From contig NZ_BDAM01000005.1 in NCBI RefSeq assembly GCF_001895045.1, positions 124,001 through 188,000 on the forward strand: a stretch of DNA of 64,000 nt. Reading direction: 5' to 3'. The translations under genes and the position numbers were made by a program. The stretch's first letter is position 1. The number at the start of each line of letters is the position of its first letter. This DNA comes from Rhodococcus coprophilus NBRC 100603 (GTDB lineage Bacteria > Actinomycetota > Actinomycetes > Mycobacteriales > Mycobacteriaceae). A model generated the notes under the pieces. It saw only the letters and a list, made by a program, of their open reading frames with translations. It was not told the origin of the DNA and searched no databases. Below are positions 1-64,000 of the stretch, in pieces.

Positions 1-1035
1 GTAGGGCAGTTCAAGATTCCGCAGCTCACCTGGTCGGCACCCCGGGAGGATTTCGGGCCGCTCGCCGCAGCGACGTTCGATCGAGTGATCGACGAAAACT
101 GGCGCCGTACTTCGTATTCCGCGCTCACCGCCGCCGCCCACGACGAACCGGGTGTGGGCAGCGAAGTGGAACAAGCCGAGAAGAACGACGAACCGGAGGA
201 GGCTCCGCTCCTCGAAACGGAACCCGCCGCGGAGGGCATTGCATCGCCGATGAACCATCTTCCCGGTGGCGCGGTCTTCGGCACACTCGTACACGCGGTG
301 CTCGAAGTCGTCGACACGTCGGCGCCCGATCTCGACACCGAACTCCGCGCACGTTGCAGAGAGGTCGTCGCGCACCAACTCTCGCAGGTCGACCCCACCG
401 AACTCGCCGACGCGCTGCTCCCCGTCCTGCGCACCCCGCTCGGCCCGCTCGGCCGGACCCTCGCCGACTTCGCCCCTGCGGACCGACTCGCAGAACTCGA
501 TTTCGAATTGCCCCTCACCGGTGGCGACAACCCGGTGCCGATCACCGTCACCCTCGAGGGGGTGGCGACGCTGATGCGACGCCATCTCGCGGCCGGCGAT
601 CCGATGCTGCCCTATGCCGACGCGGTGCGCCACCTCGAGCCGGTACCCCTGCGCGGCTTCCTCACCGGCAGCATCGACGCAGTGCTGCGCACACCCGAGC
701 GCCGGTTCGTCATCGTCGACTACAAGACCAACCGGCTTGCACGCGTCGACGAACTGACCACCGCGCACTACACCCGTGAGGCGATGGCCGCGGAGATGAT
801 TCGTGCGCACTACCCGATGCAGGCACTGTTGTATGCGGTGGCGCTGCACCGTTATCTGCGCTGGCGACTACCGGGGTACGACGCCGAGACTCATCTCGGC
901 GGGGTGCAGTACCTGTTCGTCCGGGGGATGGCCGGCCCGCAGAGCCCGCCCGGTAGCGGTGTCTTCGACTGGCATCCGCCTGCCGCTCTCGTCACCGACC
1001 TGTCGGACCTCCTCGCCGGAAAGGCCCTGCCGTGA
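1..1035 (+). CDS. recB: RecB C-terminal part (exodeoxyribonuclease V beta subunit), 5' end outside window
   Basis: The reading frame is open from base 1, so this is the 3' end of a gene that starts before the window. About 345 codons are present. They hold the RecB-type PD-(D/E)XK nuclease domain: the segment GSIDAVLR, about 12 residues, then VDYKTNRLA (nucleotides about 670-735), which carries the catalytic Asp and the D-Y-K motif. Further on are YPMQALLYAVALHRYL and YLFVRGM, typical of the RecB C-terminus. The helicase domains must lie upstream, probably preceded by recC. RecBCD resects double-strand breaks. The stop codon overlaps the GTG start of recD (GTGA), so the two are translationally coupled. 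Confidence 0.93.
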   Translation, partial: VGQFKIPQLTWSAPREDFGPLAAATFDRVIDENWRRTSYSALTAAAHDEPGVGSEVEQAEKNDEPEEAPLLETEPAAEGIASPMNHLPGGAVFGTLVHAVLEVVDTSAPDLDTELRARCREVVAHQLSQVDPTELADALLPVLRTPLGPLGRTLADFAPADRLAELDFELPLTGGDNPVPITVTLEGVATLMRRHLAAGDPMLPYADAVRHLEPVPLRGFLTGSIDAVLRTPERRFVIVDYKTNRLARVDELTTAHYTREAMAAEMIRAHYPMQALLYAVALHRYLRWRLPGYDAETHLGGVQYLFVRGMAGPQSPPGSGVFDWHPPAALVTDLSDLLAGKALP

Positions 1036-2927
1036 CGGATGCGCAGATAGCTCAGCGCGGTAAAGGCGCGCTCCGCACCTTCAACGAGGCGGGTGCCCTC
1101 GCCGCCGCCGATGTGCACGTCGCAGTGCGCCTCGCGACCCTCGCCGGAGAGTCGGACGCCGACGTGCACCTCGCCACGGCACTCGCCGTCCGGGCGGTGC
1201 GCGCCGGTTCGGTGTGCCTCGACCTGAACCGTCTGCGCGATGTCACCGTGGAGGAGGACGAAAACGGAACCCCGTTGGTCGCTCCCGAAGACCTCCCGTG
1301 GCCCCGTGACGAGGATGTCCTCGCCGCGCTGCGCCGCAGCCCGCTCGTCGTGGGTGGCGGACCCGGCGGACTGCGGCCACTGCGTCTGATCGACACTGCG
1401 GACGGTCCGCTGCTGTACCTGGACCGGTACTTCCGGCAGGAGCAGACGATCCGGCGGGTACTCGCCGAACGGGAAGGCCGTTTCCCGGAAGTCGACGAAC
1501 AGCGACTCGTCTCCGCGCTCACCGAACTCTTCCGAGACCAGACGGACCCGGCGCGTCCCGCTCCGGCGCCCGACCGGCAGCGGGTCGCTGCCGCGCTCGC
1601 GGCCACTCACCTGACCGCGGTCATCGCGGGTGGTCCGGGTACGGGAAAGACGCACACGGTCGCGCGCATCCTCGCGCTGCTCACCGCATTGCACGGACGC
1701 GACCTGCGCATCGGGCTCGCGGCGCCCACCGGGAAGGCTGCCGCCCGGTTGCAGGAATCCGTGCGTGCACAGGAATCCGAGCTGAAACTGCCGCCCGACC
1801 TCACCGCCATGACGCTGCACCGGATGCTGGGATGGCAGCGCGGACGCACCCGCTTCCGCTACCACGCCGGCAATCACCTGCCGTACGACGTGATCGTGGT
1901 GGACGAAACGTCGATGGTGTCGCTGACCATGATGTGCCGCCTGCTCGAAGCCGTACGCCCGGATACGCGTCTGGTACTGGTGGGGGATCCCGACCAGCTC
2001 GCATCCGTCGACGCCGGTGCGGTGCTCGCCGACCTGGTCGGCCGGCCCATCACGGGCACGCTCAACCCGGTGTTCGAGCGCGCGGTGCCGCACGACCTCG
2101 CCGTTCCGCGCGACCTCACCGCGCCGGGCGACTTCGCGGAGCGGGGGCTCAGCGATGCCGAGCACAACCGGTTGCGAGGCGGCATTGTGCGTCTGAGCAG
2201 GGGAAGACGCTTCGGCGGCGCGATAGCCGACTTGGCGCTCGCGGTCCGGCAAGGCCGCGACGACGACGTCATGGCGATCCTCGAGAGCGGCGGTCCCGAG
2301 GTGTCGTTCGTGGGCCCGTCCGATCTGGCCGCTCTCCGCGCGGACGTCGTTCGGTCGGCCGAGGGGGTCACGGCGGCAGCGGAGGCCGGCGACGTCGCTG
2401 CTGCACTCGATCGATTCGAGAGTCATCGGTTGCTGTGTGCGCACCGCGACGGGCCTTCGGGTGTGAAGCGGTGGGCGCGACAGGCGACGGAGTGGATCGG
2501 TGCTGCGACCGGCCGTTACCTGGATCCGGAGCGCTGGTATCCCGGGCAGCCACTGCTGGTGACCGCAAACGACCACGACATGCGCATATACAACGGCGAC
2601 ACCGGGGTAGTCGTTCGGCGCGGCGACGAACTCGTCGCCGCCTTCGCCCGGGGTGAGGAGCCGTACCTGCTGCATCCCAGTCAGTTGTCGGCGGTGAACA
2701 CGGTTTATGCGATGACTATCCACCGCAGTCAGGGAAGTCAGTACGGCACGGTGTCGGTGGTGCTGCCCGAGGCGAAATCGGCGCTGCTCACCCGGGAACT
2801 GCTCTATACCGCGATCACCAGGGCCCGCAAGCACGTGAGGATCGTCGGTACCGAGGAGTCGGTGCGGGCCGGAGTGGCACGGCAGGTGTTGCGAGCAAGC
2901 GGATTGCGCAGGGAAATCCCGGCGTAG
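1032..2927 (+). CDS. recD: RecD, exodeoxyribonuclease V alpha subunit (5'-3' helicase)
   Basis: 631 aa, normal for RecD. It is the superfamily 1B helicase subunit of RecBCD. Walker A is AGGPGTGKTHT near residues 198-208. Walker B is VVDETSMVS near residue 290, followed by LVGDPDQLASVDAGAVLAD (motif III). The C-terminal UvrD-like helicase motif is VYAMTIHRSQGSQYGTVSVV, then LLYTAITRARKHVRIVG (motif VI). The GTG start overlaps the recB stop, fixing the start and implying one operon. An insert around residues 340-380 with repeated charged 'HDLAVPRDLTAPGDF' character is family-variable. Nothing suggests inactivation. Confidence 0.96.
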   Translation: MTDAQIAQRGKGALRTFNEAGALAAADVHVAVRLATLAGESDADVHLATALAVRAVRAGSVCLDLNRLRDVTVEEDENGTPLVAPEDLPWPRDEDVLAALRRSPLVVGGGPGGLRPLRLIDTADGPLLYLDRYFRQEQTIRRVLAEREGRFPEVDEQRLVSALTELFRDQTDPARPAPAPDRQRVAAALAATHLTAVIAGGPGTGKTHTVARILALLTALHGRDLRIGLAAPTGKAAARLQESVRAQESELKLPPDLTAMTLHRMLGWQRGRTRFRYHAGNHLPYDVIVVDETSMVSLTMMCRLLEAVRPDTRLVLVGDPDQLASVDAGAVLADLVGRPITGTLNPVFERAVPHDLAVPRDLTAPGDFAERGLSDAEHNRLRGGIVRLSRGRRFGGAIADLALAVRQGRDDDVMAILESGGPEVSFVGPSDLAALRADVVRSAEGVTAAAEAGDVAAALDRFESHRLLCAHRDGPSGVKRWARQATEWIGAATGRYLDPERWYPGQPLLVTANDHDMRIYNGDTGVVVRRGDELVAAFARGEEPYLLHPSQLSAVNTVYAMTIHRSQGSQYGTVSVVLPEAKSALLTRELLYTAITRARKHVRIVGTEESVRAGVARQVLRASGLRREIPA

Positions 2928-2960
2928 TCGTCCCGTTCGGTGGCGGCGGTGCCATGCTCG

Positions 2961-2984
2961 TACAGGTGTACGGCGACACCTGTA
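2961..2984. promoter_or_regulatory. Inverted repeat, candidate operator upstream of the LMF-like gene
   Basis: Perfect 9-bp arms TACAGGTGT and ACACCTGTA are separated by ACGGCG. The element lies in the 79-nt gap between recD and the GTG start at 3007 and ends 22 nt before that start. It could be a repressor site, or a hairpin after recD. No T-tract follows, so an operator is favoured. Position and symmetry are seen directly; the function is inferred. Confidence 0.4.
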
Positions 2985-3006
2985 GCGGAAGCGGGTACGG
3001 GCCGAC

Positions 3007-4443
3007 GTGACGGAGTGGGCGGCGGCTGACGGCTACACGATCGGGCGGCTCCTGGTCACCCGTGGCCTCGCCGCGCTCTACCTGGTCGCGTTCCTCGCAG
3101 CCCTTCTGCAGTTCCGCGCTCTCATCGGTACGCGCGGACTGCTTCCCGTGCCGGACTTCGTTGCGGCACGCTCCTTCAAGAGTTCTCCCAGCGTGTTCCA
3201 CTTCCGCTATTCCGATCGGCTCTTCGCAGCACTCGCTGTGGTCGGCGTGCTGCTGGCCGGATTCACGCTCGTGGGCGTCACCGAGCGGTTGCCGCTGCCG
3301 GCGTGCATGGCCGTCTGGTTCGGGATGTGGGCTCTGTATCTGTCGATCGTCAACGTCGGTCAGGTCTGGTATTCGTTCGGCTGGGAGTCGCTGCTGCTCG
3401 AAGCGGGGGTCCTCGCGATCTTTCTCGGCAACGCCGATGTCGCTCCGCCGTTCCTCGTGCTGATCCTTATACGCTGGGTGCTGTTCAGGGTGGAGTTCGG
3501 CGCCGGGTTGATCAAAATGCGGGGAGATCCCTGCTGGCGCGATCTCACGTGCCTGTACTACCACCACGAGACCCAGCCGATGCCCGGACCGCTGAGCCGC
3601 TTCTTCCATCTCCTGCCGCGACCTCTCCACAGAGTGGAGGTGGCCGGAAACCACGTCACGCAACTCGTGGTGCCGTTCGGATTGTTCCTCCCGCAGCCCG
3701 CCGCGGGACTGGCGGCGGCCGTCATGATCCTGACCCAACTGTGGCTGGTGGCGAGCGGAAACTTCGCGTGGCTCAACTGGATCACCATCGTCCTGGCCTT
3801 GTCGGTCGTGCCGGACGAGTTCTACGGCCGAATCGTGACGGTGAATGCGGACTACGCGCCGACACCGCTTCCGTTCACCGTGGCGGTGGTGGCGCTGACC
3901 GTCTTGACCGCGGCACTCAGCTACCGGCCGGTGCGCAACCTCGCCTCGAGGAGGCAGGCGATGAATGCGTCGTTCAACCAGTGGCATTTCGTCAATGCGT
4001 ACGGTGCCTTCGGCAGTATCACCCGTACGCGGCACGAGGTGATCGTGGAGGGTACGGCGGATCGAGTGGAGACGCCCGCCACCGAATGGCGGGAATACGA
4101 GTTCAAAGGCAAACCGGGAGATGTGCGACGTCGTCCCCGCCAGTACGCGCCCTACCATCTGCGGCTCGATTGGCTGATGTGGTTCGCGGCGATCTCGCGG
4201 GACTACGCCGCCTCGTGGTTTCCTCGCTTCGTATACAAGTTGCTCGAGAACGACAGGAAGACACTGAAGCTTCTGCGTCACAACCCGTTCCCTGAGGCTC
4301 CCCCGGCCCGCATCCGTGCTCGGGTCTTCCGGTACCGCTATGCGACGCGATCGGAGCACCGGGCCACGGGTGCCTGGTGGGTGCGCGAACCCGTCGCAGA
4401 CTTCATGATGCCGCTGTCGTTGTCGGACCTGCGGATGTCGTGA
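3007..4443 (+). CDS. Lipase maturation factor (LMF) family multi-pass membrane protein
   Basis: 478 aa. The N-terminal two thirds hold several hydrophobic segments (about residues 17-40, 75-100, 110-130, 140-160, 215-260, 285-305). The soluble C-terminal part carries the family hallmark EWREYEFKGKPGD followed by RRPRQYAPYHLRLDWLMWFAA. This matches the C-terminal signature of vertebrate LMF1/2, which help fold secreted lipases in the ER. The bacterial homologues have no established role; a function in folding or membrane lipid/disulfide biology is only an analogy. GTG start at 3007. It runs convergently into the anti-sigma-type gene that ends at 4471. Confidence 0.8.
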   Translation: MTEWAAADGYTIGRLLVTRGLAALYLVAFLAALLQFRALIGTRGLLPVPDFVAARSFKSSPSVFHFRYSDRLFAALAVVGVLLAGFTLVGVTERLPLPACMAVWFGMWALYLSIVNVGQVWYSFGWESLLLEAGVLAIFLGNADVAPPFLVLILIRWVLFRVEFGAGLIKMRGDPCWRDLTCLYYHHETQPMPGPLSRFFHLLPRPLHRVEVAGNHVTQLVVPFGLFLPQPAAGLAAAVMILTQLWLVASGNFAWLNWITIVLALSVVPDEFYGRIVTVNADYAPTPLPFTVAVVALTVLTAALSYRPVRNLASRRQAMNASFNQWHFVNAYGAFGSITRTRHEVIVEGTADRVETPATEWREYEFKGKPGDVRRRPRQYAPYHLRLDWLMWFAAISRDYAASWFPRFVYKLLENDRKTLKLLRHNPFPEAPPARIRARVFRYRYATRSEHRATGAWWVREPVADFMMPLSLSDLRMS

Positions 4444-4470
4444 GGAGTCGGACGCGTGCGACGTTCGGTT

Positions 4471-4896
4471 CTACAGCGACCAGTGGATGGTGACGTGGGT
4501 TCCCTGCGGGGTGGGGTCGACGACCACGTCGGTCGCGAGCCCACGAATCAGGGCAAGTCCGTGGCCGCGTGAAGTCGGGGTGGAATCGGCGTCGTGCCAG
4601 CAGCCGTGGTCGGCGACCCGGACTTCGAGAATCTGATCCTGCGGTAGATACGTGGCCTCGAAATCGAGGGAGGCGGAGTCGTCGTCGATGTCGTAGGCGT
4701 GTTCCACGGCGTTGGCCAGGGCCTCGTAACTCGCGAGCACCACGTCGTGTTTCCGGTCGTCGTCGACGTCGAGTTGTTCGAGCCACACCCGTACGGCACG
4801 ACGGAGATCCGAGATGAAAGCGGCGTCGGCGCGCACACCCCGGAAGAAGATTCCCCCCGATGTGAACGACGCTGAGCCGTCGCTGTCGGTCAGCAC
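4471..4896 (-). CDS. RsbW-type ATP-binding protein (GHKL anti-sigma factor/serine kinase-like)
   Basis: About 141 aa forming a single HATPase_c domain. The N-box is SYEALANAVEHAY (Glu, Asn and Glu-His), the G1 box is VADHGCW, and the G2 box is RGHGLALIRGLA. Length and motif order match RsbW/SpoIIAB and the SCO-type actinobacterial regulators, which bind an alternative sigma factor or phosphorylate an anti-anti-sigma protein. No sigma factor or STAS partner is adjacent, so the partner is unknown. The start is uncertain: GTG at 4896 has only a weak ribosome-binding site, and GTG at 4836 is an alternative. It is divergent from the VOC gene across a region with an inverted repeat. Confidence 0.8.
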   Translation of the reverse strand: MLTDSDGSASFTSGGIFFRGVRADAAFISDLRRAVRVWLEQLDVDDDRKHDVVLASYEALANAVEHAYDIDDDSASLDFEATYLPQDQILEVRVADHGCWHDADSTPTSRGHGLALIRGLATDVVVDPTPQGTHVTIHWSL

Positions 4897-4938
4897 AGCA
4901 CACCCATCGGGATGACGGGTAGCCGCAATTCGGCCGTA

Positions 4939-4964
4939 TACATACGCGGTCTCCGCCGTATGTA
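4939..4964. promoter_or_regulatory. Inverted repeat in divergent promoter region
   Basis: Arms TACATACG and CGTATGTA (perfect, 8 bp) flank CGGTCTCCGC. Inside the spacer, CGG and CCG can pair as well, giving a longer bulged hairpin. The element sits in the 281-nt gap between the anti-sigma-type gene (minus) and the VOC gene (plus), which otherwise shows no gene. It is probably a regulator site for one or both genes. Confidence 0.35.
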
Positions 4965-5177
4965 CAACGCGAAGCCGGCTGTTCGGGGGGTATTCATATA
5001 CGTCTGCACCCCGGAGTCATACCCAGCCGGGTGCATGAATCCACCTCCGGATGATCACGAAGAGAAACTCGGGAAACTGTGATGACTTCGGTGAGGCTCG
5101 CGAGTCCGAATACATGAGGGCCACCAGCGGATCGTCCGGATACCGCGGAGGAGGGGGCCGTGCCGAAAGGAGAGGCC

Positions 5178-5681
5178 ATGCCGAAGATCACACCGTGGTT
5201 GTGGTTCGACATGAACGCCGAGGACGCCGTGAGGTTCTATACGAACGTGTTCCCCAACTCTCGAATCGGGGAGATCACGTACTACCAGGCGGGGGCACCG
5301 GTTCCGGAGGGAACGGTGATGTCGGTGGAGTTCTTCCTCGACGGTCAGGTTTTCTACGGGCTCAACGGTGGCCCGCAGTTCCCCTTCACCGAAGCGGTGT
5401 CGTTCCGGATCGACTGCACTTCCCAGGTGGAAGTGGATTACTACTGGAACGCGCTGACCGCAGACGGTGGGGAGGAATCCCAGTGCGGTTGGCTCCGGGA
5501 CAAGTACGGATTGTCCTGGCAGGTGGTCCCACAGCAACTGGACGAACTGTTCGCCTCGTCCGACCCCACTGCCGCACAGCGAGTCGTCGACTCGATGATG
5601 ACGATGCGGAAGCTCGACGTGGAGACGCTCGAGGCCGCCGCCCGGGGGGTGAAGTCCTCGACGCGTGCCGATGGTGCCTGA
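5178..5681 (+). CDS. VOC family protein (PhnB/glyoxalase fold)
   Basis: 167 aa. The vicinal-oxygen-chelate fold is indicated by the N-terminal ITPWLWFDMNAEDAVRFYTNVFPNS, the first strand and helix of a PhnB-like (3-demethylubiquinone-9 3-methyltransferase-like) module. VMSVEFFLDGQVFYGLNGGP and CGWLRDKYGLSWQVVP follow; both are standard for this subfamily. Substrate unknown. The ATG at 5178 is chosen over GTG at 5160 because AAAGGAG (5166-5172) sits 5 nt before it and inside the longer version. It is followed 30 nt later by the MFS gene. Confidence 0.85.
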   Translation: MPKITPWLWFDMNAEDAVRFYTNVFPNSRIGEITYYQAGAPVPEGTVMSVEFFLDGQVFYGLNGGPQFPFTEAVSFRIDCTSQVEVDYYWNALTADGGEESQCGWLRDKYGLSWQVVPQQLDELFASSDPTAAQRVVDSMMTMRKLDVETLEAAARGVKSSTRADGA

Positions 5682-5711
5682 CGGGCCGGGTTCCCTGTAC
5701 TTTTCGCGGTT

Positions 5712-7070
5712 ATGCCCACTCGTACGCAGCGCCTCGACGAATTGCCGTTCACCGGTAAGCACGGCCGTCTCCTCGCGGGGTCCGGCGCGGGCTGGGCACT
5801 CGATGCGATGGACGTGGGACTGATCTCCTTCGTCATGGCCGCGCTCGCGGTGCAGTGGGACCTTTCGTCCACGCAGTTGTCGTGGATCGGATCGATCGGC
5901 TTCGCCGGGATGGCCATCGGTGCGTCGGTGGGGGGACTGCTCGCCGACCGGATCGGTCGGCGTCAGGTCTTCGCGACGACCCTGCTCGTGTACGGGCTCG
6001 CCACCGGGGCCGCTGCCCTGTCGACCTCGGTGGCGATGCTCATCGCCCTGCGGTTCGTGGTGGGGCTGGGGCTCGGCGCCGAGTTACCCGTCGCGTCCAC
6101 ACTCGTCAGCGAGTTCGCTCCTCGCAAGATCCGCGGCCGGGTGGTGGTGGCGCTCGAAGCGTTCTGGGCCGTCGGCTGGATTCTTGCGGCGCTCATCGGC
6201 TATTTCGTGGTGCCGCTGACCGACGACGGATGGCGCTGGGCACTCGCCGTCGGTCTCGTGCCGGCTGCCTATGCACTCGTGGTCCGATTCGGGATGCCGG
6301 AATCGGTGCGCTTCCTCGAGAGCAAAGGCCGCTACGCCGAGGCCGAGGCGGTCGTCCGCGAATACGAGTTGTCGGCCGCCCGTCGTGGACCCGGCCCGCA
6401 CCCGCAGGTTGCGGAGGCACCGGAGGCAGAAGTGCCGGACGGCGACGAGCCTGCCGCTCCCGCCGCTGCGCAGGAACCCGGCCCGCGGGTCTCGATCTGG
6501 GCGCCGGCACTGCGCGCCCGGACCGCCGCACTGTGGATCGTCTGGTTCGGGATCAACCTGTCGTACTACGGTGCGTTCATCTGGCTGCCGAGCCTGCTCG
6601 TCGTACAGGGCTTCGACCTGGTGACGTCGTTCGGCTACACATTGATCATCACGCTTGCCCAATTGCCCGGGTACGCCGTGGCCGCGTGGCTGATCGAAGT
6701 GTGGGGGCGGCGCGCGACCCTCTCGGTCTTTCTCGCCGGCTCGGCGGTGGCGGCGGGACTCTTCGGTCTCGCGGAGACACCCGGGACGATCGTTGCCGCC
6801 GGGATGGCGCTGTCGTTCTTCAATCTGGGCGCGTGGGGTGCGCTGTATGCGATCGGTCCCGAGATGTACCCGACTGCGCTCCGCGGATCGGGCACCGGTG
6901 CTGCGGCGTCCTTCGGGCGGCTCGCGTCGATCGTCGCACCGCTGCTCGTGCCGTTCCTCCTCGACTCCGGGGGCAATGCCTTGGTGTTCGGTGTGTTCGC
7001 GGCGTCGTTCGTGGTCGCGGCATGCGCGGCGGTCACGCTTCCCGAGAAGGCCGGAACCGTCCTCGAATGA
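5712..7070 (+). CDS. MFS transporter (metabolite:H+ symporter / sugar-porter type)
   Basis: 452 aa with 12 predicted membrane segments and a long cytoplasmic central loop (about residues 215-265) rich in Ala, Pro and Glu. The loop 2-3 signature is GGLLADRIGRRQVF. The RxxGxG-type motif of helix 4 reads RFVVGLGLGAELPVASTLVSEFAPRKIRGR, which places it in the NiaP/aromatic-acid/sugar-porter branch rather than among the drug exporters. Uptake of a small organic acid or niacin-like compound is plausible. The substrate cannot be read from the sequence. ATG start at 5712 has no strong Shine-Dalgarno. Confidence 0.85.
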   Translation: MPTRTQRLDELPFTGKHGRLLAGSGAGWALDAMDVGLISFVMAALAVQWDLSSTQLSWIGSIGFAGMAIGASVGGLLADRIGRRQVFATTLLVYGLATGAAALSTSVAMLIALRFVVGLGLGAELPVASTLVSEFAPRKIRGRVVVALEAFWAVGWILAALIGYFVVPLTDDGWRWALAVGLVPAAYALVVRFGMPESVRFLESKGRYAEAEAVVREYELSAARRGPGPHPQVAEAPEAEVPDGDEPAAPAAAQEPGPRVSIWAPALRARTAALWIVWFGINLSYYGAFIWLPSLLVVQGFDLVTSFGYTLIITLAQLPGYAVAAWLIEVWGRRATLSVFLAGSAVAAGLFGLAETPGTIVAAGMALSFFNLGAWGALYAIGPEMYPTALRGSGTGAAASFGRLASIVAPLLVPFLLDSGGNALVFGVFAASFVVAACAAVTLPEKAGTVLE

Positions 7071-7154
7071 AGCCGCTGGGCGGCGCATACCCGGTCCGTC
7101 TGCCGTGAGCGGACAGGCGGATGCACCGTTGCTCCTCCCGGTGAGGCTGGAGCC

Positions 7155-7766
7155 ATGACCACATATTCGGCATCCCAGATGGCCTATCGCGATCAACTGG
7201 CCGACAGGCTCTTTCGGCAACGAATCCTGCAGATCACCGGCGAGGTGAACGACGAGACCGCCGAGCGTGTCTGTTCGGAACTGGTGCTTCTCGCGTCCGC
7301 CGACGACCGCCGTGACATCGTTCTGCACATCAACTCACCCGGAGGGTCCGTGCTCGCCGGACTCGCGATCTACGACACGATGGTGCTGGTGCCCAACGAC
7401 GTGGTCACCGTCGCTGTGGGATTCGCCGCGAGCATGGGACAGATTCTGCTGGCGTCGGGAGCCAAGGGCAAGCGGATCGCGTTGGCACACAGCCGCATCA
7501 TGATGCACCAGCCGTCGGCAGGATTTGCGGGCACTGCCGTCGATATCGCTATCCAGGCAGAGAACCTCGAGTACATGAAGCGCCAGTCGCAAGAGATTCT
7601 CGCCGAGGCCACCGGCCGGTCGATGGAAGAGATCGCGCGCGACAGCGACCGCGACCGATGGTTCACCCCGGACGAGGCGCGCGACTACGGGATCATCGAC
7701 GAGGTCGCCGGGTCGTTCTCCGAACTCGCACCGTTCGGTGCGGGCCGACCGATCGGATTGTCATGA
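7155..7766 (+). CDS. clpP: ClpP-family serine protease, first of a pair
   Basis: 203 aa, normal for ClpP. It is the proteolytic ring subunit that works with ClpX/ClpC ATPases. The catalytic triad is visible: Ser93 in GFAASMG, His118 in SRIMMHQP and Asp163 in ARDSDRD. The oxyanion/strand motif INSPGGSV is present. The usual GQAAS motif is changed to GFAAS. The stop overlaps the ATG of the second clpP (ATGA), so the two subunits are translationally coupled, as in the essential clpP1-clpP2 pairs of actinobacteria. No clpX or tig is next to it, so this is probably an additional pair rather than the housekeeping one. Confidence 0.93.
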
Positions 7767-8359
7767 GCACCTACACGATTCCCAACGTCATCGAACGTAC
7801 CCCCGCGGGGGAACGGTCGTTCGACGTCTTCAGCCGGCTCCTCGACGAGCGAATCATCTTCCTGGGAACCGAGATCGACGACGGTGTCGCGAACGTCGTG
7901 ATGGCGCAGATGCTGCACCTCGAAGCCGAGACGCCCGACCTCGAAATCGGCCTGTACATCAATTCGCCGGGCGGATCGTCGACCGCAATGCTCGCGATCT
8001 ACGACACCATGCAGTTCGTTCGGGCGGGTGTTGCCACGTACTGCATGGGCCAGGCTGCGTCGGCGTCTGCTGTGCTTCTGGCGGCCGGAGCGCCGGGACG
8101 ACGGCACGTGCTGGCCCACTCGCGAGTGTTGCTGCACCAGCCGTCGGCGCAAGGCCAGGGCACCATCTCCGACCTCGCGCTGCAAGCCGCGGAGGTGATG
8201 CGCGTGCGGGCGCAAACCGAGGAAATCCTCTCCGCTCACACGGGCCGTGACGTGGAACAGCTACGTCGAGACACCGACCGCGACCGCATCTTCTCGCCCC
8301 AGGACGCCGTCGCGTACGGGCTGGCCGACCACGTCCTTCTCAACCGGAACGGTTATTGA
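7763..8359 (+). CDS. clpP: ClpP-family serine protease, second of a pair
   Basis: 198 aa from ATG 7763, which overlaps the previous stop. Ser100 (GQAASAS), His125 (SRVLLHQP) and Asp170 (LRRDTDRD) form the triad. INSPGGSS is conserved. The motif after the catalytic Ser reads ASASAVLL instead of the usual ASMG, so its substrate-side loop may differ from its partner. By analogy with other actinobacteria, the two proteins should form a mixed 14-mer of two heptameric rings. It runs convergently towards the ClgR-like regulator, whose stop codon lies 1 nt beyond. Confidence 0.93.
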
Positions 8360-8360
8360 C

Positions 8361-8735
8361 TCACGCCGCACACAGTTCGACGCCGCCGCTCCGGGACACC
8401 CGGAGCGTGCGGTGCGCGGTAATCCGGCGGATCCCTCTGCTGAGCAGTTGCTCCATCGGCAGGTCCAGTGCGTCGCACACCGACCGCATCATCTCCGACG
8501 ACGCTTCCTTGCGTCCCCGCTCCACCTCCGACAGGTATTGCTTCGACATCCCGACGGCGCGGGCGACATCGTCGAGGCTGCGGTCCTGGTCGCGGCGCTC
8601 GTCGCGCAGGATTTCGCCGTAGATCTGCCGGAGCAGTCGCGGCTGCGGCTCCGCGGCGCGCGGCTCCGGTTGCCGGTAGACACGCGCGGCGCGAGCGGCG
8701 GCCAGATCGACGACGGAATCCTGCTTCGGGTCCAT
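8361..8735 (-). CDS. ClgR-like XRE-family transcriptional regulator
   Basis: 124 aa. One helix-turn-helix domain spans about residues 33-95, with SLDDVARAVGMSKQYLSEVERGRKEASSEMM. The LSEVERGRKEASSE segment is nearly the recognition-helix sequence of ClgR, the actinobacterial activator of clpP1P2 and clpC. N- and C-terminal tails are short; ClgR's own C-terminal degradation tag cannot be confirmed. Its position tail-to-tail with a clpP pair makes control of those genes likely. Whether it is the only ClgR of the cell cannot be judged from here. Confidence 0.85.
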   Translation of the reverse strand: MDPKQDSVVDLAAARAARVYRQPEPRAAEPQPRLLRQIYGEILRDERRDQDRSLDDVARAVGMSKQYLSEVERGRKEASSEMMRSVCDALDLPMEQLLSRGIRRITAHRTLRVSRSGGVELCAA

Positions 8736-8940
8736 GGCGTCATTGTGCCGCCCCGAACCGTGGTGCGCGCCGGTTCAGCTGACGACGAACACGCGCGTGA
8801 CGTCGCGGCGGGGAAGCCGTTTCCGACGGTGAGATTGTGCTTACCTGCGCGAAACATGGGGACTCGAGCCCGAAAACTTCGCACCCCACGATGTATCCGG
8901 CAGCGTATACAGCCCCGCGTACGAACTTGGGAGCGAACAC

Positions 8941-10338
8941 ATGGTCTCACCGCACCCCGTCGACACGAGACTGCCGGTCTTCCGGCAATTCGCGTTCGGA
9001 CTCCAGCACGTCCTCATCATGTACACCGGATGTATCACCGTCCCACTCGTGTTCGGCGCTGCGGTCGGCCTCGACCAAGACACCATCGCGATGCTCATCA
9101 GCGCCGACCTGCTCATCGCAGGCCTGATCACCATCGTGCAGAGCTTGGGTGTCGGGAAACTCGCCGGTGTGCGGCTGCCGATCGTGTGCGGCGCCACCTT
9201 CGCGGGACTGACCCCGATGATCCTGATCGCGAAGGAGTACGGACTCCAAGCGGTCTACGGTTCCATGCTCGTCGGTGGCATCATCGGCCTCGCGCTGGCG
9301 TGGCCGTTCGCCACGATCATCCGGTTCTTCCCCCCTCTCGTCACCGGTGCGGTGCTCACCGTCGTCGGTATCTCGCTGATCGGTGTCGCCGGCGGTCTGA
9401 TCGTCGGCAGCGACCCCTCCTCGCCGACCTACGGCTCACCCGCCGGCATCCTGCTCGCTGTCCTCGTCATCGCCGTTGCCATCGGATTCCTCTGCCTCGG
9501 CCGGGGCATCTGGGCGCAACTCGGTGTGCTGATCGCACTCGTCGTCGGTACTGTTGCCGCTGCCCCGCTGGGCATGATCGACCTCAGCGGTGTCGCCGGT
9601 TCGTCCTGGGTGGGTCTGCCGTCTCCGTTCCACTTCGGGGCTCCGGAGTTCCCGATCACCGCCGTCGTCGCCATGAGCATCGTCATGGCGGTCGTCTTCG
9701 CCGAGTCCACCGCGAGCATGCTCGCGGTCAGCGAGATCACCGGAAAACGGGTGTCGAAGGGTGACATCGCCCGCGGTCTCGCCGGCGATGGTGCATCGGC
9801 CGTGCTGGGTGGCATCTTCAACGCGTTCGTCGACACTGTCTTCACCCAGAATGTCGGGGCCGTCGCCACCACCCGGGTGTACAGCCGTTACGTCACCGCG
9901 ACATCGGGTGCGATCCTGGTGGTGCTCGGCGCTCTGCCGAAGGTGAGTTCCGTGGTCGCCGGACTGCCGAAGCCCGTGGTCGGCGGTGTGGGCATGATCC
10001 TGTTCGCGACGGTCGCGCTGGTCGGCATCAACACGTTGCGGTCGGTGGACCTGTCGGACCGGATCAACTCCACCATCGCGGCCGTCGCAGTCGGTGTGGG
10101 TCTGCTGCCCGAACTTTCCGAAGGACTGTTCGCCAGGTTCCCGTCGTCGGCGCAGATCCTCCTCGGCAGCGGAATCACGTTGGCCGCCATCACCGCATTC
10201 TCGCTGAACCTGCTCTTCAACCACACTCGGCTCGGGAAAGTGGCGCGCGCCTCGTCCCGGCCCGGCGCGGCGGCCCCCGATACCTCGGCCGAGCTTCCTT
10301 CCCCCGTAGGAGTTGTACGTGAGCCCGCAACCGTCTGA
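8941..10338 (+). CDS. NCS2 (nucleobase:cation symporter-2) permease, purine type
   Basis: 465 aa with about 14 hydrophobic segments. Family signatures are the N-terminal FGLQHVLIMYTGCITVP, LPIVCGATFAGLTPMI, FAESTASMLAVSEITG (substrate-binding Glu of helix 8) and FTQNVGAVATTRVYSRYV (the NCS2 motif QNxGxxxxTxxxSR). The QNVG...SRYV form is that of xanthine/uric acid permeases more than of uracil permeases. ATG 8941 is preceded by GGGAG 7 nt upstream. The gene overlaps the oxygenase start by 20 nt and begins a three-gene operon. Confidence 0.93.
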   Translation: MVSPHPVDTRLPVFRQFAFGLQHVLIMYTGCITVPLVFGAAVGLDQDTIAMLISADLLIAGLITIVQSLGVGKLAGVRLPIVCGATFAGLTPMILIAKEYGLQAVYGSMLVGGIIGLALAWPFATIIRFFPPLVTGAVLTVVGISLIGVAGGLIVGSDPSSPTYGSPAGILLAVLVIAVAIGFLCLGRGIWAQLGVLIALVVGTVAAAPLGMIDLSGVAGSSWVGLPSPFHFGAPEFPITAVVAMSIVMAVVFAESTASMLAVSEITGKRVSKGDIARGLAGDGASAVLGGIFNAFVDTVFTQNVGAVATTRVYSRYVTATSGAILVVLGALPKVSSVVAGLPKPVVGGVGMILFATVALVGINTLRSVDLSDRINSTIAAVAVGVGLLPELSEGLFARFPSSAQILLGSGITLAAITAFSLNLLFNHTRLGKVARASSRPGAAAPDTSAELPSPVGVVREPATV

Positions 10339-11374
10339 GTCGTTCGAAGTCCCCACCGTCGACATCACCCCCTACGTGCAAGGTGGCGGCGCCGACGACC
10401 GTGCCAAGGTGGCTCGTGCGATCGACGACGCGTGCTCACGGGTCGGCTTCATCCAGATCCTCGGCCACGGAATCCCGGATACGGTGATCGACGGACTCAC
10501 CGCGGCCGTCGACGACTTCTTCGGTCTGCCGATGGAGGTCAAGCGCGAATATCGCGTCGTGGGAGCGAATCGCGGTTACAGCCCGCCGAAGAGCGAGTCG
10601 CTCAGCCTGAGCCTCGGTGTCGAGTCGGCGACCCGCATGAACGACTTCTTCGAGGCATACAACGTCGGAACCGAAGCGCGTTCGTTCCCGGATCTGGACC
10701 TGTCCGAAGACGACTACGGGCTCAACCTCTGGCCCGACGTGCCGGGATTCGAGGATCGCGTGCAGGCGTACTACGCCGAGGCCGGCCGCGTCGCCCGCAC
10801 GCTCACGCGCATCTTCGCCGACGCGCTCGGGCAACCGTCGGAGTTCTTCGCCGGCCTCACCGACCATTCGATCGACGTGTTGCGGATGAACAACTACGCC
10901 CTTCCCGAAGGCACCGTGGACCTCGACGGTGATCTCACCGGCATGGGTGAGCACACCGACTTCGGAATCCTCACCGTGCTGTGGGCGGATCGGGTGGAAG
11001 GTCTGCAGGTGCTCGGCCGGGACGGGATCTGGCACGACGTGTCCCCGCTGCCGGGAGCGCTGCTCGTCAATCTCGGCGATCTCACCGCCCGCATCACCGA
11101 CGACCACTGGATGTCCACGCTGCATCGGGTCAAGCCGCCCGTCGTCGACGGACGCATCCGACGTCGTCGGTCGGTGGCGTACTTCCACGACGGCAACGTC
11201 GACGCGGTCGTGTCCACCCTGCCGGAATACGCGGGGCCGAATCCGTACGAGCCGGTCCTCGTACGCGATCACATCAAGGCGAAGCTCGCCGGCTCCCGGC
11301 ACGGCAAGAAGAACACCGCGGCTGAACGGGAAGCCGCGCGGGTGCTCGCCGCGGCGGGAGAGACCCGGTCGTGA
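10319..11374 (+). CDS. 2-oxoglutarate/Fe(II)-dependent oxygenase (isopenicillin N synthase-like superfamily)
   Basis: 351 aa, cytoplasmic. The N-terminal DIOX_N domain starts VPTVDITPYV and includes GFIQILGHGIP. The catalytic double-stranded beta-helix has His212-x-Asp214 in GEHTDFGILT, His269 in MSTLHRV and the Arg-x-Ser co-substrate clamp near 283-285. All metal and 2OG ligands are therefore intact. GTG 10319 is chosen because AGGAG (10308-10312) is 6 nt upstream; TTG at 10313 is too close to it. Thymine-7-hydroxylase belongs to this superfamily, and the upstream NCS2 permease makes a nucleobase substrate plausible. The actual substrate is unknown. Confidence 0.88.
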   Translation: MSPQPSESFEVPTVDITPYVQGGGADDRAKVARAIDDACSRVGFIQILGHGIPDTVIDGLTAAVDDFFGLPMEVKREYRVVGANRGYSPPKSESLSLSLGVESATRMNDFFEAYNVGTEARSFPDLDLSEDDYGLNLWPDVPGFEDRVQAYYAEAGRVARTLTRIFADALGQPSEFFAGLTDHSIDVLRMNNYALPEGTVDLDGDLTGMGEHTDFGILTVLWADRVEGLQVLGRDGIWHDVSPLPGALLVNLGDLTARITDDHWMSTLHRVKPPVVDGRIRRRRSVAYFHDGNVDAVVSTLPEYAGPNPYEPVLVRDHIKAKLAGSRHGKKNTAAEREAARVLAAAGETRS

Positions 11375-12132
11375 GCCATGTCGTCCTCGTCCACGGGGCA
11401 TGGGCGGGCAGCTGGGTCTGGGACACGGTGACGGGACCACTGCTCGCGGCAGGGCATACACCGCACGCGCTGTCGCTGCCCGGCGTGGGCCGATGGAGTG
11501 ACGGCGACGTCACGCTCGACGACGTTGCCGGGCACGTCGCCGAGTATGTCGACGGACTCGAGGGCACCGTGGTCGTCGTCGGGCACTCCGGCGGCGGCAT
11601 CGTGGCGACGCAGGTCGCGGAGATGATGCCCGACCGCGTCGGCGGAGTCGCGTACGTGGCGGGAATGATGCTGCCTTCCGGCGTCGATTTCGGGCAATTG
11701 TGTGACGGTCTGGGACTCGAACCGCCGGTGGGGATCTCGAAGTGGTTGCAGGCCACTGCCGACGGTCGCGGAACCGTGGTGCCACCCGAAGCCGCTGCGG
11801 CGGTCTTCTTCCACGAGGCCGATGCCGTCGACGCGATCGAGGCGGCGCGCAGACTGCGTCCGCAACTCGAGACTGCGCGGCTCATGGCGCCCACCTGGAC
11901 GGCGGATCGATTCGGATCGCTGCCGAGGCTGTACATCGAGGCGATACGTGACCGTTCGGTCCCGCTCGTCGCGCAGAGGGAGATGCAGCGGCTCGTTCCG
12001 GGAGCGACGGTCGTGAGCCTGGACGCCGACCATGCTCCTCAGTTGTCGGCAAGCGCCGAACTTGCGGAGGCGCTCGTCGAGTGGTGCTCGACAGTGCGGC
12101 GTGCCCCAGCCGTGGGCGTGGGGTTGCGGTAG
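11371..12132 (+). CDS. Alpha/beta hydrolase
   Basis: 253 aa, compact alpha/beta-hydrolase fold of the plant methylesterase / EstC type. The oxyanion motif is LVHGAWAGSWVWD at the N-terminus, the nucleophile elbow is VGHSGGG, and the catalytic His lies in DADHAPQLS close to the C-terminus. The acid is probably in the IRDRSVPL segment. The GTG start overlaps the oxygenase stop (GTGA), so it is translated with the permease/oxygenase pair. It may hydrolyse an ester or amide formed or exposed by the oxygenase, but this is inferred only from context. Confidence 0.85.
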   Translation: MSHVVLVHGAWAGSWVWDTVTGPLLAAGHTPHALSLPGVGRWSDGDVTLDDVAGHVAEYVDGLEGTVVVVGHSGGGIVATQVAEMMPDRVGGVAYVAGMMLPSGVDFGQLCDGLGLEPPVGISKWLQATADGRGTVVPPEAAAAVFFHEADAVDAIEAARRLRPQLETARLMAPTWTADRFGSLPRLYIEAIRDRSVPLVAQREMQRLVPGATVVSLDADHAPQLSASAELAEALVEWCSTVRRAPAVGVGLR

Positions 12133-12170
12133 GGCGGCGATACCGGCGCCGGGTGCCGGCGAGCCGCAGG

Positions 12171-12199
12171 TTTGCTCCCTACCTTCCGGAAGGTAGGCT
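12171..12199 (+). promoter_or_regulatory. Promoter of the ABC exporter/TetR operon, probably leaderless
   Basis: A -10 like TAGGCT (12194-12199) is preceded by TTTGCT (12171-12176) at 17 nt, or TTGCTC at 16 nt. The GTG start at 12206 lies 6 nt after the -10, so transcription would begin at or next to the start codon. No Shine-Dalgarno is present, which agrees with a leaderless mRNA. Confidence 0.5.
12178..12197. promoter_or_regulatory. 20-bp perfect palindrome, likely TetR operator
   Basis: CCTACCTTCC is followed directly by its reverse complement GGAAGGTAGG. The palindrome fills the spacer between the -35 and -10 elements and overlaps the -10, the classic geometry for repression. The operon it precedes ends in a TetR-family gene (13969-14541), which is the obvious candidate to bind it and autoregulate. 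Sequence and placement are seen; binding is inferred. Confidence 0.75.
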
Positions 12200-12205
12200 G
12201 GCGTC

Positions 12206-13141
12206 GTGCCCACTTCATCCGCGATCGAAATTCACGCCCTGACCAAGTCCTACGGTGACCGAGTCGTCCTCGACGACGTATCGGTCGATGTCGCCCGCGG
12301 AAGTCGCACGATCGTCCTCGGTCCCAACGGCGCAGGAAAATCCACCCTGCTGGAGATCATCGCGACCATCCGCACCCCGACCTCGGGAACTGTTCGCATC
12401 GAGGGCCACGATTCCCGCGAACACCTGCGGGATGCACGACGTTCGATCGGACTCACGCCCCAGTCGAACGCGCTCGATCCGCTTGCCACCCCGACGGAGA
12501 TCTTCGAGTTCCAGGCCTCCGCGCTCGGAATGGGCCGGCGAGCGGCGCGCGTGCGCGCCCGCGAACTCGTCGAACTGTTCGGGCTCGGAGATCACTGCCG
12601 CAAACGGATCGCGCAGTTGTCGGGCGGCACCCGGCGCAAGGTCGATCTGGCGGTCGCACTGGTAGGCGAACCGCCCGTCATCGTCCTCGACGAACCGACG
12701 ACAGGACTGGACCCCCTCGCCCGTCTGGATTTCTGGAACGAGTTGACGCGACTGAACGATACCGACCCGGACCGGACTCTGCTGGTTTCCACCCAGGACC
12801 TGCACGAAGCGGAAGTCCTGGCGACGGACATCGTGGTTCTACGAGACGGCCGGGTCGTCGCGCACGATGCGCCCGACACGCTCAAAGGGCGGGTCGGTGA
12901 GCGCACGCTCACCCTCGCAATGGCGGATCCGGCTTCCGCACAACACCTGATCACGAAGTCCCGTACGGCCTTTCAGGCGGAAGCGCGAGCAGAAGACCTC
13001 GTTCGGCTCGCCCTACCGCAGGACTCGAACGTGCTCGAGACCGCCCTGGAGGACATCGGTGCCATGGCAGGAGCGGTGCGTGAAATCAGGCTGTCGGAAC
13101 CCTCTCTCGACGACGTGTTCGTTGCACTCGCATCTCGCTGA
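12206..13141 (+). CDS. ABC transporter ATP-binding protein (drug/lipid exporter type)
   Basis: 311 aa. Walker A is GPNGAGKST (about residues 45-53), the signature is QLSGGTRRKVDLAVAL, and Walker B is VIVLDEPTTGLDPLAR. The switch residue is probably the Gln of STQDLHEAE (usually His). A C-terminal extension of about 80 residues is of the kind seen in DrrA/CcmA-like exporters. The GTG start at 12206 follows the -10 directly. It pairs with the permease 30 nt downstream in a two-component (ABC-2) exporter whose substrate is unknown. The TetR gene at the end suggests induction by that substrate. Confidence 0.92.
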   Translation: MPTSSAIEIHALTKSYGDRVVLDDVSVDVARGSRTIVLGPNGAGKSTLLEIIATIRTPTSGTVRIEGHDSREHLRDARRSIGLTPQSNALDPLATPTEIFEFQASALGMGRRAARVRARELVELFGLGDHCRKRIAQLSGGTRRKVDLAVALVGEPPVIVLDEPTTGLDPLARLDFWNELTRLNDTDPDRTLLVSTQDLHEAEVLATDIVVLRDGRVVAHDAPDTLKGRVGERTLTLAMADPASAQHLITKSRTAFQAEARAEDLVRLALPQDSNVLETALEDIGAMAGAVREIRLSEPSLDDVFVALASR

Positions 13142-13171
13142 CACGTCGGCTTCTCCGCTCGAAGGACACGA

Positions 13172-13972
13172 ATGATCTCCACTGCAGCACTTCCCGTTCG
13201 CACACCCGCCGCCATCCCGATCACGGTTGTCGCGGCAGCAACGATTCGCTCGCTCCGCACGCTTCTGCGTTCCCCGGCGCTGCTCATCAGCCCGCTTGCC
13301 CAATCACTGTTCTTTCTGCTCGTGTACACCGGTCAGCTGAGGACCGTCGGAGAGAGCTATCTGCCCGGGGGAAGCTTCATCGCATTTCTCCTGCCACTGA
13401 TCCTCGTCACCGGAGTCGCGACCGGTGCAGGAGCGGCAGGGACCCTAATCCATCAGGACGTATCGAGCGGATATCTCGACCGGCTCCGCATGGCTCACGG
13501 GACGTCCGCGCCGTTTATCGCCGGGACACTCGTCGCCACCCTCGTCGTCGTCGCATTCCAGCAGGTCGTGACCGTCGCAGGCGCCATGCTGGTCGGTTAC
13601 CGCCCGGGGACGCTGTCCGGAATGGTCGCCATGCTCGGTCTCATGATCGTTCTCGGCCTCGCGGTAGCGCTGTTCGCCGTGGCGCTCGCCGTGCGCGGTG
13701 CCTCGGCGTCGAGCATCAACCTGGTCACCCTCGTCGTGTTCGGCCTGTCGTTCTTCACGGGGTTCTTCGCTCCGGTCGAACAGCTTTCCTGGTGGATGCG
13801 TGCACTCGCCACGATCAACCCGATCACCTATCTCGTCGAGACCGCGCGCGATCTCGAAAGCGGGGTCACGCTCGAGGTGGCGCCCATCGCCGCCGTCGTG
13901 CTCGTTACGCTTCTCGTGGCAGGTGCACTTGCCTGTGTCCTGTCGTCGAACCATGCTCGGAGGACCCGATGA
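13172..13972 (+). CDS. ABC-2 type exporter permease
   Basis: 266 aa with six hydrophobic segments (about residues 30-52, 65-95, 110-135, 145-170, 172-200, 235-258). The ABC-2 signature region AVRGASASSINLVTLVVFGLSFFTGFFAPVEQL is typical of DrrB-like permeases, as is WMRALATINPITYLVETAR. ATG at 13172 is preceded by GAAGGA about 8 nt upstream. Its stop overlaps the ATG of the TetR gene. It should form the membrane part of the exporter with the preceding ATPase. Confidence 0.88.
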   Translation: MISTAALPVRTPAAIPITVVAAATIRSLRTLLRSPALLISPLAQSLFFLLVYTGQLRTVGESYLPGGSFIAFLLPLILVTGVATGAGAAGTLIHQDVSSGYLDRLRMAHGTSAPFIAGTLVATLVVVAFQQVVTVAGAMLVGYRPGTLSGMVAMLGLMIVLGLAVALFAVALAVRGASASSINLVTLVVFGLSFFTGFFAPVEQLSWWMRALATINPITYLVETARDLESGVTLEVAPIAAVVLVTLLVAGALACVLSSNHARRTR

Positions 13973-14541
13973 TCGCCGGAACCGATACACGAACGCAGAT
14001 CATGAAGGCGTTCGCCGACCAACTTGCCGCCACCGGTTACGCCGGTATCTCCCTCGTGGGTGTGGCGGGCGATGTCGGAATCCGCAAACCGTCGATCTAC
14101 CACCACTTTCCCGGTGGGAAGGAAGATCTCTACCGGGCAGTGGCCCAGGACTTCATCGAAGGTCTCCACCTGCGCATCCTGGAGGCGATCGGAATCGACG
14201 GACCGCTCGACGATCGTCTGACCGCGCTCGCGGTCGCCTCTTCCGAGTACCACCGGTCCACGATCACATTCGAGCAACGCATCTACGATGCCCTCGACCA
14301 GGTGGGTGACGCGACGCGCGACGAGATTTCCGGGCTCTACGTACGCAGAGTCCTCGAACCGGTGGTCGCTCTGTTCGCCGAGGCCGTCGACAGGAACGAA
14401 CTCACCGGAAAACCCGAGTTCCTGATGAACGCCTTCCTTCATCTCGCGCGTGCGGTGGATTCGGGAGAATCTGCCGAAGCACGACGGATCACGGAGTTGT
14501 TCCTGAACGGCGCACGGCCACGCACCGACGCCGGTCGCTAG
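13969..14541 (+). CDS. TetR/AcrR-family transcriptional regulator
   Basis: 190 aa. The N-terminal helix-turn-helix is at about residues 10-55: TQIMKAFADQLAATGYAGISLVGVA and then IRKPSIYHHFPGGKEDLYRA. The remaining helices form the ligand/dimer domain. ATG 13969 overlaps the permease stop and has GGAGG 7 nt upstream, which decides against longer versions of the frame. It most likely represses its own operon through the palindrome at 12178-12197. Its stop codon overlaps the convergent stop of the adenosine deaminase gene by 4 nt. Confidence 0.92.
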   Translation: MIAGTDTRTQIMKAFADQLAATGYAGISLVGVAGDVGIRKPSIYHHFPGGKEDLYRAVAQDFIEGLHLRILEAIGIDGPLDDRLTALAVASSEYHRSTITFEQRIYDALDQVGDATRDEISGLYVRRVLEPVVALFAEAVDRNELTGKPEFLMNAFLHLARAVDSGESAEARRITELFLNGARPRTDAGR

Positions 14542-15554
14542 AAGGCGCCGCCCCAGGCCGCAGCGAGTCGTGCGCGGAGCGCAGCCTTGTCGTCGTCCGG
14601 TAGCCAGCAGGCGTCGACGGAGCCGATCGCGATGTCGCGCAACTGTTCCGGCGTCACCAGACCTTCTTCGACGACCGTGACGTACTCGTCGCTGATATCG
14701 CGTCCGAGCATCGCCGGGTCGTCGCTGTTGACGGTGACGTGCAGCCCGGCCTCGAGCATGCGCGGCAGGGAATGGTCGCGAACCGACGGATAGACCTGGG
14801 AAATCAGGACGTCCGAGCTGGGGCACAGGGTGAACACGATGCCGCGGTCCGCCGCTTCGGCGGCCAGCGAGGGATCCTCGACGACGAGCGGTCCGTGGTC
14901 GATGCGTTCGCAGCCGAGCACGCGGATCGCGTCGGCGACACTCTGTACGCCGAACTCTCCGGCGTGGTACGTCCGGCGGAGGCCGCGCCGTGCGGCCTCC
15001 GCGAACACAGGAGCCAGTGCGGCGTCGTCGACGCCGGCTTCGATGCCGTCACCCCCGATCCCGACGAGGAAACCGTCGGGATCGGGCAGTGACGTCAGGA
15101 GATCGAGTTCCAGCAGAGCGAGATGGGGACCGAGAAACTTGGTGCAGTCCATGATCATTCGGACACCGATGCCGGTCTCCGCAATTCCGTCTCGCAGCCC
15201 CGCGGTGATCCCGTCCCACAGGTGCGCGGCGGGCACACCCCGGGAGAGATGGACATGCGGGGTGAAGAACATCTCCGTGTAGACGATTCCCGTTGCGGCT
15301 GCGTCGAGCACCGATTCGTACGCGACCCGGTGGAAGTCCGCAGGGGAGACGATCGTGCTGCACACCGTGTCGTACACGTCGAGGAAGTGCCGCAGGTCGC
15401 GGTACGTGTAGAGCGTGCGCACGTCGTCCACGGGCAGTGGCGTGTCGTTGGCCGCGGCGAGTGCATGCACCGTGCCGGGGCGGACGGTGCCCTCGAGGTG
15501 GCGGTGCAGTTCGATCTTGGGCAGCGCCCGCACTGCCTCGAGGGTCACCGTCAT
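14538..15554 (-). CDS. add: Adenosine deaminase family protein
   Basis: 338 aa. This metal-dependent amidohydrolase converts adenosine (or possibly adenine) to inosine (or hypoxanthine). Zinc ligands and catalytic residues are visible: His17-x-His19 in ELHRHLEG, TYHAGEF (His and catalytic Glu), ERIDHG, and NSDDPAML near the C-terminus. The NSDDPA form occurs in adenine deaminases and some adenosine deaminases, so the preferred substrate is not certain. ATG 15554 is chosen because GGAG lies about 8 nt upstream and the preceding gene stops 4 nt before it. Last gene of the nucleoside importer operon. Confidence 0.88.
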   Translation of the reverse strand: MTVTLEAVRALPKIELHRHLEGTVRPGTVHALAAANDTPLPVDDVRTLYTYRDLRHFLDVYDTVCSTIVSPADFHRVAYESVLDAAATGIVYTEMFFTPHVHLSRGVPAAHLWDGITAGLRDGIAETGIGVRMIMDCTKFLGPHLALLELDLLTSLPDPDGFLVGIGGDGIEAGVDDAALAPVFAEAARRGLRRTYHAGEFGVQSVADAIRVLGCERIDHGPLVVEDPSLAAEAADRGIVFTLCPSSDVLISQVYPSVRDHSLPRMLEAGLHVTVNSDDPAMLGRDISDEYVTVVEEGLVTPEQLRDIAIGSVDACWLPDDDKAALRARLAAAWGGAF

Positions 15555-15558
15555 CGGG

Positions 15559-16578
15559 TTACGCTCCGCCCTTGTATTCGACCTCGAACTCACCGGACTT
15601 GATCTTCTCGCGGTATTCCTCGAAGAGAGCCATCGTCTCGGGGGAGACCTTGTCGGCGAACGCGGGGTTCACCGCGACATCGACACCGCCCTCCGCGAAG
15701 TCCACGTCGTAGTACTTGGCGGGGTCGACGTTGCCCGCCTCGACGTCGGCCACCATGGCGCGGAGCACCTCGTCGAGGTTCCACACGATCGAGGACACGA
15801 CGTTCTCGGGGGCGAGCGGCGTCTGGTCCATCGCGTAACCGGCGACTCCCACACCCCGCTGCTTGGCGCCCTCGATCGTGGCCGCGTCGACGCCGCATGT
15901 GGTGAACTGATCGGCACCCTGGTCGACGAGCGCGTTCACGGCCTCGAGGGTCTGGGCCGCAGCATCGGACCACCCGCCGATGTAGGACGGCCGGAGCTGG
16001 ATCTCGCCCGGTCCCTTGTAGCTCAGCCGCGCGCCGTCGGCGAACGATTCGATCTGCGCCTTGCACACCGGGATCTCGAAACCGGCGGTGCCGGCGAGAA
16101 TTCCGGACTCGGTCAGATCGCCGGCGAGGATGCCGGACAGGAAGGACGCCTCGTAGAAGGGCTGGCTGTAGTCGGCGAGGTTGGCGGTGATGTCACCGAA
16201 CCCCCCGGCGTAGGCGAACATCACGTCCGGATAGTCCGCAATGACGCCTTTGATCGGCTCGCCGTAGTTGAACGAGTGTCCGACGATGAGGTTGTGGCCG
16301 TCCTCGGCGAGGTCGGTCACGATCTGCGCGATCTGTTCGGAGGTGGCACCCGAATCCTGCTGCACCACGGTGAGATCGATGAGTCCCTCGGCTTCGAGCT
16401 TCTCGGCACCTTCCACCATGCCCTGGTTCCACCCGAGGTCGTTGACCGGGCCGGAGGTGATGATGGCGGCCTTGACGACGCCGTCGGACGACGACGCTTC
16501 GGATTCCGAACTCGAACATCCGGAGACGGCGACTCCGGCCGCGGCGATCACCGCAACAGCGGTACCCAGTTTCTTCAC
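15559..16578 (-). CDS. BMP-family nucleoside-binding lipoprotein (ABC importer)
   Basis: 339 aa. The signal peptide ends in the lipobox AVSGC with Cys21, so the protein is lipid-anchored outside the membrane. The BMP/PnrA/Med fold is indicated by VKAAIITSGPVNDLGWNQGM, GHSFNYGEPI, PDVMFAYAGG, YIGGWSDAAAQ and GVDAATIEGAKQRGVGVAGYAMDQ. Family members bind purine nucleosides (PnrA, BmpA, NupN). It is followed by the deaminase and preceded by two permease genes, matching a nupNOPQ-type importer. Confidence 0.92.
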   Translation of the reverse strand: MKKLGTAVAVIAAAGVAVSGCSSSESEASSSDGVVKAAIITSGPVNDLGWNQGMVEGAEKLEAEGLIDLTVVQQDSGATSEQIAQIVTDLAEDGHNLIVGHSFNYGEPIKGVIADYPDVMFAYAGGFGDITANLADYSQPFYEASFLSGILAGDLTESGILAGTAGFEIPVCKAQIESFADGARLSYKGPGEIQLRPSYIGGWSDAAAQTLEAVNALVDQGADQFTTCGVDAATIEGAKQRGVGVAGYAMDQTPLAPENVVSSIVWNLDEVLRAMVADVEAGNVDPAKYYDVDFAEGGVDVAVNPAFADKVSPETMALFEEYREKIKSGEFEVEYKGGA

Positions 16579-16639
16579 GTGTTTCTCCTAAGGGAAGGAA
16601 GGCTCGTCGGTACGAGCCCTTGACTCGGGGGAGGGGGAG

Positions 16640-17602
16640 TTATCTGGCTGGGACGAAGGGAACGCCGAGCGACTTGGGGGCGTTGTTGCGGGCGAAACCC
16701 ACGGTGGTCACGACGACGGCGACGAGAGTGACCGCGTAAGGCATCGCCTGGAACAGTTCGTACGGCACCGAGGTGGCCTGACCGCCCGACGCCGCCTGCA
16801 CCCGCAACTGGAATGCGTCGACGAGGCCGAACATGAAACCGCCGGCGATGGCGCCGAGGGGGTTCCACCTCGCCAGGATCACCACACCGAGGGCGATCCA
16901 GCCCCGGCCACCGGTGATGCCGTCCTGGAAGAAGCCGAGGCCGTCGATCACGAGGGCGCCGGCCATACCCGCTGTCGCGCCGGAGATCAGCAGGGTGATC
17001 CAGCGGGTGCGGGGAACCGACACGCCGACCGAATCGGCAGCATCGGGGCTTTCCCCCGCCGCGCGCACGGAGAGTCCGAACGCGGTGCGCGAGAGCACCC
17101 ACCACAGTGCCACCACCAGCAGCAGTGCGGCGTAGACCAGGGGCGACTGTGAGAAGACGATCTGGCCGATCGCCGGAATGTCCGAGAGCACGGGCAAGTC
17201 GACGGGTGTGCTGCCCTGGATGCGCGGGGGTGTGCCCGTGATCCCGAAGACCTGGAGGTAGAGGAACGACGCGAGCCCGGTCCCGAGGATGACCACCGAG
17301 ATACCCGTGATGATCTGGTCGACTGCCATGGTGATCGTCAGATATCCGACGACCGCAGCGGTCAGGAGGCCGGCGAGGGCGCCGGTGACAGCTCCGAACA
17401 GGGGGTTTCCGGTGTAGTAGACGGTGACGAACGCCGTGATGGCGCCGACCATCATCTGGCCTTCGATACCCAGGTTCATGAGGCCGGAACGTTCGGCCAG
17501 GCAGGCTCCCGCAGCCGCGAGGATGATGGGCACCGCGAGGCGCAGCGCCGCTGTGAGCAGGGGGACGAGCGCTCCGGCGCCCAGGACGTCGGACCAGTTC
17601 AT
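16640..17602 (-). CDS. Nucleoside ABC transporter permease (second, NupQ-like)
   Basis: 320 aa with eight to ten hydrophobic segments and the BPD_transp_2 fold. Signature stretches are CLAERSGLMNLGIEGQMMVGA near the N-terminus, VRAAGESPDAADSVGVSV and LVIDGLGFFQDGITGGRGW, all common to the RbsC/NupQ permease family. The ATG overlaps the stop of the first permease (ATGA). A 61-nt gap separates it from the BMP lipoprotein gene; that gap is enough for an RNA processing site that could raise binding-protein levels. Confidence 0.9.
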   Translation of the reverse strand: MNWSDVLGAGALVPLLTAALRLAVPIILAAAGACLAERSGLMNLGIEGQMMVGAITAFVTVYYTGNPLFGAVTGALAGLLTAAVVGYLTITMAVDQIITGISVVILGTGLASFLYLQVFGITGTPPRIQGSTPVDLPVLSDIPAIGQIVFSQSPLVYAALLLVVALWWVLSRTAFGLSVRAAGESPDAADSVGVSVPRTRWITLLISGATAGMAGALVIDGLGFFQDGITGGRGWIALGVVILARWNPLGAIAGGFMFGLVDAFQLRVQAASGGQATSVPYELFQAMPYAVTLVAVVVTTVGFARNNAPKSLGVPFVPAR

Positions 17603-18678
17603 CGGGCACGCTCCACGATTCGATTGGCGAGCAACACCGTCAGGATCATCACGGCCTGCACGACGGTGCCGATCGAGGCCGGGATCTCCTGGGTGCGCTG
17701 AACGGCCTGGCTACCGAGCGTCAGACCCGAGACGAGGGCCGCCGCAAGGACGATGCCGAACGGATTCCGCCGTCCGAGCAGGGCTACCACGATCGCGGTG
17801 AAACCGATGCCCGAGGAGACGGCGAGCGACAGGCGGAACTCGCTGCCGAGCAACATGATCGCTCCGGCGATGCCACCGAGCGCGCCGCTGACGAGTGCCG
17901 AGGTGACGATGGTGCGGGCGACCGAGATACCGTTTGCCGCAGCCACACTGGGGCTCTCACCGACGATCTGGGACGAGAACCCGAACCGGGTGGAGCGCAT
18001 CAGCCACCAGACCAGCGGGACCGCTGCGACAGCCACGAACACGCCGATGTGGATGCGTGTGCCCGGAATGGTAGCCAGGGCCGCCCAGTCGGGGATGCGT
18101 TCGGATTCGGGAGTGAAGCCGTTGGGGTTGGCGAGAGGTTTGCGGACGGCCCAGGCCAGGGCGTAGAAGACGAGGTAGTTGAGCATGAGCGAGGAGATGA
18201 TCTCGTTCACGCCCAGTCGCGATTTCAGGACGCCGGCGATACCGCCGATGCAGGCGCCGGCAGCGGCGGCGGTGACGGCCACGACGGGAATCGCCACCCA
18301 GGAGGTACCGAGCGGAATGCTCAGGACCACGGCCGCAGCGGTGATGGCTCCCACGTCGTAATGACCCTGTGCGCCGATCGTGATGAAGCCTGTGCGGTAG
18401 GCGATCGCGTAGCCCAGGCCCATGAGCACCAGCGGTGTCATGCCGGTGAGCAGACGTCCGAGCTGGGTGTCGCCGCCGAGTGCGGCGTTCAGCATCGTCG
18501 CGTAGGCCTGTCCGGGGTTGCCACCGGCGAGGACGATCAGTACCGCGCCGACAGCGAGACCCACGACCACGGCGAGGAACGGGATCCCGACGGTGGTCAG
18601 GAGGCCGCGCAGGCGCGAGCTCGTCGCCGGGTCCGGTGTCGGTGCCGCCGTCGGCGGACTCAGCACGTCAGTGCTCAT
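17599..18678 (-). CDS. Nucleoside ABC transporter permease (first, NupP-like)
   Basis: 359 aa, multi-pass membrane protein. Signatures are AYRTGFITIGAQGHYDVGAITA, LGVNEIISSLMLNYLVFY and GESPSVAAANGISVARTIV. The long cytoplasmic N-terminus (about 25 residues rich in Pro/Thr) is typical of NupP-like proteins. The ATG at 18678 overlaps the ATPase stop (ATGA), which sets the start; the much longer upstream open frame is an antisense-like shadow of the ATPase gene. Confidence 0.9.
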   Translation of the reverse strand: MSTDVLSPPTAAPTPDPATSSRLRGLLTTVGIPFLAVVVGLAVGAVLIVLAGGNPGQAYATMLNAALGGDTQLGRLLTGMTPLVLMGLGYAIAYRTGFITIGAQGHYDVGAITAAAVVLSIPLGTSWVAIPVVAVTAAAAGACIGGIAGVLKSRLGVNEIISSLMLNYLVFYALAWAVRKPLANPNGFTPESERIPDWAALATIPGTRIHIGVFVAVAAVPLVWWLMRSTRFGFSSQIVGESPSVAAANGISVARTIVTSALVSGALGGIAGAIMLLGSEFRLSLAVSSGIGFTAIVVALLGRRNPFGIVLAAALVSGLTLGSQAVQRTQEIPASIGTVVQAVMILTVLLANRIVERAR

Positions 18679-20231
18679 GCCGCCACTTCCTGGAATCCGC
18701 CCATCGCGGAACCGAGAGCCTCCCGGTCGAACGGGCCCTTGTCGAATTCCGCGACGATGCGGCCGCGATACAGGACGACGACGCGGTCTGCGAGACTGCA
18801 GATCTCGTCGAGGTCCGAGGAGATCAGCAGGATCGCGGCACCCCGTGCCCGGTGTTCGACGAGGGTGTCCCACACGAACTCGGTGGCCCCGACGTCGAGA
18901 CCTCGGGTGGGCTGGGCGACGACCAGTACGTCCGGAGCACCGTCGAGAACCCGGCCGAGCACCACACGCTGGGCGTGACCGCCGGACAGCGTGCCCGCGA
19001 GCGTACGTGGGCTCGAGGCCTTCACCGAGAGCGCCGCGATGATGCGTTCGGCTCGGTCTCGGATGGCGTTGCGGGACAATCGTCCCCCGCGGCGGGCGAG
19101 GGGAGGGGTGGTGTAGCTGTCGACTGCGAGATTCGTGTCGATGCCGAGTGATTTCACCAGGCCGCGGGTATAGCGGTCGGACGGAACGATGCCGACCCCG
19201 GCGTCGCGGAGCGAGCGCGGACTGGAGATGTCGACCTCCTTGTCGGCGATGCGCACCGCACCGGACGGATCGGCGGCAAGACCGGAGAGCACGTCCTCGA
19301 GCGCGGACTGTCCGTTGCCCTCGACGCCGGCCACCGCGACCAGTTGGCCGGCCCCCACCCGCAGGGTCACCTCGTCCAGCTTTCCGGGTACCGAGACCCC
19401 GACGAGTTCGAGCATGCGTCCTCCGGACGGTTCGGAAGCGGCCCGCCGGATGCCGAGTCCGACGTCGCGGCCCACCATGTCGCGGGCGAGTTCGGCGGTG
19501 GTGACCTCGGCGACCGGCTTCTCGGCCACGAGCCTTCCTCCGCGGAGGACGCCGACCCGGTCGGCCGCTTCGAGTACTTCTTCGAGGTGATGCGTGATGA
19601 GCACGATTCCGACACCCCGCTCGACCGCCAGATCCCGAATCTGCGCGAGCAGTGAATGCACCTCCGCTGGAGCGAGATTCGCGGTCGGTTCGTCGAGGAG
19701 CAGATAGCGGGCTCCGAGGTGGAGGGCACGAAGGATCTCGACGCGCTGTTGCTCGCCCACCGACAGCGTGTCGACGCGTGCCGCGGGGTTGCAGGCCAGG
19801 CCGGTTTCGGCTGCCAGCGTGGAGATTTCGTCGCACGTGCGGCGCAGCCGTCCCCGGCCGACGACTCCCCGCGAGCGCCCGAGCAGGAAGTTCTCGGCGA
19901 CCGTCATCGACGGTACGAGCATGAAATGCTGGTGCACCATCGCGATGCGGTCGCGGCCCCCGGCGTCGAGCGACCGATCGTCGACGGTGACGGTGCCCGC
20001 ATCCGGAGGTAGCAGTCCGGTGAGAATCCGCATCAGCGTGGACTTTCCGGCACCGTTCTCGCCGAGGAGTGCGTATACCTCGCCGGGCCGAATGTGGAGC
20101 GAGACGTCTCGGAGGACGATGTTGTCTCCGAACGACCGCGCGATGCCCTGCATCACGACGCCGTCGTCGGCGCCGGGGAGTTCGGTCGCCGGTGCGATGG
20201 TGATGCGGGATGTAGAAGCTGGTGTCACCAT
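18675..20231 (-). CDS. Nucleoside ABC transporter ATP-binding protein with two NBDs (NupO-like)
   Basis: 518 aa with two fused nucleotide-binding domains. The first has Walker A GENGAGKST, signature LSVGEQQRVEIL and Walker B LLLDEPTANL. The second has a degenerate Walker A, GVEGNGQSA, as is usual in this family, and signature LSGGHAQRVVLG. The domain order and degeneracy match RbsA/NupO-type importer ATPases. ATG 20231 is chosen, with GGAAGG about 10 nt upstream and the homologous region starting soon after. First gene of the operon, divergent from the XRE-cupin regulator across about 150 nt that holds the candidate operator. Confidence 0.9.
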   Translation of the reverse strand: MVTPASTSRITIAPATELPGADDGVVMQGIARSFGDNIVLRDVSLHIRPGEVYALLGENGAGKSTLMRILTGLLPPDAGTVTVDDRSLDAGGRDRIAMVHQHFMLVPSMTVAENFLLGRSRGVVGRGRLRRTCDEISTLAAETGLACNPAARVDTLSVGEQQRVEILRALHLGARYLLLDEPTANLAPAEVHSLLAQIRDLAVERGVGIVLITHHLEEVLEAADRVGVLRGGRLVAEKPVAEVTTAELARDMVGRDVGLGIRRAASEPSGGRMLELVGVSVPGKLDEVTLRVGAGQLVAVAGVEGNGQSALEDVLSGLAADPSGAVRIADKEVDISSPRSLRDAGVGIVPSDRYTRGLVKSLGIDTNLAVDSYTTPPLARRGGRLSRNAIRDRAERIIAALSVKASSPRTLAGTLSGGHAQRVVLGRVLDGAPDVLVVAQPTRGLDVGATEFVWDTLVEHRARGAAILLISSDLDEICSLADRVVVLYRGRIVAEFDKGPFDREALGSAMGGFQEVAA

Positions 20232-20342
20232 TCGGTGTGACCTTCCGAGTAATTCGCTATTTGTTAAGGCGAGACGATCCAGGGTCCGGGTTGAGAGACC
20301 ATGTCCGATCCGTGACGTTTGTGTTTCAGGGTTCGGAAAACG

Positions 20343-20360
20343 GTTTCGTTTGTACGAAAC
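20343..20360. promoter_or_regulatory. Candidate operator of the XRE-cupin regulator
   Basis: Inverted repeat GTTTCGT-TTGT-ACGAAAC (7-bp perfect arms, 4-bp spacer). It lies in the divergent region between the nucleoside importer operon and the regulator gene, 22 nt before the chosen GTG. A single half-site ACGAAAC recurs at 20983-20989, before the second oxygenase. Probably an autoregulatory and importer-control site. Confidence 0.6.
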
Positions 20361-20381
20361 ATGCGACGTGGAGGGGGAGAT

Positions 20382-20981
20382 GTGACACCGGAAGAACACG
20401 ATCGGGTTGCCCGGGTCGGACGAGCTGTTCGTGTCGCTCGCAGACAGGCAGGACTCAGTGCTCGTACGCTGGCGGCGCGCGCCGGGATCAGCCAGGCGTT
20501 CCTGAGCCAGGTCGAGCGCGGTCTCAACGTGCCGTCGCTTGCGTCCCTGTACAAGATCGCCGACGCGCTGGATTGCTCACCGTCGTATTTCCTCGACGCG
20601 CCGTCGGACGGGGAGGTGCTGGTGGTGCGGGCGGATCGGCGAAGTGCCCGGTCGGTGACCAGTGCTCCCAGTACACCGAACGTGTGGGTGGCGCAGGGAA
20701 ACGGAGCGATAGCCGAGGTGTACCAGTACGTCATACGGCCCGGCGACGACGTCGAAGGCTGGTTTCGCCGCGCGGACGACCTCGTCCTCGTAGTGGTGAG
20801 CGGCTGTCTCGAGGTGCAGGTGCGTGGCCGTGCTCCGGTCCTTCTCGACGTGGGCGACTGCCTGTTCGCTGTTGCCGGCACCGAGATGCGTTGGGAACAC
20901 CGGGGAGTGGAAGACGTGCGGGTGGTGCTGTGTGTGGCGATGCCGGGAGCGCGCCCCGTAACACGGTCCTCACCGGCGTGA
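20382..20981 (+). CDS. XRE-family regulator with C-terminal cupin domain
   Basis: 199 aa. The helix-turn-helix is at about residues 10-65 (LSARTLAARAGISQAFLSQVERGLNVPSLASLYKIADALDC). The C-terminal half is a small beta-barrel: PGDDVEGWFRRADDLVLVVVSGCLEVQVRGRAPVLLDVGD and later FAVAGTEMRWEHRG, the cupin sensor domain. GTG 20382 is favoured because GGAGG (20370-20374) lies 7 nt upstream; ATG 20361 is the alternative and would place the start against the operator. It sits between the importer operon and the second oxygenase, so it is the likely local regulator responding to a small ligand such as a nucleobase. Confidence 0.85.
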   Translation: MTPEEHDRVARVGRAVRVARRQAGLSARTLAARAGISQAFLSQVERGLNVPSLASLYKIADALDCSPSYFLDAPSDGEVLVVRADRRSARSVTSAPSTPNVWVAQGNGAIAEVYQYVIRPGDDVEGWFRRADDLVLVVVSGCLEVQVRGRAPVLLDVGDCLFAVAGTEMRWEHRGVEDVRVVLCVAMPGARPVTRSSPA

Positions 20982-21050
20982 GACGAAACGGCAGCATCGC
21001 GGGAATTAACTGATAGCGATCATCTCGCAACCTGCCTTCAGGAGAACCAC

Positions 21051-22007
21051 ATGGACACCCTCCCCGTCATCGACCTGCGGCCGTTGCGCGACGGGAGCGA
21101 TCCCCGCGGTGTCGCCGACGCGCTCGACGCCGCCTGCACCGACCTCGGCTTCTTCGTCGTCACCGGCCACGGACTCGACCCCGAACTTCGTACCGAGACC
21201 ATGGAACAGGCGCGCCGATTCTTCGCGCTGCCGTTCGAGGAGAAGATGGCGATTTCGATCGCGAAGTCGTCGTGCCACAGCGGATATGTGCCGTCCAAGG
21301 CCGAAACCCTCGACGACGCGCTCGGCGCCGACGCCAAGGAAGCGCTCGACATCACCTACGACCGGGGCACCGATCATCCGGAGGTCATCGCCGGGACGCC
21401 ACTGCACGGGCCGGCACAGTGGCCGTCCGCACTCATGCCGGCATTCAAGAGTGTGGCCGACGAGTACGCCCACGCCTGCCTCGAGATCAACACACATCTG
21501 ATGCGCGGTATCGCACTGGCGCTCGGTTTGGCGCCCGGGGCATTCGAGCCGATGTTCACCGATCCGATCGCCTCGCTGCGGATGCTGCACTACGCACCGG
21601 CCGGCCCGGGAGAAGTCGCGCCGGGTGCAGGTGCGCACACCGACTACGGCTCCCTGACGCTGCTCGCACAGGACGACGTCGGAGGGCTCCAGGTCGCGGC
21701 GCGCGGCGGAGGTTGGATCGATGTCGTCACCCCACCGGATGCGCTCATCGTCAACCTCGGCGACATGATCGCCCGCTGGACCAACCACCGTTACGTGTCC
21801 ACACGGCACCGTGTGCTGAATCCGGTGGGGCAGCACCGCTATTCGCTTCCGTACTTCGTCGCTCCGGATTTTCATGCGGTTATCGAGGCGATCCCGACGT
21901 GCGTGGAACCCGGGACGGAACCGATCTATCCGCCCGTCACCGCCGGTGAATACATGTTGTCGCGGTTCGATGCGACGCACGATTACCTCAAGACGAAAGC
22001 GTCGTGA
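21051..22007 (+). CDS. 2-oxoglutarate/Fe(II)-dependent oxygenase, second copy type
   Basis: 318 aa, isopenicillin-N-synthase-like superfamily. DIOX_N starts LPVIDLRPL and contains GFFVVTGHGLD. Fe ligands are His196-x-Asp198 (AGAHTDYGSLTLL) and His253 (VSTRHRV). The 2OG clamp is Arg263-x-Ser265 (HRYSLPYF). All ligands are present. It is clearly related to, but not a recent duplicate of, the oxygenase at 10319. ATG has AGGAGAA at the right spacing. It follows the XRE-cupin gene by 69 nt, in which ACGAAAC recurs. Substrate unknown; thymine-7-hydroxylase-like activity on a nucleobase is a context-based guess. Confidence 0.88.
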   Translation: MDTLPVIDLRPLRDGSDPRGVADALDAACTDLGFFVVTGHGLDPELRTETMEQARRFFALPFEEKMAISIAKSSCHSGYVPSKAETLDDALGADAKEALDITYDRGTDHPEVIAGTPLHGPAQWPSALMPAFKSVADEYAHACLEINTHLMRGIALALGLAPGAFEPMFTDPIASLRMLHYAPAGPGEVAPGAGAHTDYGSLTLLAQDDVGGLQVAARGGGWIDVVTPPDALIVNLGDMIARWTNHRYVSTRHRVLNPVGQHRYSLPYFVAPDFHAVIEAIPTCVEPGTEPIYPPVTAGEYMLSRFDATHDYLKTKAS

Positions 22008-22180
22008 GGTTTCCCGGTGCTGCCCGATCGTGTGTGGGCGGCCCACGGGGCAGGTTCGAAGTGCTCCGAACGTCCGATTTCGCCCGAAAAGCGTCCGCGC
22101 CACCTACCGTGAGACACATTCCGCCGAGCGCGACACAAGGCGGTCTTCGCTAGGGAACGCCACGATCCGGGGAGTCATTA

Positions 22181-24487
22181 ATGGCCGAGCATCATTTGTG
22201 GATACGTCCCATCGAGACGGTGGGTGCCGAGGACGCACCGATGGTGGGTGGCAAGTCCGCCAATCTCGGTGAGCTCACGCGGGCGGGTTTTCCGGTTCCA
22301 CCCGCGTTCGCTGTCACCGCGGACGCGTACATCGACGCGATGCAGGCGGCGGGGCTTCGTGCCCGACTGGCTGCCGAGGCGGTGCCGGCTCCCGATATCG
22401 ACGAAGCAACACTCATCCGCACCTCGGCCGAACTTGCCGAATCGGTGACGAACGCGTCTGTTCCGGACGAGATGCGGGCGGACATCGTCGCGGCGTACGA
22501 GGCTCTCGGGGCGCGTGTTGCGGTGGCAGTTCGGTCGTCGGCGCCGGCGGAAGACGCGGCGGACACCTCGTTCGCGGGAATTCACGAGTCCTACACCAAC
22601 ATCGTCGGTGCCGAGGCGGTGGTTCGTGCGGTGCAGGCCTGCTGGGCGTCGTTGTGGTCCGAGCGTGCCCGCACCTATCGGGGGATCCGAGGGATCTCGG
22701 AGGAACCGTCCATCGCGGTCGTCGTGCAGGTGATGGTCAGGTCGGAGTCGTCCGGTGTGGCGTTCACCGCCGATCCACGCACGGGCGAGTTGGACCGCAT
22801 CGTGATCGAGGCAGCGCTCGGGCTCGGGGAAGTCGTCGTCGGCGGGCAGGTCGAGCCGGATACCTACGTCGTCGCCAAGGACGGCTTGCAGGTGCTCGAC
22901 GTGCACCTCGGGCATCAGGAGTTCGAAATCGCCTCGACCGAGCAGGGCGACAGCCGTGTGGCGGTCGATCCGGCCCGCGGTGTCCAGGTCCTCGACGACG
23001 ACCAGATCGACAGGGTTGCACGACTGGCCGTCGGCGTGGAACAGCACTACGGCAGCCCACAGGATCTCGAGTTCGCCTTCGCCGAAGGCGACCTGTGGAT
23101 CGTGCAGGCGAGGCCGATCACAACGCTGAACGGGCAGGGCACGGGGAGACCGAATGGATCGACAGCGGGTCCGTCCGGTGACGGGGACACGGCACCTTTG
23201 CTGATCGGACTGGGCGCGGGCCCCGGTTCGGCGACCGGGCGGGTGCGTGTACTGCGCGACCTCGCGGACGGGAAGAGACTCACCGACGGTGAGATCATCG
23301 TGGCACCGATGACCCGGCCGGACTGGCTGCCCATTCTGCGGAGAGCCGGCGGGATCGTCACCGACGGCGGTGGAATCACCTGTCACGCCGCGATCGTCGG
23401 TCGCGAACTCGGGAAGCCGGTGGTCGTCGGTGCGCGCTCGGCAACGACCACGCTGAGGGACGGACAGGTGATCACGGTCGACGGCGACGCGGGCGTGGTG
23501 TTCGAGGGGGCAGTGACCACCGCCGGCAGTCGGGCAAGGGCAGACGAGGCCGGTACGGCGGCCGTGGGTAGCGCTCCGACGGTCACCGCGACCTCGGTGT
23601 ACGTCAACCTTGCCACGCCGGACGCAGCCGAGGCCGTCGCCGCGACCGACGTCGACGGTGTCGGCCTGCTGCGGGCGGAATTCATGATCACCGAGGCGCT
23701 GGCAGGGGAGCATCCGGCGCACATGATCGCGGAGGGCCGCCGCGACGAGTATGTCGAGAAGATGGCGGCCGGTGTCTCGCGGATCGCCGCGGCATTCGCG
23801 CCCCGGCCGGTGGTCTACCGGGCGATCGACCTGCGCAGTAACGAATTCGCCGACCTGGAAGGTGGTGAGATCGAACCCGACGAGGCGAATCCGATGATCG
23901 GCTATCGGGGTTGTTTCCGGTACGTCCGTGATCCGGAGTTGTTCTCCCTGGACCTCGACGTGATACACCGCGTGCGGAGCGCGTATCCGAACGTGCACTT
24001 GATGATTCCCTTCGTGCGTACACGGTGGGAATTGAAGGAGTGCCTTGCACAGCTCGACGCACATCCGCTCGGCGCAGATCGTCGGATGTGGCGCTGGATC
24101 ATGGCCGAGGTGCCGTCCGTCGTCTACTGGTTGCCCGAATACGCCGCACTCGGTATCGACGGTGTGTCGATCGGCAGCAACGACCTGACCCAGTTGATGT
24201 TGGGGGTGGACCGGGATTCCGAGGTCTGCAAGGACCTGTTCGACACCTTGGACCCGGCAGTACTCGACGCGATCGACCACATCATCGACCGTGCATCCGC
24301 AGCCGGACTGACGACGTCGCTCTGTGGTCAGGCCGTGTCGACGAGCCCCGCCCTCGCCGAGCACCTTGTGCGCCGCGGCATCACGTCGGTTTCCGTCACT
24401 CCCGATGCCGCAGCACGCACCAGACGAACGGTCGCACAAGCGGAACAGCGAATCGTGCTCGGCAGGGCCCGCCGGAACGAAGAATGA
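22181..24487 (+). CDS. ppsA: Phosphoenolpyruvate synthase
   Basis: 768 aa, close to the usual size. It makes PEP from pyruvate and ATP for gluconeogenesis. The N-terminal ATP-grasp-like PPDK_N domain has VGGKSANLGEL and RSSAPAEDAADTSFAG. The swivelling phosphohistidine domain has TDGGGITCHAAIVGRELGKPVVVG with His402. The C-terminal PEP/pyruvate TIM barrel has VGLLRAEFM, DLRSNEFADLEGG, GYRGCFRYV, SIGSNDLTQL and SLCGQAVS, where the Cys is the catalytic acid. A low-complexity Gly/Ser/Pro linker (about residues 320-340) joins the first two domains. ATG 22181. It is followed by a GNAT gene 49 nt on. Confidence 0.93.
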   Translation: MAEHHLWIRPIETVGAEDAPMVGGKSANLGELTRAGFPVPPAFAVTADAYIDAMQAAGLRARLAAEAVPAPDIDEATLIRTSAELAESVTNASVPDEMRADIVAAYEALGARVAVAVRSSAPAEDAADTSFAGIHESYTNIVGAEAVVRAVQACWASLWSERARTYRGIRGISEEPSIAVVVQVMVRSESSGVAFTADPRTGELDRIVIEAALGLGEVVVGGQVEPDTYVVAKDGLQVLDVHLGHQEFEIASTEQGDSRVAVDPARGVQVLDDDQIDRVARLAVGVEQHYGSPQDLEFAFAEGDLWIVQARPITTLNGQGTGRPNGSTAGPSGDGDTAPLLIGLGAGPGSATGRVRVLRDLADGKRLTDGEIIVAPMTRPDWLPILRRAGGIVTDGGGITCHAAIVGRELGKPVVVGARSATTTLRDGQVITVDGDAGVVFEGAVTTAGSRARADEAGTAAVGSAPTVTATSVYVNLATPDAAEAVAATDVDGVGLLRAEFMITEALAGEHPAHMIAEGRRDEYVEKMAAGVSRIAAAFAPRPVVYRAIDLRSNEFADLEGGEIEPDEANPMIGYRGCFRYVRDPELFSLDLDVIHRVRSAYPNVHLMIPFVRTRWELKECLAQLDAHPLGADRRMWRWIMAEVPSVVYWLPEYAALGIDGVSIGSNDLTQLMLGVDRDSEVCKDLFDTLDPAVLDAIDHIIDRASAAGLTTSLCGQAVSTSPALAEHLVRRGITSVSVTPDAAARTRRTVAQAEQRIVLGRARRNEE

Positions 24488-24536
24488 CGCGGCGGCCCAT
24501 GCGGTGTCCCGATTCCGTGGAAGGACGTATGAGCCG

Positions 24537-25148
24537 GTGTCCGCAGAACAGCGCGCGGTCAGCCCCGACCTGGTGATCCGCCCGCTGGGTCCGCAGGACG
24601 AGGACTCGGTCCGGGCCTTGCACGAGCATCTCACCCAGCGCGACACGTACCTGAGATTCTTCACTGTGGCCCCACGGCGCGTGGACGAGCTTGCGGAAAT
24701 GCTGTGCCGCCAGGACGACAGACATGTGAGCTTGGGGGCGTTCGACGATGCCGCGGTGGTCGCAGTAGCGAACTACACCGTCCTCGATGACGACGTCGCA
24801 TCGGCGGAATGCGCGGTCGCCGTGAGCCACCCCATGCAGCATCACGGCATCGGAACCGCCTTGCTGCAACGCCTGGTCGATATTGCACGAGCACGCGGAA
24901 TTCGGCGTCTGTCGGCGTACGTGTTGTCGGTGAACACCACGATGCTGCAGGTCCTCGGAGAACTGGGATGGGTCCGGAACGGGAGCGAGCCGGGATCTGT
25001 CGTTCAAGTCGATATCGCGCCCGCCGATCCTCTGGGAAACGGAGGCTCCCGCGTCGCGGTGGACTCGTCCCTCCGGGTACCACCGGATCGGCCGGAGGGT
25101 GGTCCATCCGGTACGTCGGCGAACGGTCCTTCAGTCGTGGGTCCGTAA
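24537..25148 (+). CDS. GNAT-family N-acetyltransferase
   Basis: 203 aa. One GNAT domain runs from [31 protein letters not shown] through the acetyl-CoA loop [30 protein letters not shown] to [13 protein letters not shown]. The head resembles the GNAT half of Pat-like protein acetyltransferases (RFF motif). A Pro/Gly-rich C-terminal tail of about 35 residues follows. GTG 24537 is chosen, with GGAAGGA 11 nt upstream; GTG 24504 is possible. It probably forms an operon with ppsA; regulation of a metabolic enzyme by lysine acetylation is a possibility, not shown. Its 3' end overlaps the P-type ATPase gene by 18 nt (convergent). Confidence 0.82.
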
Positions 25149-27905
25149 CCACCAGCGGAAGATCTCGTCGCAACCCCACACGATGAACGGCAGCGGGATG
25201 AGCAAAGTCAGCAACCAAAGATCCGGAACCTCGGTGCCGAAGACGGCCTGAAACGGTGGGATGGTCACGACCACTGCGGCGAAAAGGATCTCGAAGGCGA
25301 TTCCCCACAACAGCATTCGATTCGTCGTGAATCCGATCCGTGCAAGGGAGGTGCGACTGGCGCGAGCGGCCATGGCGGTACCGATCTGGCAGGCGACGAT
25401 TCCGAGAAATGTCATGGTCGTGGCCTGCCGCCAGGTGTCGTGCAACTCTCCGCTACCGACGTCGGCGCCGAAGGTCCAGCCACCATCCACGAGGGTGAGC
25501 AGGAACAGCCCCATCACCAGGACGGCTGAGACACCACCGAGCACGCCCCAGGCACGAGCCAGCATGACTCCCTCGATCACCGACTGCGAACGCGGCCGGG
25601 GCCGGCGTCGCATCAGGTCCGGTTCGGCCTTCTCACGTCCGAGCGCCAGCGCCGGGACGGTTTCGGTGCCGAGATCGATGGCGAGGATCTGCATGATGGT
25701 CAGCGGTAGGGGAATCCCGCCGCTGGTGAGTGCGTAGGCAAGGAAGGGCACGACCTCGGGGGTCGCATGCGCGAAGATGTAGACGATGAACTTGCGGACG
25801 TTGTCGTAGACCCGTCGGCCCGCTTCGATGGCGCCGACGATCGTGGCGAAGTTGTCGTCGACGAGGACCATCACCGCCGCCTCGCGTGCGACGTCCGTGC
25901 CCGATCGACCCATTGCCACGCCGATATCGGCTTGGCGCAGGGCCGGTGCGTCGTTGGCGCCGTCGCCGGTCATCGCGACGATCCGACCCGATTGCTCGAG
26001 CGCGTCGGCGATGCGTAGCTTCGTCTCCGGTGAGCTGCGGGCGAACACGATCTCGTCGTCACCGGCGAGCGCAGCGTCGAGTTCGCGGTCTGACATCGCG
26101 TCTGCTTTGTCTCCACCGATCACGCGCAGGCCGTTTTTTCCGATGTGCACGCTTTCGGCGATTCCTCGGGCGGTGAGCGCATGATCTCCGGTGACGACGA
26201 TCAGCCGGATCCCGGCTGAATGGCATCGGTCCACGGCGTCGGGGACCTCGGGGCGGGGCGGATCGATCATCGCGATGATGCCGAGCAACGTCGAGCCCTG
26301 TTCTGCCTGCCCACGGGTGAGGTTCTCCGTTGCCTCGGAGGGTGCCAGGGGGCGTTCGGCCAACGCCAGCAGCCGTCGACCCCGAGCCGCCCAGTCGTCG
26401 ACGACGGCTTCGATGGTGGCGCGATCCTCGTCCGTCAACGGTCTGGGTGTGGTCCCGTCGGCGATGTGTGTGCAGCGGGGAAAGACCTCTTCGGGTGCGC
26501 CTTTGGTGTGTACGACGACTGTGTTGCCGACGCGGTCGACCGTCGACATCCGCCGAAGGTCGGGAGCGAAGTGGAACTGGGCGAGTCTGTCCTTCTTGCT
26601 GCGGTGGGGGTCGATACCGAGTTTCGCCGCCGCCCGTAGCAGAGCGAGTTCGGTCGGATCGCCGATCCCGGTGTCCTCCGGTTTCGTACCGTCTTCCGGT
26701 TTCGTACCGTCGGGGGGTTTCGCGCCGGGAGGTTGCGCGAGTTCGGCGTTACTGCACCACACCGCCGCCGTCATCAGTTGTCCCGGCGCCGAGGTTGCCG
26801 CGGGAGGCATCGAGAGATCCTGGAAGTCCAGCACGCCCTCGTGTGTCCATGCCTGGGTGACGGTCATCCGGTTGCGCGTGAGTGTCCCGGTCTTGTCGGT
26901 GCAGATGACGCTCGTCGAGCCGAGCGTCTCGACCGCAGAGATCCGTTTGACGAGGGCGCCCTGCCGGGCGAGGAGCCGGACGCCTACAGCGAGCGCGAGA
27001 GTGATGGTCGGGAGCAGGCCCTCGGGAACGTTGGCGACGATGAGCCCGATCGCGAAGTTCAGCGAATCGGCAAGCGACAATCCGGCCAGCAGGGTGCCGA
27101 GGGGTATGAACGCGAGACCCAGCCCCACTGCCACGATGGCGATGAGGCGGGCGACCCTCCTCACCTGCTTCTCGAGCGGGCTCTCCTCATGCCCACCTCG
27201 TTGGGACAACGCCGCGATCCGGCCGAGTTCGGTGCTCATTCCGGTGGCGTACACCACCGCGGTGACTTCCCCGGTGACGCAGGTGGTGCCGCTGAATACG
27301 AGATCGCGCGCAAGGATCAACGGCACGTGACTGTCTCCGCTGTCGGTGCTCACCGGTACCGGAGTCGATTCCCCGGTCAGTGCGGAGGCGTCGATCTGTG
27401 CGGACCCGTCGAGCAGACGAGCGTCGGCGGAAACGCGATCACCCTCGGAGACGACGATGACGTCGCCGGGCACGAGTTCCCGCGCGTCGACTTCTGTTTC
27501 GTTCTCGTCGCGGATTACCCGGGCACGTTGGGGAAGGTAGGCGGCAAGTGCTTCGACGGCCTGTTCGGCGTGGCGTTCCTGTACGAACGCGAACGCGGCG
27601 TTGAGTCCGATGACCACGACGATCGCGATTGCCAGCGGCACCGAACCCGACAGTGCCGCAAGCGCGGCAGCGACCCACAGCAGCAGTGCGAGCGGATGAA
27701 GGAGTTGCCGGCTCAGGGCACGCCACCATCCTTCGCTGGAGCGGCGAACCAGTTCGTTGGGGCCGGACAGGCCGAGGCGCCGTTGTGCGTCGCGAGTGGA
27801 CAGACCGGTTCGGGCCGATCTCAGATCGCGTAGCAATCGGTCGAGTGCTTCGAGTGGATCGACGGGCGCAGCGTGATCGGTTTCGCCGCTCGCTGTCTCG
27901 CTCAT
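25131..27905 (-). CDS. P-type cation-translocating ATPase (P2 type, Ca2+/Na+,K+-like)
   Basis: 924 aa. The N-terminal cation_ATPase_N domain ends in [10 protein letters not shown]. Actuator motif is LTGES. Transmembrane helix 4 carries [10 protein letters not shown], the PEGL form of Ca2+ and Na+/K+ pumps rather than heavy-metal pumps. The phosphorylation motif CTDKTGTLT has Asp337. [22 protein letters not shown] marks the hinge. Ten membrane segments are predicted, with the C-terminal cation_ATPase_C domain. The nucleotide-binding domain has an insert with GTKPED repeats (see repeat). Similar in size and class to mycobacterial CtpF. The ion cannot be read from sequence. Confidence 0.92.
26674..26727. 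repeat. 18-bp tandem repeat inside the P-type ATPase gene
   Basis: Two almost identical 18-bp units (26674-26691 and 26692-26709, core CTCCGGTTTCGTACCG versus TTCCGGTTTCGTACCG) are followed by a degenerate third (26710-26727). On the coding strand they encode GTKPED twice and a decayed PPDGTK-like copy. In-frame expansion or contraction would keep the reading frame. Confidence 0.85.
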
Positions 27906-28089
27906 GTGGTCTCATCCCTGCGGCGCCGCACCGTCGCATTGCCATGGGCGGTTGTGCAATTCGGAACAGGGCTCTGCTCGAAGTGTCCTCCTGCGACGGT
28001 TCGGGCGTCGTCGAACTCGACGGATTGATTCGGGTCGGCAGCCACCTGTTGCAGGGCTGACGGAGGTGAAAGGACCGGGCGCGCCGACG

Positions 28090-28623
28090 TCAGCGGCGAC
28101 TCTGGGTGATGTCGCGACCGATGCCTTCGGCCCAGGCGTCGATGTCGCGCCAATCCCTGGCATCGCCGTATCTGCCTCCCATCAGGCGAAAGACGACCCG
28201 TCCGAATCCGGGCCAGTCGCCGGGGGCGATCGAGCCGGCGAAGAAGCGGTGATCACGAACCTCGGCGAGCGTCCGCAACTTCTGTATCGCATCCGGTTCG
28301 GGCATCGCGCGGCGCAGATATCGCGCCACCCGCGGCGAGAGGATCGAACTGGTTGCGCCTACCGAACACACCGAGTATGCCCAGGTCGCCCGGCCGCTCG
28401 GGGTGGTCCCGAGCCGGGTGATCGCGTCGACGGCTCCGGGGAGCCACTGGCCGTTGTGAACGGCGCTGCCGAGCACGAGGGTGTCGTACTCCTGTACCGA
28501 GTCCACCTCGCTCAACACCAGTAGATCGACCTCGACCCCGCTTGTGGTGAGCGAGGCAGCGATCCGTTCGGCGATCCCGCGGGTGGATCCTTTCGCGGTG
28601 GCGTATCCGACCAACGTTTTCAT
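28090..28623 (-). CDS. Flavodoxin-domain protein (HemG/flavodoxin-like)
   Basis: 177 aa. The FMN phosphate loop is YATAKGSTRGIAERIAASL at the N-terminus; LVLGSAVHNGQWLPGA is the second FMN-binding region. The arrangement matches flavodoxin-domain proteins of the HemG (protoporphyrinogen oxidase) type, in which the segment after the second loop carries a redox-partner region. ATG 28623 (MKTLVGYA) with AGAGGA upstream is chosen over a longer frame. It lies between the P-type ATPase and an unknown gene; the neighbourhood resembles stress/low-oxygen gene sets of related bacteria. Confidence 0.82.
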   Translation of the reverse strand: MKTLVGYATAKGSTRGIAERIAASLTTSGVEVDLLVLSEVDSVQEYDTLVLGSAVHNGQWLPGAVDAITRLGTTPSGRATWAYSVCSVGATSSILSPRVARYLRRAMPEPDAIQKLRTLAEVRDHRFFAGSIAPGDWPGFGRVVFRLMGGRYGDARDWRDIDAWAEGIGRDITQSRR

Positions 28624-28816
28624 GGTGGTCCTCTGTGGGGCGTCGGCGTAGGTCGCGGGGGATCGGGGCAGGACCTGCGTTTCCACGGTATCGACCGGCG
28701 CCTGTCACCGCTCGCCTGTTGCACCGGTCCCGCTTTTCTGGGATAGTTCCAGTATTGGTGTCGTTACAGATAGTACCGGCTGGTTTGCGGCCGTAAGTAC
28801 CGAAGGAGAGATTCGC

Positions 28817-29209
28817 ATGTTCAGCGCCGAGCGATCCCGCACGGTCGCGCTTCCGCCGCTGGTTCTCGGTGGGCTGCGACCGCTCTATCGGCAGATGGCA
28901 CACAACCATGTGCATTCCGCGTCGTTCGAATACCTCGCCGCAGGCGCGGCGGTGAATGCTTGTGTGATCGTGGGTGCGCACGGCCCGGAGCTGAAGTTGA
29001 GTGTCCCGGACCGCGACCTCGACATCACCTTCACGATGTCGACGCACTTCCGCGTCGTACCGGCCATGACGGCCGAGACGTATCGAGCCCTGTGCGACAT
29101 TGCCGCCCCGGGCGACGAACCGTCGTCCGAGATCGTCGTCGGCTTTCTTCGCAGAATCGTCGCCCGGGCGCCCGCAGTGCTCTCGCGCACACACGCCTGC
29201 GCGGCCTGA
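28817..29209 (+). CDS. Hypothetical protein, unrecognised
   Basis: 130 aa. No family recognised. There is no clear signal peptide or membrane helix. It is His-rich near residues 27-34 (MAHNHVHS) and ends HACAA. The central part (residues 40-80) has alternating hydrophobic residues suggestive of beta strands. ATG 28817 has AAGGAGA 8 nt upstream, so translation is well supported. It is divergent from the flavodoxin gene across 193 nt and ends in a strong shared terminator. The two AGTACCG copies at 28772 and 28796 in its upstream region may be regulatory. Confidence 0.65.
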   Translation: MFSAERSRTVALPPLVLGGLRPLYRQMAHNHVHSASFEYLAAGAAVNACVIVGAHGPELKLSVPDRDLDITFTMSTHFRVVPAMTAETYRALCDIAAPGDEPSSEIVVGFLRRIVARAPAVLSRTHACAA

Positions 29210-29224
29210 GAATCGTACAGACGA

Positions 29225-29261
29225 GTTCGGCCCCGATGGACAAATTCCATCGGGGCCGAAC
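29225..29261. terminator. Bidirectional intrinsic terminator
   Basis: A 15-bp perfect stem (left arm 29225-29239, right arm 29247-29261; ends GTTCGG/CCGAAC) with a 7-nt loop ACAAATT. It lies between the convergent ends of the unknown gene (29209) and fumarase (29281). It has no long U-tract, as is common for actinobacterial terminators. Confidence 0.8.
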
Positions 29262-29280
29262 CATGCTGTGTGCCTGCGGG

Positions 29281-30978
<1,698 letters not shown>

Positions 30979-31057
30979 TGTTTCTCCTGGAAGAGGGGGT
31001 GGTGTTCCGAAGACAGATTAGTCGTGCAGAATCGGCCCCCCGACGACGGGGCGTGTG

Positions 31058-31074
31058 ACGAAGGAGTCCTTCGT
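31058..31074. promoter_or_regulatory. 17-nt palindrome upstream of CPBP gene
   Basis: ACGAAGGA-G-TCCTTCGT, with perfect 8-bp arms around one base. It lies in the 253-nt divergent region between fumarase (minus) and the CPBP protease gene (plus). Candidate repressor site for either gene. Confidence 0.4.
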
Positions 31075-31189
31075 GAAGGGTGTGACCCACGTCTCCGGCG
31101 CGGGAGGACGTCTCGAGATGGAAACCACGCCGTGGTTGGTCGGGCACCCGAGGGTGATGCGCATCATGCAGTCGGGCGCGCAAATTCCT

Positions 31190-31195
31190 TACAAT
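31190..31195 (+). promoter_or_regulatory. -10 element of the CPBP protease gene
   Basis: TACAAT in a locally AT-rich stretch, about 37 nt before GTG 31232. The implied transcription start near 31202 would leave a short leader containing GAAAGAAG, which supports the GTG start. No clear -35 is seen. Confidence 0.4.
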
Positions 31196-31231
31196 GGTAT
31201 GGATGCACGGAAAAATCGGAAAGAAGACTGC

Positions 31232-31978
31232 GTGAGCGTCCAAGCCCTTCAATTGCCCTTTTTGGCCTGGTTGTCCCGATTTCGCGCGTGGGTGGACGTC
31301 GCAGTTGTCGTAACCGTCCTGGTCGCTACGAACCTGGTGGCGCACTTTACGACCGTATGGGCATCGATCGCCACAGTTCCCATTTCCGCCGCGATCCTCG
31401 TCGTCCTGATGCGTCGCCGGGGAATGCGCTGGTCCGAACTCGGTCTGTCGCCGCGGCACTGGAAACGAGGCACGCTCTATTCGCTCGCCGCGGTCGGCCT
31501 GGTTCTCACCGTTGTCGCGATCGGCATCGCGCTTCCGTTCACCCGTCAGTTCTTTCTCTCCGAACGCTACGCAACCATCTCGGGCGCGCTCGTCGCTTCG
31601 ATGATCATCATCCCCCTGCAAACCGTGATCCCCGAAGAACTCGCTTTCCGCGGCGTCCTTCACGGCACTCTCGAACGTGCGTGGGGTGCGCGCGGGGTCT
31701 TTGCAGCGGGGTCGCTGCTGTTCGGCCTGTGGCATGTCGCATCGTCCCTCGGCCTCACCTCGGGTAACGCCGGTCTGGCCGCCGTTTTCGGTACCGGACT
31801 CTGGGGACAGGTCGCCGGTGTCGTCGGCGCGGTGGTCGCGACCGCCGCTGCGGGCCTCGTGTTCACCTGGCTCCGCTTGCGCAGCGGAAGTATTCTCGCG
31901 CCGATCGCGCTGCACTGGTCGCTCAACGGCGCAGGGGCTCTTGCCGCCGCCCTCGTCTGGCAGATCTCCCTCGGCTGA
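31232..31978 (+). CDS. CPBP-family intramembrane metalloprotease (Abi/CAAX type)
   Basis: 248 aa with seven to eight hydrophobic segments. The CPBP motifs are visible: EELAFRG (two Glu and Arg), FGLWHVASS (His) and HWSLN near the C-terminus (His, Asn). These form the metal-free-looking glutamic/metal protease site of the Rce1-like fold. GTG 31232 is chosen because of the promoter position and a GAAAGAAG leader; ATG 31199 is an alternative. Function in peptide processing, bacteriocin immunity or signalling is unknown. Confidence 0.85.
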   Translation: MSVQALQLPFLAWLSRFRAWVDVAVVVTVLVATNLVAHFTTVWASIATVPISAAILVVLMRRRGMRWSELGLSPRHWKRGTLYSLAAVGLVLTVVAIGIALPFTRQFFLSERYATISGALVASMIIIPLQTVIPEELAFRGVLHGTLERAWGARGVFAAGSLLFGLWHVASSLGLTSGNAGLAAVFGTGLWGQVAGVVGAVVATAAAGLVFTWLRLRSGSILAPIALHWSLNGAGALAAALVWQISLG

Positions 31979-32050
31979 CAGACGGATTCGCTCCGGCAGG
32001 CCGGCCTGTTCGGCTCCGAAGTCCGGATTTGTGCGACCGCCCCGGCTAGC

Positions 32051-32266
32051 TCAGTCTTCCGGGTTCTCGATCCAGGAGCCGTAGGGCGGAGGCCCGTCGC
32101 TCTGGATCTGAAGGCCGAAATTCGGAGAGTGCTTCCATACGTATCCCGGCAGGACATGCTCTTCCGAAGTCGCGTTGTTCATGATCACGATGTCCCCGGT
32201 GGCACGCTGCTCGAGAGCGAAACCGTCGTCGCGTCCGTCGACGACCCACCATTTCGAAGCGCTCAT
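32051..32266 (-). CDS. Small conserved-looking protein, unknown function
   Basis: 71 aa from ATG 32266, which has AAAGG about 9 nt upstream. Trp-rich (SKWWVVDG, GYVWKHSP, YGSWIENPED). No membrane segment and no known motif. The sequence suggests a small beta-rich cytoplasmic domain. It lies between the CPBP gene (convergent, 72 nt) and the MmyB-type regulator (same strand, 96 nt upstream). No family recognised. Confidence 0.6.
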   Translation of the reverse strand: MSASKWWVVDGRDDGFALEQRATGDIVIMNNATSEEHVLPGYVWKHSPNFGLQIQSDGPPPYGSWIENPED

Positions 32267-32362
32267 GACTACAGCCTTTCGGATCTGCTCGAACACAGTT
32301 TCCGTGCCAACCGTAGCGCGGACGACACCCGGACAACACCGCTTCGAGGCGTTCGAGACGGG

Positions 32363-33142
32363 TCACGACCCATGCAGCGCCGCGGCCGTGGAGGCATCCG
32401 CAGGGTAGAAAGCTTCGATCGCCAATTCCGAGACCGTGACATCGAGCGGAGTCCCGAACAGCGTGGTCGTGCTCAGGAACGACAACTCGTCGTCCCCGAG
32501 GCGCAAGCGGAGTGGCACGACCAGCGAATGCGGTGCCGTCGTCGTCACGGGGTCGTCGCACGGATACTGCTCGAGTTCGTCGTGCAGGCGCGACAGCACC
32601 GGGTCGCCGGTCGCCCCGATCTGGTGACGTAACCGCTCCAGCAGGTGCGCGCGCCACTGTCCGAGATTGAGGATGCGCGGTGCGAGCCCCCGCGGGTGGA
32701 GGGTCAGGCGCAGTACGTTGACGGGTGGTTCGAGCAGATCCGGATCACAATCCGCAACCATCGACACGATGGCGTCGTTCGCGTCGATCATCGTCCAGTG
32801 ACGGTCGACGACCAGGGCGGGAAACGGCTGGTGCAGTTCCAGGATCCGGGCGATCGCATCGGATACGGCCGCCAGCGGCACCTCGCCGAGCCGGTGCTCC
32901 GGATACGCCGGCGCGAGGCCCGCGGCGAGCAAGATCGAATTGCGTTCTCGCAGGGGGATCTCCAGGTGTTCGCTCAGCCTCAGCACGACATCTCGGGACG
33001 GCTGCGACCGTCCCGTCTCGACGAAGCTGATGTGCCGGGACGAGATACCTGCTCGATGGGCGAGAGCGAGCTGACTCAGCCCTCGGCGCTCCCGCCAGGT
33101 GCGCAACAACGTACCGGGCCGGATCGACTCCACGACCGTCAT
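32363..33142 (-). CDS. XRE-family regulator with MmyB-like ligand-binding domain
   Basis: 259 aa. The N-terminal helix-turn-helix is LLRTWRERRGLSQLALAHRAGISSRHISFVETGRSQPSRD, the typical opening of this family. The C-terminal MmyB-LBD (PAS-like, reported to bind fatty acids in some members) includes ALVVDRHWTMIDANDAIV and NVLRLTLHPRGLAPRILNLGQWRAHLLERL. ATG 33142 is chosen; ATG 33178 would overlap the palindrome at 33177-33193. Family members usually repress a divergent oxidoreductase or small-enzyme gene; here the divergent gene encodes a DUF1330 protein. Confidence 0.88.
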   Translation of the reverse strand: MTVVESIRPGTLLRTWRERRGLSQLALAHRAGISSRHISFVETGRSQPSRDVVLRLSEHLEIPLRERNSILLAAGLAPAYPEHRLGEVPLAAVSDAIARILELHQPFPALVVDRHWTMIDANDAIVSMVADCDPDLLEPPVNVLRLTLHPRGLAPRILNLGQWRAHLLERLRHQIGATGDPVLSRLHDELEQYPCDDPVTTTAPHSLVVPLRLRLGDDELSFLSTTTLFGTPLDVTVSELAIEAFYPADASTAAALHGS

Positions 33143-33176
33143 GCATTCGACGATAAGGCCCGCGGGAACGACAGCC

Positions 33177-33193
33177 ATTACCTCGCGGGTAAT
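33177..33193. promoter_or_regulatory. Candidate operator between MmyB-type regulator and DUF1330 gene
   Basis: ATTACC-TCGCG-GGTAAT, perfect 6-bp arms with a 5-bp spacer. It is centred in the 85-nt divergent region and lies 34 nt before each start. The likely binding site of the adjacent regulator, controlling both genes. Confidence 0.6.
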
Positions 33194-33227
33194 CGCTCTA
33201 TTCCATTTCTCGCGGCAAGCTCGAGGC

Positions 33228-33578
33228 ATGACCGCATACGCCGTAGCCCACCTCCACAGCGTCGAGTTCGGAGACGCCATCGCCGAATACCTGACGAAGA
33301 TCGACGACACCCTCCGCGCATACGGCGGGCGGTTCCTCGTCCACGGAACCGATCCGCAGGTGCTCGAGGGCGAATGGCCCGGCCATCTCGTGCTCATCGA
33401 ATTTCCCGACCTCGAGGAGGCACGGGCGTGGTACGACTCGCCGGCGTACCGGGCGATCCTGCCGCTCAGGACCGAGAACTCGGACGGTTCAGCGATTCTC
33501 GTCGAGGGAACTCCGCCCGGGTATCGGGCCTTGGACTACCTCCACAAGGTCACCGGGCGGGTGAAGTCGGAGCAGTGA
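33228..33578 (+). CDS. DUF1330 family protein
   Basis: 116 aa, ferredoxin-like alpha/beta fold typical of the DUF1330/dimeric-barrel family: AYAVAHLHSVEFGDAIAEYLTKIDDTLRAYGGRFLVHG, then VLIEFPDLEEARAWYDSPAYRAILPLR. The last stretch is the family hallmark. Enzymatic function unknown. ATG 33228 follows TCGAGG. Divergent from the MmyB-type regulator, which probably represses it. The 3' end overlaps the mug gene by 29 nt. Confidence 0.85.
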   Translation: MTAYAVAHLHSVEFGDAIAEYLTKIDDTLRAYGGRFLVHGTDPQVLEGEWPGHLVLIEFPDLEEARAWYDSPAYRAILPLRTENSDGSAILVEGTPPGYRALDYLHKVTGRVKSEQ

Positions 33579-34137
33579 GAATCCCCGCCGCCCGAGCAGG
33601 TTCCGCGTAGGCCGCGGCCAGCGACTCCACGGTCTCGTGGGCGTTGAGACCGCTCGGGTTGGGCACCACCCAGAGGGGAGTCCCGTCGAGTGTCTCGTCC
33701 TGAAGACCCGGACGCGCCTTTCGTTTCCCGAACGCCGCGCGGTACGCCGTGATCCCGGCGACCGCGACGACCAGCGGCCGAAACTCCGCCACCACCGACG
33801 CCAGCCGTTCGGAACCCGCGCGCAGTTCTTCCGGGGTGAGTTCGTCGGCCCGGGCGGTGGCACGGGGCGCGAGGTTGGTGATGCCCACACCTCTTTCGAC
33901 GAGATGGGCGCGATCGGCCTCGCTCATTCCGTCCGACGGAGCGATCGGGTGCGTGATGATCCCGGCACGAAACAGCGCGGGGTAGAAGCGATTTCCGGGT
34001 CGGGCGAAGTGCGCTCCCGTCGCCGCGGTCCAGAGACCGGGATTGATACCGACGAACAGTAAGCGGCACCCGGGTCCGACGAGGTCGGGAACAACGGCGT
34101 CACGGAATGATTCGAGTTCGGCGCGTGTGAAGCCCAT
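33550..34137 (-). CDS. mug: G/U mismatch-specific DNA glycosylase (Mug/TDG)
   Basis: 195 aa. It removes uracil or ethenocytosine opposite guanine. The active-site region FVGINPGLWTAATGAHFARPGNRFYPAL contains GINPG with the catalytic Asn. The second motif NPSGLNAH matches the Mug intercalation loop. Normal length. Downstream of, and on the same strand as, the carotenoid oxygenase gene (26 nt gap). A second DNA uracil repair enzyme, UdgB, is encoded at 48761. Confidence 0.92.
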   Translation of the reverse strand: MGFTRAELESFRDAVVPDLVGPGCRLLFVGINPGLWTAATGAHFARPGNRFYPALFRAGIITHPIAPSDGMSEADRAHLVERGVGITNLAPRATARADELTPEELRAGSERLASVVAEFRPLVVAVAGITAYRAAFGKRKARPGLQDETLDGTPLWVVPNPSGLNAHETVESLAAAYAEPARAAGILTAPTSPAR

Positions 34138-34163
34138 CCACTCACACTATGCAACGGGTGTAC

Positions 34164-35552
34164 TCACGCCGACGGCAGCCACGCCCCGTGCAGACCCGCC
34201 GGGACCCGGATCGGTAACCGTACCCGCGCAACCGGTCCGGCCCCCGGGTCGACTTCGGGGAACACCAGGAACCAACTCGTGAGATCGGTGAAGTCGGTTG
34301 CGATCGAGCCCCAGTACCCTGCGCCGGACGTGCTCGTGAGGTAGGCCGGTTCGCCGGGCGACAGAGTGCCGTCGCACCACACCGTGTCGGCGCCGGTTTC
34401 CACGTCGAACCAGAAGAGGGCGTCGGCCGAGCCCGACGGGAGTCGCCGCGACCCGCTGCGGCCCAGTGTGGCGACGACACGATGCCGCCCGGTCGACCGG
34501 CGGTCGTCGATGCGGGGGAACTCGATGTCGCGTTCGTGGAGTGTCGTGCGGGTGACGCCGCGGGACCCGATGGTCGCGCGCCGCAACAGCGACGGGTTGG
34601 GGCCGGCGTGCGCGGTCAACGCGCCGGGATACCGCCATTCGACGTAGTCCAGGGCCACGTCCCCGCCGGGCAGGTCGAAGGCATTGGCGGTGTGCCACAT
34701 CCAGAAGGCGTCGGTGGTGAACCATCGCACGGCACCACCGTCGCGGGGGACGAGCGCGATCTGCACGCCGAGTTCGGGTCGCCACTCCAGTGGTGATCCG
34801 CCGTCGAAGATCTTCCCGAGATCGAACACCATCGGGGCCAGGACCAGCACGATGTACGTTCCGGTCAGCGCCATGTCGTGCACCATCAGAGGGCGATCCG
34901 CACCCTCGACGGGCGTGGCCGCGCGGGTGACCGCGCCGTCCGGGCCGAACACCGACCACGTCAGGTACGGCGGATCGAGCATGTAGCAGAACGCGACCAT
35001 TTCGCCGGTGCGCGGGTCGATCTTGGGGTGAGCGGTCAGACCGACCGGCAACGTGCCGCCGAACGTCTCCCGCCCGAGGGTCTCGAGGTCCGTGCCGAGG
35101 GCGTACGGCGGTGCCGCTTCGGCCAGCGCGAGCGTCCGGCCGCCGTGGCGGACGATGTTGATGTCGGGAAGTTCGCGCATGGTGTTCGCGAGATCGGGTC
35201 CGACCTCGTCGGCGGCCGGGAAATACGGATCGGTGATACCGGCCCACAGGGCCCGCCCCGCCTTCTCTTCGGCCACGACCTGCGGGGTACGCACGAAACG
35301 GTTCGTATAGCGCGCTGTACCCGCGGACAGTTCGATCCGATGCACCATCCCGTCGCCGTCGATCGGGTAGACGTAGTGCCCGATGGGATCGAACCGAGGG
35401 TTCGGTCCGTTGCGAAGGTAGCTGCCTTCCAGACCGTCGGGCAGTTCCCCCACGACGTCGAGCCCCCGAACATCCACCTCCTCCCGCTGGGGCGCGAACA
35501 TGCCGCACAGGTGTGAGTGGTGGGCCATGTCCACCGGGGCGGGACGGTTCAT
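34164..35552 (-). CDS. Carotenoid oxygenase (RPE65/apocarotenoid cleavage family)
   Basis: 462 aa. The four iron-binding histidines of the seven-bladed propeller are visible: His175 (LTAHPK), His225 (MVHDMALT), His287 (FWMWHTANA) and His455 (GLHGAW). The N-terminal GLEGSYLRNGPNPRFDP is the standard opening. The enzyme cleaves a carotenoid, apocarotenoid or stilbene-like double bond; the substrate cannot be read. No carotenoid biosynthesis genes are in the window. ATG 35552. Confidence 0.92.
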   Translation of the reverse strand: MNRPAPVDMAHHSHLCGMFAPQREEVDVRGLDVVGELPDGLEGSYLRNGPNPRFDPIGHYVYPIDGDGMVHRIELSAGTARYTNRFVRTPQVVAEEKAGRALWAGITDPYFPAADEVGPDLANTMRELPDINIVRHGGRTLALAEAAPPYALGTDLETLGRETFGGTLPVGLTAHPKIDPRTGEMVAFCYMLDPPYLTWSVFGPDGAVTRAATPVEGADRPLMVHDMALTGTYIVLVLAPMVFDLGKIFDGGSPLEWRPELGVQIALVPRDGGAVRWFTTDAFWMWHTANAFDLPGGDVALDYVEWRYPGALTAHAGPNPSLLRRATIGSRGVTRTTLHERDIEFPRIDDRRSTGRHRVVATLGRSGSRRLPSGSADALFWFDVETGADTVWCDGTLSPGEPAYLTSTSGAGYWGSIATDFTDLTSWFLVFPEVDPGAGPVARVRLPIRVPAGLHGAWLPSA

Positions 35553-35704
35553 GAGATCACCTCACGCGGGGTGGGCCGGTGCGAACGGACGGTGTCCCCG
35601 TCTCGCATGGTAGGTCGATGGCACGCGCGGGGCGGCCGCTTTGCCGGCCCCCTGCTGTCTGGGCCGGTGGAGAGCGCGGCCACCGGGGCCTGTGCAGCAT
35701 CGGC

Positions 35705-35710
35705 TAGGGT
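35705..35710 (+). promoter_or_regulatory. -10 element of the Mrr-like gene
   Basis: TAGGGT in the context GGCTAGGGTATTTT, a common actinobacterial SigA -10. It lies about 58 nt before GTG 35768. No consensus -35. Confidence 0.45.
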
Positions 35711-35767
35711 ATTTTCCGACGTCCAGGACCGAAGCGCGGCCGCGTGGCCGCAACGTTAGGGGAAGGT

Positions 35768-36700
35768 GTGCAGCGCCGGAACGCGATCGGAAACTCCGTC
35801 CGGAACACCGGCAGCGACGAATCCGCGTTGCCGCCGTACACGGATCTCCTGTGGCCGACCCTGCAGGCGGTGATCGAGATCGGCGGATCCGGGGTGATCG
35901 AGGAGATCGACGCCGCGGTGATCGCCCGGGTGGGTCTGTCCGAGGAAGCTCAGGCCGTACTGCACGGTGACGGTCCCGGCACCGAGATCGAATACCGGAT
36001 CGCCTGGTCGCGGACTTACCTCAAGGGCATGGGCCTGCTGTCGAACACTCGGCGCGGCGTCTGGAGTGTGACCGACAGCGGTCGCGCGGTCCGCGAGTCC
36101 GAGATCAAGCCCATGCAGGTCGCATACACCGCGGAGAAGCGCCGCAGGCGTCTCGTGAGGAACTCGTCTCAGGGTGCGCAGGTCGTCCCGCTCGCCGCGG
36201 CGCCGGAGGATCCCGAACTGTGGCGCGAGCCGGTGCTCGGTGCCGTCGCCGACCTGCCCGCGGAAGGCTTCGAGCGTCTCGTCACCGCGGTGTTGCGGTC
36301 GGCGGGCTTCACCACCTTGACCGTCCCGGCTCCCGGAGGACGCGTCGACGCCGACACTCAGGTGGAGGGCACGGGGATCCTGCGCGTGTCGCTGCTGAGT
36401 TTCTCGGTGTTCTTCCGGTTCGTGCGGGGCCAGGAGCACGCGGGAGCCGACGTCGTGCGGGAGTTCCGCGCGGCCATGGTCGGTCGCGGCGAGAAGGGTC
36501 TTCTGGTCTCGACCGGATCCTTCACCGACGACGCGCGCGCGGAGGCGCATCGGCACGGCGCTCCGCCGATCGATCTCGTCGACGGAGAAGGCCTGTGCGA
36601 CCTGCTCAAGGAACACGGACTCGGGGTGCGCACCACGGTGCGAACGGTCGAGGACGTCGCGCTGGTGCCGGCGTTCTTCGCGGAGTTGTCGGGTCGCTGA
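35768..36700 (+). CDS. Mrr-like restriction endonuclease homologue, probably catalytically inactive
   Basis: 310 aa. The N-terminal Mrr winged-helix domain has PYTDLLWPTLQAVIEIGG and then TYLKGMGLLSNTRRGVWSVTDSGR. The C-terminal Mrr_cat region starts LPAEGFERLVTAVLRSAGF and ends TGSFTDDARAEAHRHGAPPIDLVDGEGLCDLLKEHGLGV, with normal spacing. The nuclease motifs are not normal: where active Mrr proteins have GGDGGIDG and FQ-C-K-R, this one has GGRVDADTQ and FRFVRG, so the Gln and catalytic Lys are lost. GTG 35768 (GGGGA upstream) is chosen; GTG 35744 is possible. Next to an Rv2525c-like gene, as Rv2528c (mrr) is in M. tuberculosis. Confidence 0.82.
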   Translation: MQRRNAIGNSVRNTGSDESALPPYTDLLWPTLQAVIEIGGSGVIEEIDAAVIARVGLSEEAQAVLHGDGPGTEIEYRIAWSRTYLKGMGLLSNTRRGVWSVTDSGRAVRESEIKPMQVAYTAEKRRRRLVRNSSQGAQVVPLAAAPEDPELWREPVLGAVADLPAEGFERLVTAVLRSAGFTTLTVPAPGGRVDADTQVEGTGILRVSLLSFSVFFRFVRGQEHAGADVVREFRAAMVGRGEKGLLVSTGSFTDDARAEAHRHGAPPIDLVDGEGLCDLLKEHGLGVRTTVRTVEDVALVPAFFAELSGR

Positions 36701-36801
36701 CGGCAGGGTCCGACCAGGACCTTTACCGATGTGCCCCCTGGGGCGCGTGTGAATGTGGTGCAATCCGGGGGCACCCTTCACACATTCCGAAACGAGGCGT
36801 C

Positions 36802-37524
36802 ATGGCGTTTTCTCGTCGAGACATGTTGCGGTACGCGGCGATCGGTTCGGGCGCTGTGGTGGCGTCCGCGGTGGTGACCCCCGGGGTCGCGCAGGGCCGG
36901 GAAGTTCTCGGCACCATCGTCGACTACTCGGCCGGTGTCCCGTCGCCGGCGTCGATCCGGTCTGCCGGGCACATCGGAGCGATCCGATACGTCTCCGATC
37001 GTCGGCCGGGCGCGGAGTGGATGCTCGGGAAGCCGCTGACCGCCCGGGAAGCGGACGCCCTGCTCGACAGCGGTCTGGAAGTGGTGTCGTGCTACCAGTT
37101 CGGGAAGGCGGAGACCGCCGACTGGCTCGGCGGCTACGAGGCAGGGCGCAGGCACGCGCAGCGGGGCCTGGAACTGCATCGTGCGGCAGGGGGACCCGAC
37201 GACCGCCCCATCTACGCATCGATCGATGACAACCCGAACTTCGAGCAGTTCACCACGCGGATCGTGCCCTACCTCCTGGCGTGGCAGGAAGTGGTCGGGC
37301 CGGCGAACACCGGGGTGTACGCGAACTCGCCGACCATCGAGTGGGCCTCCGCGGTGGGCCTCGGTGCCTTCTACTGGCAGCACGACTGGGGTACGCCTGC
37401 GGGCTACGTGCACCCGCGCGCGAACCTGCACCAGAAGGGCGGCGGAACCATCGACGGAGTCGGCATCGACGTCAACCGTGTCTTCACCGCCGACTACGGG
37501 CAGTGGTCGCTCACACGTCTGTAG
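36802..37524 (+). CDS. Tat-exported DUF1906 glycoside-hydrolase-like protein (Rv2525c homologue)
   Basis: 240 aa. The N-terminus FSRRDMLRYAAIGSGAVVASAVV is a twin-arginine signal (SRRDML), with likely cleavage after the hydrophobic stretch. The remainder is the DUF1906 TIM-barrel: GAIRYVSDRRPGAEWMLGKP, VSCYQFGK, TADWLGG, IYASIDDNPN and GVYANSPTIEWA. The acidic residues DD in SIDDNP are at the presumed active site. The order of motifs matches M. tuberculosis Rv2525c, whose loss alters beta-lactam susceptibility; a role at peptidoglycan or glycans is likely. ATG 36802 follows ACGAGG. The 3' end overlaps the MFS gene by 14 nt. Confidence 0.88.
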   Translation: MAFSRRDMLRYAAIGSGAVVASAVVTPGVAQGREVLGTIVDYSAGVPSPASIRSAGHIGAIRYVSDRRPGAEWMLGKPLTAREADALLDSGLEVVSCYQFGKAETADWLGGYEAGRRHAQRGLELHRAAGGPDDRPIYASIDDNPNFEQFTTRIVPYLLAWQEVVGPANTGVYANSPTIEWASAVGLGAFYWQHDWGTPAGYVHPRANLHQKGGGTIDGVGIDVNRVFTADYGQWSLTRL

Positions 37525-38950
37525 CGGTGCCGGCCTTTCGCAGCCGCGGCGGCGGGGGAGGGATGAGCGCGGTGAGCACCAACGCGACCGCCGAGGCGAT
37601 GGTCGCGACGAGGAAGGTGGTGCGGAAACCGCTGAGCGCGGGCACCACCGCGTCACCGATCTGGACGGTCATCGCGGCGAGCACCACACCGATCACCGCA
37701 GCGGCGGTCGAGGTGCCGATCGATCTCATCAGGGTGTTCAGGCTGTTCGCCGCCGCGGATTCGTGCAGCGGTACGGCGCTCATGATGAGTGCGGGCATGG
37801 CGGCGTAGGCCAGGCCGACGCCCGCACCGATGACCATCGACGCCACCACGATGTGCCACAGTTCCCGGTGCAGCAGGTAGGCGGTGAAATAGCCGATCCC
37901 CACGAAGATCACGCCGCACGCGAGGGTCACCCGCGGTCCGAAGGTAGTGGTGATCCTGGCCGATACCGGTGACAACGCCATCATGACGAGACCGCTCGGG
38001 GCGAGTGCCATGCCCGCGGCGACCATCGACTGGCCCAGGCCGTAGCCGGTTTCCGGTGGTGCCATGAGCAATTGGGGAAAGGCGAGGACATTCGCGTACA
38101 TCGCGAAGCCGAGCGCGATCGACGCCAGGTTCGTCATCAACACCGGGCGGCGGGCGGAAAGCCTGAGATCGACGAGGGGCCGGTCCAATCGCAGTTCGTA
38201 CCAACCCCAGCCGAGGAACACGACCAGCGATCCGCCGAGCATCCCGAGGGTGACCGGGTCCGTCCAGCCCCAGGAATTTCCCTTGGTGACCGGAAGGAGA
38301 AGCAGGACGAGGGCGACCGACAGCAGAGCCGCGCCCAGGAAGTCGAACCGGCCGGGGTTGCGTCGCGGCGACTCCGGAACGAACTTCAGCACCGCGGCGA
38401 TACCGACGGCGCCCAGCACGAGCGAGGCCACGAACAACATGTGCCAGTCTGTCAATTGCGCCACCAGTGCGGCGAGCGGAAGCCCGATGGCTCCACCGAC
38501 GCCCATGGTCGCGCTGATCGTCGCCATCGCGCCGGGAACGCGCTTGGGGGGCAGTTCGTCGCGCAGAATCGCGATGCCGAGCGGGATGGCGCCCACAGCG
38601 GCACCTTGAAGGGTTCGCCCGATCACCAACGGCACGAGCGTGTTCGACAGCGCGCACACCGCGGAACCGAGCACCATCATGCCGAGGCTGGCGAGCAGCA
38701 TCCGCCGTTTGCCGAACATGTCGCCCAGGCGCCCACTGATCGGGGTGACGACCGCGCCGGCCAGCAGCGTGGCGGTCACCGCCCATGACGTGTTCTCGGG
38801 GGTCGCGTTCACGAGGATCGGCAGTCGCGGCAGGATCGGCACGATCAGTGTCTGCATGAGGGCGACGCCGATACCGCACATCGCCAAGACTGCGACGATC
38901 CCGGACGGTGCGGGTCTTTCCCGCGTCGGGACCGGAGTTTCGACGGCCAT
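37511..38950 (-). CDS. MFS transporter, DHA2 (EmrB/QacA) family drug exporter type
   Basis: 479 aa, 14 predicted helices. Motif A between helices 2 and 3 reads ISGRLGDMFGKRRMLL; the helix 4 motif is IGRTLQGAAVGAIPLGIAILRDELPPKRV; motif C-like glycines are in ATMGVGGAIGLPLAALV. This combination is typical of proton-driven DHA2 efflux pumps. The start is taken at ATG 38950 (MAVETPVP). The terminal Pro-rich tail is cytoplasmic. Substrate unknown. Confidence 0.9.
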   Translation of the reverse strand: MAVETPVPTRERPAPSGIVAVLAMCGIGVALMQTLIVPILPRLPILVNATPENTSWAVTATLLAGAVVTPISGRLGDMFGKRRMLLASLGMMVLGSAVCALSNTLVPLVIGRTLQGAAVGAIPLGIAILRDELPPKRVPGAMATISATMGVGGAIGLPLAALVAQLTDWHMLFVASLVLGAVGIAAVLKFVPESPRRNPGRFDFLGAALLSVALVLLLLPVTKGNSWGWTDPVTLGMLGGSLVVFLGWGWYELRLDRPLVDLRLSARRPVLMTNLASIALGFAMYANVLAFPQLLMAPPETGYGLGQSMVAAGMALAPSGLVMMALSPVSARITTTFGPRVTLACGVIFVGIGYFTAYLLHRELWHIVVASMVIGAGVGLAYAAMPALIMSAVPLHESAAANSLNTLMRSIGTSTAAAVIGVVLAAMTVQIGDAVVPALSGFRTTFLVATIASAVALVLTALIPPPPPRLRKAGTATDV

Positions 38951-39096
38951 GCGACTCCTCGATCGGGGCCGGCGGAGATCGCGGCCGAAAACTTTCGTGC
39001 GCCGTACGAACGGACTGGCCTAACGTGTCTAGCACGGGAGTAGTGCCGATGCACAACCGCTTTCACACGATCGGCACCGTCGTCCGGCCGTCCGGG

Positions 39097-39483
39097 TCAG
39101 GTCTGGCAGTGCTCGTCGGGGTCGTGTTCGCCGACGGTGACGACGAGCGGGGGACGCTCACCGGGAGCACTGTGGACGCCGCGCCACGACAGCGCCGACC
39201 AGCGCGAAAGCCCGGAGAGCGCGGACCCGAGACTGCCCAGCGACCCGACCGACAGCGCGGAACATACCGATCCCGCCGACCCGACGGAGAGGATGGATCC
39301 CACGCTGCCAACCGACAGGATCGAATCGGCGGACCCGATCGAGAGGATCGAGCGCTCCGATGCGATCGACAGGATCGATCGGTGGGACAGGAGCGATCGG
39401 TTCGACAGGGGAGAGCGGGGCAGCAGGCGCCCGCGGGGATGCCGACGAGGTGACGGGCGGGCACGATGCCGGAAGGAAGCCAT
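39097..39483 (-). CDS. Serine-triplet (S-x-x) repeat protein, small, unknown function
   Basis: 128 aa from ATG 39483. After a basic, Pro/Arg-rich N-terminus, Ser occurs at every third position from residue 24 to 99 without a break (26 triplets), with Ile, Leu, Val or Gly mostly between (SIL, SVG, SAL, SLG). A short acidic tail follows (VTVGEHDPDEHCQT). Both TCN and AGC/AGT serine codons are used, and third positions are mostly G/C, which argues that this frame is coding and that serine, not the DNA, is conserved. No signal peptide or known domain. It lies 147 nt upstream of the DHA2 gene on the same strand. I recall Ser-rich proteins of this look in other actinobacteria but cannot confirm a family. 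Confidence 0.6.
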   Translation of the reverse strand: MASFRHRARPSPRRHPRGRLLPRSPLSNRSLLSHRSILSIASERSILSIGSADSILSVGSVGSILSVGSAGSVCSALSVGSLGSLGSALSGLSRWSALSWRGVHSAPGERPPLVVTVGEHDPDEHCQT

Positions 39484-39536
39484 GATCCGGTCTACCACGG
39501 GTGGGTGGACGAAAACCGGTAAGGCATCGAAACGAA

Positions 39537-39570
39537 CGAAGACCGCCGGGACGGATCCCGGCGGTCTTCG
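39537..39570 (-). terminator. Intrinsic terminator after the secreted-protein gene
   Basis: A 15-bp perfect stem (39537-39551 with 39556-39570) with loop CGGA. On the minus strand the hairpin begins 22 nt after the stop of the secreted-protein gene and is followed by TTCGTTCGTTTCG, a T-rich tail. Confidence 0.82.
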
Positions 39571-39592
39571 CGTGTGTCGTGGGGGTTTTCGG

Positions 39593-40447
39593 TCAGGGCA
39601 CCGAGACCAGCCCCAGGGTGGGCAGGAAGCTGCACGAACGCGGATCCGCGCCTTCCTTCTGAGTGGTGATTCCACCCGACACCACTGCGACGACCTGGCC
39701 CGAGCCGGTGTCGGCGATAGCGCTCAGAGTCGCCGGGCCGTCCGGGTTGATCCGTGCCTCGTTGGTGAGCGGCTGGGTGCCGCTGCGGCCGTTGGACACA
39801 TTGATCCAGCTCAGGGTGAGATCCTGTTCGCCGGAGGTAGGAGCGGTGCCGAGTGCGGTGAATACGAATCCCACCTGTCCGGCGGCCGGGCCGGGGGGAG
39901 GCAGCTGAGCCGGACCGGCAACCGCGAGCGCGCTGCCCACGGAGTCCTGCCCGTCACCGATGCAATCCTGGCCGAGCGTCGGGTACAGGAACTGCGAGAT
40001 CACGACGGTGCCCGGGGCCGGAATATCGGGGCCCCCGCCGCCGCTTCCGTCGAGGAAGGTGATGACCCGCTCGAGGGTGCCCTTGAGCGACTCCGGAAGC
40101 TCGGAGTTCGCGAGCAGTTCCTTGGCCTGTGCAAGCAGGTCGTTGCCGCCCTCGGCGACGTCTGCGACGTCCGACGGGCCGGCTGCAGCGCCGACGATCG
40201 CGGGAGCGAGGGACGCGAGTGCTTCTACCTGCTCGGGGTTCGCCTGGATCTCGGGGATCAGGCGCGTCAACGACTCGATGGACAGATCGGCGGGGACCTC
40301 GAACTGGGGCAGTTCGACGAACTGGGTCAGGTCGGGTAGCGCCGGGGGCGCCGGTTGCGCGAGGGCGTGCGACGGCACCGCCAGTCCCGCAGTGGCGGCA
40401 AGTGCGCACGCTGTGAGCGCCCGCCGCATTCCTCGAGTACGAAGCAC
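39593..40447 (-). CDS. Secreted protein, unknown function
   Basis: 284 aa from GTG 40447. The signal peptide is RRALTACALAATAGLAVPSHALAQPAPP, with a likely cleavage at HALA|QP. An alpha-helical middle part follows (residues 60-140; repeated Leu, Ala, Glu: LIPEIQANPEQVEALASLAP, NDLLAQAKELLANSEL), then a beta-rich C-terminal part with two or three Cys (QDCIGDGQ, RSCSF). GTG 40447 is chosen for AAGGATGGGGA upstream; GTG 40474 and an internal ATG are alternatives. No family recognised. Its own terminator lies just downstream. Confidence 0.72.
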   Translation of the reverse strand: MLRTRGMRRALTACALAATAGLAVPSHALAQPAPPALPDLTQFVELPQFEVPADLSIESLTRLIPEIQANPEQVEALASLAPAIVGAAAGPSDVADVAEGGNDLLAQAKELLANSELPESLKGTLERVITFLDGSGGGGPDIPAPGTVVISQFLYPTLGQDCIGDGQDSVGSALAVAGPAQLPPPGPAAGQVGFVFTALGTAPTSGEQDLTLSWINVSNGRSGTQPLTNEARINPDGPATLSAIADTGSGQVVAVVSGGITTQKEGADPRSCSFLPTLGLVSVP

Positions 40448-40776
40448 TGTTCCCCATCCTTGTCGTTGAAGCACCTGGAAGGCCTGGAAGACCCGCCGGT
40501 GCTGACGGCTCGAGGCGACACTCTATGGAGTCCCCCCTCGCAGGACAACCCACCGTGCCGAAGCCGGCTGGCTGTTGCCTTCGGGGGAGTGTAGCCACAG
40601 CGTGTTCCGAATGGTTGTACCCGGTGACGGTAACGTGTTTCTGCTGTGACTGTTGTGAGTAGAGATGAGATTGTTACTCGCGTGAAACGAGGTTTCGGGC
40701 CGCCGGGGGTTCGCCGGTAGTCTCTACTGCCGGGGTCCGGGCATCCGGTCCGGGAACGACGGGAGGCTGCACCGCG
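40448..40776. other. Intergenic region, 329 nt, divergent promoters
   Basis: No gene is seen. It separates the secreted-protein gene (minus) and pimE (plus). Two small symmetric elements are present: GAAAC-GAG-GTTTC at 40684-40696, and a hairpin at 40714-40733 (CCGGTAGT, loop CTCT, ACTGCCGG, one G-U pair) that would lie in the pimE leader. No confident -35/-10 pair is identified. Confidence 0.5.
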
Positions 40777-42048
40777 GTGCCACGACGAGTTCCTTCGCAT
40801 CCGATGTTGTGGTGCGCAGCGCTGCTGGTTATTTCCGTCGCGGCACGACTGGCCTGGACGCTGTTCACACCCAACGGCATGAACCTCGTCGATCTGCACG
40901 TCTACGTCGACGGTTCGGCCGCGCTGCTTCAAGGCGATCTCTACAACTTCACCTTCAGCCGCTACACCCCGGACTTTCCGCTGCCGTTCACCTATCCACC
41001 CTTCGCGGCGCTGGTGTTCCTCCCACTGCACGTGCTGCCGTTCGAGGTGCTCGGCGTGGTGTGGCAACTGCTCACGGTCGCGGCGTTGTTCTTCGTCGTG
41101 CGCATCGCCTTCGAACTGGTGGTGGGGCCCGACGCGCGCACTCGCCCGTGGACCGCACGAGCGTTGGTGTGGACGGCCGTCGGCATCTGGACCGAACCCC
41201 TCCGCACCACACTCGACTACGGGCAGATCAACGTATTCCTGGTGCTCGGCGTCATGGTCGCGGTGCGCAGCACCCGATGGTGGTGGTCCGGGGCGCTGGT
41301 CGGCATTCTCGCCGGCATCAAGCTCACCCCCGCGATCACCGGCCTGTACTTCCTCGCGCGACGACGGTGGCGGGAAGCGATCTTCTCGGCTGTCGCCTTC
41401 GGGGCGACGGTGCTGATCAGCGTGCTCGTCCTGGGAGAGCAAGGCCGGATGTACTTCACCACCTTGTTCGGCGATGCCGACCGCATCGGTCCGGTGGGGT
41501 CGGTGTGGAACCAGTCGTTGCGAGGCGCACTGAGCCGCATCGCGGGCGAGGACGTCGGGACGGGGCTCGTCTGGGTCGTGGCAGTGGCGGTGTGCGCCGC
41601 GCTCGCCTTCGCGGCATGGCGCTCGCTCGGCAAAGACGACCTGCTCGGAACGCTGCTGGTCGTCCAGCTCCTCGGTCTGCTGGTCTCACCCATCTCGTGG
41701 GCCCATCACTGGGTGTGGGTGATCCCCATGCTGATCTGGCTCGTGTACGGCCCGCTCGCGCACCTGGCCGGAAGCCGCGTCGTGGCTGTGGTCTGGGGCG
41801 CGGTGGCACTCGTCGGCGTGCCCTGGATCCTGAGCAGCGCCCAGGACTCGATCTGGACCATCGAACGTCCTGCTCCGCTGGCGTGGCTCGGTGCGGTCTA
41901 CATCGTCGGGGCGCTCGTCGTCTACGTGTGGATGATCGTGGGGGCACGGAGAGTTCGCGCTCCGGACGCCGGTCCCGGTGGGGTCAGAGGCCCTGCGATT
42001 GAGCCAGCCGGTCGATCCGACGTGCCATCTCCGGATCCGATTCGGTGA
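40777..42048 (+). CDS. pimE: PimE-like alpha-1,2-mannosyltransferase (GT87 family)
   Basis: 423 aa polytopic GT-C glycosyltransferase of the DUF2029/GT87 type. The first loop carries MNLVDLHVYVDGSAALLQGDLY, where the Asp corresponds to the essential acidic residue of PimE, then PFTYPPFAALVFLPLHVLP. AGIKLTPAITGLYFL and PISWAHHWVWVIPML are further family marks. PimE adds the fifth mannose of phosphatidylinositol mannosides using polyprenyl-phosphate mannose. Assignment rests on motifs and on gene order identical to Rv1159-Rv1166. Its last 65 nt overlap the pterin dehydratase gene, convergently. Confidence 0.87.
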   Translation: MPRRVPSHPMLWCAALLVISVAARLAWTLFTPNGMNLVDLHVYVDGSAALLQGDLYNFTFSRYTPDFPLPFTYPPFAALVFLPLHVLPFEVLGVVWQLLTVAALFFVVRIAFELVVGPDARTRPWTARALVWTAVGIWTEPLRTTLDYGQINVFLVLGVMVAVRSTRWWWSGALVGILAGIKLTPAITGLYFLARRRWREAIFSAVAFGATVLISVLVLGEQGRMYFTTLFGDADRIGPVGSVWNQSLRGALSRIAGEDVGTGLVWVVAVAVCAALAFAAWRSLGKDDLLGTLLVVQLLGLLVSPISWAHHWVWVIPMLIWLVYGPLAHLAGSRVVAVVWGAVALVGVPWILSSAQDSIWTIERPAPLAWLGAVYIVGALVVYVWMIVGARRVRAPDAGPGGVRGPAIEPAGRSDVPSPDPIR

Positions 42049-42280
42049 TGCCTCCCGCGGAGTGCGTGCACAGCGAGTAGGTCACCTTCCGCCATCGGAT
42101 GTCGATATCGGGATGATGATCCGCCTCCTCGGCGGCCTCCGCGACCTTGTCGACGAGAGCGATCGCGTCGACGAACGTCGGTGCTTCGATGGTGCGGACC
42201 AGGGAAGCACCTGCCCGTCTCCATCCGGGGAGTTCGGACAGCGCGGAGTCGATCTCACCGTCGGTCAGTAACTGGGCCAT
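41984..42280 (-). CDS. Pterin-4a-carbinolamine dehydratase (PCD/DCoH)
   Basis: 98 aa from ATG 42280. The family signature is EEADHHPDIDIRWRKVTYSLCTHSAGGIT, with the HHP active-site histidines. [27 protein letters not shown] matches the N-terminal strand-helix. It recycles 4a-hydroxytetrahydropterin, though many bacteria use it outside aromatic amino-acid hydroxylation. This matches the short gene between pimE and mutT2 in M. tuberculosis (Rv1159A). Convergent overlap with pimE of 65 nt. Confidence 0.92.
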   Translation of the reverse strand: MAQLLTDGEIDSALSELPGWRRAGASLVRTIEAPTFVDAIALVDKVAEAAEEADHHPDIDIRWRKVTYSLCTHSAGGITESDPEMARRIDRLAQSQGL

Positions 42281-42305
42281 GACCCATTCTGGGACGATGC
42301 ACCTC

Positions 42306-42713
42306 ATGACCGCAACGACACCGGCACCGATGGGACACGTGGTCGCGGGTGCCGTCTTTCGCGACGGACGGGTTCTGCTCGCGCAGCGGACCCGGCCGCC
42401 CGAACTCGCCGGCCGGTGGGAGTTGCCCGGGGGGAAGATCGAACCGGGAGAAAGCGCGGAGCAGGCTCTCGCCAGGGAACTGCGGGAGGAACTAGGGATC
42501 GAGGTGCGCGGCGCCGACCGGTTCGGGCCCCCCGTGCAACTCGGCAGCGACCTGGTGATGTGCGCGTACCGCGTGGACCTGGTCTCGGGCGAACCGCGCC
42601 CTCTCGATCACGCCGCGCTGCGGTGGGTGGATGCGAAAGAACTCGAGCAGATGGACCTCGTCGAGGCGGACCGGGCGTGGCTACCCGCGCTGCGCGACAT
42701 GCTGGCCGGCTGA
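42306..42713 (+). CDS. mutT2: MutT2-like Nudix hydrolase
   Basis: 135 aa. The Nudix box GKIEPGESAEQALARELREELGIEV is intact (G-x5-E-x7-REUxEExGU). WELPGGK precedes it. MutT2 hydrolyses 8-oxo-dGTP and some pyrimidine nucleotides. ATG 42306 with GGGACG upstream is chosen; ATG 42297 is close. Position between the pterin dehydratase and typA agrees with Rv1160. Confidence 0.9.
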   Translation: MTATTPAPMGHVVAGAVFRDGRVLLAQRTRPPELAGRWELPGGKIEPGESAEQALARELREELGIEVRGADRFGPPVQLGSDLVMCAYRVDLVSGEPRPLDHAALRWVDAKELEQMDLVEADRAWLPALRDMLAG

Positions 42714-42732
42714 ATTCACGAGTACGGCCGGG

Positions 42733-42912
42733 TCACGCGGCGCGGGCCTTCTCGAGGTACTTGCGAAGTTCCTTCTTGCTCAGGTCGTCGCCGGCGACCT
42801 TCTTCATCCGCATCACGACGACCGGGCACTTCAGGCAACGGGTCTTCTTACGGCAGCACTTCTTCTTCGGCTTCAGGCCGGCGACCTTGCCCGGCTTGAT
42901 CTTCTTGCCCAT
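42733..42912 (-). CDS. Small basic cysteine-rich protein
   Basis: 59 aa. Strongly basic N-terminal half GKKIKPGKVAGLKPKKKCCRKKTRCLKCP with four Cys (CC-x5-C-x2-C), then a short helical part KKELRKYLEKARAA. The Cys spacing suggests a small zinc or iron-sulfur site, or an RNA-binding knuckle. ATG 42912 with GGGA upstream. A good -35/-10 promoter precedes it (42948-42975). It ends 19 nt from mutT2, convergently. No family recognised; length and composition are reminiscent of small ribosome-associated proteins. Confidence 0.7.
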   Translation of the reverse strand: MGKKIKPGKVAGLKPKKKCCRKKTRCLKCPVVVMRMKKVAGDDLSKKELRKYLEKARAA

Positions 42913-43267
42913 GAACAATCCCGCCCTCGTCGCAATATCCGCGTGTCAGGTTAGCGTGCCCTTACGGGAACGCAAGAGGCGGTTTCGGAACCTCACCGAC
43001 CGACCGTAACGCTCGTATAACGGCGTATTCGCGTGTCGAATGTCACGTTCCGGCGTCGTGACCTGGCATTACAGGGAGGGCTCGGAGCAGGCGACCCCGG
43101 AAGGGCGGTAGGATGTTCGTGGCCGCAGTGCCTGCTCGGGCCGTCTCAGGCCGGTAGCGGGCGTATCGCAATCGCGTAGCGGCTTCGAACAATATGCGCC
43201 GTACGGGCGAGGTGCCGACCGGGTCCAGTGCCGTGTGGCCGCGGACAACAGCCAGGAGAGCCATCGC
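42913..43267. other. Intergenic region, 355 nt, before typA
   Basis: No gene is seen. It carries the minus-strand promoter of the small cysteine-rich protein at its left end, and AGGAGAG (43254-43260) as the typA ribosome-binding site at its right end. In M. tuberculosis the narGHJI genes occupy this place; nothing of them remains here. Confidence 0.6.
42948..42975 (-). promoter_or_regulatory. Promoter of the small cysteine-rich protein gene
   Basis: On the minus strand: TTGCGT (42975-42970), 16-nt spacer, TAACCT (42953-42948), with the ATG 35 nt further at 42912. Good fit to an actinobacterial SigA promoter. Confidence 0.5.
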
Positions 43268-45166
43268 GTGAGCACCGCTGATTTTCGGAACGTCGCCATC
43301 GTGGCGCACGTCGACCATGGAAAGACCACCCTCGTCGACGCCATGCTGCGCCAGTCGGGCGCGTTCGCCGAACGTGCGGAACTCGTGGACCGGGTCATGG
43401 ACTCCGGTGACCTCGAGCGTGAGAAGGGCATCACCATTCTCGCGAAGAACACCGCGGTGCACCGTCACCACCCCGACGGCAGCGTCACAGTCATCAACGT
43501 CATCGACACCCCCGGCCACGCCGACTTCGGTGGAGAGGTCGAGCGCGGCCTGTCCATGGTCGACGGCGTCGTGCTGCTCGTCGATTCCTCCGAGGGACCG
43601 CTGCCGCAGACCCGCTTCGTGCTGCGCAAGGCACTCGCCGCGTCGCTGCCGGTGATCCTCGTGGTCAACAAGACCGACCGTCCCGACGCTCGCATCGCCG
43701 AGGTCGTCGAGGAGAGCCAGACCCTTCTGCTCGACCTCGCCTCCGATCTCGACGACGAGGCTGCCCAGGCGGCCGAACTCGCACTCGGCCTCCCGGTGCT
43801 CTACGCATCGGGTCGCGAGGGCAAGGCGTCGCGCAAGCAGCCCGAGAACGGCCAAGCGCCCGACGCGGAGAACCTCGACGATCTCTTCGACGTCCTCATG
43901 GAGTACGTGCCGGCGCCCAAGGGCGACGCCGCGGCACCGCTGCAGGCGCACGTCACCAACCTCGACGCCTCCGCGTTCCTCGGTCGTCTCGCGCTGGTGC
44001 GTATCCACAACGGTGAGCTCCGCAAGGGCCAGACCGTGAGCTGGATGCGCGAAGTCGACGGCGAGCCCGTCGTCACCCGCGCGAAGATCACCGAACTGCT
44101 CGCGACCGTCGGTGTCGAGCGGCACCCCGCCGAGTCCGCCGTCGCCGGTGACATCGTCGCCGTCGCGGGCTTCCCCGACATCATGATCGGCGACACCCTC
44201 GCCGACCTGGAGAACCCGGTGGCGCTGCCCCGGATCACCGTCGACCAGCCCGCCATCTCGGTGACCATCGGCACCAACACGTCGCCGCTGGTCGGCCGCG
44301 TGAAGGGCCACAAGCTCACCGCCCGCATGGTCAAGTCCCGCCTCGACGCGGAACTCGTCGGCAACGTGTCGCTGAAGGTGCTCGACATCGGCCGCCCGGA
44401 CGCCTGGGAGGTGCAGGGCCGTGGTGAGCTGGCGCTGGCGATCCTCGTGGAGCAGATGCGCCGCGAAGGTTTCGAGCTGACCGTCGGCAAGCCGCAGGTT
44501 GTCACCAAGCAGGTCGACGGCAAGCTGCACGAGCCGTTCGAAGAGCTGACCATCGACACGCCCGAGGAGTACCTCGGCGCCATCACGCAGTTGCTCGCCA
44601 ACCGCAAGGGCAAGATGGTTCAGATGACGAACCACGGTGCCGGCTGGGTGCGGATGGAGTTCCTCGTCCCGTCGCGCGGTCTGATCGGTTTCCGTACCGA
44701 CTTCCTCACCGAAACCCGCGGAACCGGCATCGCCAACGCCGTCTTCCACGGTTACGCCCCGTGGGCCGGCGAGATCCGTGCGCGCCACACCGGTTCGCTC
44801 GTGTCCGACCGGACGGGCACCGTGACGCCGTTCGCGATGATCCAGCTGGCCGACCGCGGCACGTTCTTCGTCGAGCCCGGTGCGGACACCTACGAAGGCA
44901 TGGTCGTGGGCATCAACCCGCGCCAGGAAGACCTCGACATCAACGTCACGCGTGAGAAGAAGCTGACCAACATGCGTCAGTCCTCTGCCGACGTGATGGA
45001 GACGCTGGCCAAGCCCATCGAGCTCACGCTCGAGGCAGCTATGGAATTCTGTGCCGGCGACGAGTGCGTCGAGGTCACCCCCGAGATCGTGCGCGTGCGC
45101 AAGGTGGACCTCTCGGCGACCGATCGGCAGCGCGCGCGGTCGCGCGAGAAGGCCCGTAACAAGTAG
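43268..45166 (+). CDS. typA: TypA/BipA ribosome-associated GTPase
   Basis: 632 aa. G1 is AHVDHGKTT at residues 13-21; G2 region is GITILAKNTAV; G3 is DTPGHADFGGEVERG; G4 is VNKTDRPDAR. The EF-G-like domains II, III and V and the TypA-specific C-terminal domain (NVTREKKLTNMRQSSADVMETL) are complete. GTG 43268 is chosen because AGGAGAG lies 7 nt upstream; the longer frame from 43235 includes that site. The protein acts in ribosome assembly at low temperature and stress. Same position as Rv1165. Followed by an intrinsic terminator. Confidence 0.95.
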   Translation: MSTADFRNVAIVAHVDHGKTTLVDAMLRQSGAFAERAELVDRVMDSGDLEREKGITILAKNTAVHRHHPDGSVTVINVIDTPGHADFGGEVERGLSMVDGVVLLVDSSEGPLPQTRFVLRKALAASLPVILVVNKTDRPDARIAEVVEESQTLLLDLASDLDDEAAQAAELALGLPVLYASGREGKASRKQPENGQAPDAENLDDLFDVLMEYVPAPKGDAAAPLQAHVTNLDASAFLGRLALVRIHNGELRKGQTVSWMREVDGEPVVTRAKITELLATVGVERHPAESAVAGDIVAVAGFPDIMIGDTLADLENPVALPRITVDQPAISVTIGTNTSPLVGRVKGHKLTARMVKSRLDAELVGNVSLKVLDIGRPDAWEVQGRGELALAILVEQMRREGFELTVGKPQVVTKQVDGKLHEPFEELTIDTPEEYLGAITQLLANRKGKMVQMTNHGAGWVRMEFLVPSRGLIGFRTDFLTETRGTGIANAVFHGYAPWAGEIRARHTGSLVSDRTGTVTPFAMIQLADRGTFFVEPGADTYEGMVVGINPRQEDLDINVTREKKLTNMRQSSADVMETLAKPIELTLEAAMEFCAGDECVEVTPEIVRVRKVDLSATDRQRARSREKARNK

Positions 45167-45177
45167 CAAGTAAGTGG

Positions 45178-45209
45178 CGGTCCCGGCGAGCACATGCGAG
45201 CCGGGACCG
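45178..45209 (+). terminator. Intrinsic terminator after typA
   Basis: Perfect 10-bp stem CGGTCCCGGC / GCCGGGACCG with a 12-nt loop, starting 11 nt after the typA stop and ending 35 nt before lpqW. The U-tract is weak. Confidence 0.6.
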
Positions 45210-45244
45210 TCCCGTACCACCTGTTCGACGGGAAGGAAGCCGGA

Positions 45245-47194
45245 GTGTTGCGTACGCGTGTCCGTCGCCGGTGGTGTGTCGGAATTCCGGCCCTCCTCGT
45301 GTCGGCGGTCCTGGCGCTGACGGCGTGCACCGCCGATCCGCCTCCGCCCATCGAACAGGCGGAGCCGACGACCCCGCCTGCTCCGACGCGGCCCCGGAGC
45401 ACTGTCGTCGTCGCGATCGACAGGGTCGACACCGGCTTCAACCCGCATCTGCTGGCCGACCAGTCGCCTGTCGCCAACGCGGTCGCGGGCTTGGTGCTGC
45501 CCAGCGCATTCCGGGCCGTGCCCGATCCGGAGAACCCGGCCGGGAGCCTGTGGGTTCCCGACGAAACGGTGCTGATCTCCGCCGAGGTCACCGAGCAGGC
45601 ACCCTTCACCATCACGTACCAGGTGCGCGACGAAGCCCAGTGGTCCGACAGCGCCCCGATCGCCGCCGAGGATTTCCGGTACCTGTGGCAGCAGATGATC
45701 ACGCAGCCCGGGGTCGTCGATCCTGCCGGATACCGGCTCGTCGACGACGTGCGGTCGTCGGGCGGTGGCAAGACGGTCACCGTCACGCTGCGCGAACCGT
45801 ATCCGGCCTGGCGCGAACTTTTCACCCATCTGCTGCCCGCCCATCTCGTCAAGGACACCCCCGGCGGGTTCCTGAGCGGGCTCTCCGAGACGATCCCGGT
45901 CTCCGGCGGCAGATTCCACGTCGAGACCGTCGACCGTGGCCGCGGCGAGGTGCTGCTCGAACGCAACGACCGCTTCTGGGGCACTCCCGCTGTTCCCGAC
46001 GAAATCCTGATGCGCCGCGGTGGCAGTGACTCGCAGCTCACCGAATCGCTGCGCAGCGGCGACGCCCAGGTGGCTGAGGCCCGTGGCGGGACCGCGCTGC
46101 TCGCTCAGCTCGACGCGGTGCCCGGCGTCCGGACCGGCATCCAACTGCAGCCCCGCACCCTCGACCTGACCCTCAACACCCGTGCTCGCGAACTCGCGGA
46201 TCCGCGCGTGCGCCGCGGGATTCTCGCGCTGCTCGATCCGGAACTCCTCGCTCTGGTCGGCGCTGGAACCCAGACCGGCGTGGTCCCGGCACGCGCGCAG
46301 GTCCTCGCGCCGTCCGATCCGGGTTACGCGCCGACGATGCCGCCGCGCCCGAGCAGGGAAGAAGCACTCGGTCTGCTCGCCGAAGCGGGATACGTCCCCG
46401 TCGCTCCCGAACCGGCGCCCGAAGAACCTCCCGCCCCCACCGGAGAATCCGCCACGACGACCTCGCGGGCTCCGAGCACCCCTCCCGCAGCTCCGCCGGA
46501 GGCAGACGACGACCTCCTTCTCCGCAACGGCGAGCCCCTGAACTTCGTGGTCGGGGTGCCCGAGGACGCGGAGATCTCGCTCTCGGTCGCACGTACCGCG
46601 GCCGACGTTCTGCGGGACGCCGGTATCGCCGCGACTGTCGTGGAGTTGCCGCCCGACGAGCTGTACGGCGAGTCGCTCGTCGACGGTGACGTCCACGCGA
46701 TCCTCGGCTGGATGCGTGCCGGAGACGATCCGGCGACCGCAGCCCTGTCCCGCTTCGGCTGCCCGCCCGTGCTGCCGACCGTCGAGGGCGCGGCGCGCTC
46801 CACGGATCCGACGGCGGATGCACAACCCGACGAGTCTCCGGACGCCGGAGGCGAGGACACCACCACGCCCGCCGCGCCCACGTCGCCGGACGAGGACGCA
46901 GACGAACGGGAGGACGAGATTCGCGCGACGCTCGAAGCACCGAGCAACCTTTCCGGCGCGTGCGACCCCGGACTCGAGGAAGATCTGCTCGCCGCGGTAC
47001 GCGGAACTGCCGACCCGCGAGAGGTCATCGCCGCCGCGCAGCCCGCCCTGTGGGCACTGGCCGTGAACCTCCCGATCCTGCAGGATCGCACCGTGGTTGC
47101 GGCCGGCCCGGACATCGACAACGTGTCACTGACCGGTTCGGTCCCGGCCGGCATCGTCGGCGACGCACACTTGTGGTGGAGGAGTAAACCGTGA
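45245..47194 (+). CDS. lpqW: LpqW-like substrate-binding-fold lipoprotein
   Basis: 649 aa. Signal peptide with lipobox LTAC (Cys28). The rest is an SBP_bac_5 (oligopeptide-binding) fold: IDRVDTGFNPHLLADQSP, ITYQVRDEAQWSDSAPIAAEDFRYLWQ and VSGGRFHVETV. Two low-complexity Pro/Thr/Glu-rich inserts (about residues 395-435 and 515-555) interrupt the C-terminal half. In mycobacteria LpqW controls the split between phosphatidylinositol mannosides and lipoarabinomannan, and suppressor mutations occur in pimE, which lies 4 kb away. GTG 45245 is chosen, with GGAAGGA upstream. The stop overlaps the mshB start (GTGA). Confidence 0.88.
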   Translation: MLRTRVRRRWCVGIPALLVSAVLALTACTADPPPPIEQAEPTTPPAPTRPRSTVVVAIDRVDTGFNPHLLADQSPVANAVAGLVLPSAFRAVPDPENPAGSLWVPDETVLISAEVTEQAPFTITYQVRDEAQWSDSAPIAAEDFRYLWQQMITQPGVVDPAGYRLVDDVRSSGGGKTVTVTLREPYPAWRELFTHLLPAHLVKDTPGGFLSGLSETIPVSGGRFHVETVDRGRGEVLLERNDRFWGTPAVPDEILMRRGGSDSQLTESLRSGDAQVAEARGGTALLAQLDAVPGVRTGIQLQPRTLDLTLNTRARELADPRVRRGILALLDPELLALVGAGTQTGVVPARAQVLAPSDPGYAPTMPPRPSREEALGLLAEAGYVPVAPEPAPEEPPAPTGESATTTSRAPSTPPAAPPEADDDLLLRNGEPLNFVVGVPEDAEISLSVARTAADVLRDAGIAATVVELPPDELYGESLVDGDVHAILGWMRAGDDPATAALSRFGCPPVLPTVEGAARSTDPTADAQPDESPDAGGEDTTTPAAPTSPDEDADEREDEIRATLEAPSNLSGACDPGLEEDLLAAVRGTADPREVIAAAQPALWALAVNLPILQDRTVVAAGPDIDNVSLTGSVPAGIVGDAHLWWRSKP

Positions 47195-48096
47195 CAACAG
47201 ATTTCGTCCAGCGGCCGAACGTCGCGGATCGCCGGCTCCTGCTGGTCCACGCCCACCCCGACGACGAATCCCTCACCACGGGCGGTGTCATCGCCCGTTA
47301 CGTCGGGGAAGATGTTGAGGTCACCGTCGTGACCTGCACGCTCGGTGAAGAGGGAGAGGTCATCGGCGAGCGCTGGGCGCAGCTCGCTGCCGACCGGGCC
47401 GACCAGCTCGGTGGTTACCGGGTGCTCGAACTCAGCCGCGCGCTGGCGGCACTGGGTGTGGACGGCCCCCGCTTCCTCGGTGGCGCAGGCCATTGGCGGG
47501 ACTCCGGTATGGCCGGGACACCTGCTGCCGGGAACCCGCGGGCATGGGTGAACGCCGACGAAGAAGAGGCGCTGGAAGCGCTGGTCGCGGTCATCCGCGA
47601 GATTCGCCCGCACGTCGTCGTGACCTACGATCCGCGCGGTGGGTACGGGCACCCCGACCACATCGCGGTCCACGACCGTGTCACCGCCGCCGTCGAGCTG
47701 TCCGGGACCGAGGATTACCCGGAGGCGGGCGCGCCCTGGACCCCGGCGAAGGTCTACTGGACGGTGACCGAGCAGTCGGCGCTGGACGCGGGAATCGCCG
47801 CCATCGGCGACCTGCCCGACGGCTGGCGCCGTCCCGAACCGGGGGAGCTTCCGAGCGTCGCCGACGACCGGGTGACCACCGCCGTCGACGTGTCGGCTGT
47901 GCTCGACGCCAAGCGCACCGCGATGGCTGCGCATGCGACGCAGGTGGTGCTCGCTCCGGGTGGCGGCCAGTTCGCCCTGTCCAACATGGTGGCCCAACCG
48001 GTGTTCGCCGAGGAGCACTTCGTGCTCGCCCGCGGCGAGCTCGGCCGCGTCGACGACTCCGGTCGAGAGGATGACCTGTTCGCCGGCATCGGTTAG
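47191..48096 (+). CDS. mshB: MshB, GlcNAc-inositol deacetylase (mycothiol synthesis)
   Basis: 301 aa. Zn site HAHPDDE (His22, Asp25 near residues 20-26) and GHPDHIAVHDR. This PIG-L-type deacetylase removes the acetyl group from GlcNAc-Ins, the second step of mycothiol synthesis. TCTLGEEGEVIGERW and RGGYGHPDH are specific to MshB rather than to Mca. The GTG start overlaps the lpqW stop. Position matches Rv1170. Confidence 0.94.
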   Translation: MTTDFVQRPNVADRRLLLVHAHPDDESLTTGGVIARYVGEDVEVTVVTCTLGEEGEVIGERWAQLAADRADQLGGYRVLELSRALAALGVDGPRFLGGAGHWRDSGMAGTPAAGNPRAWVNADEEEALEALVAVIREIRPHVVVTYDPRGGYGHPDHIAVHDRVTAAVELSGTEDYPEAGAPWTPAKVYWTVTEQSALDAGIAAIGDLPDGWRRPEPGELPSVADDRVTTAVDVSAVLDAKRTAMAAHATQVVLAPGGGQFALSNMVAQPVFAEEHFVLARGELGRVDDSGREDDLFAGIG

Positions 48097-48152
48097 TGTG
48101 ACCTGGGTCATAGAGACTGCCGCGCAGGGGCGGCCACACGGCTGGGGGCACG

Positions 48153-48311
48153 ATGTACAACTGGTCCGTACAGAATCAGATCGTCGCGTTCGTGGACTCG
48201 CTGCGGCCTTACGCCGATCAGATCCGCGCGGAGTACTTCGACGCGCTCTACCACTTCGCCGATCAGCAGAGTGCCCTGCTGACGATGCTCGGTTACCCTC
48301 CGGTCCCGTGA
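48153..48311 (+). CDS. Small hypothetical protein between mshB and the membrane protein
   Basis: 52 aa starting MYNWSVQNQIVAFVDSLRPY and ending MLGYPPVP. ATG 48153 is preceded by GGGGG 4 nt upstream. Third codon positions are almost all G or C, as in neighbouring genes, while the stop is followed closely by the membrane protein gene (53 nt). The sequence is rich in aromatic residues and could be one amphipathic helix (residues 14-42). Not recognised. Confidence 0.5.
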   Translation: MYNWSVQNQIVAFVDSLRPYADQIRAEYFDALYHFADQQSALLTMLGYPPVP

Positions 48312-48363
48312 GCGCACAGGACCCGGTTACGCGGTCCCTCGGTCCGTGGCGCACTATCGTGTC

Positions 48364-48798
48364 ATGACGGTCGATCCCGCAACCAAGCAGTCCGGTGGTC
48401 CCGTATCCGTGCCCGAACCGCGCCGGGGTGCGGTCGCACTGCTGGTGATCAGCGGTGGCCTGTGCGCAGTGCTGTCGGTGTTCTACCTCGGCCTCTACAT
48501 CGGCGGGGTGCCGTTTCCCGTCGTGATCTTGCTCGCGGCGGTGATGAACCTTCTCCTGGTGGCGGCGATGCGCACCGAGACGGGCTCGTTGGGCCGCGCG
48601 GCGCTTCCGCTCGTCGCCTGGGCTGTGGTGTTCCTGCTCTGTCTGGCCGGCGGTCCGGGTGGCGACCAGGTGGTCGTCGCCGACTGGCGTCTGCTGTTGC
48701 TGCCGGTCGCGGCGCTGGCGCCGGCCGGGTTCTACCTGTTCTCGGCTCGCCTCAAAGAGATCACACGGGCAGTCCGGCCGCCCGAGCAGCGTCCCTGA
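48364..48798 (+). CDS. Four-helix membrane protein (Rv1171-like)
   Basis: 144 aa from ATG 48364. Four hydrophobic segments: about residues 25-45, 52-70, 82-98 and 108-125. A short charged C-terminus follows (SARLKEITRAVRPPEQRP). It follows mshB as Rv1171 does in M. tuberculosis, but the similarity is judged only from position and topology. Function unknown. The last 38 nt overlap udgB on the other strand. Confidence 0.72.
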   Translation: MTVDPATKQSGGPVSVPEPRRGAVALLVISGGLCAVLSVFYLGLYIGGVPFPVVILLAAVMNLLLVAAMRTETGSLGRAALPLVAWAVVFLLCLAGGPGGDQVVVADWRLLLLPVAALAPAGFYLFSARLKEITRAVRPPEQRP

Positions 48799-49498
48799 GC
48801 ACGTCGGTCACCATCTCCCGCGTCAACCGGCCGGTGAAGGTGTTCTGCTGACTGACGTGGTAGCAGCCGAACAGGTGCAGCGGACGCCGTGACGGCGCTG
48901 CCGGTTGCAGGACCGCGTGCGCGCCGTGCCCGAACTTCGGTCGCGGAGTGGGCACCGTCCATCCTGACGCGGACAACACAGGCAGCAACGACTGCCACCC
49001 GAAACCACCGAGCACGACGACTGCCCGCAACGTCGGTGCGAGCAGATCGAGTTCCTGCTCGAGCCAATGCCGGCACGTGTCCCGTTCGACCACCGTCGGC
49101 TTGTTCGCCGGCGGCGCGCAGTGCACGGGCGCGGTGATCCGCGTGCCGAACAGTTCGAGGCCGTCGCCCCGGTGCGTCGCGACCGGCTGCGAGGCCAGCC
49201 CCGCCTCGTACATCGCCTCGTACAGCACGTCGCCGGACCGGTCGCCGGTGAACATGCGGCCGGTTCGGTTGCCTCCGTGTGCGGCCGGGGCGAGCCCGAC
49301 GATCAGCAGCGACGCGTCGTCCGGCCCGAAGCCGGGGACCGGGCGACCCCAGTACTCCTCGCCGCGGTACGAGGCTCGTTTCTCCCGCGCGACCTGCTCG
49401 CGCCACGCCACCAGACGCGGGCAGGCACGGCACTGCACCAGCTCGGCGTCCATCTCCTCGAGTGTGCCGGGGTCCGGACGGGGACGCGGGTCCGTCAT
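48761..49498 (-). CDS. udgB: UdgB, family 5 uracil-DNA glycosylase
   Basis: 245 aa. The iron-sulfur Cys pair CRACPRLVAWREQVA at residues 23-26 is typical of family 4/5 enzymes. The active-site motif is GLAPAAHGGNRTGRMFTGDRSGDVLYEAM, with GLAPA in place of the catalytic GxDPG of family 1. The later motifs CYHVSQQNTFTGRLT and TAPVHCAPPANKPT complete the cluster-binding set (four Cys). It matches M. tuberculosis Rv1259 in all these regions. ATG overlaps the stop of the upstream PH-domain gene. Confidence 0.95.
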   Translation of the reverse strand: MTDPRPRPDPGTLEEMDAELVQCRACPRLVAWREQVAREKRASYRGEEYWGRPVPGFGPDDASLLIVGLAPAAHGGNRTGRMFTGDRSGDVLYEAMYEAGLASQPVATHRGDGLELFGTRITAPVHCAPPANKPTVVERDTCRHWLEQELDLLAPTLRAVVVLGGFGWQSLLPVLSASGWTVPTPRPKFGHGAHAVLQPAAPSRRPLHLFGCYHVSQQNTFTGRLTREMVTDVLRDAARAAGLPV

Positions 49499-51063
49499 CG
49501 TCGTGTCCAGGGGTCGCCGCATCCGGGAGTGACCGCGTCGATCAGCGACCAGGCCTGATCCTGGGGAATGTCGATCACCTCGTAGTGTCCGGCCCCCGCC
49601 GGTGTCGCAGCGACGACTGTTGCGAGACCCGCCCGGCGCTGGAAGAAGGATTGTCGTACCGTCCAGCCGATGATGCCATCGGCGTCCAGGCTCACCCGCT
49701 GACGATCGACCGACCCGTTGCGTGTGACGAGACGACCGGGCACGACCGCGTGGCCCAGGCCGCGGTAACGGTCCCACCCCAATGCGCACCCCGTGGCGAC
49801 GGCAGCGACCGCCGCGACGATCGTCGCGGAGAGCGGTAGGGCCTGCCCGGCCACCGCGAATGCACCGATCACGACGGCAGCAACCGCGACCGCAGGCCCG
49901 AGAGCGCGTGTGTAGCGGCGGCGACGGGCCGCGGGACCGTGCGAGATCAGTGGTACATGCACCGGGAGCGGGTCGGTGAGCACGTCCGCCGCCACACGCT
50001 GCACCTCGCGTTCGGGTGCGGAGGGCAGCACCAGCGACGATTCGCCGCTCTCGGCCGCGACCCCCGTCATGATGGCGTCGAGGCGCGCGCCGCCGGCGAG
50101 CCGGAGAGCGAGCGGTTCGCGGAGATTCACCCCGCGCAGGCGTCCACGGTCGAGGGTGGAATGGCGAACCTTGACGAGGCCGTGGCCGATGCGCAGCATG
50201 CGTCCGTCGTCCGTCACCCGCAGGTTCCCGTAGAGCAGCACGTAGCGCGCGCACGCGGCAATACTCGCAACCAGCAGCACGACGAAGGCCACGACCGCGA
50301 TGGAGACCACCACGCCGGCAGCTGCGAATGCCGCGACTCCACGTTCGAAACTTCCCGACTCGGCGATGCGCTCGCCGAGCCCGTACTGGAAAGCCAGGCC
50401 GACCACGGCCGCGATGCCGAGCAGGCCGGTCGTGGAGAACGGTGCGTAACGCACCCAGCGCGGGTCGAAGCGTGCGAGTTCGACCTCGGGGGACGAGGTC
50501 GCGGAGGCTCCGGCGGTCCGGGTGTCTGCGCTGCCTGGGTCGGTGCCGGGCAGGTCGGCCAGCAGTGCGGACCGCAACGCGGGCACGGAGTCTGCAGCGA
50601 GCCCGTTGAGTTCGAACCGGTTGCGGTCACCGGCGCCTGCGGCCTGCCCGGTTCCGATCTTCACCACGGCCAGGCCGAGCAGGCGATGCAGCACCCGCTG
50701 CTCGACGTCCACCGACCGGATCCGGCTGCGCGGGATCGACAGTTCCTGCCGCTGGAGCAGACCGCGACGCAACTCGACGTGCACGGGCCCCACCCGGTAC
50801 GTCGTCGTGAACCATCGGGACACACCGACCGCGACGAGCACCGCGGTGGCCGCGAGCCCCCAGTACGGGTTGCCGCTGCTGCTCCCGAGCACCACGGTGC
50901 CGATCAGGACGGGAAGCAGGCGCAGCACTTCTTCGACGGGGTGGACGAGCAACATCCGGGGGTCGAGTCGGGACCACGGCGCCGATGCGTCCGGGTCGTC
51001 GCCGGAGGACAGAGCGGTGGCACCGTCGTCGGGGTCGCGACAGGGATCCGGGTCGGGGTTCAT
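49495..51063 (-). CDS. Bacterial PH-domain membrane protein, larger (YdbT-like)
   Basis: 522 aa. Two bPH2 (DUF304) repeats are visible: TYRVGPVHVELRRGLLQRQELSIPRSRIRSVDVEQ, then RVTDDGRMLRIGHGLVKVRHSTLDRGRLRGVNLREPL, with a weaker third near RLVTRNGSVDRQRVSLDADGIIGWTV. Hydrophobic pairs flank them (near residues 35-65, 210-265 and 380-420). Together with the smaller PH-domain gene it forms the YdbS/YdbT-like pair found widely, function unknown. Start and stop each overlap a neighbour, so three genes (PH, PH, udgB) form a coupled operon. Confidence 0.88.
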   Translation of the reverse strand: MNPDPDPCRDPDDGATALSSGDDPDASAPWSRLDPRMLLVHPVEEVLRLLPVLIGTVVLGSSSGNPYWGLAATAVLVAVGVSRWFTTTYRVGPVHVELRRGLLQRQELSIPRSRIRSVDVEQRVLHRLLGLAVVKIGTGQAAGAGDRNRFELNGLAADSVPALRSALLADLPGTDPGSADTRTAGASATSSPEVELARFDPRWVRYAPFSTTGLLGIAAVVGLAFQYGLGERIAESGSFERGVAAFAAAGVVVSIAVVAFVVLLVASIAACARYVLLYGNLRVTDDGRMLRIGHGLVKVRHSTLDRGRLRGVNLREPLALRLAGGARLDAIMTGVAAESGESSLVLPSAPEREVQRVAADVLTDPLPVHVPLISHGPAARRRRYTRALGPAVAVAAVVIGAFAVAGQALPLSATIVAAVAAVATGCALGWDRYRGLGHAVVPGRLVTRNGSVDRQRVSLDADGIIGWTVRQSFFQRRAGLATVVAATPAGAGHYEVIDIPQDQAWSLIDAVTPGCGDPWTRR

Positions 51064-51623
51064 GTCGCGTCGACTCCGTCGCGACCTGCGATCTCCGTCA
51101 GGCGCGCGACGGTTTCGTCTGCGACGGCTGCGTCGAGGGCGGTGATCTCGACGGCGCCGGCCGACGAAGCGGTGGTGACGGTGACGGTCGCCAGGCCGAG
51201 CCAGCGGTCGATCGGGCCGCGCTCGGTGTCCACGGTCTGGATTCGCGAGATCGGCGCGATGCGCCGTTCCTGGATGAACCATCCGGACCGCGTGTAGACC
51301 GCCGTGTCGCTGATCTCCCAGCGGTGGACGCGGTAGCGCCACTGAGGCACCAGGATGATGTGCAGCGCCGCGAGGACCGCGGTCGCCACGGCAGCGGCGA
51401 CATGCCAGACGGTGAGGCGAGGATCGATCGCCGTCCACACGACCTGTGCGACGACCACCGGCACCCACAGGAGTGCGGCGTTGATCGCCCACAGGGTCCG
51501 CGCTCGCTCGCTGGGACGCCACGCCGGGTCGGCCATCCTCACCTGCGGTGCGGGAACCGCAGCCGGTAGCGGGTTCCGCTCCTCCGGAGGCGCCGAACCC
51601 ACGTCGGCGTCGCTGTCCACCAT
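51060..51623 (-). CDS. Bacterial PH-domain membrane protein, smaller (YdbS-like)
   Basis: 187 aa. A Pro-rich N-terminal region of about 40 residues precedes two hydrophobic segments (about residues 45-62 and 72-92) and one bPH2 domain: WEISDTAVYTRSGWFIQERRIAPISRIQTVDTERGPIDRWLGLATVTVTTASSAGAVEI. ATG 51623 is close to GGAGG; GTG 51620 is 3 nt nearer the ideal spacing. It is the first gene of the PH-PH-udgB operon. Confidence 0.87.
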   Translation of the reverse strand: MVDSDADVGSAPPEERNPLPAAVPAPQVRMADPAWRPSERARTLWAINAALLWVPVVVAQVVWTAIDPRLTVWHVAAAVATAVLAALHIILVPQWRYRVHRWEISDTAVYTRSGWFIQERRIAPISRIQTVDTERGPIDRWLGLATVTVTTASSAGAVEITALDAAVADETVARLTEIAGRDGVDAT

Positions 51624-51743
51624 GACCCTCCAATGCTCGCCGGGGCCCCGCGGCGGCCCGACATCGTTGTCGGCATCCAGGCTAGGCTGATGCCGGAACA
51701 CGAGCCCGACCCGTCGGGCAGGAACCGCACCAGGAGGATCGTC

Positions 51744-51944
51744 ATGACCGAATCGTCGGATGCACTGGACTTCGACATCCAGCAGGGTGACGACTCCGAG
51801 GCCGACCGCATCGACCAGGCCATTCCGGTGGATGAAGAGCCCGAGGGCGTTCCGCCGTCCGACGTGCCTCTCGAAGCGGATCCCGTCGACACGTACGAGC
51901 AGCAACTCGAAGTGCCCGTCGACGACGACTACCCGCGCGAATAG
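51744..51944 (+). CDS. Small acidic protein, unknown
   Basis: 66 aa. Very acidic (Asp/Glu in about one third of positions), beginning [35 protein letters not shown]. No hydrophobic segment, so probably soluble and disordered. ATG 51744 has a perfect AGGAGG (51732-51737) 6 nt upstream. It lies 44 nt before fbiC on the same strand. No family recognised. Confidence 0.68.
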
Positions 51945-51988
51945 ACCCCGAGGTGGCATGCCGCCCCCGTGAGGCGGATGATCGGCCG

Positions 51989-54580
51989 ATGACCGATTCC
52001 GCGAACGACACCGCGCAGTCTGCGATGCTTCCGACGCCGTCCGTGCGTCCCGGGGCGGTACCGCCGCCGGCACCTTCCGCGATACGCCGGGCGTTGCGCC
52101 GGGCGCGCGACGGCGTGACGCTCAACGTCGACGAGTCCGCGGTCCTGTTGCAGGCGCGCGGATCCGATCTCGAGGATCTGTGCGCGTCGGCAGCCCGGGT
52201 TCGCGATGCGGGACTGCTCGCGGCCGGGCGGCCCGGCACCGTCACGTATTCGCGCAAGGTGTTCGTCCCGATCACCCGGCTGTGCCGCGATCGCTGCCAT
52301 TACTGCACCTTCGTGACGGTGCCTGGCAAGCTCCGGGCCGAGGGGCGGGGGATGTTCCTCGAGCCCGACGAAATCCTCGAGATCGCGCGCCGAGGCGCCG
52401 AACTGGGCTGCAAGGAAGCGCTGTTCACCCTCGGTGACCGGCCGGAGGAGCGGTGGCCGGAGGCAGCCCAGTGGCTCGAAGAACGTGGTTACGACTCGAC
52501 GCTCGACTATGTGCGCGCGATGTCGATCCGGGTGCTCGAGGAAACCGGACTGCTGCCGCACCTCAATCCGGGTGTGATGAGCTGGGCCGAGATGTCCCGG
52601 CTCAAGCCGGTCGCGCCCTCGATGGGCATGATGCTCGAAACCACTTCGGAGCGGCTGTTCACCGAGAAGGGCGAGTGCCACTACGGTAGCCCCGACAAGG
52701 ACCCGGCGGTGCGGCTGCGGGTACTCACCGACGCGGGCCGGTTGTCCGTGCCGTTCACCACCGGGATTCTCGTGGGCATCGGGGAGACCGTTGCCGAGCG
52801 CGCCGACTCCATTCATGCGATCCGCAAGTCGCACAAGGCATTCGGGCATATCCAGGAAGTGATCGTCCAGAATTTCCGGGCCAAGGACGACACCGCGATG
52901 CGCGACGTCGACGATGCGGGCCTGGAGGAGTTCCTTGCGGCGGTTGCAGTTTCGCGGCTCGTCCTCGGCCCCGGGATGCGTATCCAGGCGCCGCCGAACC
53001 TGGTCTCGCTCGACGAGTGCCGCGCGCTTCTCGGCGCCGGTGTCGACGACTGGGGCGGGGTCTCGCCGCTCACCCCGGACCACGTCAACCCCGAACGGCC
53101 GTGGCCGAACCTCGACACGCTCGCCGAGGTGAGCGCCGACGCCGGCTACACCCTCACCGAGCGGATCGCCGCCCAGCCGCAATACGTACTGGCAGGGCAG
53201 CCGTGGATCGACCCCCGCATCACCACACACGTGCGCGCACTCGCGGATCCCGACACGGGACTCGCCCGAGACGTGCTCCCGACGGGACTGCCGTGGCAGG
53301 AACCCGACATCGACTGGGACTCGTCCGGGCGCGTCGACCTGAACTCCGAGATCGACGTGAGCGGACGCAACACCGAGTACCGCTCCGACCTCGGGAGTGC
53401 GTTCGGCGACTGGGAAACCGTGCGCGAACAGGTGCTCGCACTTGGCGAATCGGCGCCCGTCCGCCTCGACAGCGACGTGCTGGCAGCGTTGCGCTCGGCC
53501 GAGCGCGATCCCGCGGGATGTTCGGACGACGAGTACGTCGCGCTCGCCAATGCGGACGGAGCCGGTCTCGAGGCGCTCGTCGCGCTCGCCGACCAACTGC
53601 GCCGCGACACCGTCGGCGACGACGTGACCTACGTGGTCAACCGCAACATCAACTTCACCAACATCTGTTACACGGGATGCCGGTTCTGCGCGTTCGCGCA
53701 GCGCAAGGGCGACGCGGACGCGTTCACGCTCTCGGCGCAGGAGGTCGCGGACCGCGCCTGGGAGGCTCACGTCGCCGGCGCCACCGAGGTCTGCATGCAG
53801 GGCGGTATCGACCCCGAGCTGCCGGTGACCGGGTACGCCGACCTGGTACGCGCGGTGAAGGCACGCGTTCCGTCCATGCATGTGCACGCGTTCTCGCCGA
53901 TGGAGATCGTCAACGGTGTGGCACGCAGTGGCACCTCGATCCGCGACTGGCTGATCGACCTGCGCGAGGCCGGACTGGACACCATCCCCGGCACGGCCGC
54001 GGAGATCCTCGACGACGAGGTGCGCTGGGTGCTGACGAAGGGCAAATTGCCTGCCGCCGAGTGGGTGGAAGTGGTCACCACCGCGCACGAAGTCGGCCTG
54101 CGCTCGAGTTCGACGATGATGTACGGGCACGTCGACCAGCCGCACCACTGGGTGGGGCATCTGAACGTGCTGCGCGGCATCCAGGACCGCACCGGCGGAT
54201 TCACCGAATTCGTGTTGCTGCCCTTCGTCCACCAGTCGTCACCGCTGTATCTGGCCGGCGCGTCGCGTCCCGGACCGACGATGCGCGACAACCGGGCCGC
54301 GCACGCCCTGGCCCGCGTCATGTTGCACGGTCGGATCGACAACATCCAGACCAGCTGGGTCAAGCTGGGTGTCGCCGGAACGCGGGCGATGCTCGAAGGC
54401 GGAGCCAACGATCTGGGCGGCACGCTGATGGAGGAAACGATCTCCCGGATGGCGGGCTCGCAGCACGGCTCCGAGAAGACCGTCGCAGAACTCGTCGCGA
54501 TCGCGGAAGGCATCGGGCGCCCGGCGCGCCAGCGCACGACCGCCTACGCACCCCGCGAGGCCGACGTCACCGTTCGGTAG
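51989..54580 (+). CDS. fbiC: FbiC, FO synthase (F420 biosynthesis; CofG-CofH fusion)
   Basis: 863 aa, the fused actinobacterial form. The N-terminal CofG-type radical SAM half has Cys99-x3-Cys103-x2-Cys106 (CRDRCHYC). The C-terminal CofH half has Cys560-x3-Cys564-x2-Cys567 (CYTGCRFC). It makes the deazaflavin FO from tyrosine and the ribityl-aminopyrimidine of riboflavin synthesis, for coenzyme F420. ATG 51989 is chosen, with GGATGATCGG upstream and the conserved region soon after. Same gene order as Rv1173. Confidence 0.96.
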
Positions 54581-54764
54581 CCTGGCGGCGTCCGGCACGA
54601 CGACGACGGCGTCGAGGGTCAGGGGACCCTGATGCACAGGCGTGCCCGCGCAACGGGGGATACTGGACCGCAGTGGTGAGCAGGCCACGAACGATGGACC
54701 GCACTGACCGGTGGACGGCCGGTGCGGTGGATCGGCGGGCAGACAGAGAGGCAGGGAAACAGCA

Positions 54765-55088
54765 GTGACGTACACGATTGCGGAACCGTGTGTGGATGTG
54801 TTGGACAAGGCATGTATCGAGGAATGCCCCGTCGACTGCATCTACGAGGGTGGACGCATGTTGTACATCCACCCCGACGAGTGTGTGGACTGTGGAGCCT
54901 GCGAGCCGGTCTGTCCCGTCGAGGCGATCTTCTACGAGGACGACGTACCCGACGAGTGGTCCGACTACGTGAAGGCCAACGTCGACTTCTTCGACGACCT
55001 CGGTTCGCCCGGTGGAGCCGCGAAGCTCGGCAAGGTCGCCTACGACCCGCCGTTCATCAAGAACCTCCCTCCCATGGGCGAGGAGTAG
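54765..55088 (+). CDS. fdxC: 7Fe ferredoxin (FdxC-like)
   Basis: 107 aa. [24 protein letters not shown] contains the 3Fe-4S/4Fe-4S Cys pattern, with [16 protein letters not shown] for the second cluster. Residue and length match the [3Fe-4S][4Fe-4S] ferredoxins of mycobacteria (FdxC, Rv1177), which serve as electron carriers for cytochromes P450 and other reductases. GTG 54765 is chosen; the gene precedes dapC directly (the dapC start follows its TAG). A 24-codon reading frame overlaps its start. Confidence 0.94.
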
Positions 55089-56231
55089 GTGTCGATCGAT
55101 ATGCAGACGGGCGGTGCTTCGGTGAAGCCACGCGTGCGCCGGTCGGTAGCGAGCAAACTTCCCGACTTCCCGTGGGATTCGCTGTCCGAGGCCAAGGCCA
55201 CGGCGGCGGCGCATCCCGAGGGTCTCGTGAACCTGTCCGTGGGCACGCCTGTGGACCCGGTTCCGTCGGTCGTCCGTGACGCCTTGGCGTCGGTCGCCGC
55301 GGAACCGGGTTATCCCACCAATCACGGGACCGAGGAACTGCGTGTCGCGGCGGTGGCTGCGCTCGCACGCCGCTACGGCATCACCCCACTCGATCCGGCG
55401 GCGGTGCTCCCGGCCATCGGCACCAAGGAAATGATCGCGTGGCTTCCCACGCTGCTCGGACTCGGTGCCGACGACCTGGTGGTCATCCCGGAACTGGCGT
55501 ACCCCACCTACGAGGTGAGCGGGTTGCTCGCCGGGGTGCGGCTGATTCGCGCCGACGGACTCAACCGGCTCGGACCCGAGGGTGCCGCGCTGGTGTTCGT
55601 GAACTCTCCGTCGAACCCCACCGGCAAGGTGCTCGGCCGCGACCACCTGCGCAAGGTCGTCGACTGGGCGCGCAGCCGGGACGCGATCGTCGTCTCCGAC
55701 GAGTGCTATCTCGGCCTGACCTGGGAGGGCGAAGCCCTGTCGATCCTGCATCCGAGCGTGTGCGACGGTGACCACACGAACCTGCTCGCGGTGCATTCGC
55801 TGTCGAAGACGTCGAACCTGGCGAGCTATCGCGCCGGGTTCGTCACCGGCGATGCGGATCTCGTCGCCGATCTGCTCGAGGTGCGCAAGCACGCGGGCAT
55901 GATGCTGCCGTTGCCGATCCAGGCGGCCATGACGGCGGCGTTGAACGACGACGAGCACGAAAAGATCCAGCGCGAGAAGTACCGGGCGCGTCGCGAGATC
56001 CTGCTCGCCGCCGTCCGCGATGCTGGCTTCACCGTGGACCACTCGGAGGCGGGACTGTACCTCTGGGCGACCCGCGGCGAAGAGTGCCGCGCCACCGTCG
56101 CGTGGTTCGCGGAGCGGGGCATTCTCGTCGCCCCCGGCGAGTTCTACGGACCCGGTGGCGTCCAGCACGTGCGAATTGCGCTTACCGCGACGGACGACGC
56201 GATCGAAGCGGCAGCGCGCCGACTGCGTTGA
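55089..56231 (+). CDS. dapC: DapC, N-succinyldiaminopimelate aminotransferase
   Basis: 380 aa, class I/II PLP aminotransferase. The PLP lysine is Lys240 in HSLSKTSNLASYRAGF. NSPSNPTGKV and SDECYLGLTWEG are the other PLP-site segments, with the substrate Arg probably near VRIALTATDD at the C-terminus. DapC converts N-succinyl-2-amino-6-ketopimelate to N-succinyl-LL-diaminopimelate in lysine and peptidoglycan precursor synthesis. The GTG start immediately follows the fdxC stop (no gap). Same position as Rv1178. Confidence 0.92.
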   Translation: MSIDMQTGGASVKPRVRRSVASKLPDFPWDSLSEAKATAAAHPEGLVNLSVGTPVDPVPSVVRDALASVAAEPGYPTNHGTEELRVAAVAALARRYGITPLDPAAVLPAIGTKEMIAWLPTLLGLGADDLVVIPELAYPTYEVSGLLAGVRLIRADGLNRLGPEGAALVFVNSPSNPTGKVLGRDHLRKVVDWARSRDAIVVSDECYLGLTWEGEALSILHPSVCDGDHTNLLAVHSLSKTSNLASYRAGFVTGDADLVADLLEVRKHAGMMLPLPIQAAMTAALNDDEHEKIQREKYRARREILLAAVRDAGFTVDHSEAGLYLWATRGEECRATVAWFAERGILVAPGEFYGPGGVQHVRIALTATDDAIEAAARRLR

Positions 56232-56289
56232 GCTCGACTCGTCTCGTGGCATCGCCGTGCGGCCAGGCCGAGGCCGGTAGATTGGGCGC

Positions 56290-56997
56290 GTGAGTGCATC
56301 CGGCGACGATCCATGGCTGTGGACGCTCTACGCCGCCGTCGTAGCGCTCACCGCGTTGGCCGCGATGCCGAATCTCCGCTCGTCCCGCAGCGCCGTCCGT
56401 GCAGCGTCGCGGTCGTGGTGGTGGCCACCGCCGGTGGCCGCTGTCGTGCTGTGGGGCGTCGTCGCGGTCGCGTCGGTGACGAGACTGATCGTGCCGTCGC
56501 TGGTCGAGTTGTTCCGCCGCGAACCGGTGCGAACCCGCGACGGGGGACAGTGGTGGCGGGTGCTGACCGCCGGGCTGGTCGAGGACGGCGGTGTTGCCGT
56601 GACGTTCGCGAATCTCGCGCTGCTCGCCGTGGTCGCGATCGCCGCCGTGCGGATCTGGGGCTGGTACCGCGCGGTGGCGCTCTTCGTCGTCGGGCAGGTC
56701 CTGTGGGGTCTGTTCACGACATTCGTATCGCCGTCGGTGGGTGCCGGAACCTCCGGCGCCACTCTCGCCCTGGCCGCATCGATCGCCGGGCTGTGGCCGG
56801 TGGTGGGGGCGCGGAGGCGATTGCTGCTCGCGTCGGCGGCGACCTTCCTTCTCGGGGTGGTCCTCGTGGCGCTCGACGACGCGCACGGTGTGGCGGTATT
56901 GATCGGCATGCTCCTCGGCGCGGTCCTCGGAACCGTGCTGCCCCCTCCGCGTCCCACGGTGACCAGTTCGGGGGCGCTCGGCGGCGTCGCCGGGTGA
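56290..56997 (+). CDS. Rhomboid-like intramembrane serine protease
   Basis: 235 aa with about six hydrophobic segments. The catalytic Ser motif GTSGATLALAASIAG (family GxSG) is in a late helix and the His in LDDAHGVAVLIGMLLG (family AHxxG) at the next to last helix, giving a Ser-His dyad. The oxyanion-helping segment before WWRVLTAGL is consistent. GTG 56290. Substrate unknown; shorter than many rhomboids and lacking a cytosolic domain. It lies between dapC and fadD36 on the same strand. Confidence 0.75.
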   Translation: MSASGDDPWLWTLYAAVVALTALAAMPNLRSSRSAVRAASRSWWWPPPVAAVVLWGVVAVASVTRLIVPSLVELFRREPVRTRDGGQWWRVLTAGLVEDGGVAVTFANLALLAVVAIAAVRIWGWYRAVALFVVGQVLWGLFTTFVSPSVGAGTSGATLALAASIAGLWPVVGARRRLLLASAATFLLGVVLVALDDAHGVAVLIGMLLGAVLGTVLPPPRPTVTSSGALGGVAG

Positions 56998-57040
56998 CGA
57001 GTGTGCGGGCGTCACCGCGGCGTGTGGAATCCTGTCGCGT

Positions 57041-58483
57041 GTGTCTGCACTTCTCCGTTCGCTGAATCCCCTGGCCGTCGCCCGCGGCGACGACGTCCCC
57101 GATGCCGTCCGCATCGACGGCCACACGCTCTCCCGGAGCGACGTCCTCGGTGCCGCGACCGCACTCGCGGCGAGAGTCGCGCGGGCAGAACGGGTCGCGG
57201 TTCTCGCAAATCCCACGGCGACAACCGTCGTCGCGGTCGTCGGGTGCCTGCTCGCCGGTGTCACGGTCGTGCCGGTACCGCCGGATTCGGGTCCCGCGGA
57301 ACTGGCGCACATCCTGACCGATTCCGGCGCCCAGGCCTGGGTCGGCGCTGCCCCGGACAACGAGCACCCGGACGTGCCGCAGCTGCCGGTGTTGCCGGTA
57401 CGACTCCACGCCCGCGACTGGCATCACGTGCCCGAACCGTCCCCCGCCCGCACCGCATTCGTGCTCTACACCTCCGGTACCACCGGACCGCCGAAGGGCG
57501 TACTGCTCAGCCGCGCGGCGATCGCCGCCGGGATCGATGCGCTCGCCGAAGCCTGGGACTGGACGGAGCGCGACACCCTCGTCCACGGACTTCCGTTGTT
57601 CCACGTCCACGGTCTCGTCCTCGGGCTGATCGGCCCACTGCGGGTGGGCAGCCGGCTGATCCACACGGGCAGCCCGACACCCCGGGCGTACGCGCAGGCG
57701 CGCGGCACCCTCTACTTCGGCGTTCCGACGGTGTGGTCGCGCATCGTGGAGGACGAGGAGTCGGCGCGCGCGCTGAGCGGGGCCCGGCTGCTCGTCTCCG
57801 GGAGCGCACCCCTGCCGGTGCCGGTGTTCGAGAAGCTGCGGGAGCTGACGGGTCTGACCCCGATCGAGCGGTACGGGATGAGCGAAACCATGCTCACCCT
57901 GAGCACCCGTGCGGACGGGGAACGTCGTCCAGGCTGGGTCGGGACACCCGTTGCGGGAGTGGAGACACGCCTGCGCGACGAGCACGGCGCCGACGTCCCC
58001 CACGACGGAGAGAGCATCGGGGTACTCCAGGTGCGCGGTCCGATGCTCTTCGACGGTTACCTGAACCGGCCCGACGCGACCGCCGCGTCGTGGACGGAGG
58101 ACGGGTGGTTCGTCACCGGTGACGTCGCCGTCGTCGACGAGGGCGGTTTCCACCGGATCGTGGGCCGGGAGTCGACCGATCTGATCAAATCCGGCGGTTT
58201 CCGGGTGGGAGCGGGAGAAATCGAGACGGTGCTGCTCGGTCATCCGTCGGTGGGGGAGGTCGCGGTGGTGGGCCTGCCCGATCCGGACCTGGGTCAGCGC
58301 ATCACGGCATTCGTCGTTCCCGCCTCCTCAGGACCGGAGGTGGACGAGGACGAGTTGATAAGCTATGTTGCAGAACAACTTTCGGTTCACAAGCGGCCGC
58401 GTGAGGTGCGGGTGACGAGTGCGCTGCCCCGCAACGCGATGGGAAAGGTGCAGAAGGGGAAACTCGGGACGGACGGGCGGTGA
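57041..58483 (+). CDS. fadD36: Acyl-CoA synthetase (FadD36-like; malonyl/short-chain acyl type)
   Basis: 480 aa. AMP-forming adenylation domain: P-loop YTSGTTGPPKG, A5 motif IERYGMSET, A7 TGDVAVV, and the C-terminal Lys in RNAMGKVQKGKLG (A10). Short and lacking an N-terminal extension, close to the MatB-like malonyl-CoA synthetase group to which Rv1193 (FadD36) belongs. The acid cannot be read. GTG 57041. It is followed by a PucR-type regulator as in M. tuberculosis. Confidence 0.88.
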   Translation: MSALLRSLNPLAVARGDDVPDAVRIDGHTLSRSDVLGAATALAARVARAERVAVLANPTATTVVAVVGCLLAGVTVVPVPPDSGPAELAHILTDSGAQAWVGAAPDNEHPDVPQLPVLPVRLHARDWHHVPEPSPARTAFVLYTSGTTGPPKGVLLSRAAIAAGIDALAEAWDWTERDTLVHGLPLFHVHGLVLGLIGPLRVGSRLIHTGSPTPRAYAQARGTLYFGVPTVWSRIVEDEESARALSGARLLVSGSAPLPVPVFEKLRELTGLTPIERYGMSETMLTLSTRADGERRPGWVGTPVAGVETRLRDEHGADVPHDGESIGVLQVRGPMLFDGYLNRPDATAASWTEDGWFVTGDVAVVDEGGFHRIVGRESTDLIKSGGFRVGAGEIETVLLGHPSVGEVAVVGLPDPDLGQRITAFVVPASSGPEVDEDELISYVAEQLSVHKRPREVRVTSALPRNAMGKVQKGKLGTDGR

Positions 58484-58582
58484 CGACGGTCCGTCCACAT
58501 CTTCGTGTCACCCCGGACTAGAGAAAAACACGTCCCAGGGGTTGCGCATGCCGTGGTGCTAGGCGGATTCTCTACTCCACGG

Positions 58583-58588
58583 TATATA
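58583..58588 (+). promoter_or_regulatory. -10 element of the PucR-type regulator gene
   Basis: TATATA in an AT-rich stretch (GGTATATAGGTTTG), about 30 nt before ATG 58618. A -35 is not clear. Confidence 0.45.
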
Positions 58589-58617
58589 GGTTTGTTACTT
58601 CGATGGGGGTTCGAGGG

Positions 58618-59898
58618 ATGTCTGTAACGGATCAGATCCGTGTAGCCGAGCACGGCCGGGGTGGCGGCCGTGTCGGCGAGACGCCGAAGTTCGTGGTGGA
58701 CGGGAAGCCGGCGTCGGTGCCGCTGCGTGATCTGCCCGCCGTCGCACGCAAGCTTGTCGCACATTTCGCCGACAATGTCGCACCGTGCTCCCTTCGGCCC
58801 GGTGAATCGCTGCGCGGTGACGTCACCGAGGTGACGGTCCGCTGCCTGCGCATCGCGATCCATCTGCTCGACGCCGGAGAACTGCCGTCCGACTCCGACC
58901 TCGCGGACCTTCGCAGCAGCGCCGCACAGTGGGCGCGCGCGGGGTTCCGTCTCGAATACATGCTGCGGATCTACCACGAAGGCATCCGCCTGGGCTGGGA
59001 ACTGGTCACCGAACGGGCACGCGAAGGCGACGTCGCGTCGGTCGCCGATGCGTCACGGCTGTGGATGGCCCTGCTCGAGAAGGTGACCGTCGCCGCGACC
59101 ACCGGGTTCGTCGCCGAACTCGACGCCATCCGCCGCGAGCGTGATGTCGCCGCGCAGGAACTGGTCACCGCGCTGCTCAGCGGGCAGGACGCCGCCTCGG
59201 TGGCGCAGCGTTCCGGTCTCGAACTCGCCGACGGGTACACAGTTCTCGCGGTGTCGCTCGCGCGGCACCCCGACGAGCGCAATCCCCATGTCCGGCCCGA
59301 GGTCGTCGCCCGCCGCACGCTGCGTCGCGTCGAGATCGAACTCGAAACGCTGTGTGAGGGTAAGCATCTTGCACTGCTCGGACCGGAGGGCGGCACTGTT
59401 CTGCTGCCCGGATCGTCCGCGACCGCGCTCGTCGACGAGTTCCGTGAGCGGATCGGCACCGTCGCCGGGGTGGAGGTGACCGTCGCTCTCGTCCACGCGG
59501 AGGTGCCGGAGATCCCCTCGGCTGCCAAGCAGGCACACGAACTTCTGGACCTGGTGCGTCGCCTGGGCCGGCCGGCAGGTGCCTACAGCATCGCCGACCT
59601 CGCCCTCGAGTACCAGCTCACCCGGCCCGGCCCGGCACGCAAACATCTTGCCCGCGTGCTCGAACCGCTCGACGACGCCGCCGAACTCGTCGAGACCCTC
59701 GAGACCCACATCGCGCACGACCTGAGCCGACAGCTCACGGCGCGCACGTTGCACGTGCATGCCAACACCGTCGACTACCGCCTCAAGCGGGTCGCGCAGC
59801 TCACCGGTTTCGATCCGACCCGGCCGTCCGGGCTGAGGCAGCTCCAGGCCGCGCTGATCGCCCGCCGACTCGAAGGGCTGTATCCCGAGGCGAGCTGA
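58618..59898 (+). CDS. PucR/CdaR-type transcriptional regulator
   Basis: 426 aa from ATG 58618; ATG 58603 would add five residues. The C-terminal helix-turn-helix (HTH_30) reads ARTLHVHANTVDYRLKRVAQLTGFDPTRPSGLRQLQAALIARRL and is complete. The central part resembles the GGDEF-like domain of CdaR proteins, while the N-terminal half is a helical sensory domain. It follows fadD36, the same relation as Rv1193-Rv1194c. In this family the ligands are usually purines, sugars or acids; here a fatty or short-chain acid is the natural guess. Confidence 0.87.
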   Translation: MSVTDQIRVAEHGRGGGRVGETPKFVVDGKPASVPLRDLPAVARKLVAHFADNVAPCSLRPGESLRGDVTEVTVRCLRIAIHLLDAGELPSDSDLADLRSSAAQWARAGFRLEYMLRIYHEGIRLGWELVTERAREGDVASVADASRLWMALLEKVTVAATTGFVAELDAIRRERDVAAQELVTALLSGQDAASVAQRSGLELADGYTVLAVSLARHPDERNPHVRPEVVARRTLRRVEIELETLCEGKHLALLGPEGGTVLLPGSSATALVDEFRERIGTVAGVEVTVALVHAEVPEIPSAAKQAHELLDLVRRLGRPAGAYSIADLALEYQLTRPGPARKHLARVLEPLDDAAELVETLETHIAHDLSRQLTARTLHVHANTVDYRLKRVAQLTGFDPTRPSGLRQLQAALIARRLEGLYPEAS

Positions 59899-60013
59899 AT
59901 CCTGAGGCGAGCCGACCTCGCCGTCTCGTCACGCATCCGAAGTTCACCCGATACCATGTGGCCAAGTTCACACGTGTCGGGGCTGATGGATGATCGTGGC
60001 GGGAGGGGAACAC

Positions 60014-61633
60014 GTGGGGGACGAATCCGGCGCGTCGGCGCCGCGGCGGGGATCCGATCGCGCTCGATCGGTTCTGGTGGGCCTCGTGGTGATCGCACTG
60101 GCCGTCGCGGCGTTGGCGTTCGTGTCCGGGCAGTGGGGCCTGGGCTGCTCCACGACCGACGAGTACACGCTCGCCGTGGCGCCCGCCCTGGCTCCCGCGG
60201 TCAGGGAGGCGCTCGCTCGCGCCGACACCGGATGCGCGGTCTTCGGAGTCACCGCGGAGGAACCAGGCGAGGTCGCGTCGAGGCTGGGCACCGGCGCAGG
60301 CGCGCCCGACCTGTGGATCCCCGAGGGCGGATGGTGGGCACAGCGTGCCCAGGACGACGCTGCCGGGTCGGTACGCACGCTCTCGTTTCCGGTGGCTACA
60401 TCGCCGCTGGTGCTCGCGGGTGCCCCCGGTGCGGTGCCGGTCGCACCCAATTGGCGGTCGGCTCTCGCGGTCTCCGACCTGAACCTGGGCAACCCACTGC
60501 GTGCGGGTACGGCGTCGGCGGCGATCCGGGCCGCGTTCGCGGAAACCGACGGCGACACCGTCGCCGTCGGAACGGTGCGTTCGGTGCTCGCGGTCCTCGC
60601 CCAGCGCGAGGGGGCTCGTAAGGCAGAGTCGCCGACAGGACAGGTGGCGCTCGACGAGACCACGGGCGACGACGTCACCGTGACCACCGAGCAGCAGGCC
60701 CAGTTGTACCGCCGGACCCGGGAGCGGGATCTCGAGGTGTGGATCCCGGCGAACGGCACCGTGATGGTCGACTACCCGGTCGTGGTCACCGCGCCCGATC
60801 CGGACCGTAACGCACGTGCGTCGCGGACCGGGGCAGCCCTGGCCGATGCCCTGAACTCCGCGGACGCGCGGGCGATTCTTTCCCGCGAGGGCTTCCGGGA
60901 CGGCGTGGGACACGCCCTGCCCGATGTTCGTGGCTTGGGAACGGTCCCGGTGCTGGAGTCGCAGGATGACTCCGTCGTCGAGGAGGCGCTGCGTACCTGG
61001 AGTCTGTTCGCATTGCCGGTGCGCACCCTGATCGCGGTGGACGTGTCGGAGTCGATGCGACGGCCGGTCGACGGCACGACCCCGCTCGGGCTGGTCGCGC
61101 AGGCCGCGAAGGCCGCCGCCGACGTGTTCCCGGACAGCGTGTCCGCGGGTCTGTGGATGTTCGCCAGCGACATCGGCGTCCGAGGGCGCGACTACGTGGA
61201 GATCGCGCCGATCCGCCGCTTCGACACGGTCGCCGGGGGTGAGACCCAGCGTGAGATCGTCACCTCGCTCGAGGAGCGGGTCCCGGACTCCACCGGCTCC
61301 GGTACCGCGCTCTACGACACCGTTCTGGAGGCGTACCGCACAGCACAGGCCGGGTACGACCCGAGAGCCGTCAACAGCGTGATCGTGGTGACGGACGGAG
61401 CGAACGAGAACCCACGGGGGATCGGCAAGGACGAACTGCTCGCGACCCTCGGCGAGCTGCACGACCCGGCCAGGCCCGTACCCGTCGTGACGGTCGGGGT
61501 GACGGACGACGCCGACGGCGACGCTCTCGCCGAGATCTCGGCGGCCACCGGTGGCTCGAGCTATCTCGCGTCCGACATCCCCGAGCTGGCCCAGATTCTC
61601 GTCAGTGCTCTGGCAGACCGGAGCCGTCGTTGA
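60014..61633 (+). CDS. Substrate-binding domain fused to von Willebrand A domain, membrane-anchored
   Basis: 539 aa from GTG 60014. A signal-anchor of about 22 hydrophobic residues (LVGLVVIALAVAALAFVSGQW) follows a short charged cytosolic part. Next is an SBP_bac_11-like binding fold (APDLWIPEGGWWAQRA, YPVVVTAPDPD). The C-terminal VWA domain has MIDAS residues DVSESM, SGTALYDT and VTDGANEN, hence binds Mg2+. The GTG is favoured by GGGAGGGG upstream. It should be on the outer side of the membrane. The 3' end overlaps the amino-acid permease gene by 32 nt. Confidence 0.82.
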   Translation: MGDESGASAPRRGSDRARSVLVGLVVIALAVAALAFVSGQWGLGCSTTDEYTLAVAPALAPAVREALARADTGCAVFGVTAEEPGEVASRLGTGAGAPDLWIPEGGWWAQRAQDDAAGSVRTLSFPVATSPLVLAGAPGAVPVAPNWRSALAVSDLNLGNPLRAGTASAAIRAAFAETDGDTVAVGTVRSVLAVLAQREGARKAESPTGQVALDETTGDDVTVTTEQQAQLYRRTRERDLEVWIPANGTVMVDYPVVVTAPDPDRNARASRTGAALADALNSADARAILSREGFRDGVGHALPDVRGLGTVPVLESQDDSVVEEALRTWSLFALPVRTLIAVDVSESMRRPVDGTTPLGLVAQAAKAAADVFPDSVSAGLWMFASDIGVRGRDYVEIAPIRRFDTVAGGETQREIVTSLEERVPDSTGSGTALYDTVLEAYRTAQAGYDPRAVNSVIVVTDGANENPRGIGKDELLATLGELHDPARPVPVVTVGVTDDADGDALAEISAATGGSSYLASDIPELAQILVSALADRSRR

Positions 61634-63005
61634 CCCGCGCGTCCTGCCGGCGATGCCACAGGAATCCGAGAGCCGTGATGAACAGGAACAGCACGAAGGT
61701 CGCCGCGAGCTGGGCGCGGGCGCTGCTGTCGGAGAGCATCAGGGCGATGAACCCGACCAGCATCGCGAGGGTGAACCAGCTCAGGTAGGGGAAGAACCAC
61801 ATACGCAGGCGCAGCGTTCCCTCCTCCTCGAACCGGCGCCGCAACCGCAGGTGCGCGACGACGATGAAGATCCAGATGGCGAGCAGCGCCGACCCGACGG
61901 CGTTGAGCAGGATCCCCAGAATCGTGTCGGGGAGCAGCCAGTTGAGCAGGACGCTCACGAAGCCGAAGAACACCGACAGCAGCACGGCGTTGCGGGGAAC
62001 GCCGCGGTGCGTGAGCTTGCCGAGGATGGCCGGCCCGTCGCCGCCGCGGGCGAGCGAGTATGCCATCCGCGAGGTTCCGTACACGTTGGCGTTGAAGGCC
62101 GACAGCAGGGCGATCACCACGACGAGTTCCATGAACCCGGAGGCGTACGGGAGGCCCGCCTCGTTCAGCACCGCGATGAACGGCGAGGTTTCGCCGCTCG
62201 TTGTGGTCCACGGCAACACGAGCACCATGATCGAGATCGCGCCGAGGTAGAACAGCGTGATGCGCCAGACCACCGTGCGCACCGCCACCGCGATGGACCG
62301 TTCCGGGTCCTTGGATTCGGCCGCGGCGATGGTCACGATTTCGATGCCACCGAATGCGAAAGCGACCGCGAGCAACCCGGCTGCGATACCCGCCATGCCG
62401 TTGGGCGCGAAACCGTCCCCGTCGCCGAGCAGGTGCGTCGTCCCCACCGGCTCGGTGCCCGGGAGCAACCCGAAGACCAGCAGAACGCCGATGACCAGGA
62501 ATCCGATGATGACCCCGACCTTGAGAGCCGCGAACCAGAACTCGAACTCACCGAAATTGGCTACCTGGGCGAGGTTGACGACCGCGAAGAAGGTCACGAA
62601 CACCAGCGCGACCACCCATTGCGGGACCCCCGGCAGCCACGACTGCACGATGGCCGACGCGCCGGTGATCTCCACGCCGAGCACCATGATCAACATGAAC
62701 CAGTAGAGCCAGCCCATGGAGAACCCGGCCCAGCGGCCGATGCCGATGCGGGCGTAGTGGGAGAACGACCCGCTGATGGGCAGCGCAGCACCCATCTCGC
62801 CGAGCATCCGCATCACGAAGATGACCATGATGCCGGCGAGGATGTAGGAGACGAGCACGGCCGGGCCGGCGGCCTGGATGCCGACACCGGACCCGAGGAA
62901 CAGTCCGGCGCCGATCGCCGAGCCGAGCCCCATCATCGTCAGATGCCGGACTTTGAGCCCGCTCCCGAGATCCTCCGGCGTGTCCGTCTGTGGGGCTTGA
63001 CTCAC
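61602..63005 (-). CDS. Amino-acid permease (APC superfamily, AAT type)
   Basis: 467 aa, 12 predicted membrane helices. The helix 1 motif GLGSAIGAGLFLGSGVGIQAAGPAV is the amino-acid permease signature; LGEMGAALPISGSFSHYA is the second. GAISIMVLVLPW and SAFNANVYGTSRMAYSLARGGDGP match AAT transporters (GabP/LysP/CycA group). The GTG at 63005 with GAGG upstream begins 8 nt after dapD stops, so it is probably co-transcribed with a lysine-pathway gene. Substrate not determined. Confidence 0.88.
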   Translation of the reverse strand: MSQAPQTDTPEDLGSGLKVRHLTMMGLGSAIGAGLFLGSGVGIQAAGPAVLVSYILAGIMVIFVMRMLGEMGAALPISGSFSHYARIGIGRWAGFSMGWLYWFMLIMVLGVEITGASAIVQSWLPGVPQWVVALVFVTFFAVVNLAQVANFGEFEFWFAALKVGVIIGFLVIGVLLVFGLLPGTEPVGTTHLLGDGDGFAPNGMAGIAAGLLAVAFAFGGIEIVTIAAAESKDPERSIAVAVRTVVWRITLFYLGAISIMVLVLPWTTTSGETSPFIAVLNEAGLPYASGFMELVVVIALLSAFNANVYGTSRMAYSLARGGDGPAILGKLTHRGVPRNAVLLSVFFGFVSVLLNWLLPDTILGILLNAVGSALLAIWIFIVVAHLRLRRRFEEEGTLRLRMWFFPYLSWFTLAMLVGFIALMLSDSSARAQLAATFVLFLFITALGFLWHRRQDARVNDGSGLPEH

Positions 63006-63013
63006 GGTCTTCC

Positions 63014-63967
63014 TCAGTCGTTCGCGTGCAGAGCGGCATTCAGTTCGACGCCGCTGCCCTTGTTGGACACGACCTCGACGGCGCCGCTCACAGAGTTGCG
63101 GCGGAGCAGCAGGTTCGACGCCCCGCTGAGTTCCTTGGCCTTGACGACGGTGCCGTCCGGGCCGGTGACCTTGGTACCCGCGGTGACGTACAGGCCGGCT
63201 TCGACGATGCAGTCGTCGCCGAGCGAGATGCCGACACCGGCATTCGCGCCCAGGAGGCAGCGCTTGCCGACCGAGATGACTTCCTTGCCGCCACCGGAAA
63301 GGGTGCCCATGATCGAGGCGCCGCCGCCGATGTCGGAGCCGTCGTCGACGACGACGCCTGCGGAGATGCGGCCTTCCACCATCGAGTTGCCGAGAGTGCC
63401 GGCGTTGAAGTTCACGAAGCCCTCGTGCATCACGGTGGTGCCGGACGCGAGGTGCGCGCCGAGGCGCACGCGGTCGGCGTCGGCGATGCGGACACCCGAC
63501 GGCACGACGTAGTCGACCATGCGCGGGAACTTGTCGACGCCGTACACGGTGACCGGTCCGCGGATCCGCAGACGCGACCGGACGGTCTCGAAGTTCTCTA
63601 CCGCGCACGGGCCGTAGTTGGTCCACACGACATTGGCGAGCAACCCGAAGATGCCGTCCATGTTCTGCCCGTGCGGCTTGACCAGGCGGTGGGAGAGCAG
63701 GTGCAGGCGCAGGTATGCGTCGTGGGCGTCGACCGGAGCCGCGGACAGATCGGCGATCGTGGTCCGCACGACGACCTGGTTCACATCCCGGGCTTCGTCG
63801 GTTCCGGCAACCAGAGCCAGGTCCGACGGAATGTCGGTGCCCTCGAGCCGGGTCGTTCCGGTTTCTGTGTATTCGCCCAGCGTGGGGGCCGGGTACCAGG
63901 TGTCGAGAACGGTCCCGTCAGCCGCGATGTTTGCGATGCCTACTGCTGATGCTCCGTGTGCACTCAC
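63014..63967 (-). CDS. dapD: DapD, tetrahydrodipicolinate N-succinyltransferase
   Basis: 317 aa, the actinobacterial form (Rv1201c type). The left-handed beta-helix appears as hexapeptide-type repeats: [58 protein letters not shown] and [30 protein letters not shown]. The N-terminal part is specific to the group. It transfers succinyl from succinyl-CoA to tetrahydrodipicolinate in the diaminopimelate pathway and belongs with dapC (55089). GTG 63967; a -10 (TACGAT) 8 nt before it suggests a leaderless transcript. Confidence 0.94.
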
Positions 63968-63975
63968 GGTCGAGA

Positions 63976-63981
63976 ATCGTA
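63976..63981 (-). promoter_or_regulatory. -10 element of dapD
   Basis: TACGAT on the minus strand, 8 nt before the GTG start and without a Shine-Dalgarno between them, so the dapD mRNA may be leaderless. A -35 would lie beyond the visible context or is weak. Confidence 0.4.
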
Positions 63982-64000
63982 CTTGAGCCTCGAATCGGGA

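Follow-up and report, generated by a model that had tools for sequence, protein, structure and literature searches.

Results

Gene content of the region

The window analyzed here is a stretch of 64,000 nucleotides from Rhodococcus coprophilus NBRC 100603 (contig NZ_BDAM01000005.1). Between positions 8941 and 22007 it holds the following genes.

8941 to 10338, + strand: NCS2 nucleobase:cation symporter of the PbuX (xanthine permease) type, first gene of operon A (PF00860, 1.3e-79)
10319 to 11374, + strand: OxyA, an IPNS-like 2OG/Fe(II) oxygenase (PF14226, DIOX_N, and PF03171, 2OG-FeII_Oxy, both over cut-off)
11371 to 12132, + strand: alpha/beta hydrolase (PF12697, 1.4e-24)
12206 to 14541, + strand: ABC exporter and TetR unit (ATPase 12206 to 13141, membrane protein 13172 to 13972, TetR 13969 to 14541)
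14538 to 15554, − strand: A_deaminase of the HAGE type, ADA (PF00962, 6.8e-72)
15559 to 16578, − strand: BMP/PnrA substrate-binding lipoprotein (PF02608)
16640 to 17602, − strand: ABC importer permease (PF02653)
17599 to 18660, − strand: ABC importer permease (PF02653)
18675 to 20264, − strand: ABC importer ATPase with two ATP-binding domains (PF00005, two stretches)
20361 to 20981, + strand: XRE-cupin regulator (PF01381 over cut-off; PF07883, cupin, weak and below the Pfam cut-off)
21051 to 22007, + strand: OxyB, an IPNS-like 2OG/Fe(II) oxygenase of a clade other than OxyA's (PF03171, 1.9e-24, over cut-off)

An earlier note on this DNA had named the NCS2 permease, two oxygenases, hydrolase, BMP importer, adenosine deaminase and XRE-cupin regulator, and profile matches confirmed all of them in position and family. 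The metal-binding HxD...H and 2OG-binding RxS motifs were likewise intact in both OxyA and OxyB. The note had also described the exporter/TetR unit as the only interruption of the run; the exporter does interrupt it, but so does the deaminase gene. This unit lies between module A (NCS2 permease, OxyA, and hydrolase) and module B (BMP importer, XRE-cupin regulator, and OxyB), and we do not regard it as part of the system.

The permease passed the TIGR03173 pbuX model (424.4 bits versus a cut-off of 414.15), and the overlaps between the NCS2 and OxyA genes (20 bp) and between the OxyA and hydrolase genes (4 bp) suggest that the three are translationally coupled. The XRE-cupin gene, for which GTG 20382 is an alternative start, is divergent from the BMP importer and ends 69 bp upstream of OxyB; the true start of the importer ATPase is probably near 20231. 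Four PF03171 matches were found in the whole 4.55 Mb genome, two of them 10.7 kb apart, and by our own arithmetic roughly 3% of random placements would bring a pair that close.

Genomic context of OxyA

Allantoin genes (allantoinase-allantoicase) stood directly before NCS2-OxyA in 9 of the 14 OxyA genomes of the genus, and in two genomes (G007 and G008) xanthine dehydrogenase (XDH) came directly after the alpha/beta hydrolase. R. wratislaviensis, R. jostii, and R. opacus carry a longer run on one strand, with NCS2, OxyA, and the alpha/beta hydrolase followed by an amidohydrolase, OHCU decarboxylase, HIUH, uricase, a purine-type deaminase, and XDH. OxyA sits inside actinobacterial urate/allantoin degradation clusters (in Rhodococcus, Dietzia, and G284), whereas we know of no step in the textbook urate/allantoin pathway for which a 2OG oxygenase or this hydrolase would be required. 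As further support for a purine link, deaminases of three families are neighbors of OxyA in different lineages. The linkage to urate-pathway genes was seen in relatives; no urate-pathway gene was mapped within the stretch studied, and the window's genome has its uricase and XDH on another contig (C7).

Neighbors within 7.5 kb were counted at 80 named OxyA loci, the best 80 of 449 relatives and therefore a sample weighted to Rhodococcus, using marker proteins taken from loci of the same kind as those counted. With these markers, a urate-path gene was found at 21/80 loci versus 2/40 random stretches, an XRE-cupin gene at 27/80 versus 0/40, and relatives of the alpha/beta hydrolase at 28/80 versus 0/40. 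The deaminase marker was found at 9 of the 80 loci, and 33 had no marker neighbor at all. In a sample of 20 OxyA loci across the order there was no enrichment of urate-path genes (1/20 versus 2/40 random stretches) and no clear excess of urate, deaminase, or permease genes taken together (4/20 versus 4/40).

Although co-occurrence is confounded by ancestry, in the genus OxyA was present in 12 of 13 genomes having both uricase and XDH (the fragmentary draft G009 included) and intact in none of the five without them (p = 7e-4). Counting as present the OxyA of G013, whose reading frame is cut short by 24 codons (stop at codon 337 of 361), made this one of five (p = 0.008). G001 has uricase and XDH without OxyA. 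Across the order, with the same confounding, uricase was found in 40/43 OxyA genomes versus 96/255 others; G098, G189, and G111 had OxyA and no uricase match.

Fold and pocket of OxyA

The HxD...H triad and RxS were invariant in all 102 rows of the OxyA alignment. When the OxyA model was searched with Foldseek, the top 11 chains were all thymine-7-hydroxylase (T7H; Neurospora crassa, PDB 5c3p-5c3s), with a best E of 1.1e-27. T7H was the best structural match (VIA Z 34.9, rmsd 2.0), with SpoC (33.5) and PaIPNS (32.6) close behind, and gibberellin- and antibiotic-type enzymes scored below it. Besides the metal and 2OG ligands, OxyA keeps the base-contacting Asn (N84, T7H N87; 101/102 rows), the Arg bridging substrate and 2OG (R189, T7H R190; 101/102), the stacking Phe (F289, T7H F292; 102/102), and a Phe or Tyr at position 215 (T7H Y217; 102/102). 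The F, Y, and R of this T7H-type base site also occur in OxyB and PaIPNS.

The resemblance of OxyA to T7H, which the earlier note had named as a member of the superfamily, covers the fold and most of the base site, but not two substrate-site residues: the position of E122 is Asn in 100/102 rows and that of N294 is Asp in 102/102. The two proteins share 25 to 28% identity, and in trees T7H, on a long branch each time, fell on the OxyA side once and on the OxyB side once. Unlike T7H, OxyA is bacterial and its partners, where informative, are purine rather than pyrimidine genes.

The closest PDB sequences of both OxyA and OxyB are PaIPNS (Pseudomonas aeruginosa, 6jyv), which has Trp in place of the base-contacting Asn of OxyA, and the resurrected Anc357 (9ovh). 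PaIPNS binds 2OG, and its function is reported as unknown (PMC12329707). Together, near-clade context, uricase/XDH co-occurrence, fold, and pocket residues support a purine link for OxyA.

OxyB and its neighbors

In trees, OxyA and OxyB formed two separate clades within the IPNS-like 2OG/Fe(II) superfamily. The predicted model of OxyB had a mean pLDDT of 58.6, too low for a fold comparison. A distant OxyB in G768 shares its strand with genes for a BMP protein, an ATPase, and two permeases, an importer similar to that of the window, and the nearest solved relatives of the window's BMP protein are AtzT, solved with guanine, and 3s99, with adenine modelled.

In six of the nine OxyB genomes of the genus, a Rieske-type oxygenase gene was found within 2 kb of OxyB. 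This oxygenase, with its GST and Rieske neighbors, is homologous to genes of the Pseudomonas plasmid pPp1290, in a cluster where a PbuX xanthine permease is joined by HpxO, by an oxygenase of the NdmA-like kind, and by two others that resemble OxyB. The arrangement recalls the caffeine N-demethylase set NdmABCDE, since a Rieske-less oxygenase with GST and Rieske genes stands beside OxyB in relatives and the pPp1290 homologues stand with the NdmA-like protein. However, Ndm enzymes are Rieske oxygenases whereas OxyA and OxyB are of the 2OG type, and among PDB entries the oxygenase beside OxyB in relatives resembles SxtT more closely than NdmA. The NdmC-like, Rieske-less oxygenase had no counterpart in the window's genome at E ≤ 1e-30, a search of the window alone gave no GST or Rieske part of such a module, and G003 has the Rieske-type oxygenase without OxyB. 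A purine link for OxyB has moderate support, from the N-demethylase-like neighbors and from the BMP-importer operon of a single distant lineage.

Relationship between the two modules

Modules A and B abut directly in four genomes (G004, G005, G010, and G015), with neither exporter nor ADA between them, which supports the conclusion that the two halves belong together. All nine genus genomes with OxyB also carry OxyA. The earlier note had suggested co-occurrence of the two operons across Rhodococcus as a check; for the oxygenases this was found from OxyB to OxyA but not in the other direction, with OxyB absent from 5 of the 14 OxyA genomes. In two genomes the halves are separated, by 17 kb in G014 and by 40 kb in G017.

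That separation, the missing OxyB, the different clades of the two oxygenases, and the genes for a TPP enzyme, a GMC oxidoreductase, and an aldehyde dehydrogenase that adjoin OxyB in relatives would all fit unrelated halves, with module A in purine catabolism and OxyB and the BMP importer serving another heterocycle. We consider this unlikely, given the abutment, the presence of OxyA in every OxyB genome, the XDH genes that adjoin OxyB in G004 and G014, and the purines bound by the nearest solved relatives of the BMP importer.

Discussion

We propose, with about even confidence, that the region contains two purine-oxidation modules, which would take up and oxidize a modified purine, probably one that is N-methylated. 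The substrate of OxyA is very likely a purine base and that of OxyB probably one too, and the two modules may well serve one diet. The earlier proposal that the cluster imports and oxidizes a modified purine or pyrimidine finds partial support and is narrowed to purines, on good grounds for OxyA and moderate ones for OxyB. Counting against one tightly knit system are the genomes with OxyA but no OxyB, the local nature of the deaminase, and the separated halves of G014 and G017.

In the proposed scheme, module A would import a purine base unable to enter the xanthine dehydrogenase/uricase route directly. With 2OG, Fe(II), and O2, OxyA would hydroxylate a small group on this base. The likeliest target is an N-methyl group, which would then leave as formaldehyde, and the product would pass into the xanthine/urate route, whose genes lie elsewhere in the genome. 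Module B would act likewise on a related purine, methylated or modified in some other way, presumably under its XRE-cupin regulator, a type that also flanks OxyA in other genomes. The choice of oxidative N-demethylation over ring hydroxylation is tentative.

Ring hydroxylation would make OxyA a molybdenum-free counterpart of one XDH step, acting at C8 or C2 of an ordinary purine, for example from guanine to 8-oxoguanine, which an 8-oxoguanine deaminase would then process. The deaminase in the OxyA run of R. wratislaviensis, the sole copy tested, scored over the 8-oxoguanine deaminase cut-off (676 versus 532 bits), it has homologues in the runs of R. jostii and R. opacus, and deaminases of three families adjoin OxyA in different lineages. 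However, 15 of the 18 genus genomes, among them that of the window, gave XDH matches (partial ones in G002 and G013), which would make the step redundant in them, and T7H, the nearest fold relative, oxidizes a methyl group; we judge ring hydroxylation distinctly unlikely.

Deaminases also bear on the idea that the modules act on N6-substituted adenines (cytokinins or N6-methyladenine), with side-chain removal to adenine and deamination to hypoxanthine. A_deaminase genes lie close to OxyA in Mycobacterium (L127 and L144), Mycolicibacterium (L147), Nocardia (L175), Aeromicrobium (L164), Actinocorallia (L119), and three order genomes (L083, L085, and L087). The window's ADA, whose HRHLEG motif fits HxHxEG, is nearest among solved structures to the 3ou8/3pan/3pao group (3ou8, 5.8e-49) and 3rys (2e-45), which we take to be of the adenine-deaminase type, followed by 4gxw (2.6e-41) and 6n9m (1.4e-40), presumably other bacterial entries, and the mammalian type (1.7e-28). 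Yet the OxyA-adjacent deaminases that were aligned are 26 to 37% identical to it, four of six with HSES instead of HAGE, and the deaminase marker occurred at just 9 of the 80 loci, which makes this reading quite improbable. Among the mapped genus stretches, ADA lies beside the BMP operon solely in the window's genome and G012; it is a local addition, and we rejected it as a core member for the genus.

It is highly improbable that OxyA is a bacterial pyrimidine oxygenase, either a true thymine-7-hydroxylase or an oxidase of methylated pyrimidines: T7H is its nearest structure and Asn84, Arg189, Phe/Tyr215, and Phe289 match the T7H base site, but two substrate-site residues differ, the permease is of the PbuX type, and many informative partners (uricase, allantoin genes, and XDH) are purine-specific. 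We also rejected the idea that the two oxygenases replace XDH, since both XDH and uricase are present in the genome of the window.

Returning to the modified-purine reading, our results point to an undescribed oxidation step, with relatives of both oxygenases near purine-breakdown genes in several bacterial groups. Purine breakdown is usually seen as solved, yet an oxygenase with no assigned function is embedded in its genes in soil actinobacteria, and PaIPNS, the nearest bacterial relative of known structure, likewise has no known function. The best-ranked matches in the open PMC library included no paper on a 2OG oxygenase in bacterial purine clusters, which is weak evidence of absence, as many matches ranked lower and subscription journals lie mostly outside that literature. 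P. aeruginosa PA0147 is, we assume, linked with the adenine deaminase PA0148, a link on which the best-ranked matches yielded nothing. With modified purines as a defined class of candidate substrates, both OxyA and PaIPNS become testable, with relevance to caffeine and methylpurine turnover and to such oxygenases as biocatalysts.

More speculatively, OxyA, OxyB, and their sister clades (Oxy2, and an oxygenase common to Gordonia L162 and pPp1290) could form a 2OG toolkit that strips or oxidizes the groups attached to modified purines, and would be to O2 and 2OG chemistry what the caffeine demethylases are to Rieske chemistry. In Actinobacteria and on a Pseudomonas plasmid, pairs of its members would be combined anew with permeases of the xanthine type, XRE-cupin regulators, and base deaminases; in Alphaproteobacteria they would occur singly.

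The divergent promoter between the importer and XRE-cupin genes contains a palindrome, GTTTCGT-N4-ACGAAAC, at 20343 to 20360, which is perfect in the window (0.19 expected). As a candidate operator it was dropped, its degenerate form having matched none of seven other genus stretches. A near-copy with two changes is present in G012.

Gene content of the window

Open reading frames were found at the positions claimed by the earlier note, and its gene families were confirmed by Pfam and NCBIfam. Module A consists of an NCS2 permease above the PbuX cut-off (NCBIfam/Pfam scan), OxyA (10319-11374; a DIOX_N/2OG-FeII_Oxy oxygenase in the Pfam scan) and an alpha/beta hydrolase, and module B of an importer (BMP lipoprotein, two BPD_transp_2 permeases and a double ATPase; Pfam/NCBIfam), an XRE-cupin regulator whose cupin match was sub-threshold, and OxyB (21051-22007), with a PF03171 match. 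The window also encodes an A_deaminase (ADA; Pfam/NCBIfam). The metal ligands and RxS motif are intact in both oxygenases, as had been stated. The 4.55-Mb genome (30 contigs) holds four PF03171 matches, two of them 10.7 kb apart, in the window. Ahead of module A (7155-8735) we noted a ClpP1-ClpP2 pair and, convergent to it, a regulator with weak, sub-threshold similarity to ClgR. Since aldolase and allantoin genes lie between the ClgR-like regulator and NCS2 in the compared genome G008, they were probably lost from this gap in the window's lineage.

Neighbourhoods of OxyA

The earlier note had proposed that the cluster oxidizes a modified nucleobase. This idea was borne out in the near relatives, where it could be narrowed to purines; in a wider sample of the order, urate-pathway genes were as rare as in random stretches. 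Modified (N-methylated) purines would be the most economical substrate; chemistry, substrate and a common diet for OxyA and OxyB are inferred.

In the genus sample (18 genomes, including that of the window), OxyA orthologues were found in 14. Allantoinase and allantoicase genes lie directly upstream of NCS2-OxyA in 9 of these 14, preceded by a DUF6986 aldolase gene in eight genomes, all those whose stretch extends far enough. Xanthine dehydrogenase (XDH) genes follow the hydrolase in G007 and G008 and adjoin OxyB in G004 and G014. A public-genome scan gave 449 OxyA relatives, the best 80 of which were kept as named loci. Rhodococcus wratislaviensis, R. jostii and R. opacus carry, on one strand, NCS2, OxyA, hydrolase, amidohydrolase, OHCU decarboxylase, HIU hydrolase, uricase, deaminase and XDH (genes were called for the first two species); the R. 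wratislaviensis deaminase passed the 8-oxoguanine deaminase cut-off (676 versus 532 bits). OxyA is accompanied by allantoin genes in Dietzia, by a divergent uricase in Nocardia, and by a BMP importer, biuret-amidohydrolase-type enzymes and allophanate hydrolase in two Rhodobacterales MAGs (families checked for locus L149). In Mycobacterium and Mycolicibacterium, consecutive genes encode XRE-cupin, NCS1 permease, an additional oxygenase (Oxy2), A_deaminase and OxyA. A set of XRE regulator, NCS2, OxyA, Oxy2 and a VOC protein occurs in Gordonia sputi and on a plasmid of Rhodococcus qingshengii.

Oxy2 copies adjoining OxyA (locus:coordinates)
L127:8003-8968
L144:8003-8968
L147:8020-8985
L099:10178-11149
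L128:3738-4709
L150:11072-12058

An A_deaminase subfamily with HSES instead of HAGE also adjoins OxyA (L085:6919-8010, L127:8965-10002, L144:8965-10002 and L175:10572-11582). In Nonomuraea and Streptomyces, OxyA follows genes for a GMC oxidoreductase, a protein of cytidine-deaminase fold and a TIM-barrel protein; this row, with a xylose-isomerase-like barrel (L116:6825-11053 and L123:6899-11041), is possibly a nucleoside-sugar variant of the system. OxyA at 70 to 73% identity was seen in Alphaproteobacteria (L140, L141, L145, L149, L152, L153, L155 and L156; six MAGs and two others). The two placed in trees, L149 and L155, nest within the actinobacterial clade, which suggests horizontal transfer.

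Markers were counted within 7.5 kb of OxyA and compared with random 17-kb stretches of OxyA-bearing genomes.

Loci with each marker (80 named loci; 20 order-sample loci; 40 random stretches)
Urate-pathway gene: 21; 1; 2
XRE-cupin: 27; 6; 0
Hydrolase: 28; 0; 0
Base permease: 26; 1; 1
Any urate-pathway, deaminase or permease gene: 33; 4; 4

Counted by genus label, a nucleobase marker was present in 12 of 27, and 33 of the 80 named loci had no marker of any sort. Because the reference proteins were taken from such neighbourhoods and the 80 loci are the closest relatives, this enrichment is to be read as a property of OxyA's near clade. In the wider order sample XRE-cupin stands out, and an NMT1-type importer less clearly (5/20 versus 1/40 random).

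Of the 13 genus genomes carrying both uricase and XDH (including the fragmentary draft G009), 12 have OxyA, the exception being G001; of the five without them, none has an intact OxyA (Fisher p = 7e-4; 1/5 and p = 0.008 if the late-truncated OxyA of G013 is counted as present). XDH matches were partial in G002 and G013, with a truncated uricase match in the same frame as the XDH piece, as in a fused remnant (G002, contig C1, ~64743-68343; G013, contig C2, ~2449010-2452611). These remnants and the damaged neighbouring OxyA, the only two such copies among the 14 (split between frames with a TAG in G002; stop at codon 337 of 361, 24 codons early, in G013), represent joint decay of the island. Across the order (298 genomes), uricase was found in 40 of 43 OxyA genomes versus 96 of 255 others (p = 2e-12, inflated by shared ancestry); G098, G189 and G111 have OxyA and gave no uricase match.

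Linkage of the two modules

OxyB orthologues (at least 78% identity) were found in 9 of the 18 genus genomes, all nine with OxyA. In G004, G005, G010 and G015, module A and the importer operon are direct neighbours, hydrolase next to BMP, and OxyB comes after the importer; exporter, TetR and ADA are missing there, and an XRE-cupin match was seen in three of the four. Hydrolase and BMP genes are also adjacent in a fragmentary fifth genome, Rhodococcus sp. JCM 9791 (L108), where the contig ends within the permeases. Exporter, TetR and ADA separate the modules in the window's genome and in G012 (there across a contig break), and the modules lie 17 kb apart in G014 and 40 kb apart in G017. These arrangements suggest that the exporter and ADA were inserted locally and that the modules are old neighbours, although OxyA also occurs without OxyB. 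The co-occurrence of the two operons, a check proposed earlier, holds in part, and the exporter/TetR unit, previously taken as the only interruption, does lie between the modules but shares that place with ADA.

Distribution and neighbours of OxyB

At E <= 1e-70, OxyB was found in none of the 297 other order-sample genomes. A phylum sample (346 genomes) gave relatives at 48 to 50% identity in five others, all of one family. In one, G768, OxyB, BMP, ATPase and both permeases lie on one strand (importer parts 41, 44, 39 and 42% identical), adjoining a protein that resembles cytosine deaminase but scores under the threshold for that family (202 versus 403 bits). Among the few genes scanned beside OxyB in three of the other four, nothing telling was seen (MFS transporters, an SHMT-like protein); in the fourth (L226), OxyB was missed in the gene calls. 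Two alphaproteobacterial relatives (L100, L101) occur with an ABC importer, an amidohydrolase and a creatininase-family protein, the L101 amidohydrolase being a cytosine deaminase (607 bits; cut-off 403). No clear purine context was seen for plasmid relatives in Mesorhizobium, Sinorhizobium, Komagataeibacter and Klebsiella.

Six of the nine OxyB genomes have a gene for a Rieske-less oxygenase no more than 2 kb from OxyB; this gene was not found in the window's genome, G004 or G014, and G003 carries it but has no OxyB. It is accompanied by aldehyde dehydrogenase and GMC genes in all five stretches read, and also by GST and Rieske genes wherever the stretch reaches far enough (four stretches). 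Between XDH and OxyB, G004 retains a GMC oxidoreductase remnant (L046:7493-7666; 58 residues, 83% identity), a putative trace of a lost Rieske/GST module, the rest of which is absent from that genome.

The OxyB-linked oxygenase, GST and Rieske parts match genes of the Pseudomonas putida plasmid pPp1290 (40, 33 and 33% identity). This locus (L233; NZ_CP039372.1 27374-40778) has NdmA-like and Rieske-less oxygenases, GST and reductase genes, a PbuX permease (518 bits), the FAD urate hydroxylase HpxO (566 bits, cut-off 500) and a pair of IPNS-like 2OG oxygenases that share 42 and 38% identity with OxyB; the first of the pair is 61% identical to an oxygenase adjoining OxyA in Gordonia desulfuricans. 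The best PDB match of the NdmA-like oxygenase was the methylxanthine N1-demethylase NdmA (2.3e-44), with SxtDIOX a close second (6.3e-43). NdmCDE converts 7-methylxanthine to xanthine, NdmE being a GST homologue (PMC8055839). The pPp1290 set is likely a methylpurine cluster.

Fold, pocket and partner proteins

The solved structures closest to the window's deaminase are 3ou8 and 3rys, which we take to be adenine deaminases. The window's BMP protein is nearest to AtzT and 3s99, the former crystallized with guanine and the latter modelled with adenine (PMC6834077). Among PDB entries, the P. aeruginosa protein PaIPNS is close in sequence to both oxygenases; it binds 2OG, and its function is reported as not known (PMC12329707).

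Comparison with thymine-7-hydroxylase (T7H), advised earlier, gave it as the best fold match of the OxyA model (mean pLDDT 81.5; top 11 Foldseek chains; VIA Z 34.9), closely followed by SpoC (33.5), 3oox (33.2) and PaIPNS (32.6). With T7H substrate residues from PMC4787775, N87 corresponds to Asn84 in 101 of 102 OxyA rows, and also in L101, but to His in OxyB, Trp in PaIPNS, Arg in TraH and Gly in Oxy2. R190 is kept in 101/102 rows, F292 in 102/102 and Y217 (as Phe/Tyr) in 102/102, equivalents that are widespread in the superfamily. Asn takes the place of E122 in 100/102 rows, and Asp that of N294 in 102/102. OxyA thus looks like a base oxygenase, yet is not classed as T7H. In trees, OxyA, OxyB and Oxy2 formed one clade each (supports 100/99, 99/96 and 100/100 in one tree), and the position of T7H shifted between trees. 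In Oxy2, Leu replaces the 2OG-binding Arg of RxS in both rows checked (L099, L127), and in one Mycobacterium copy, L127, the metal-ligand motif reads HxN rather than HxD.
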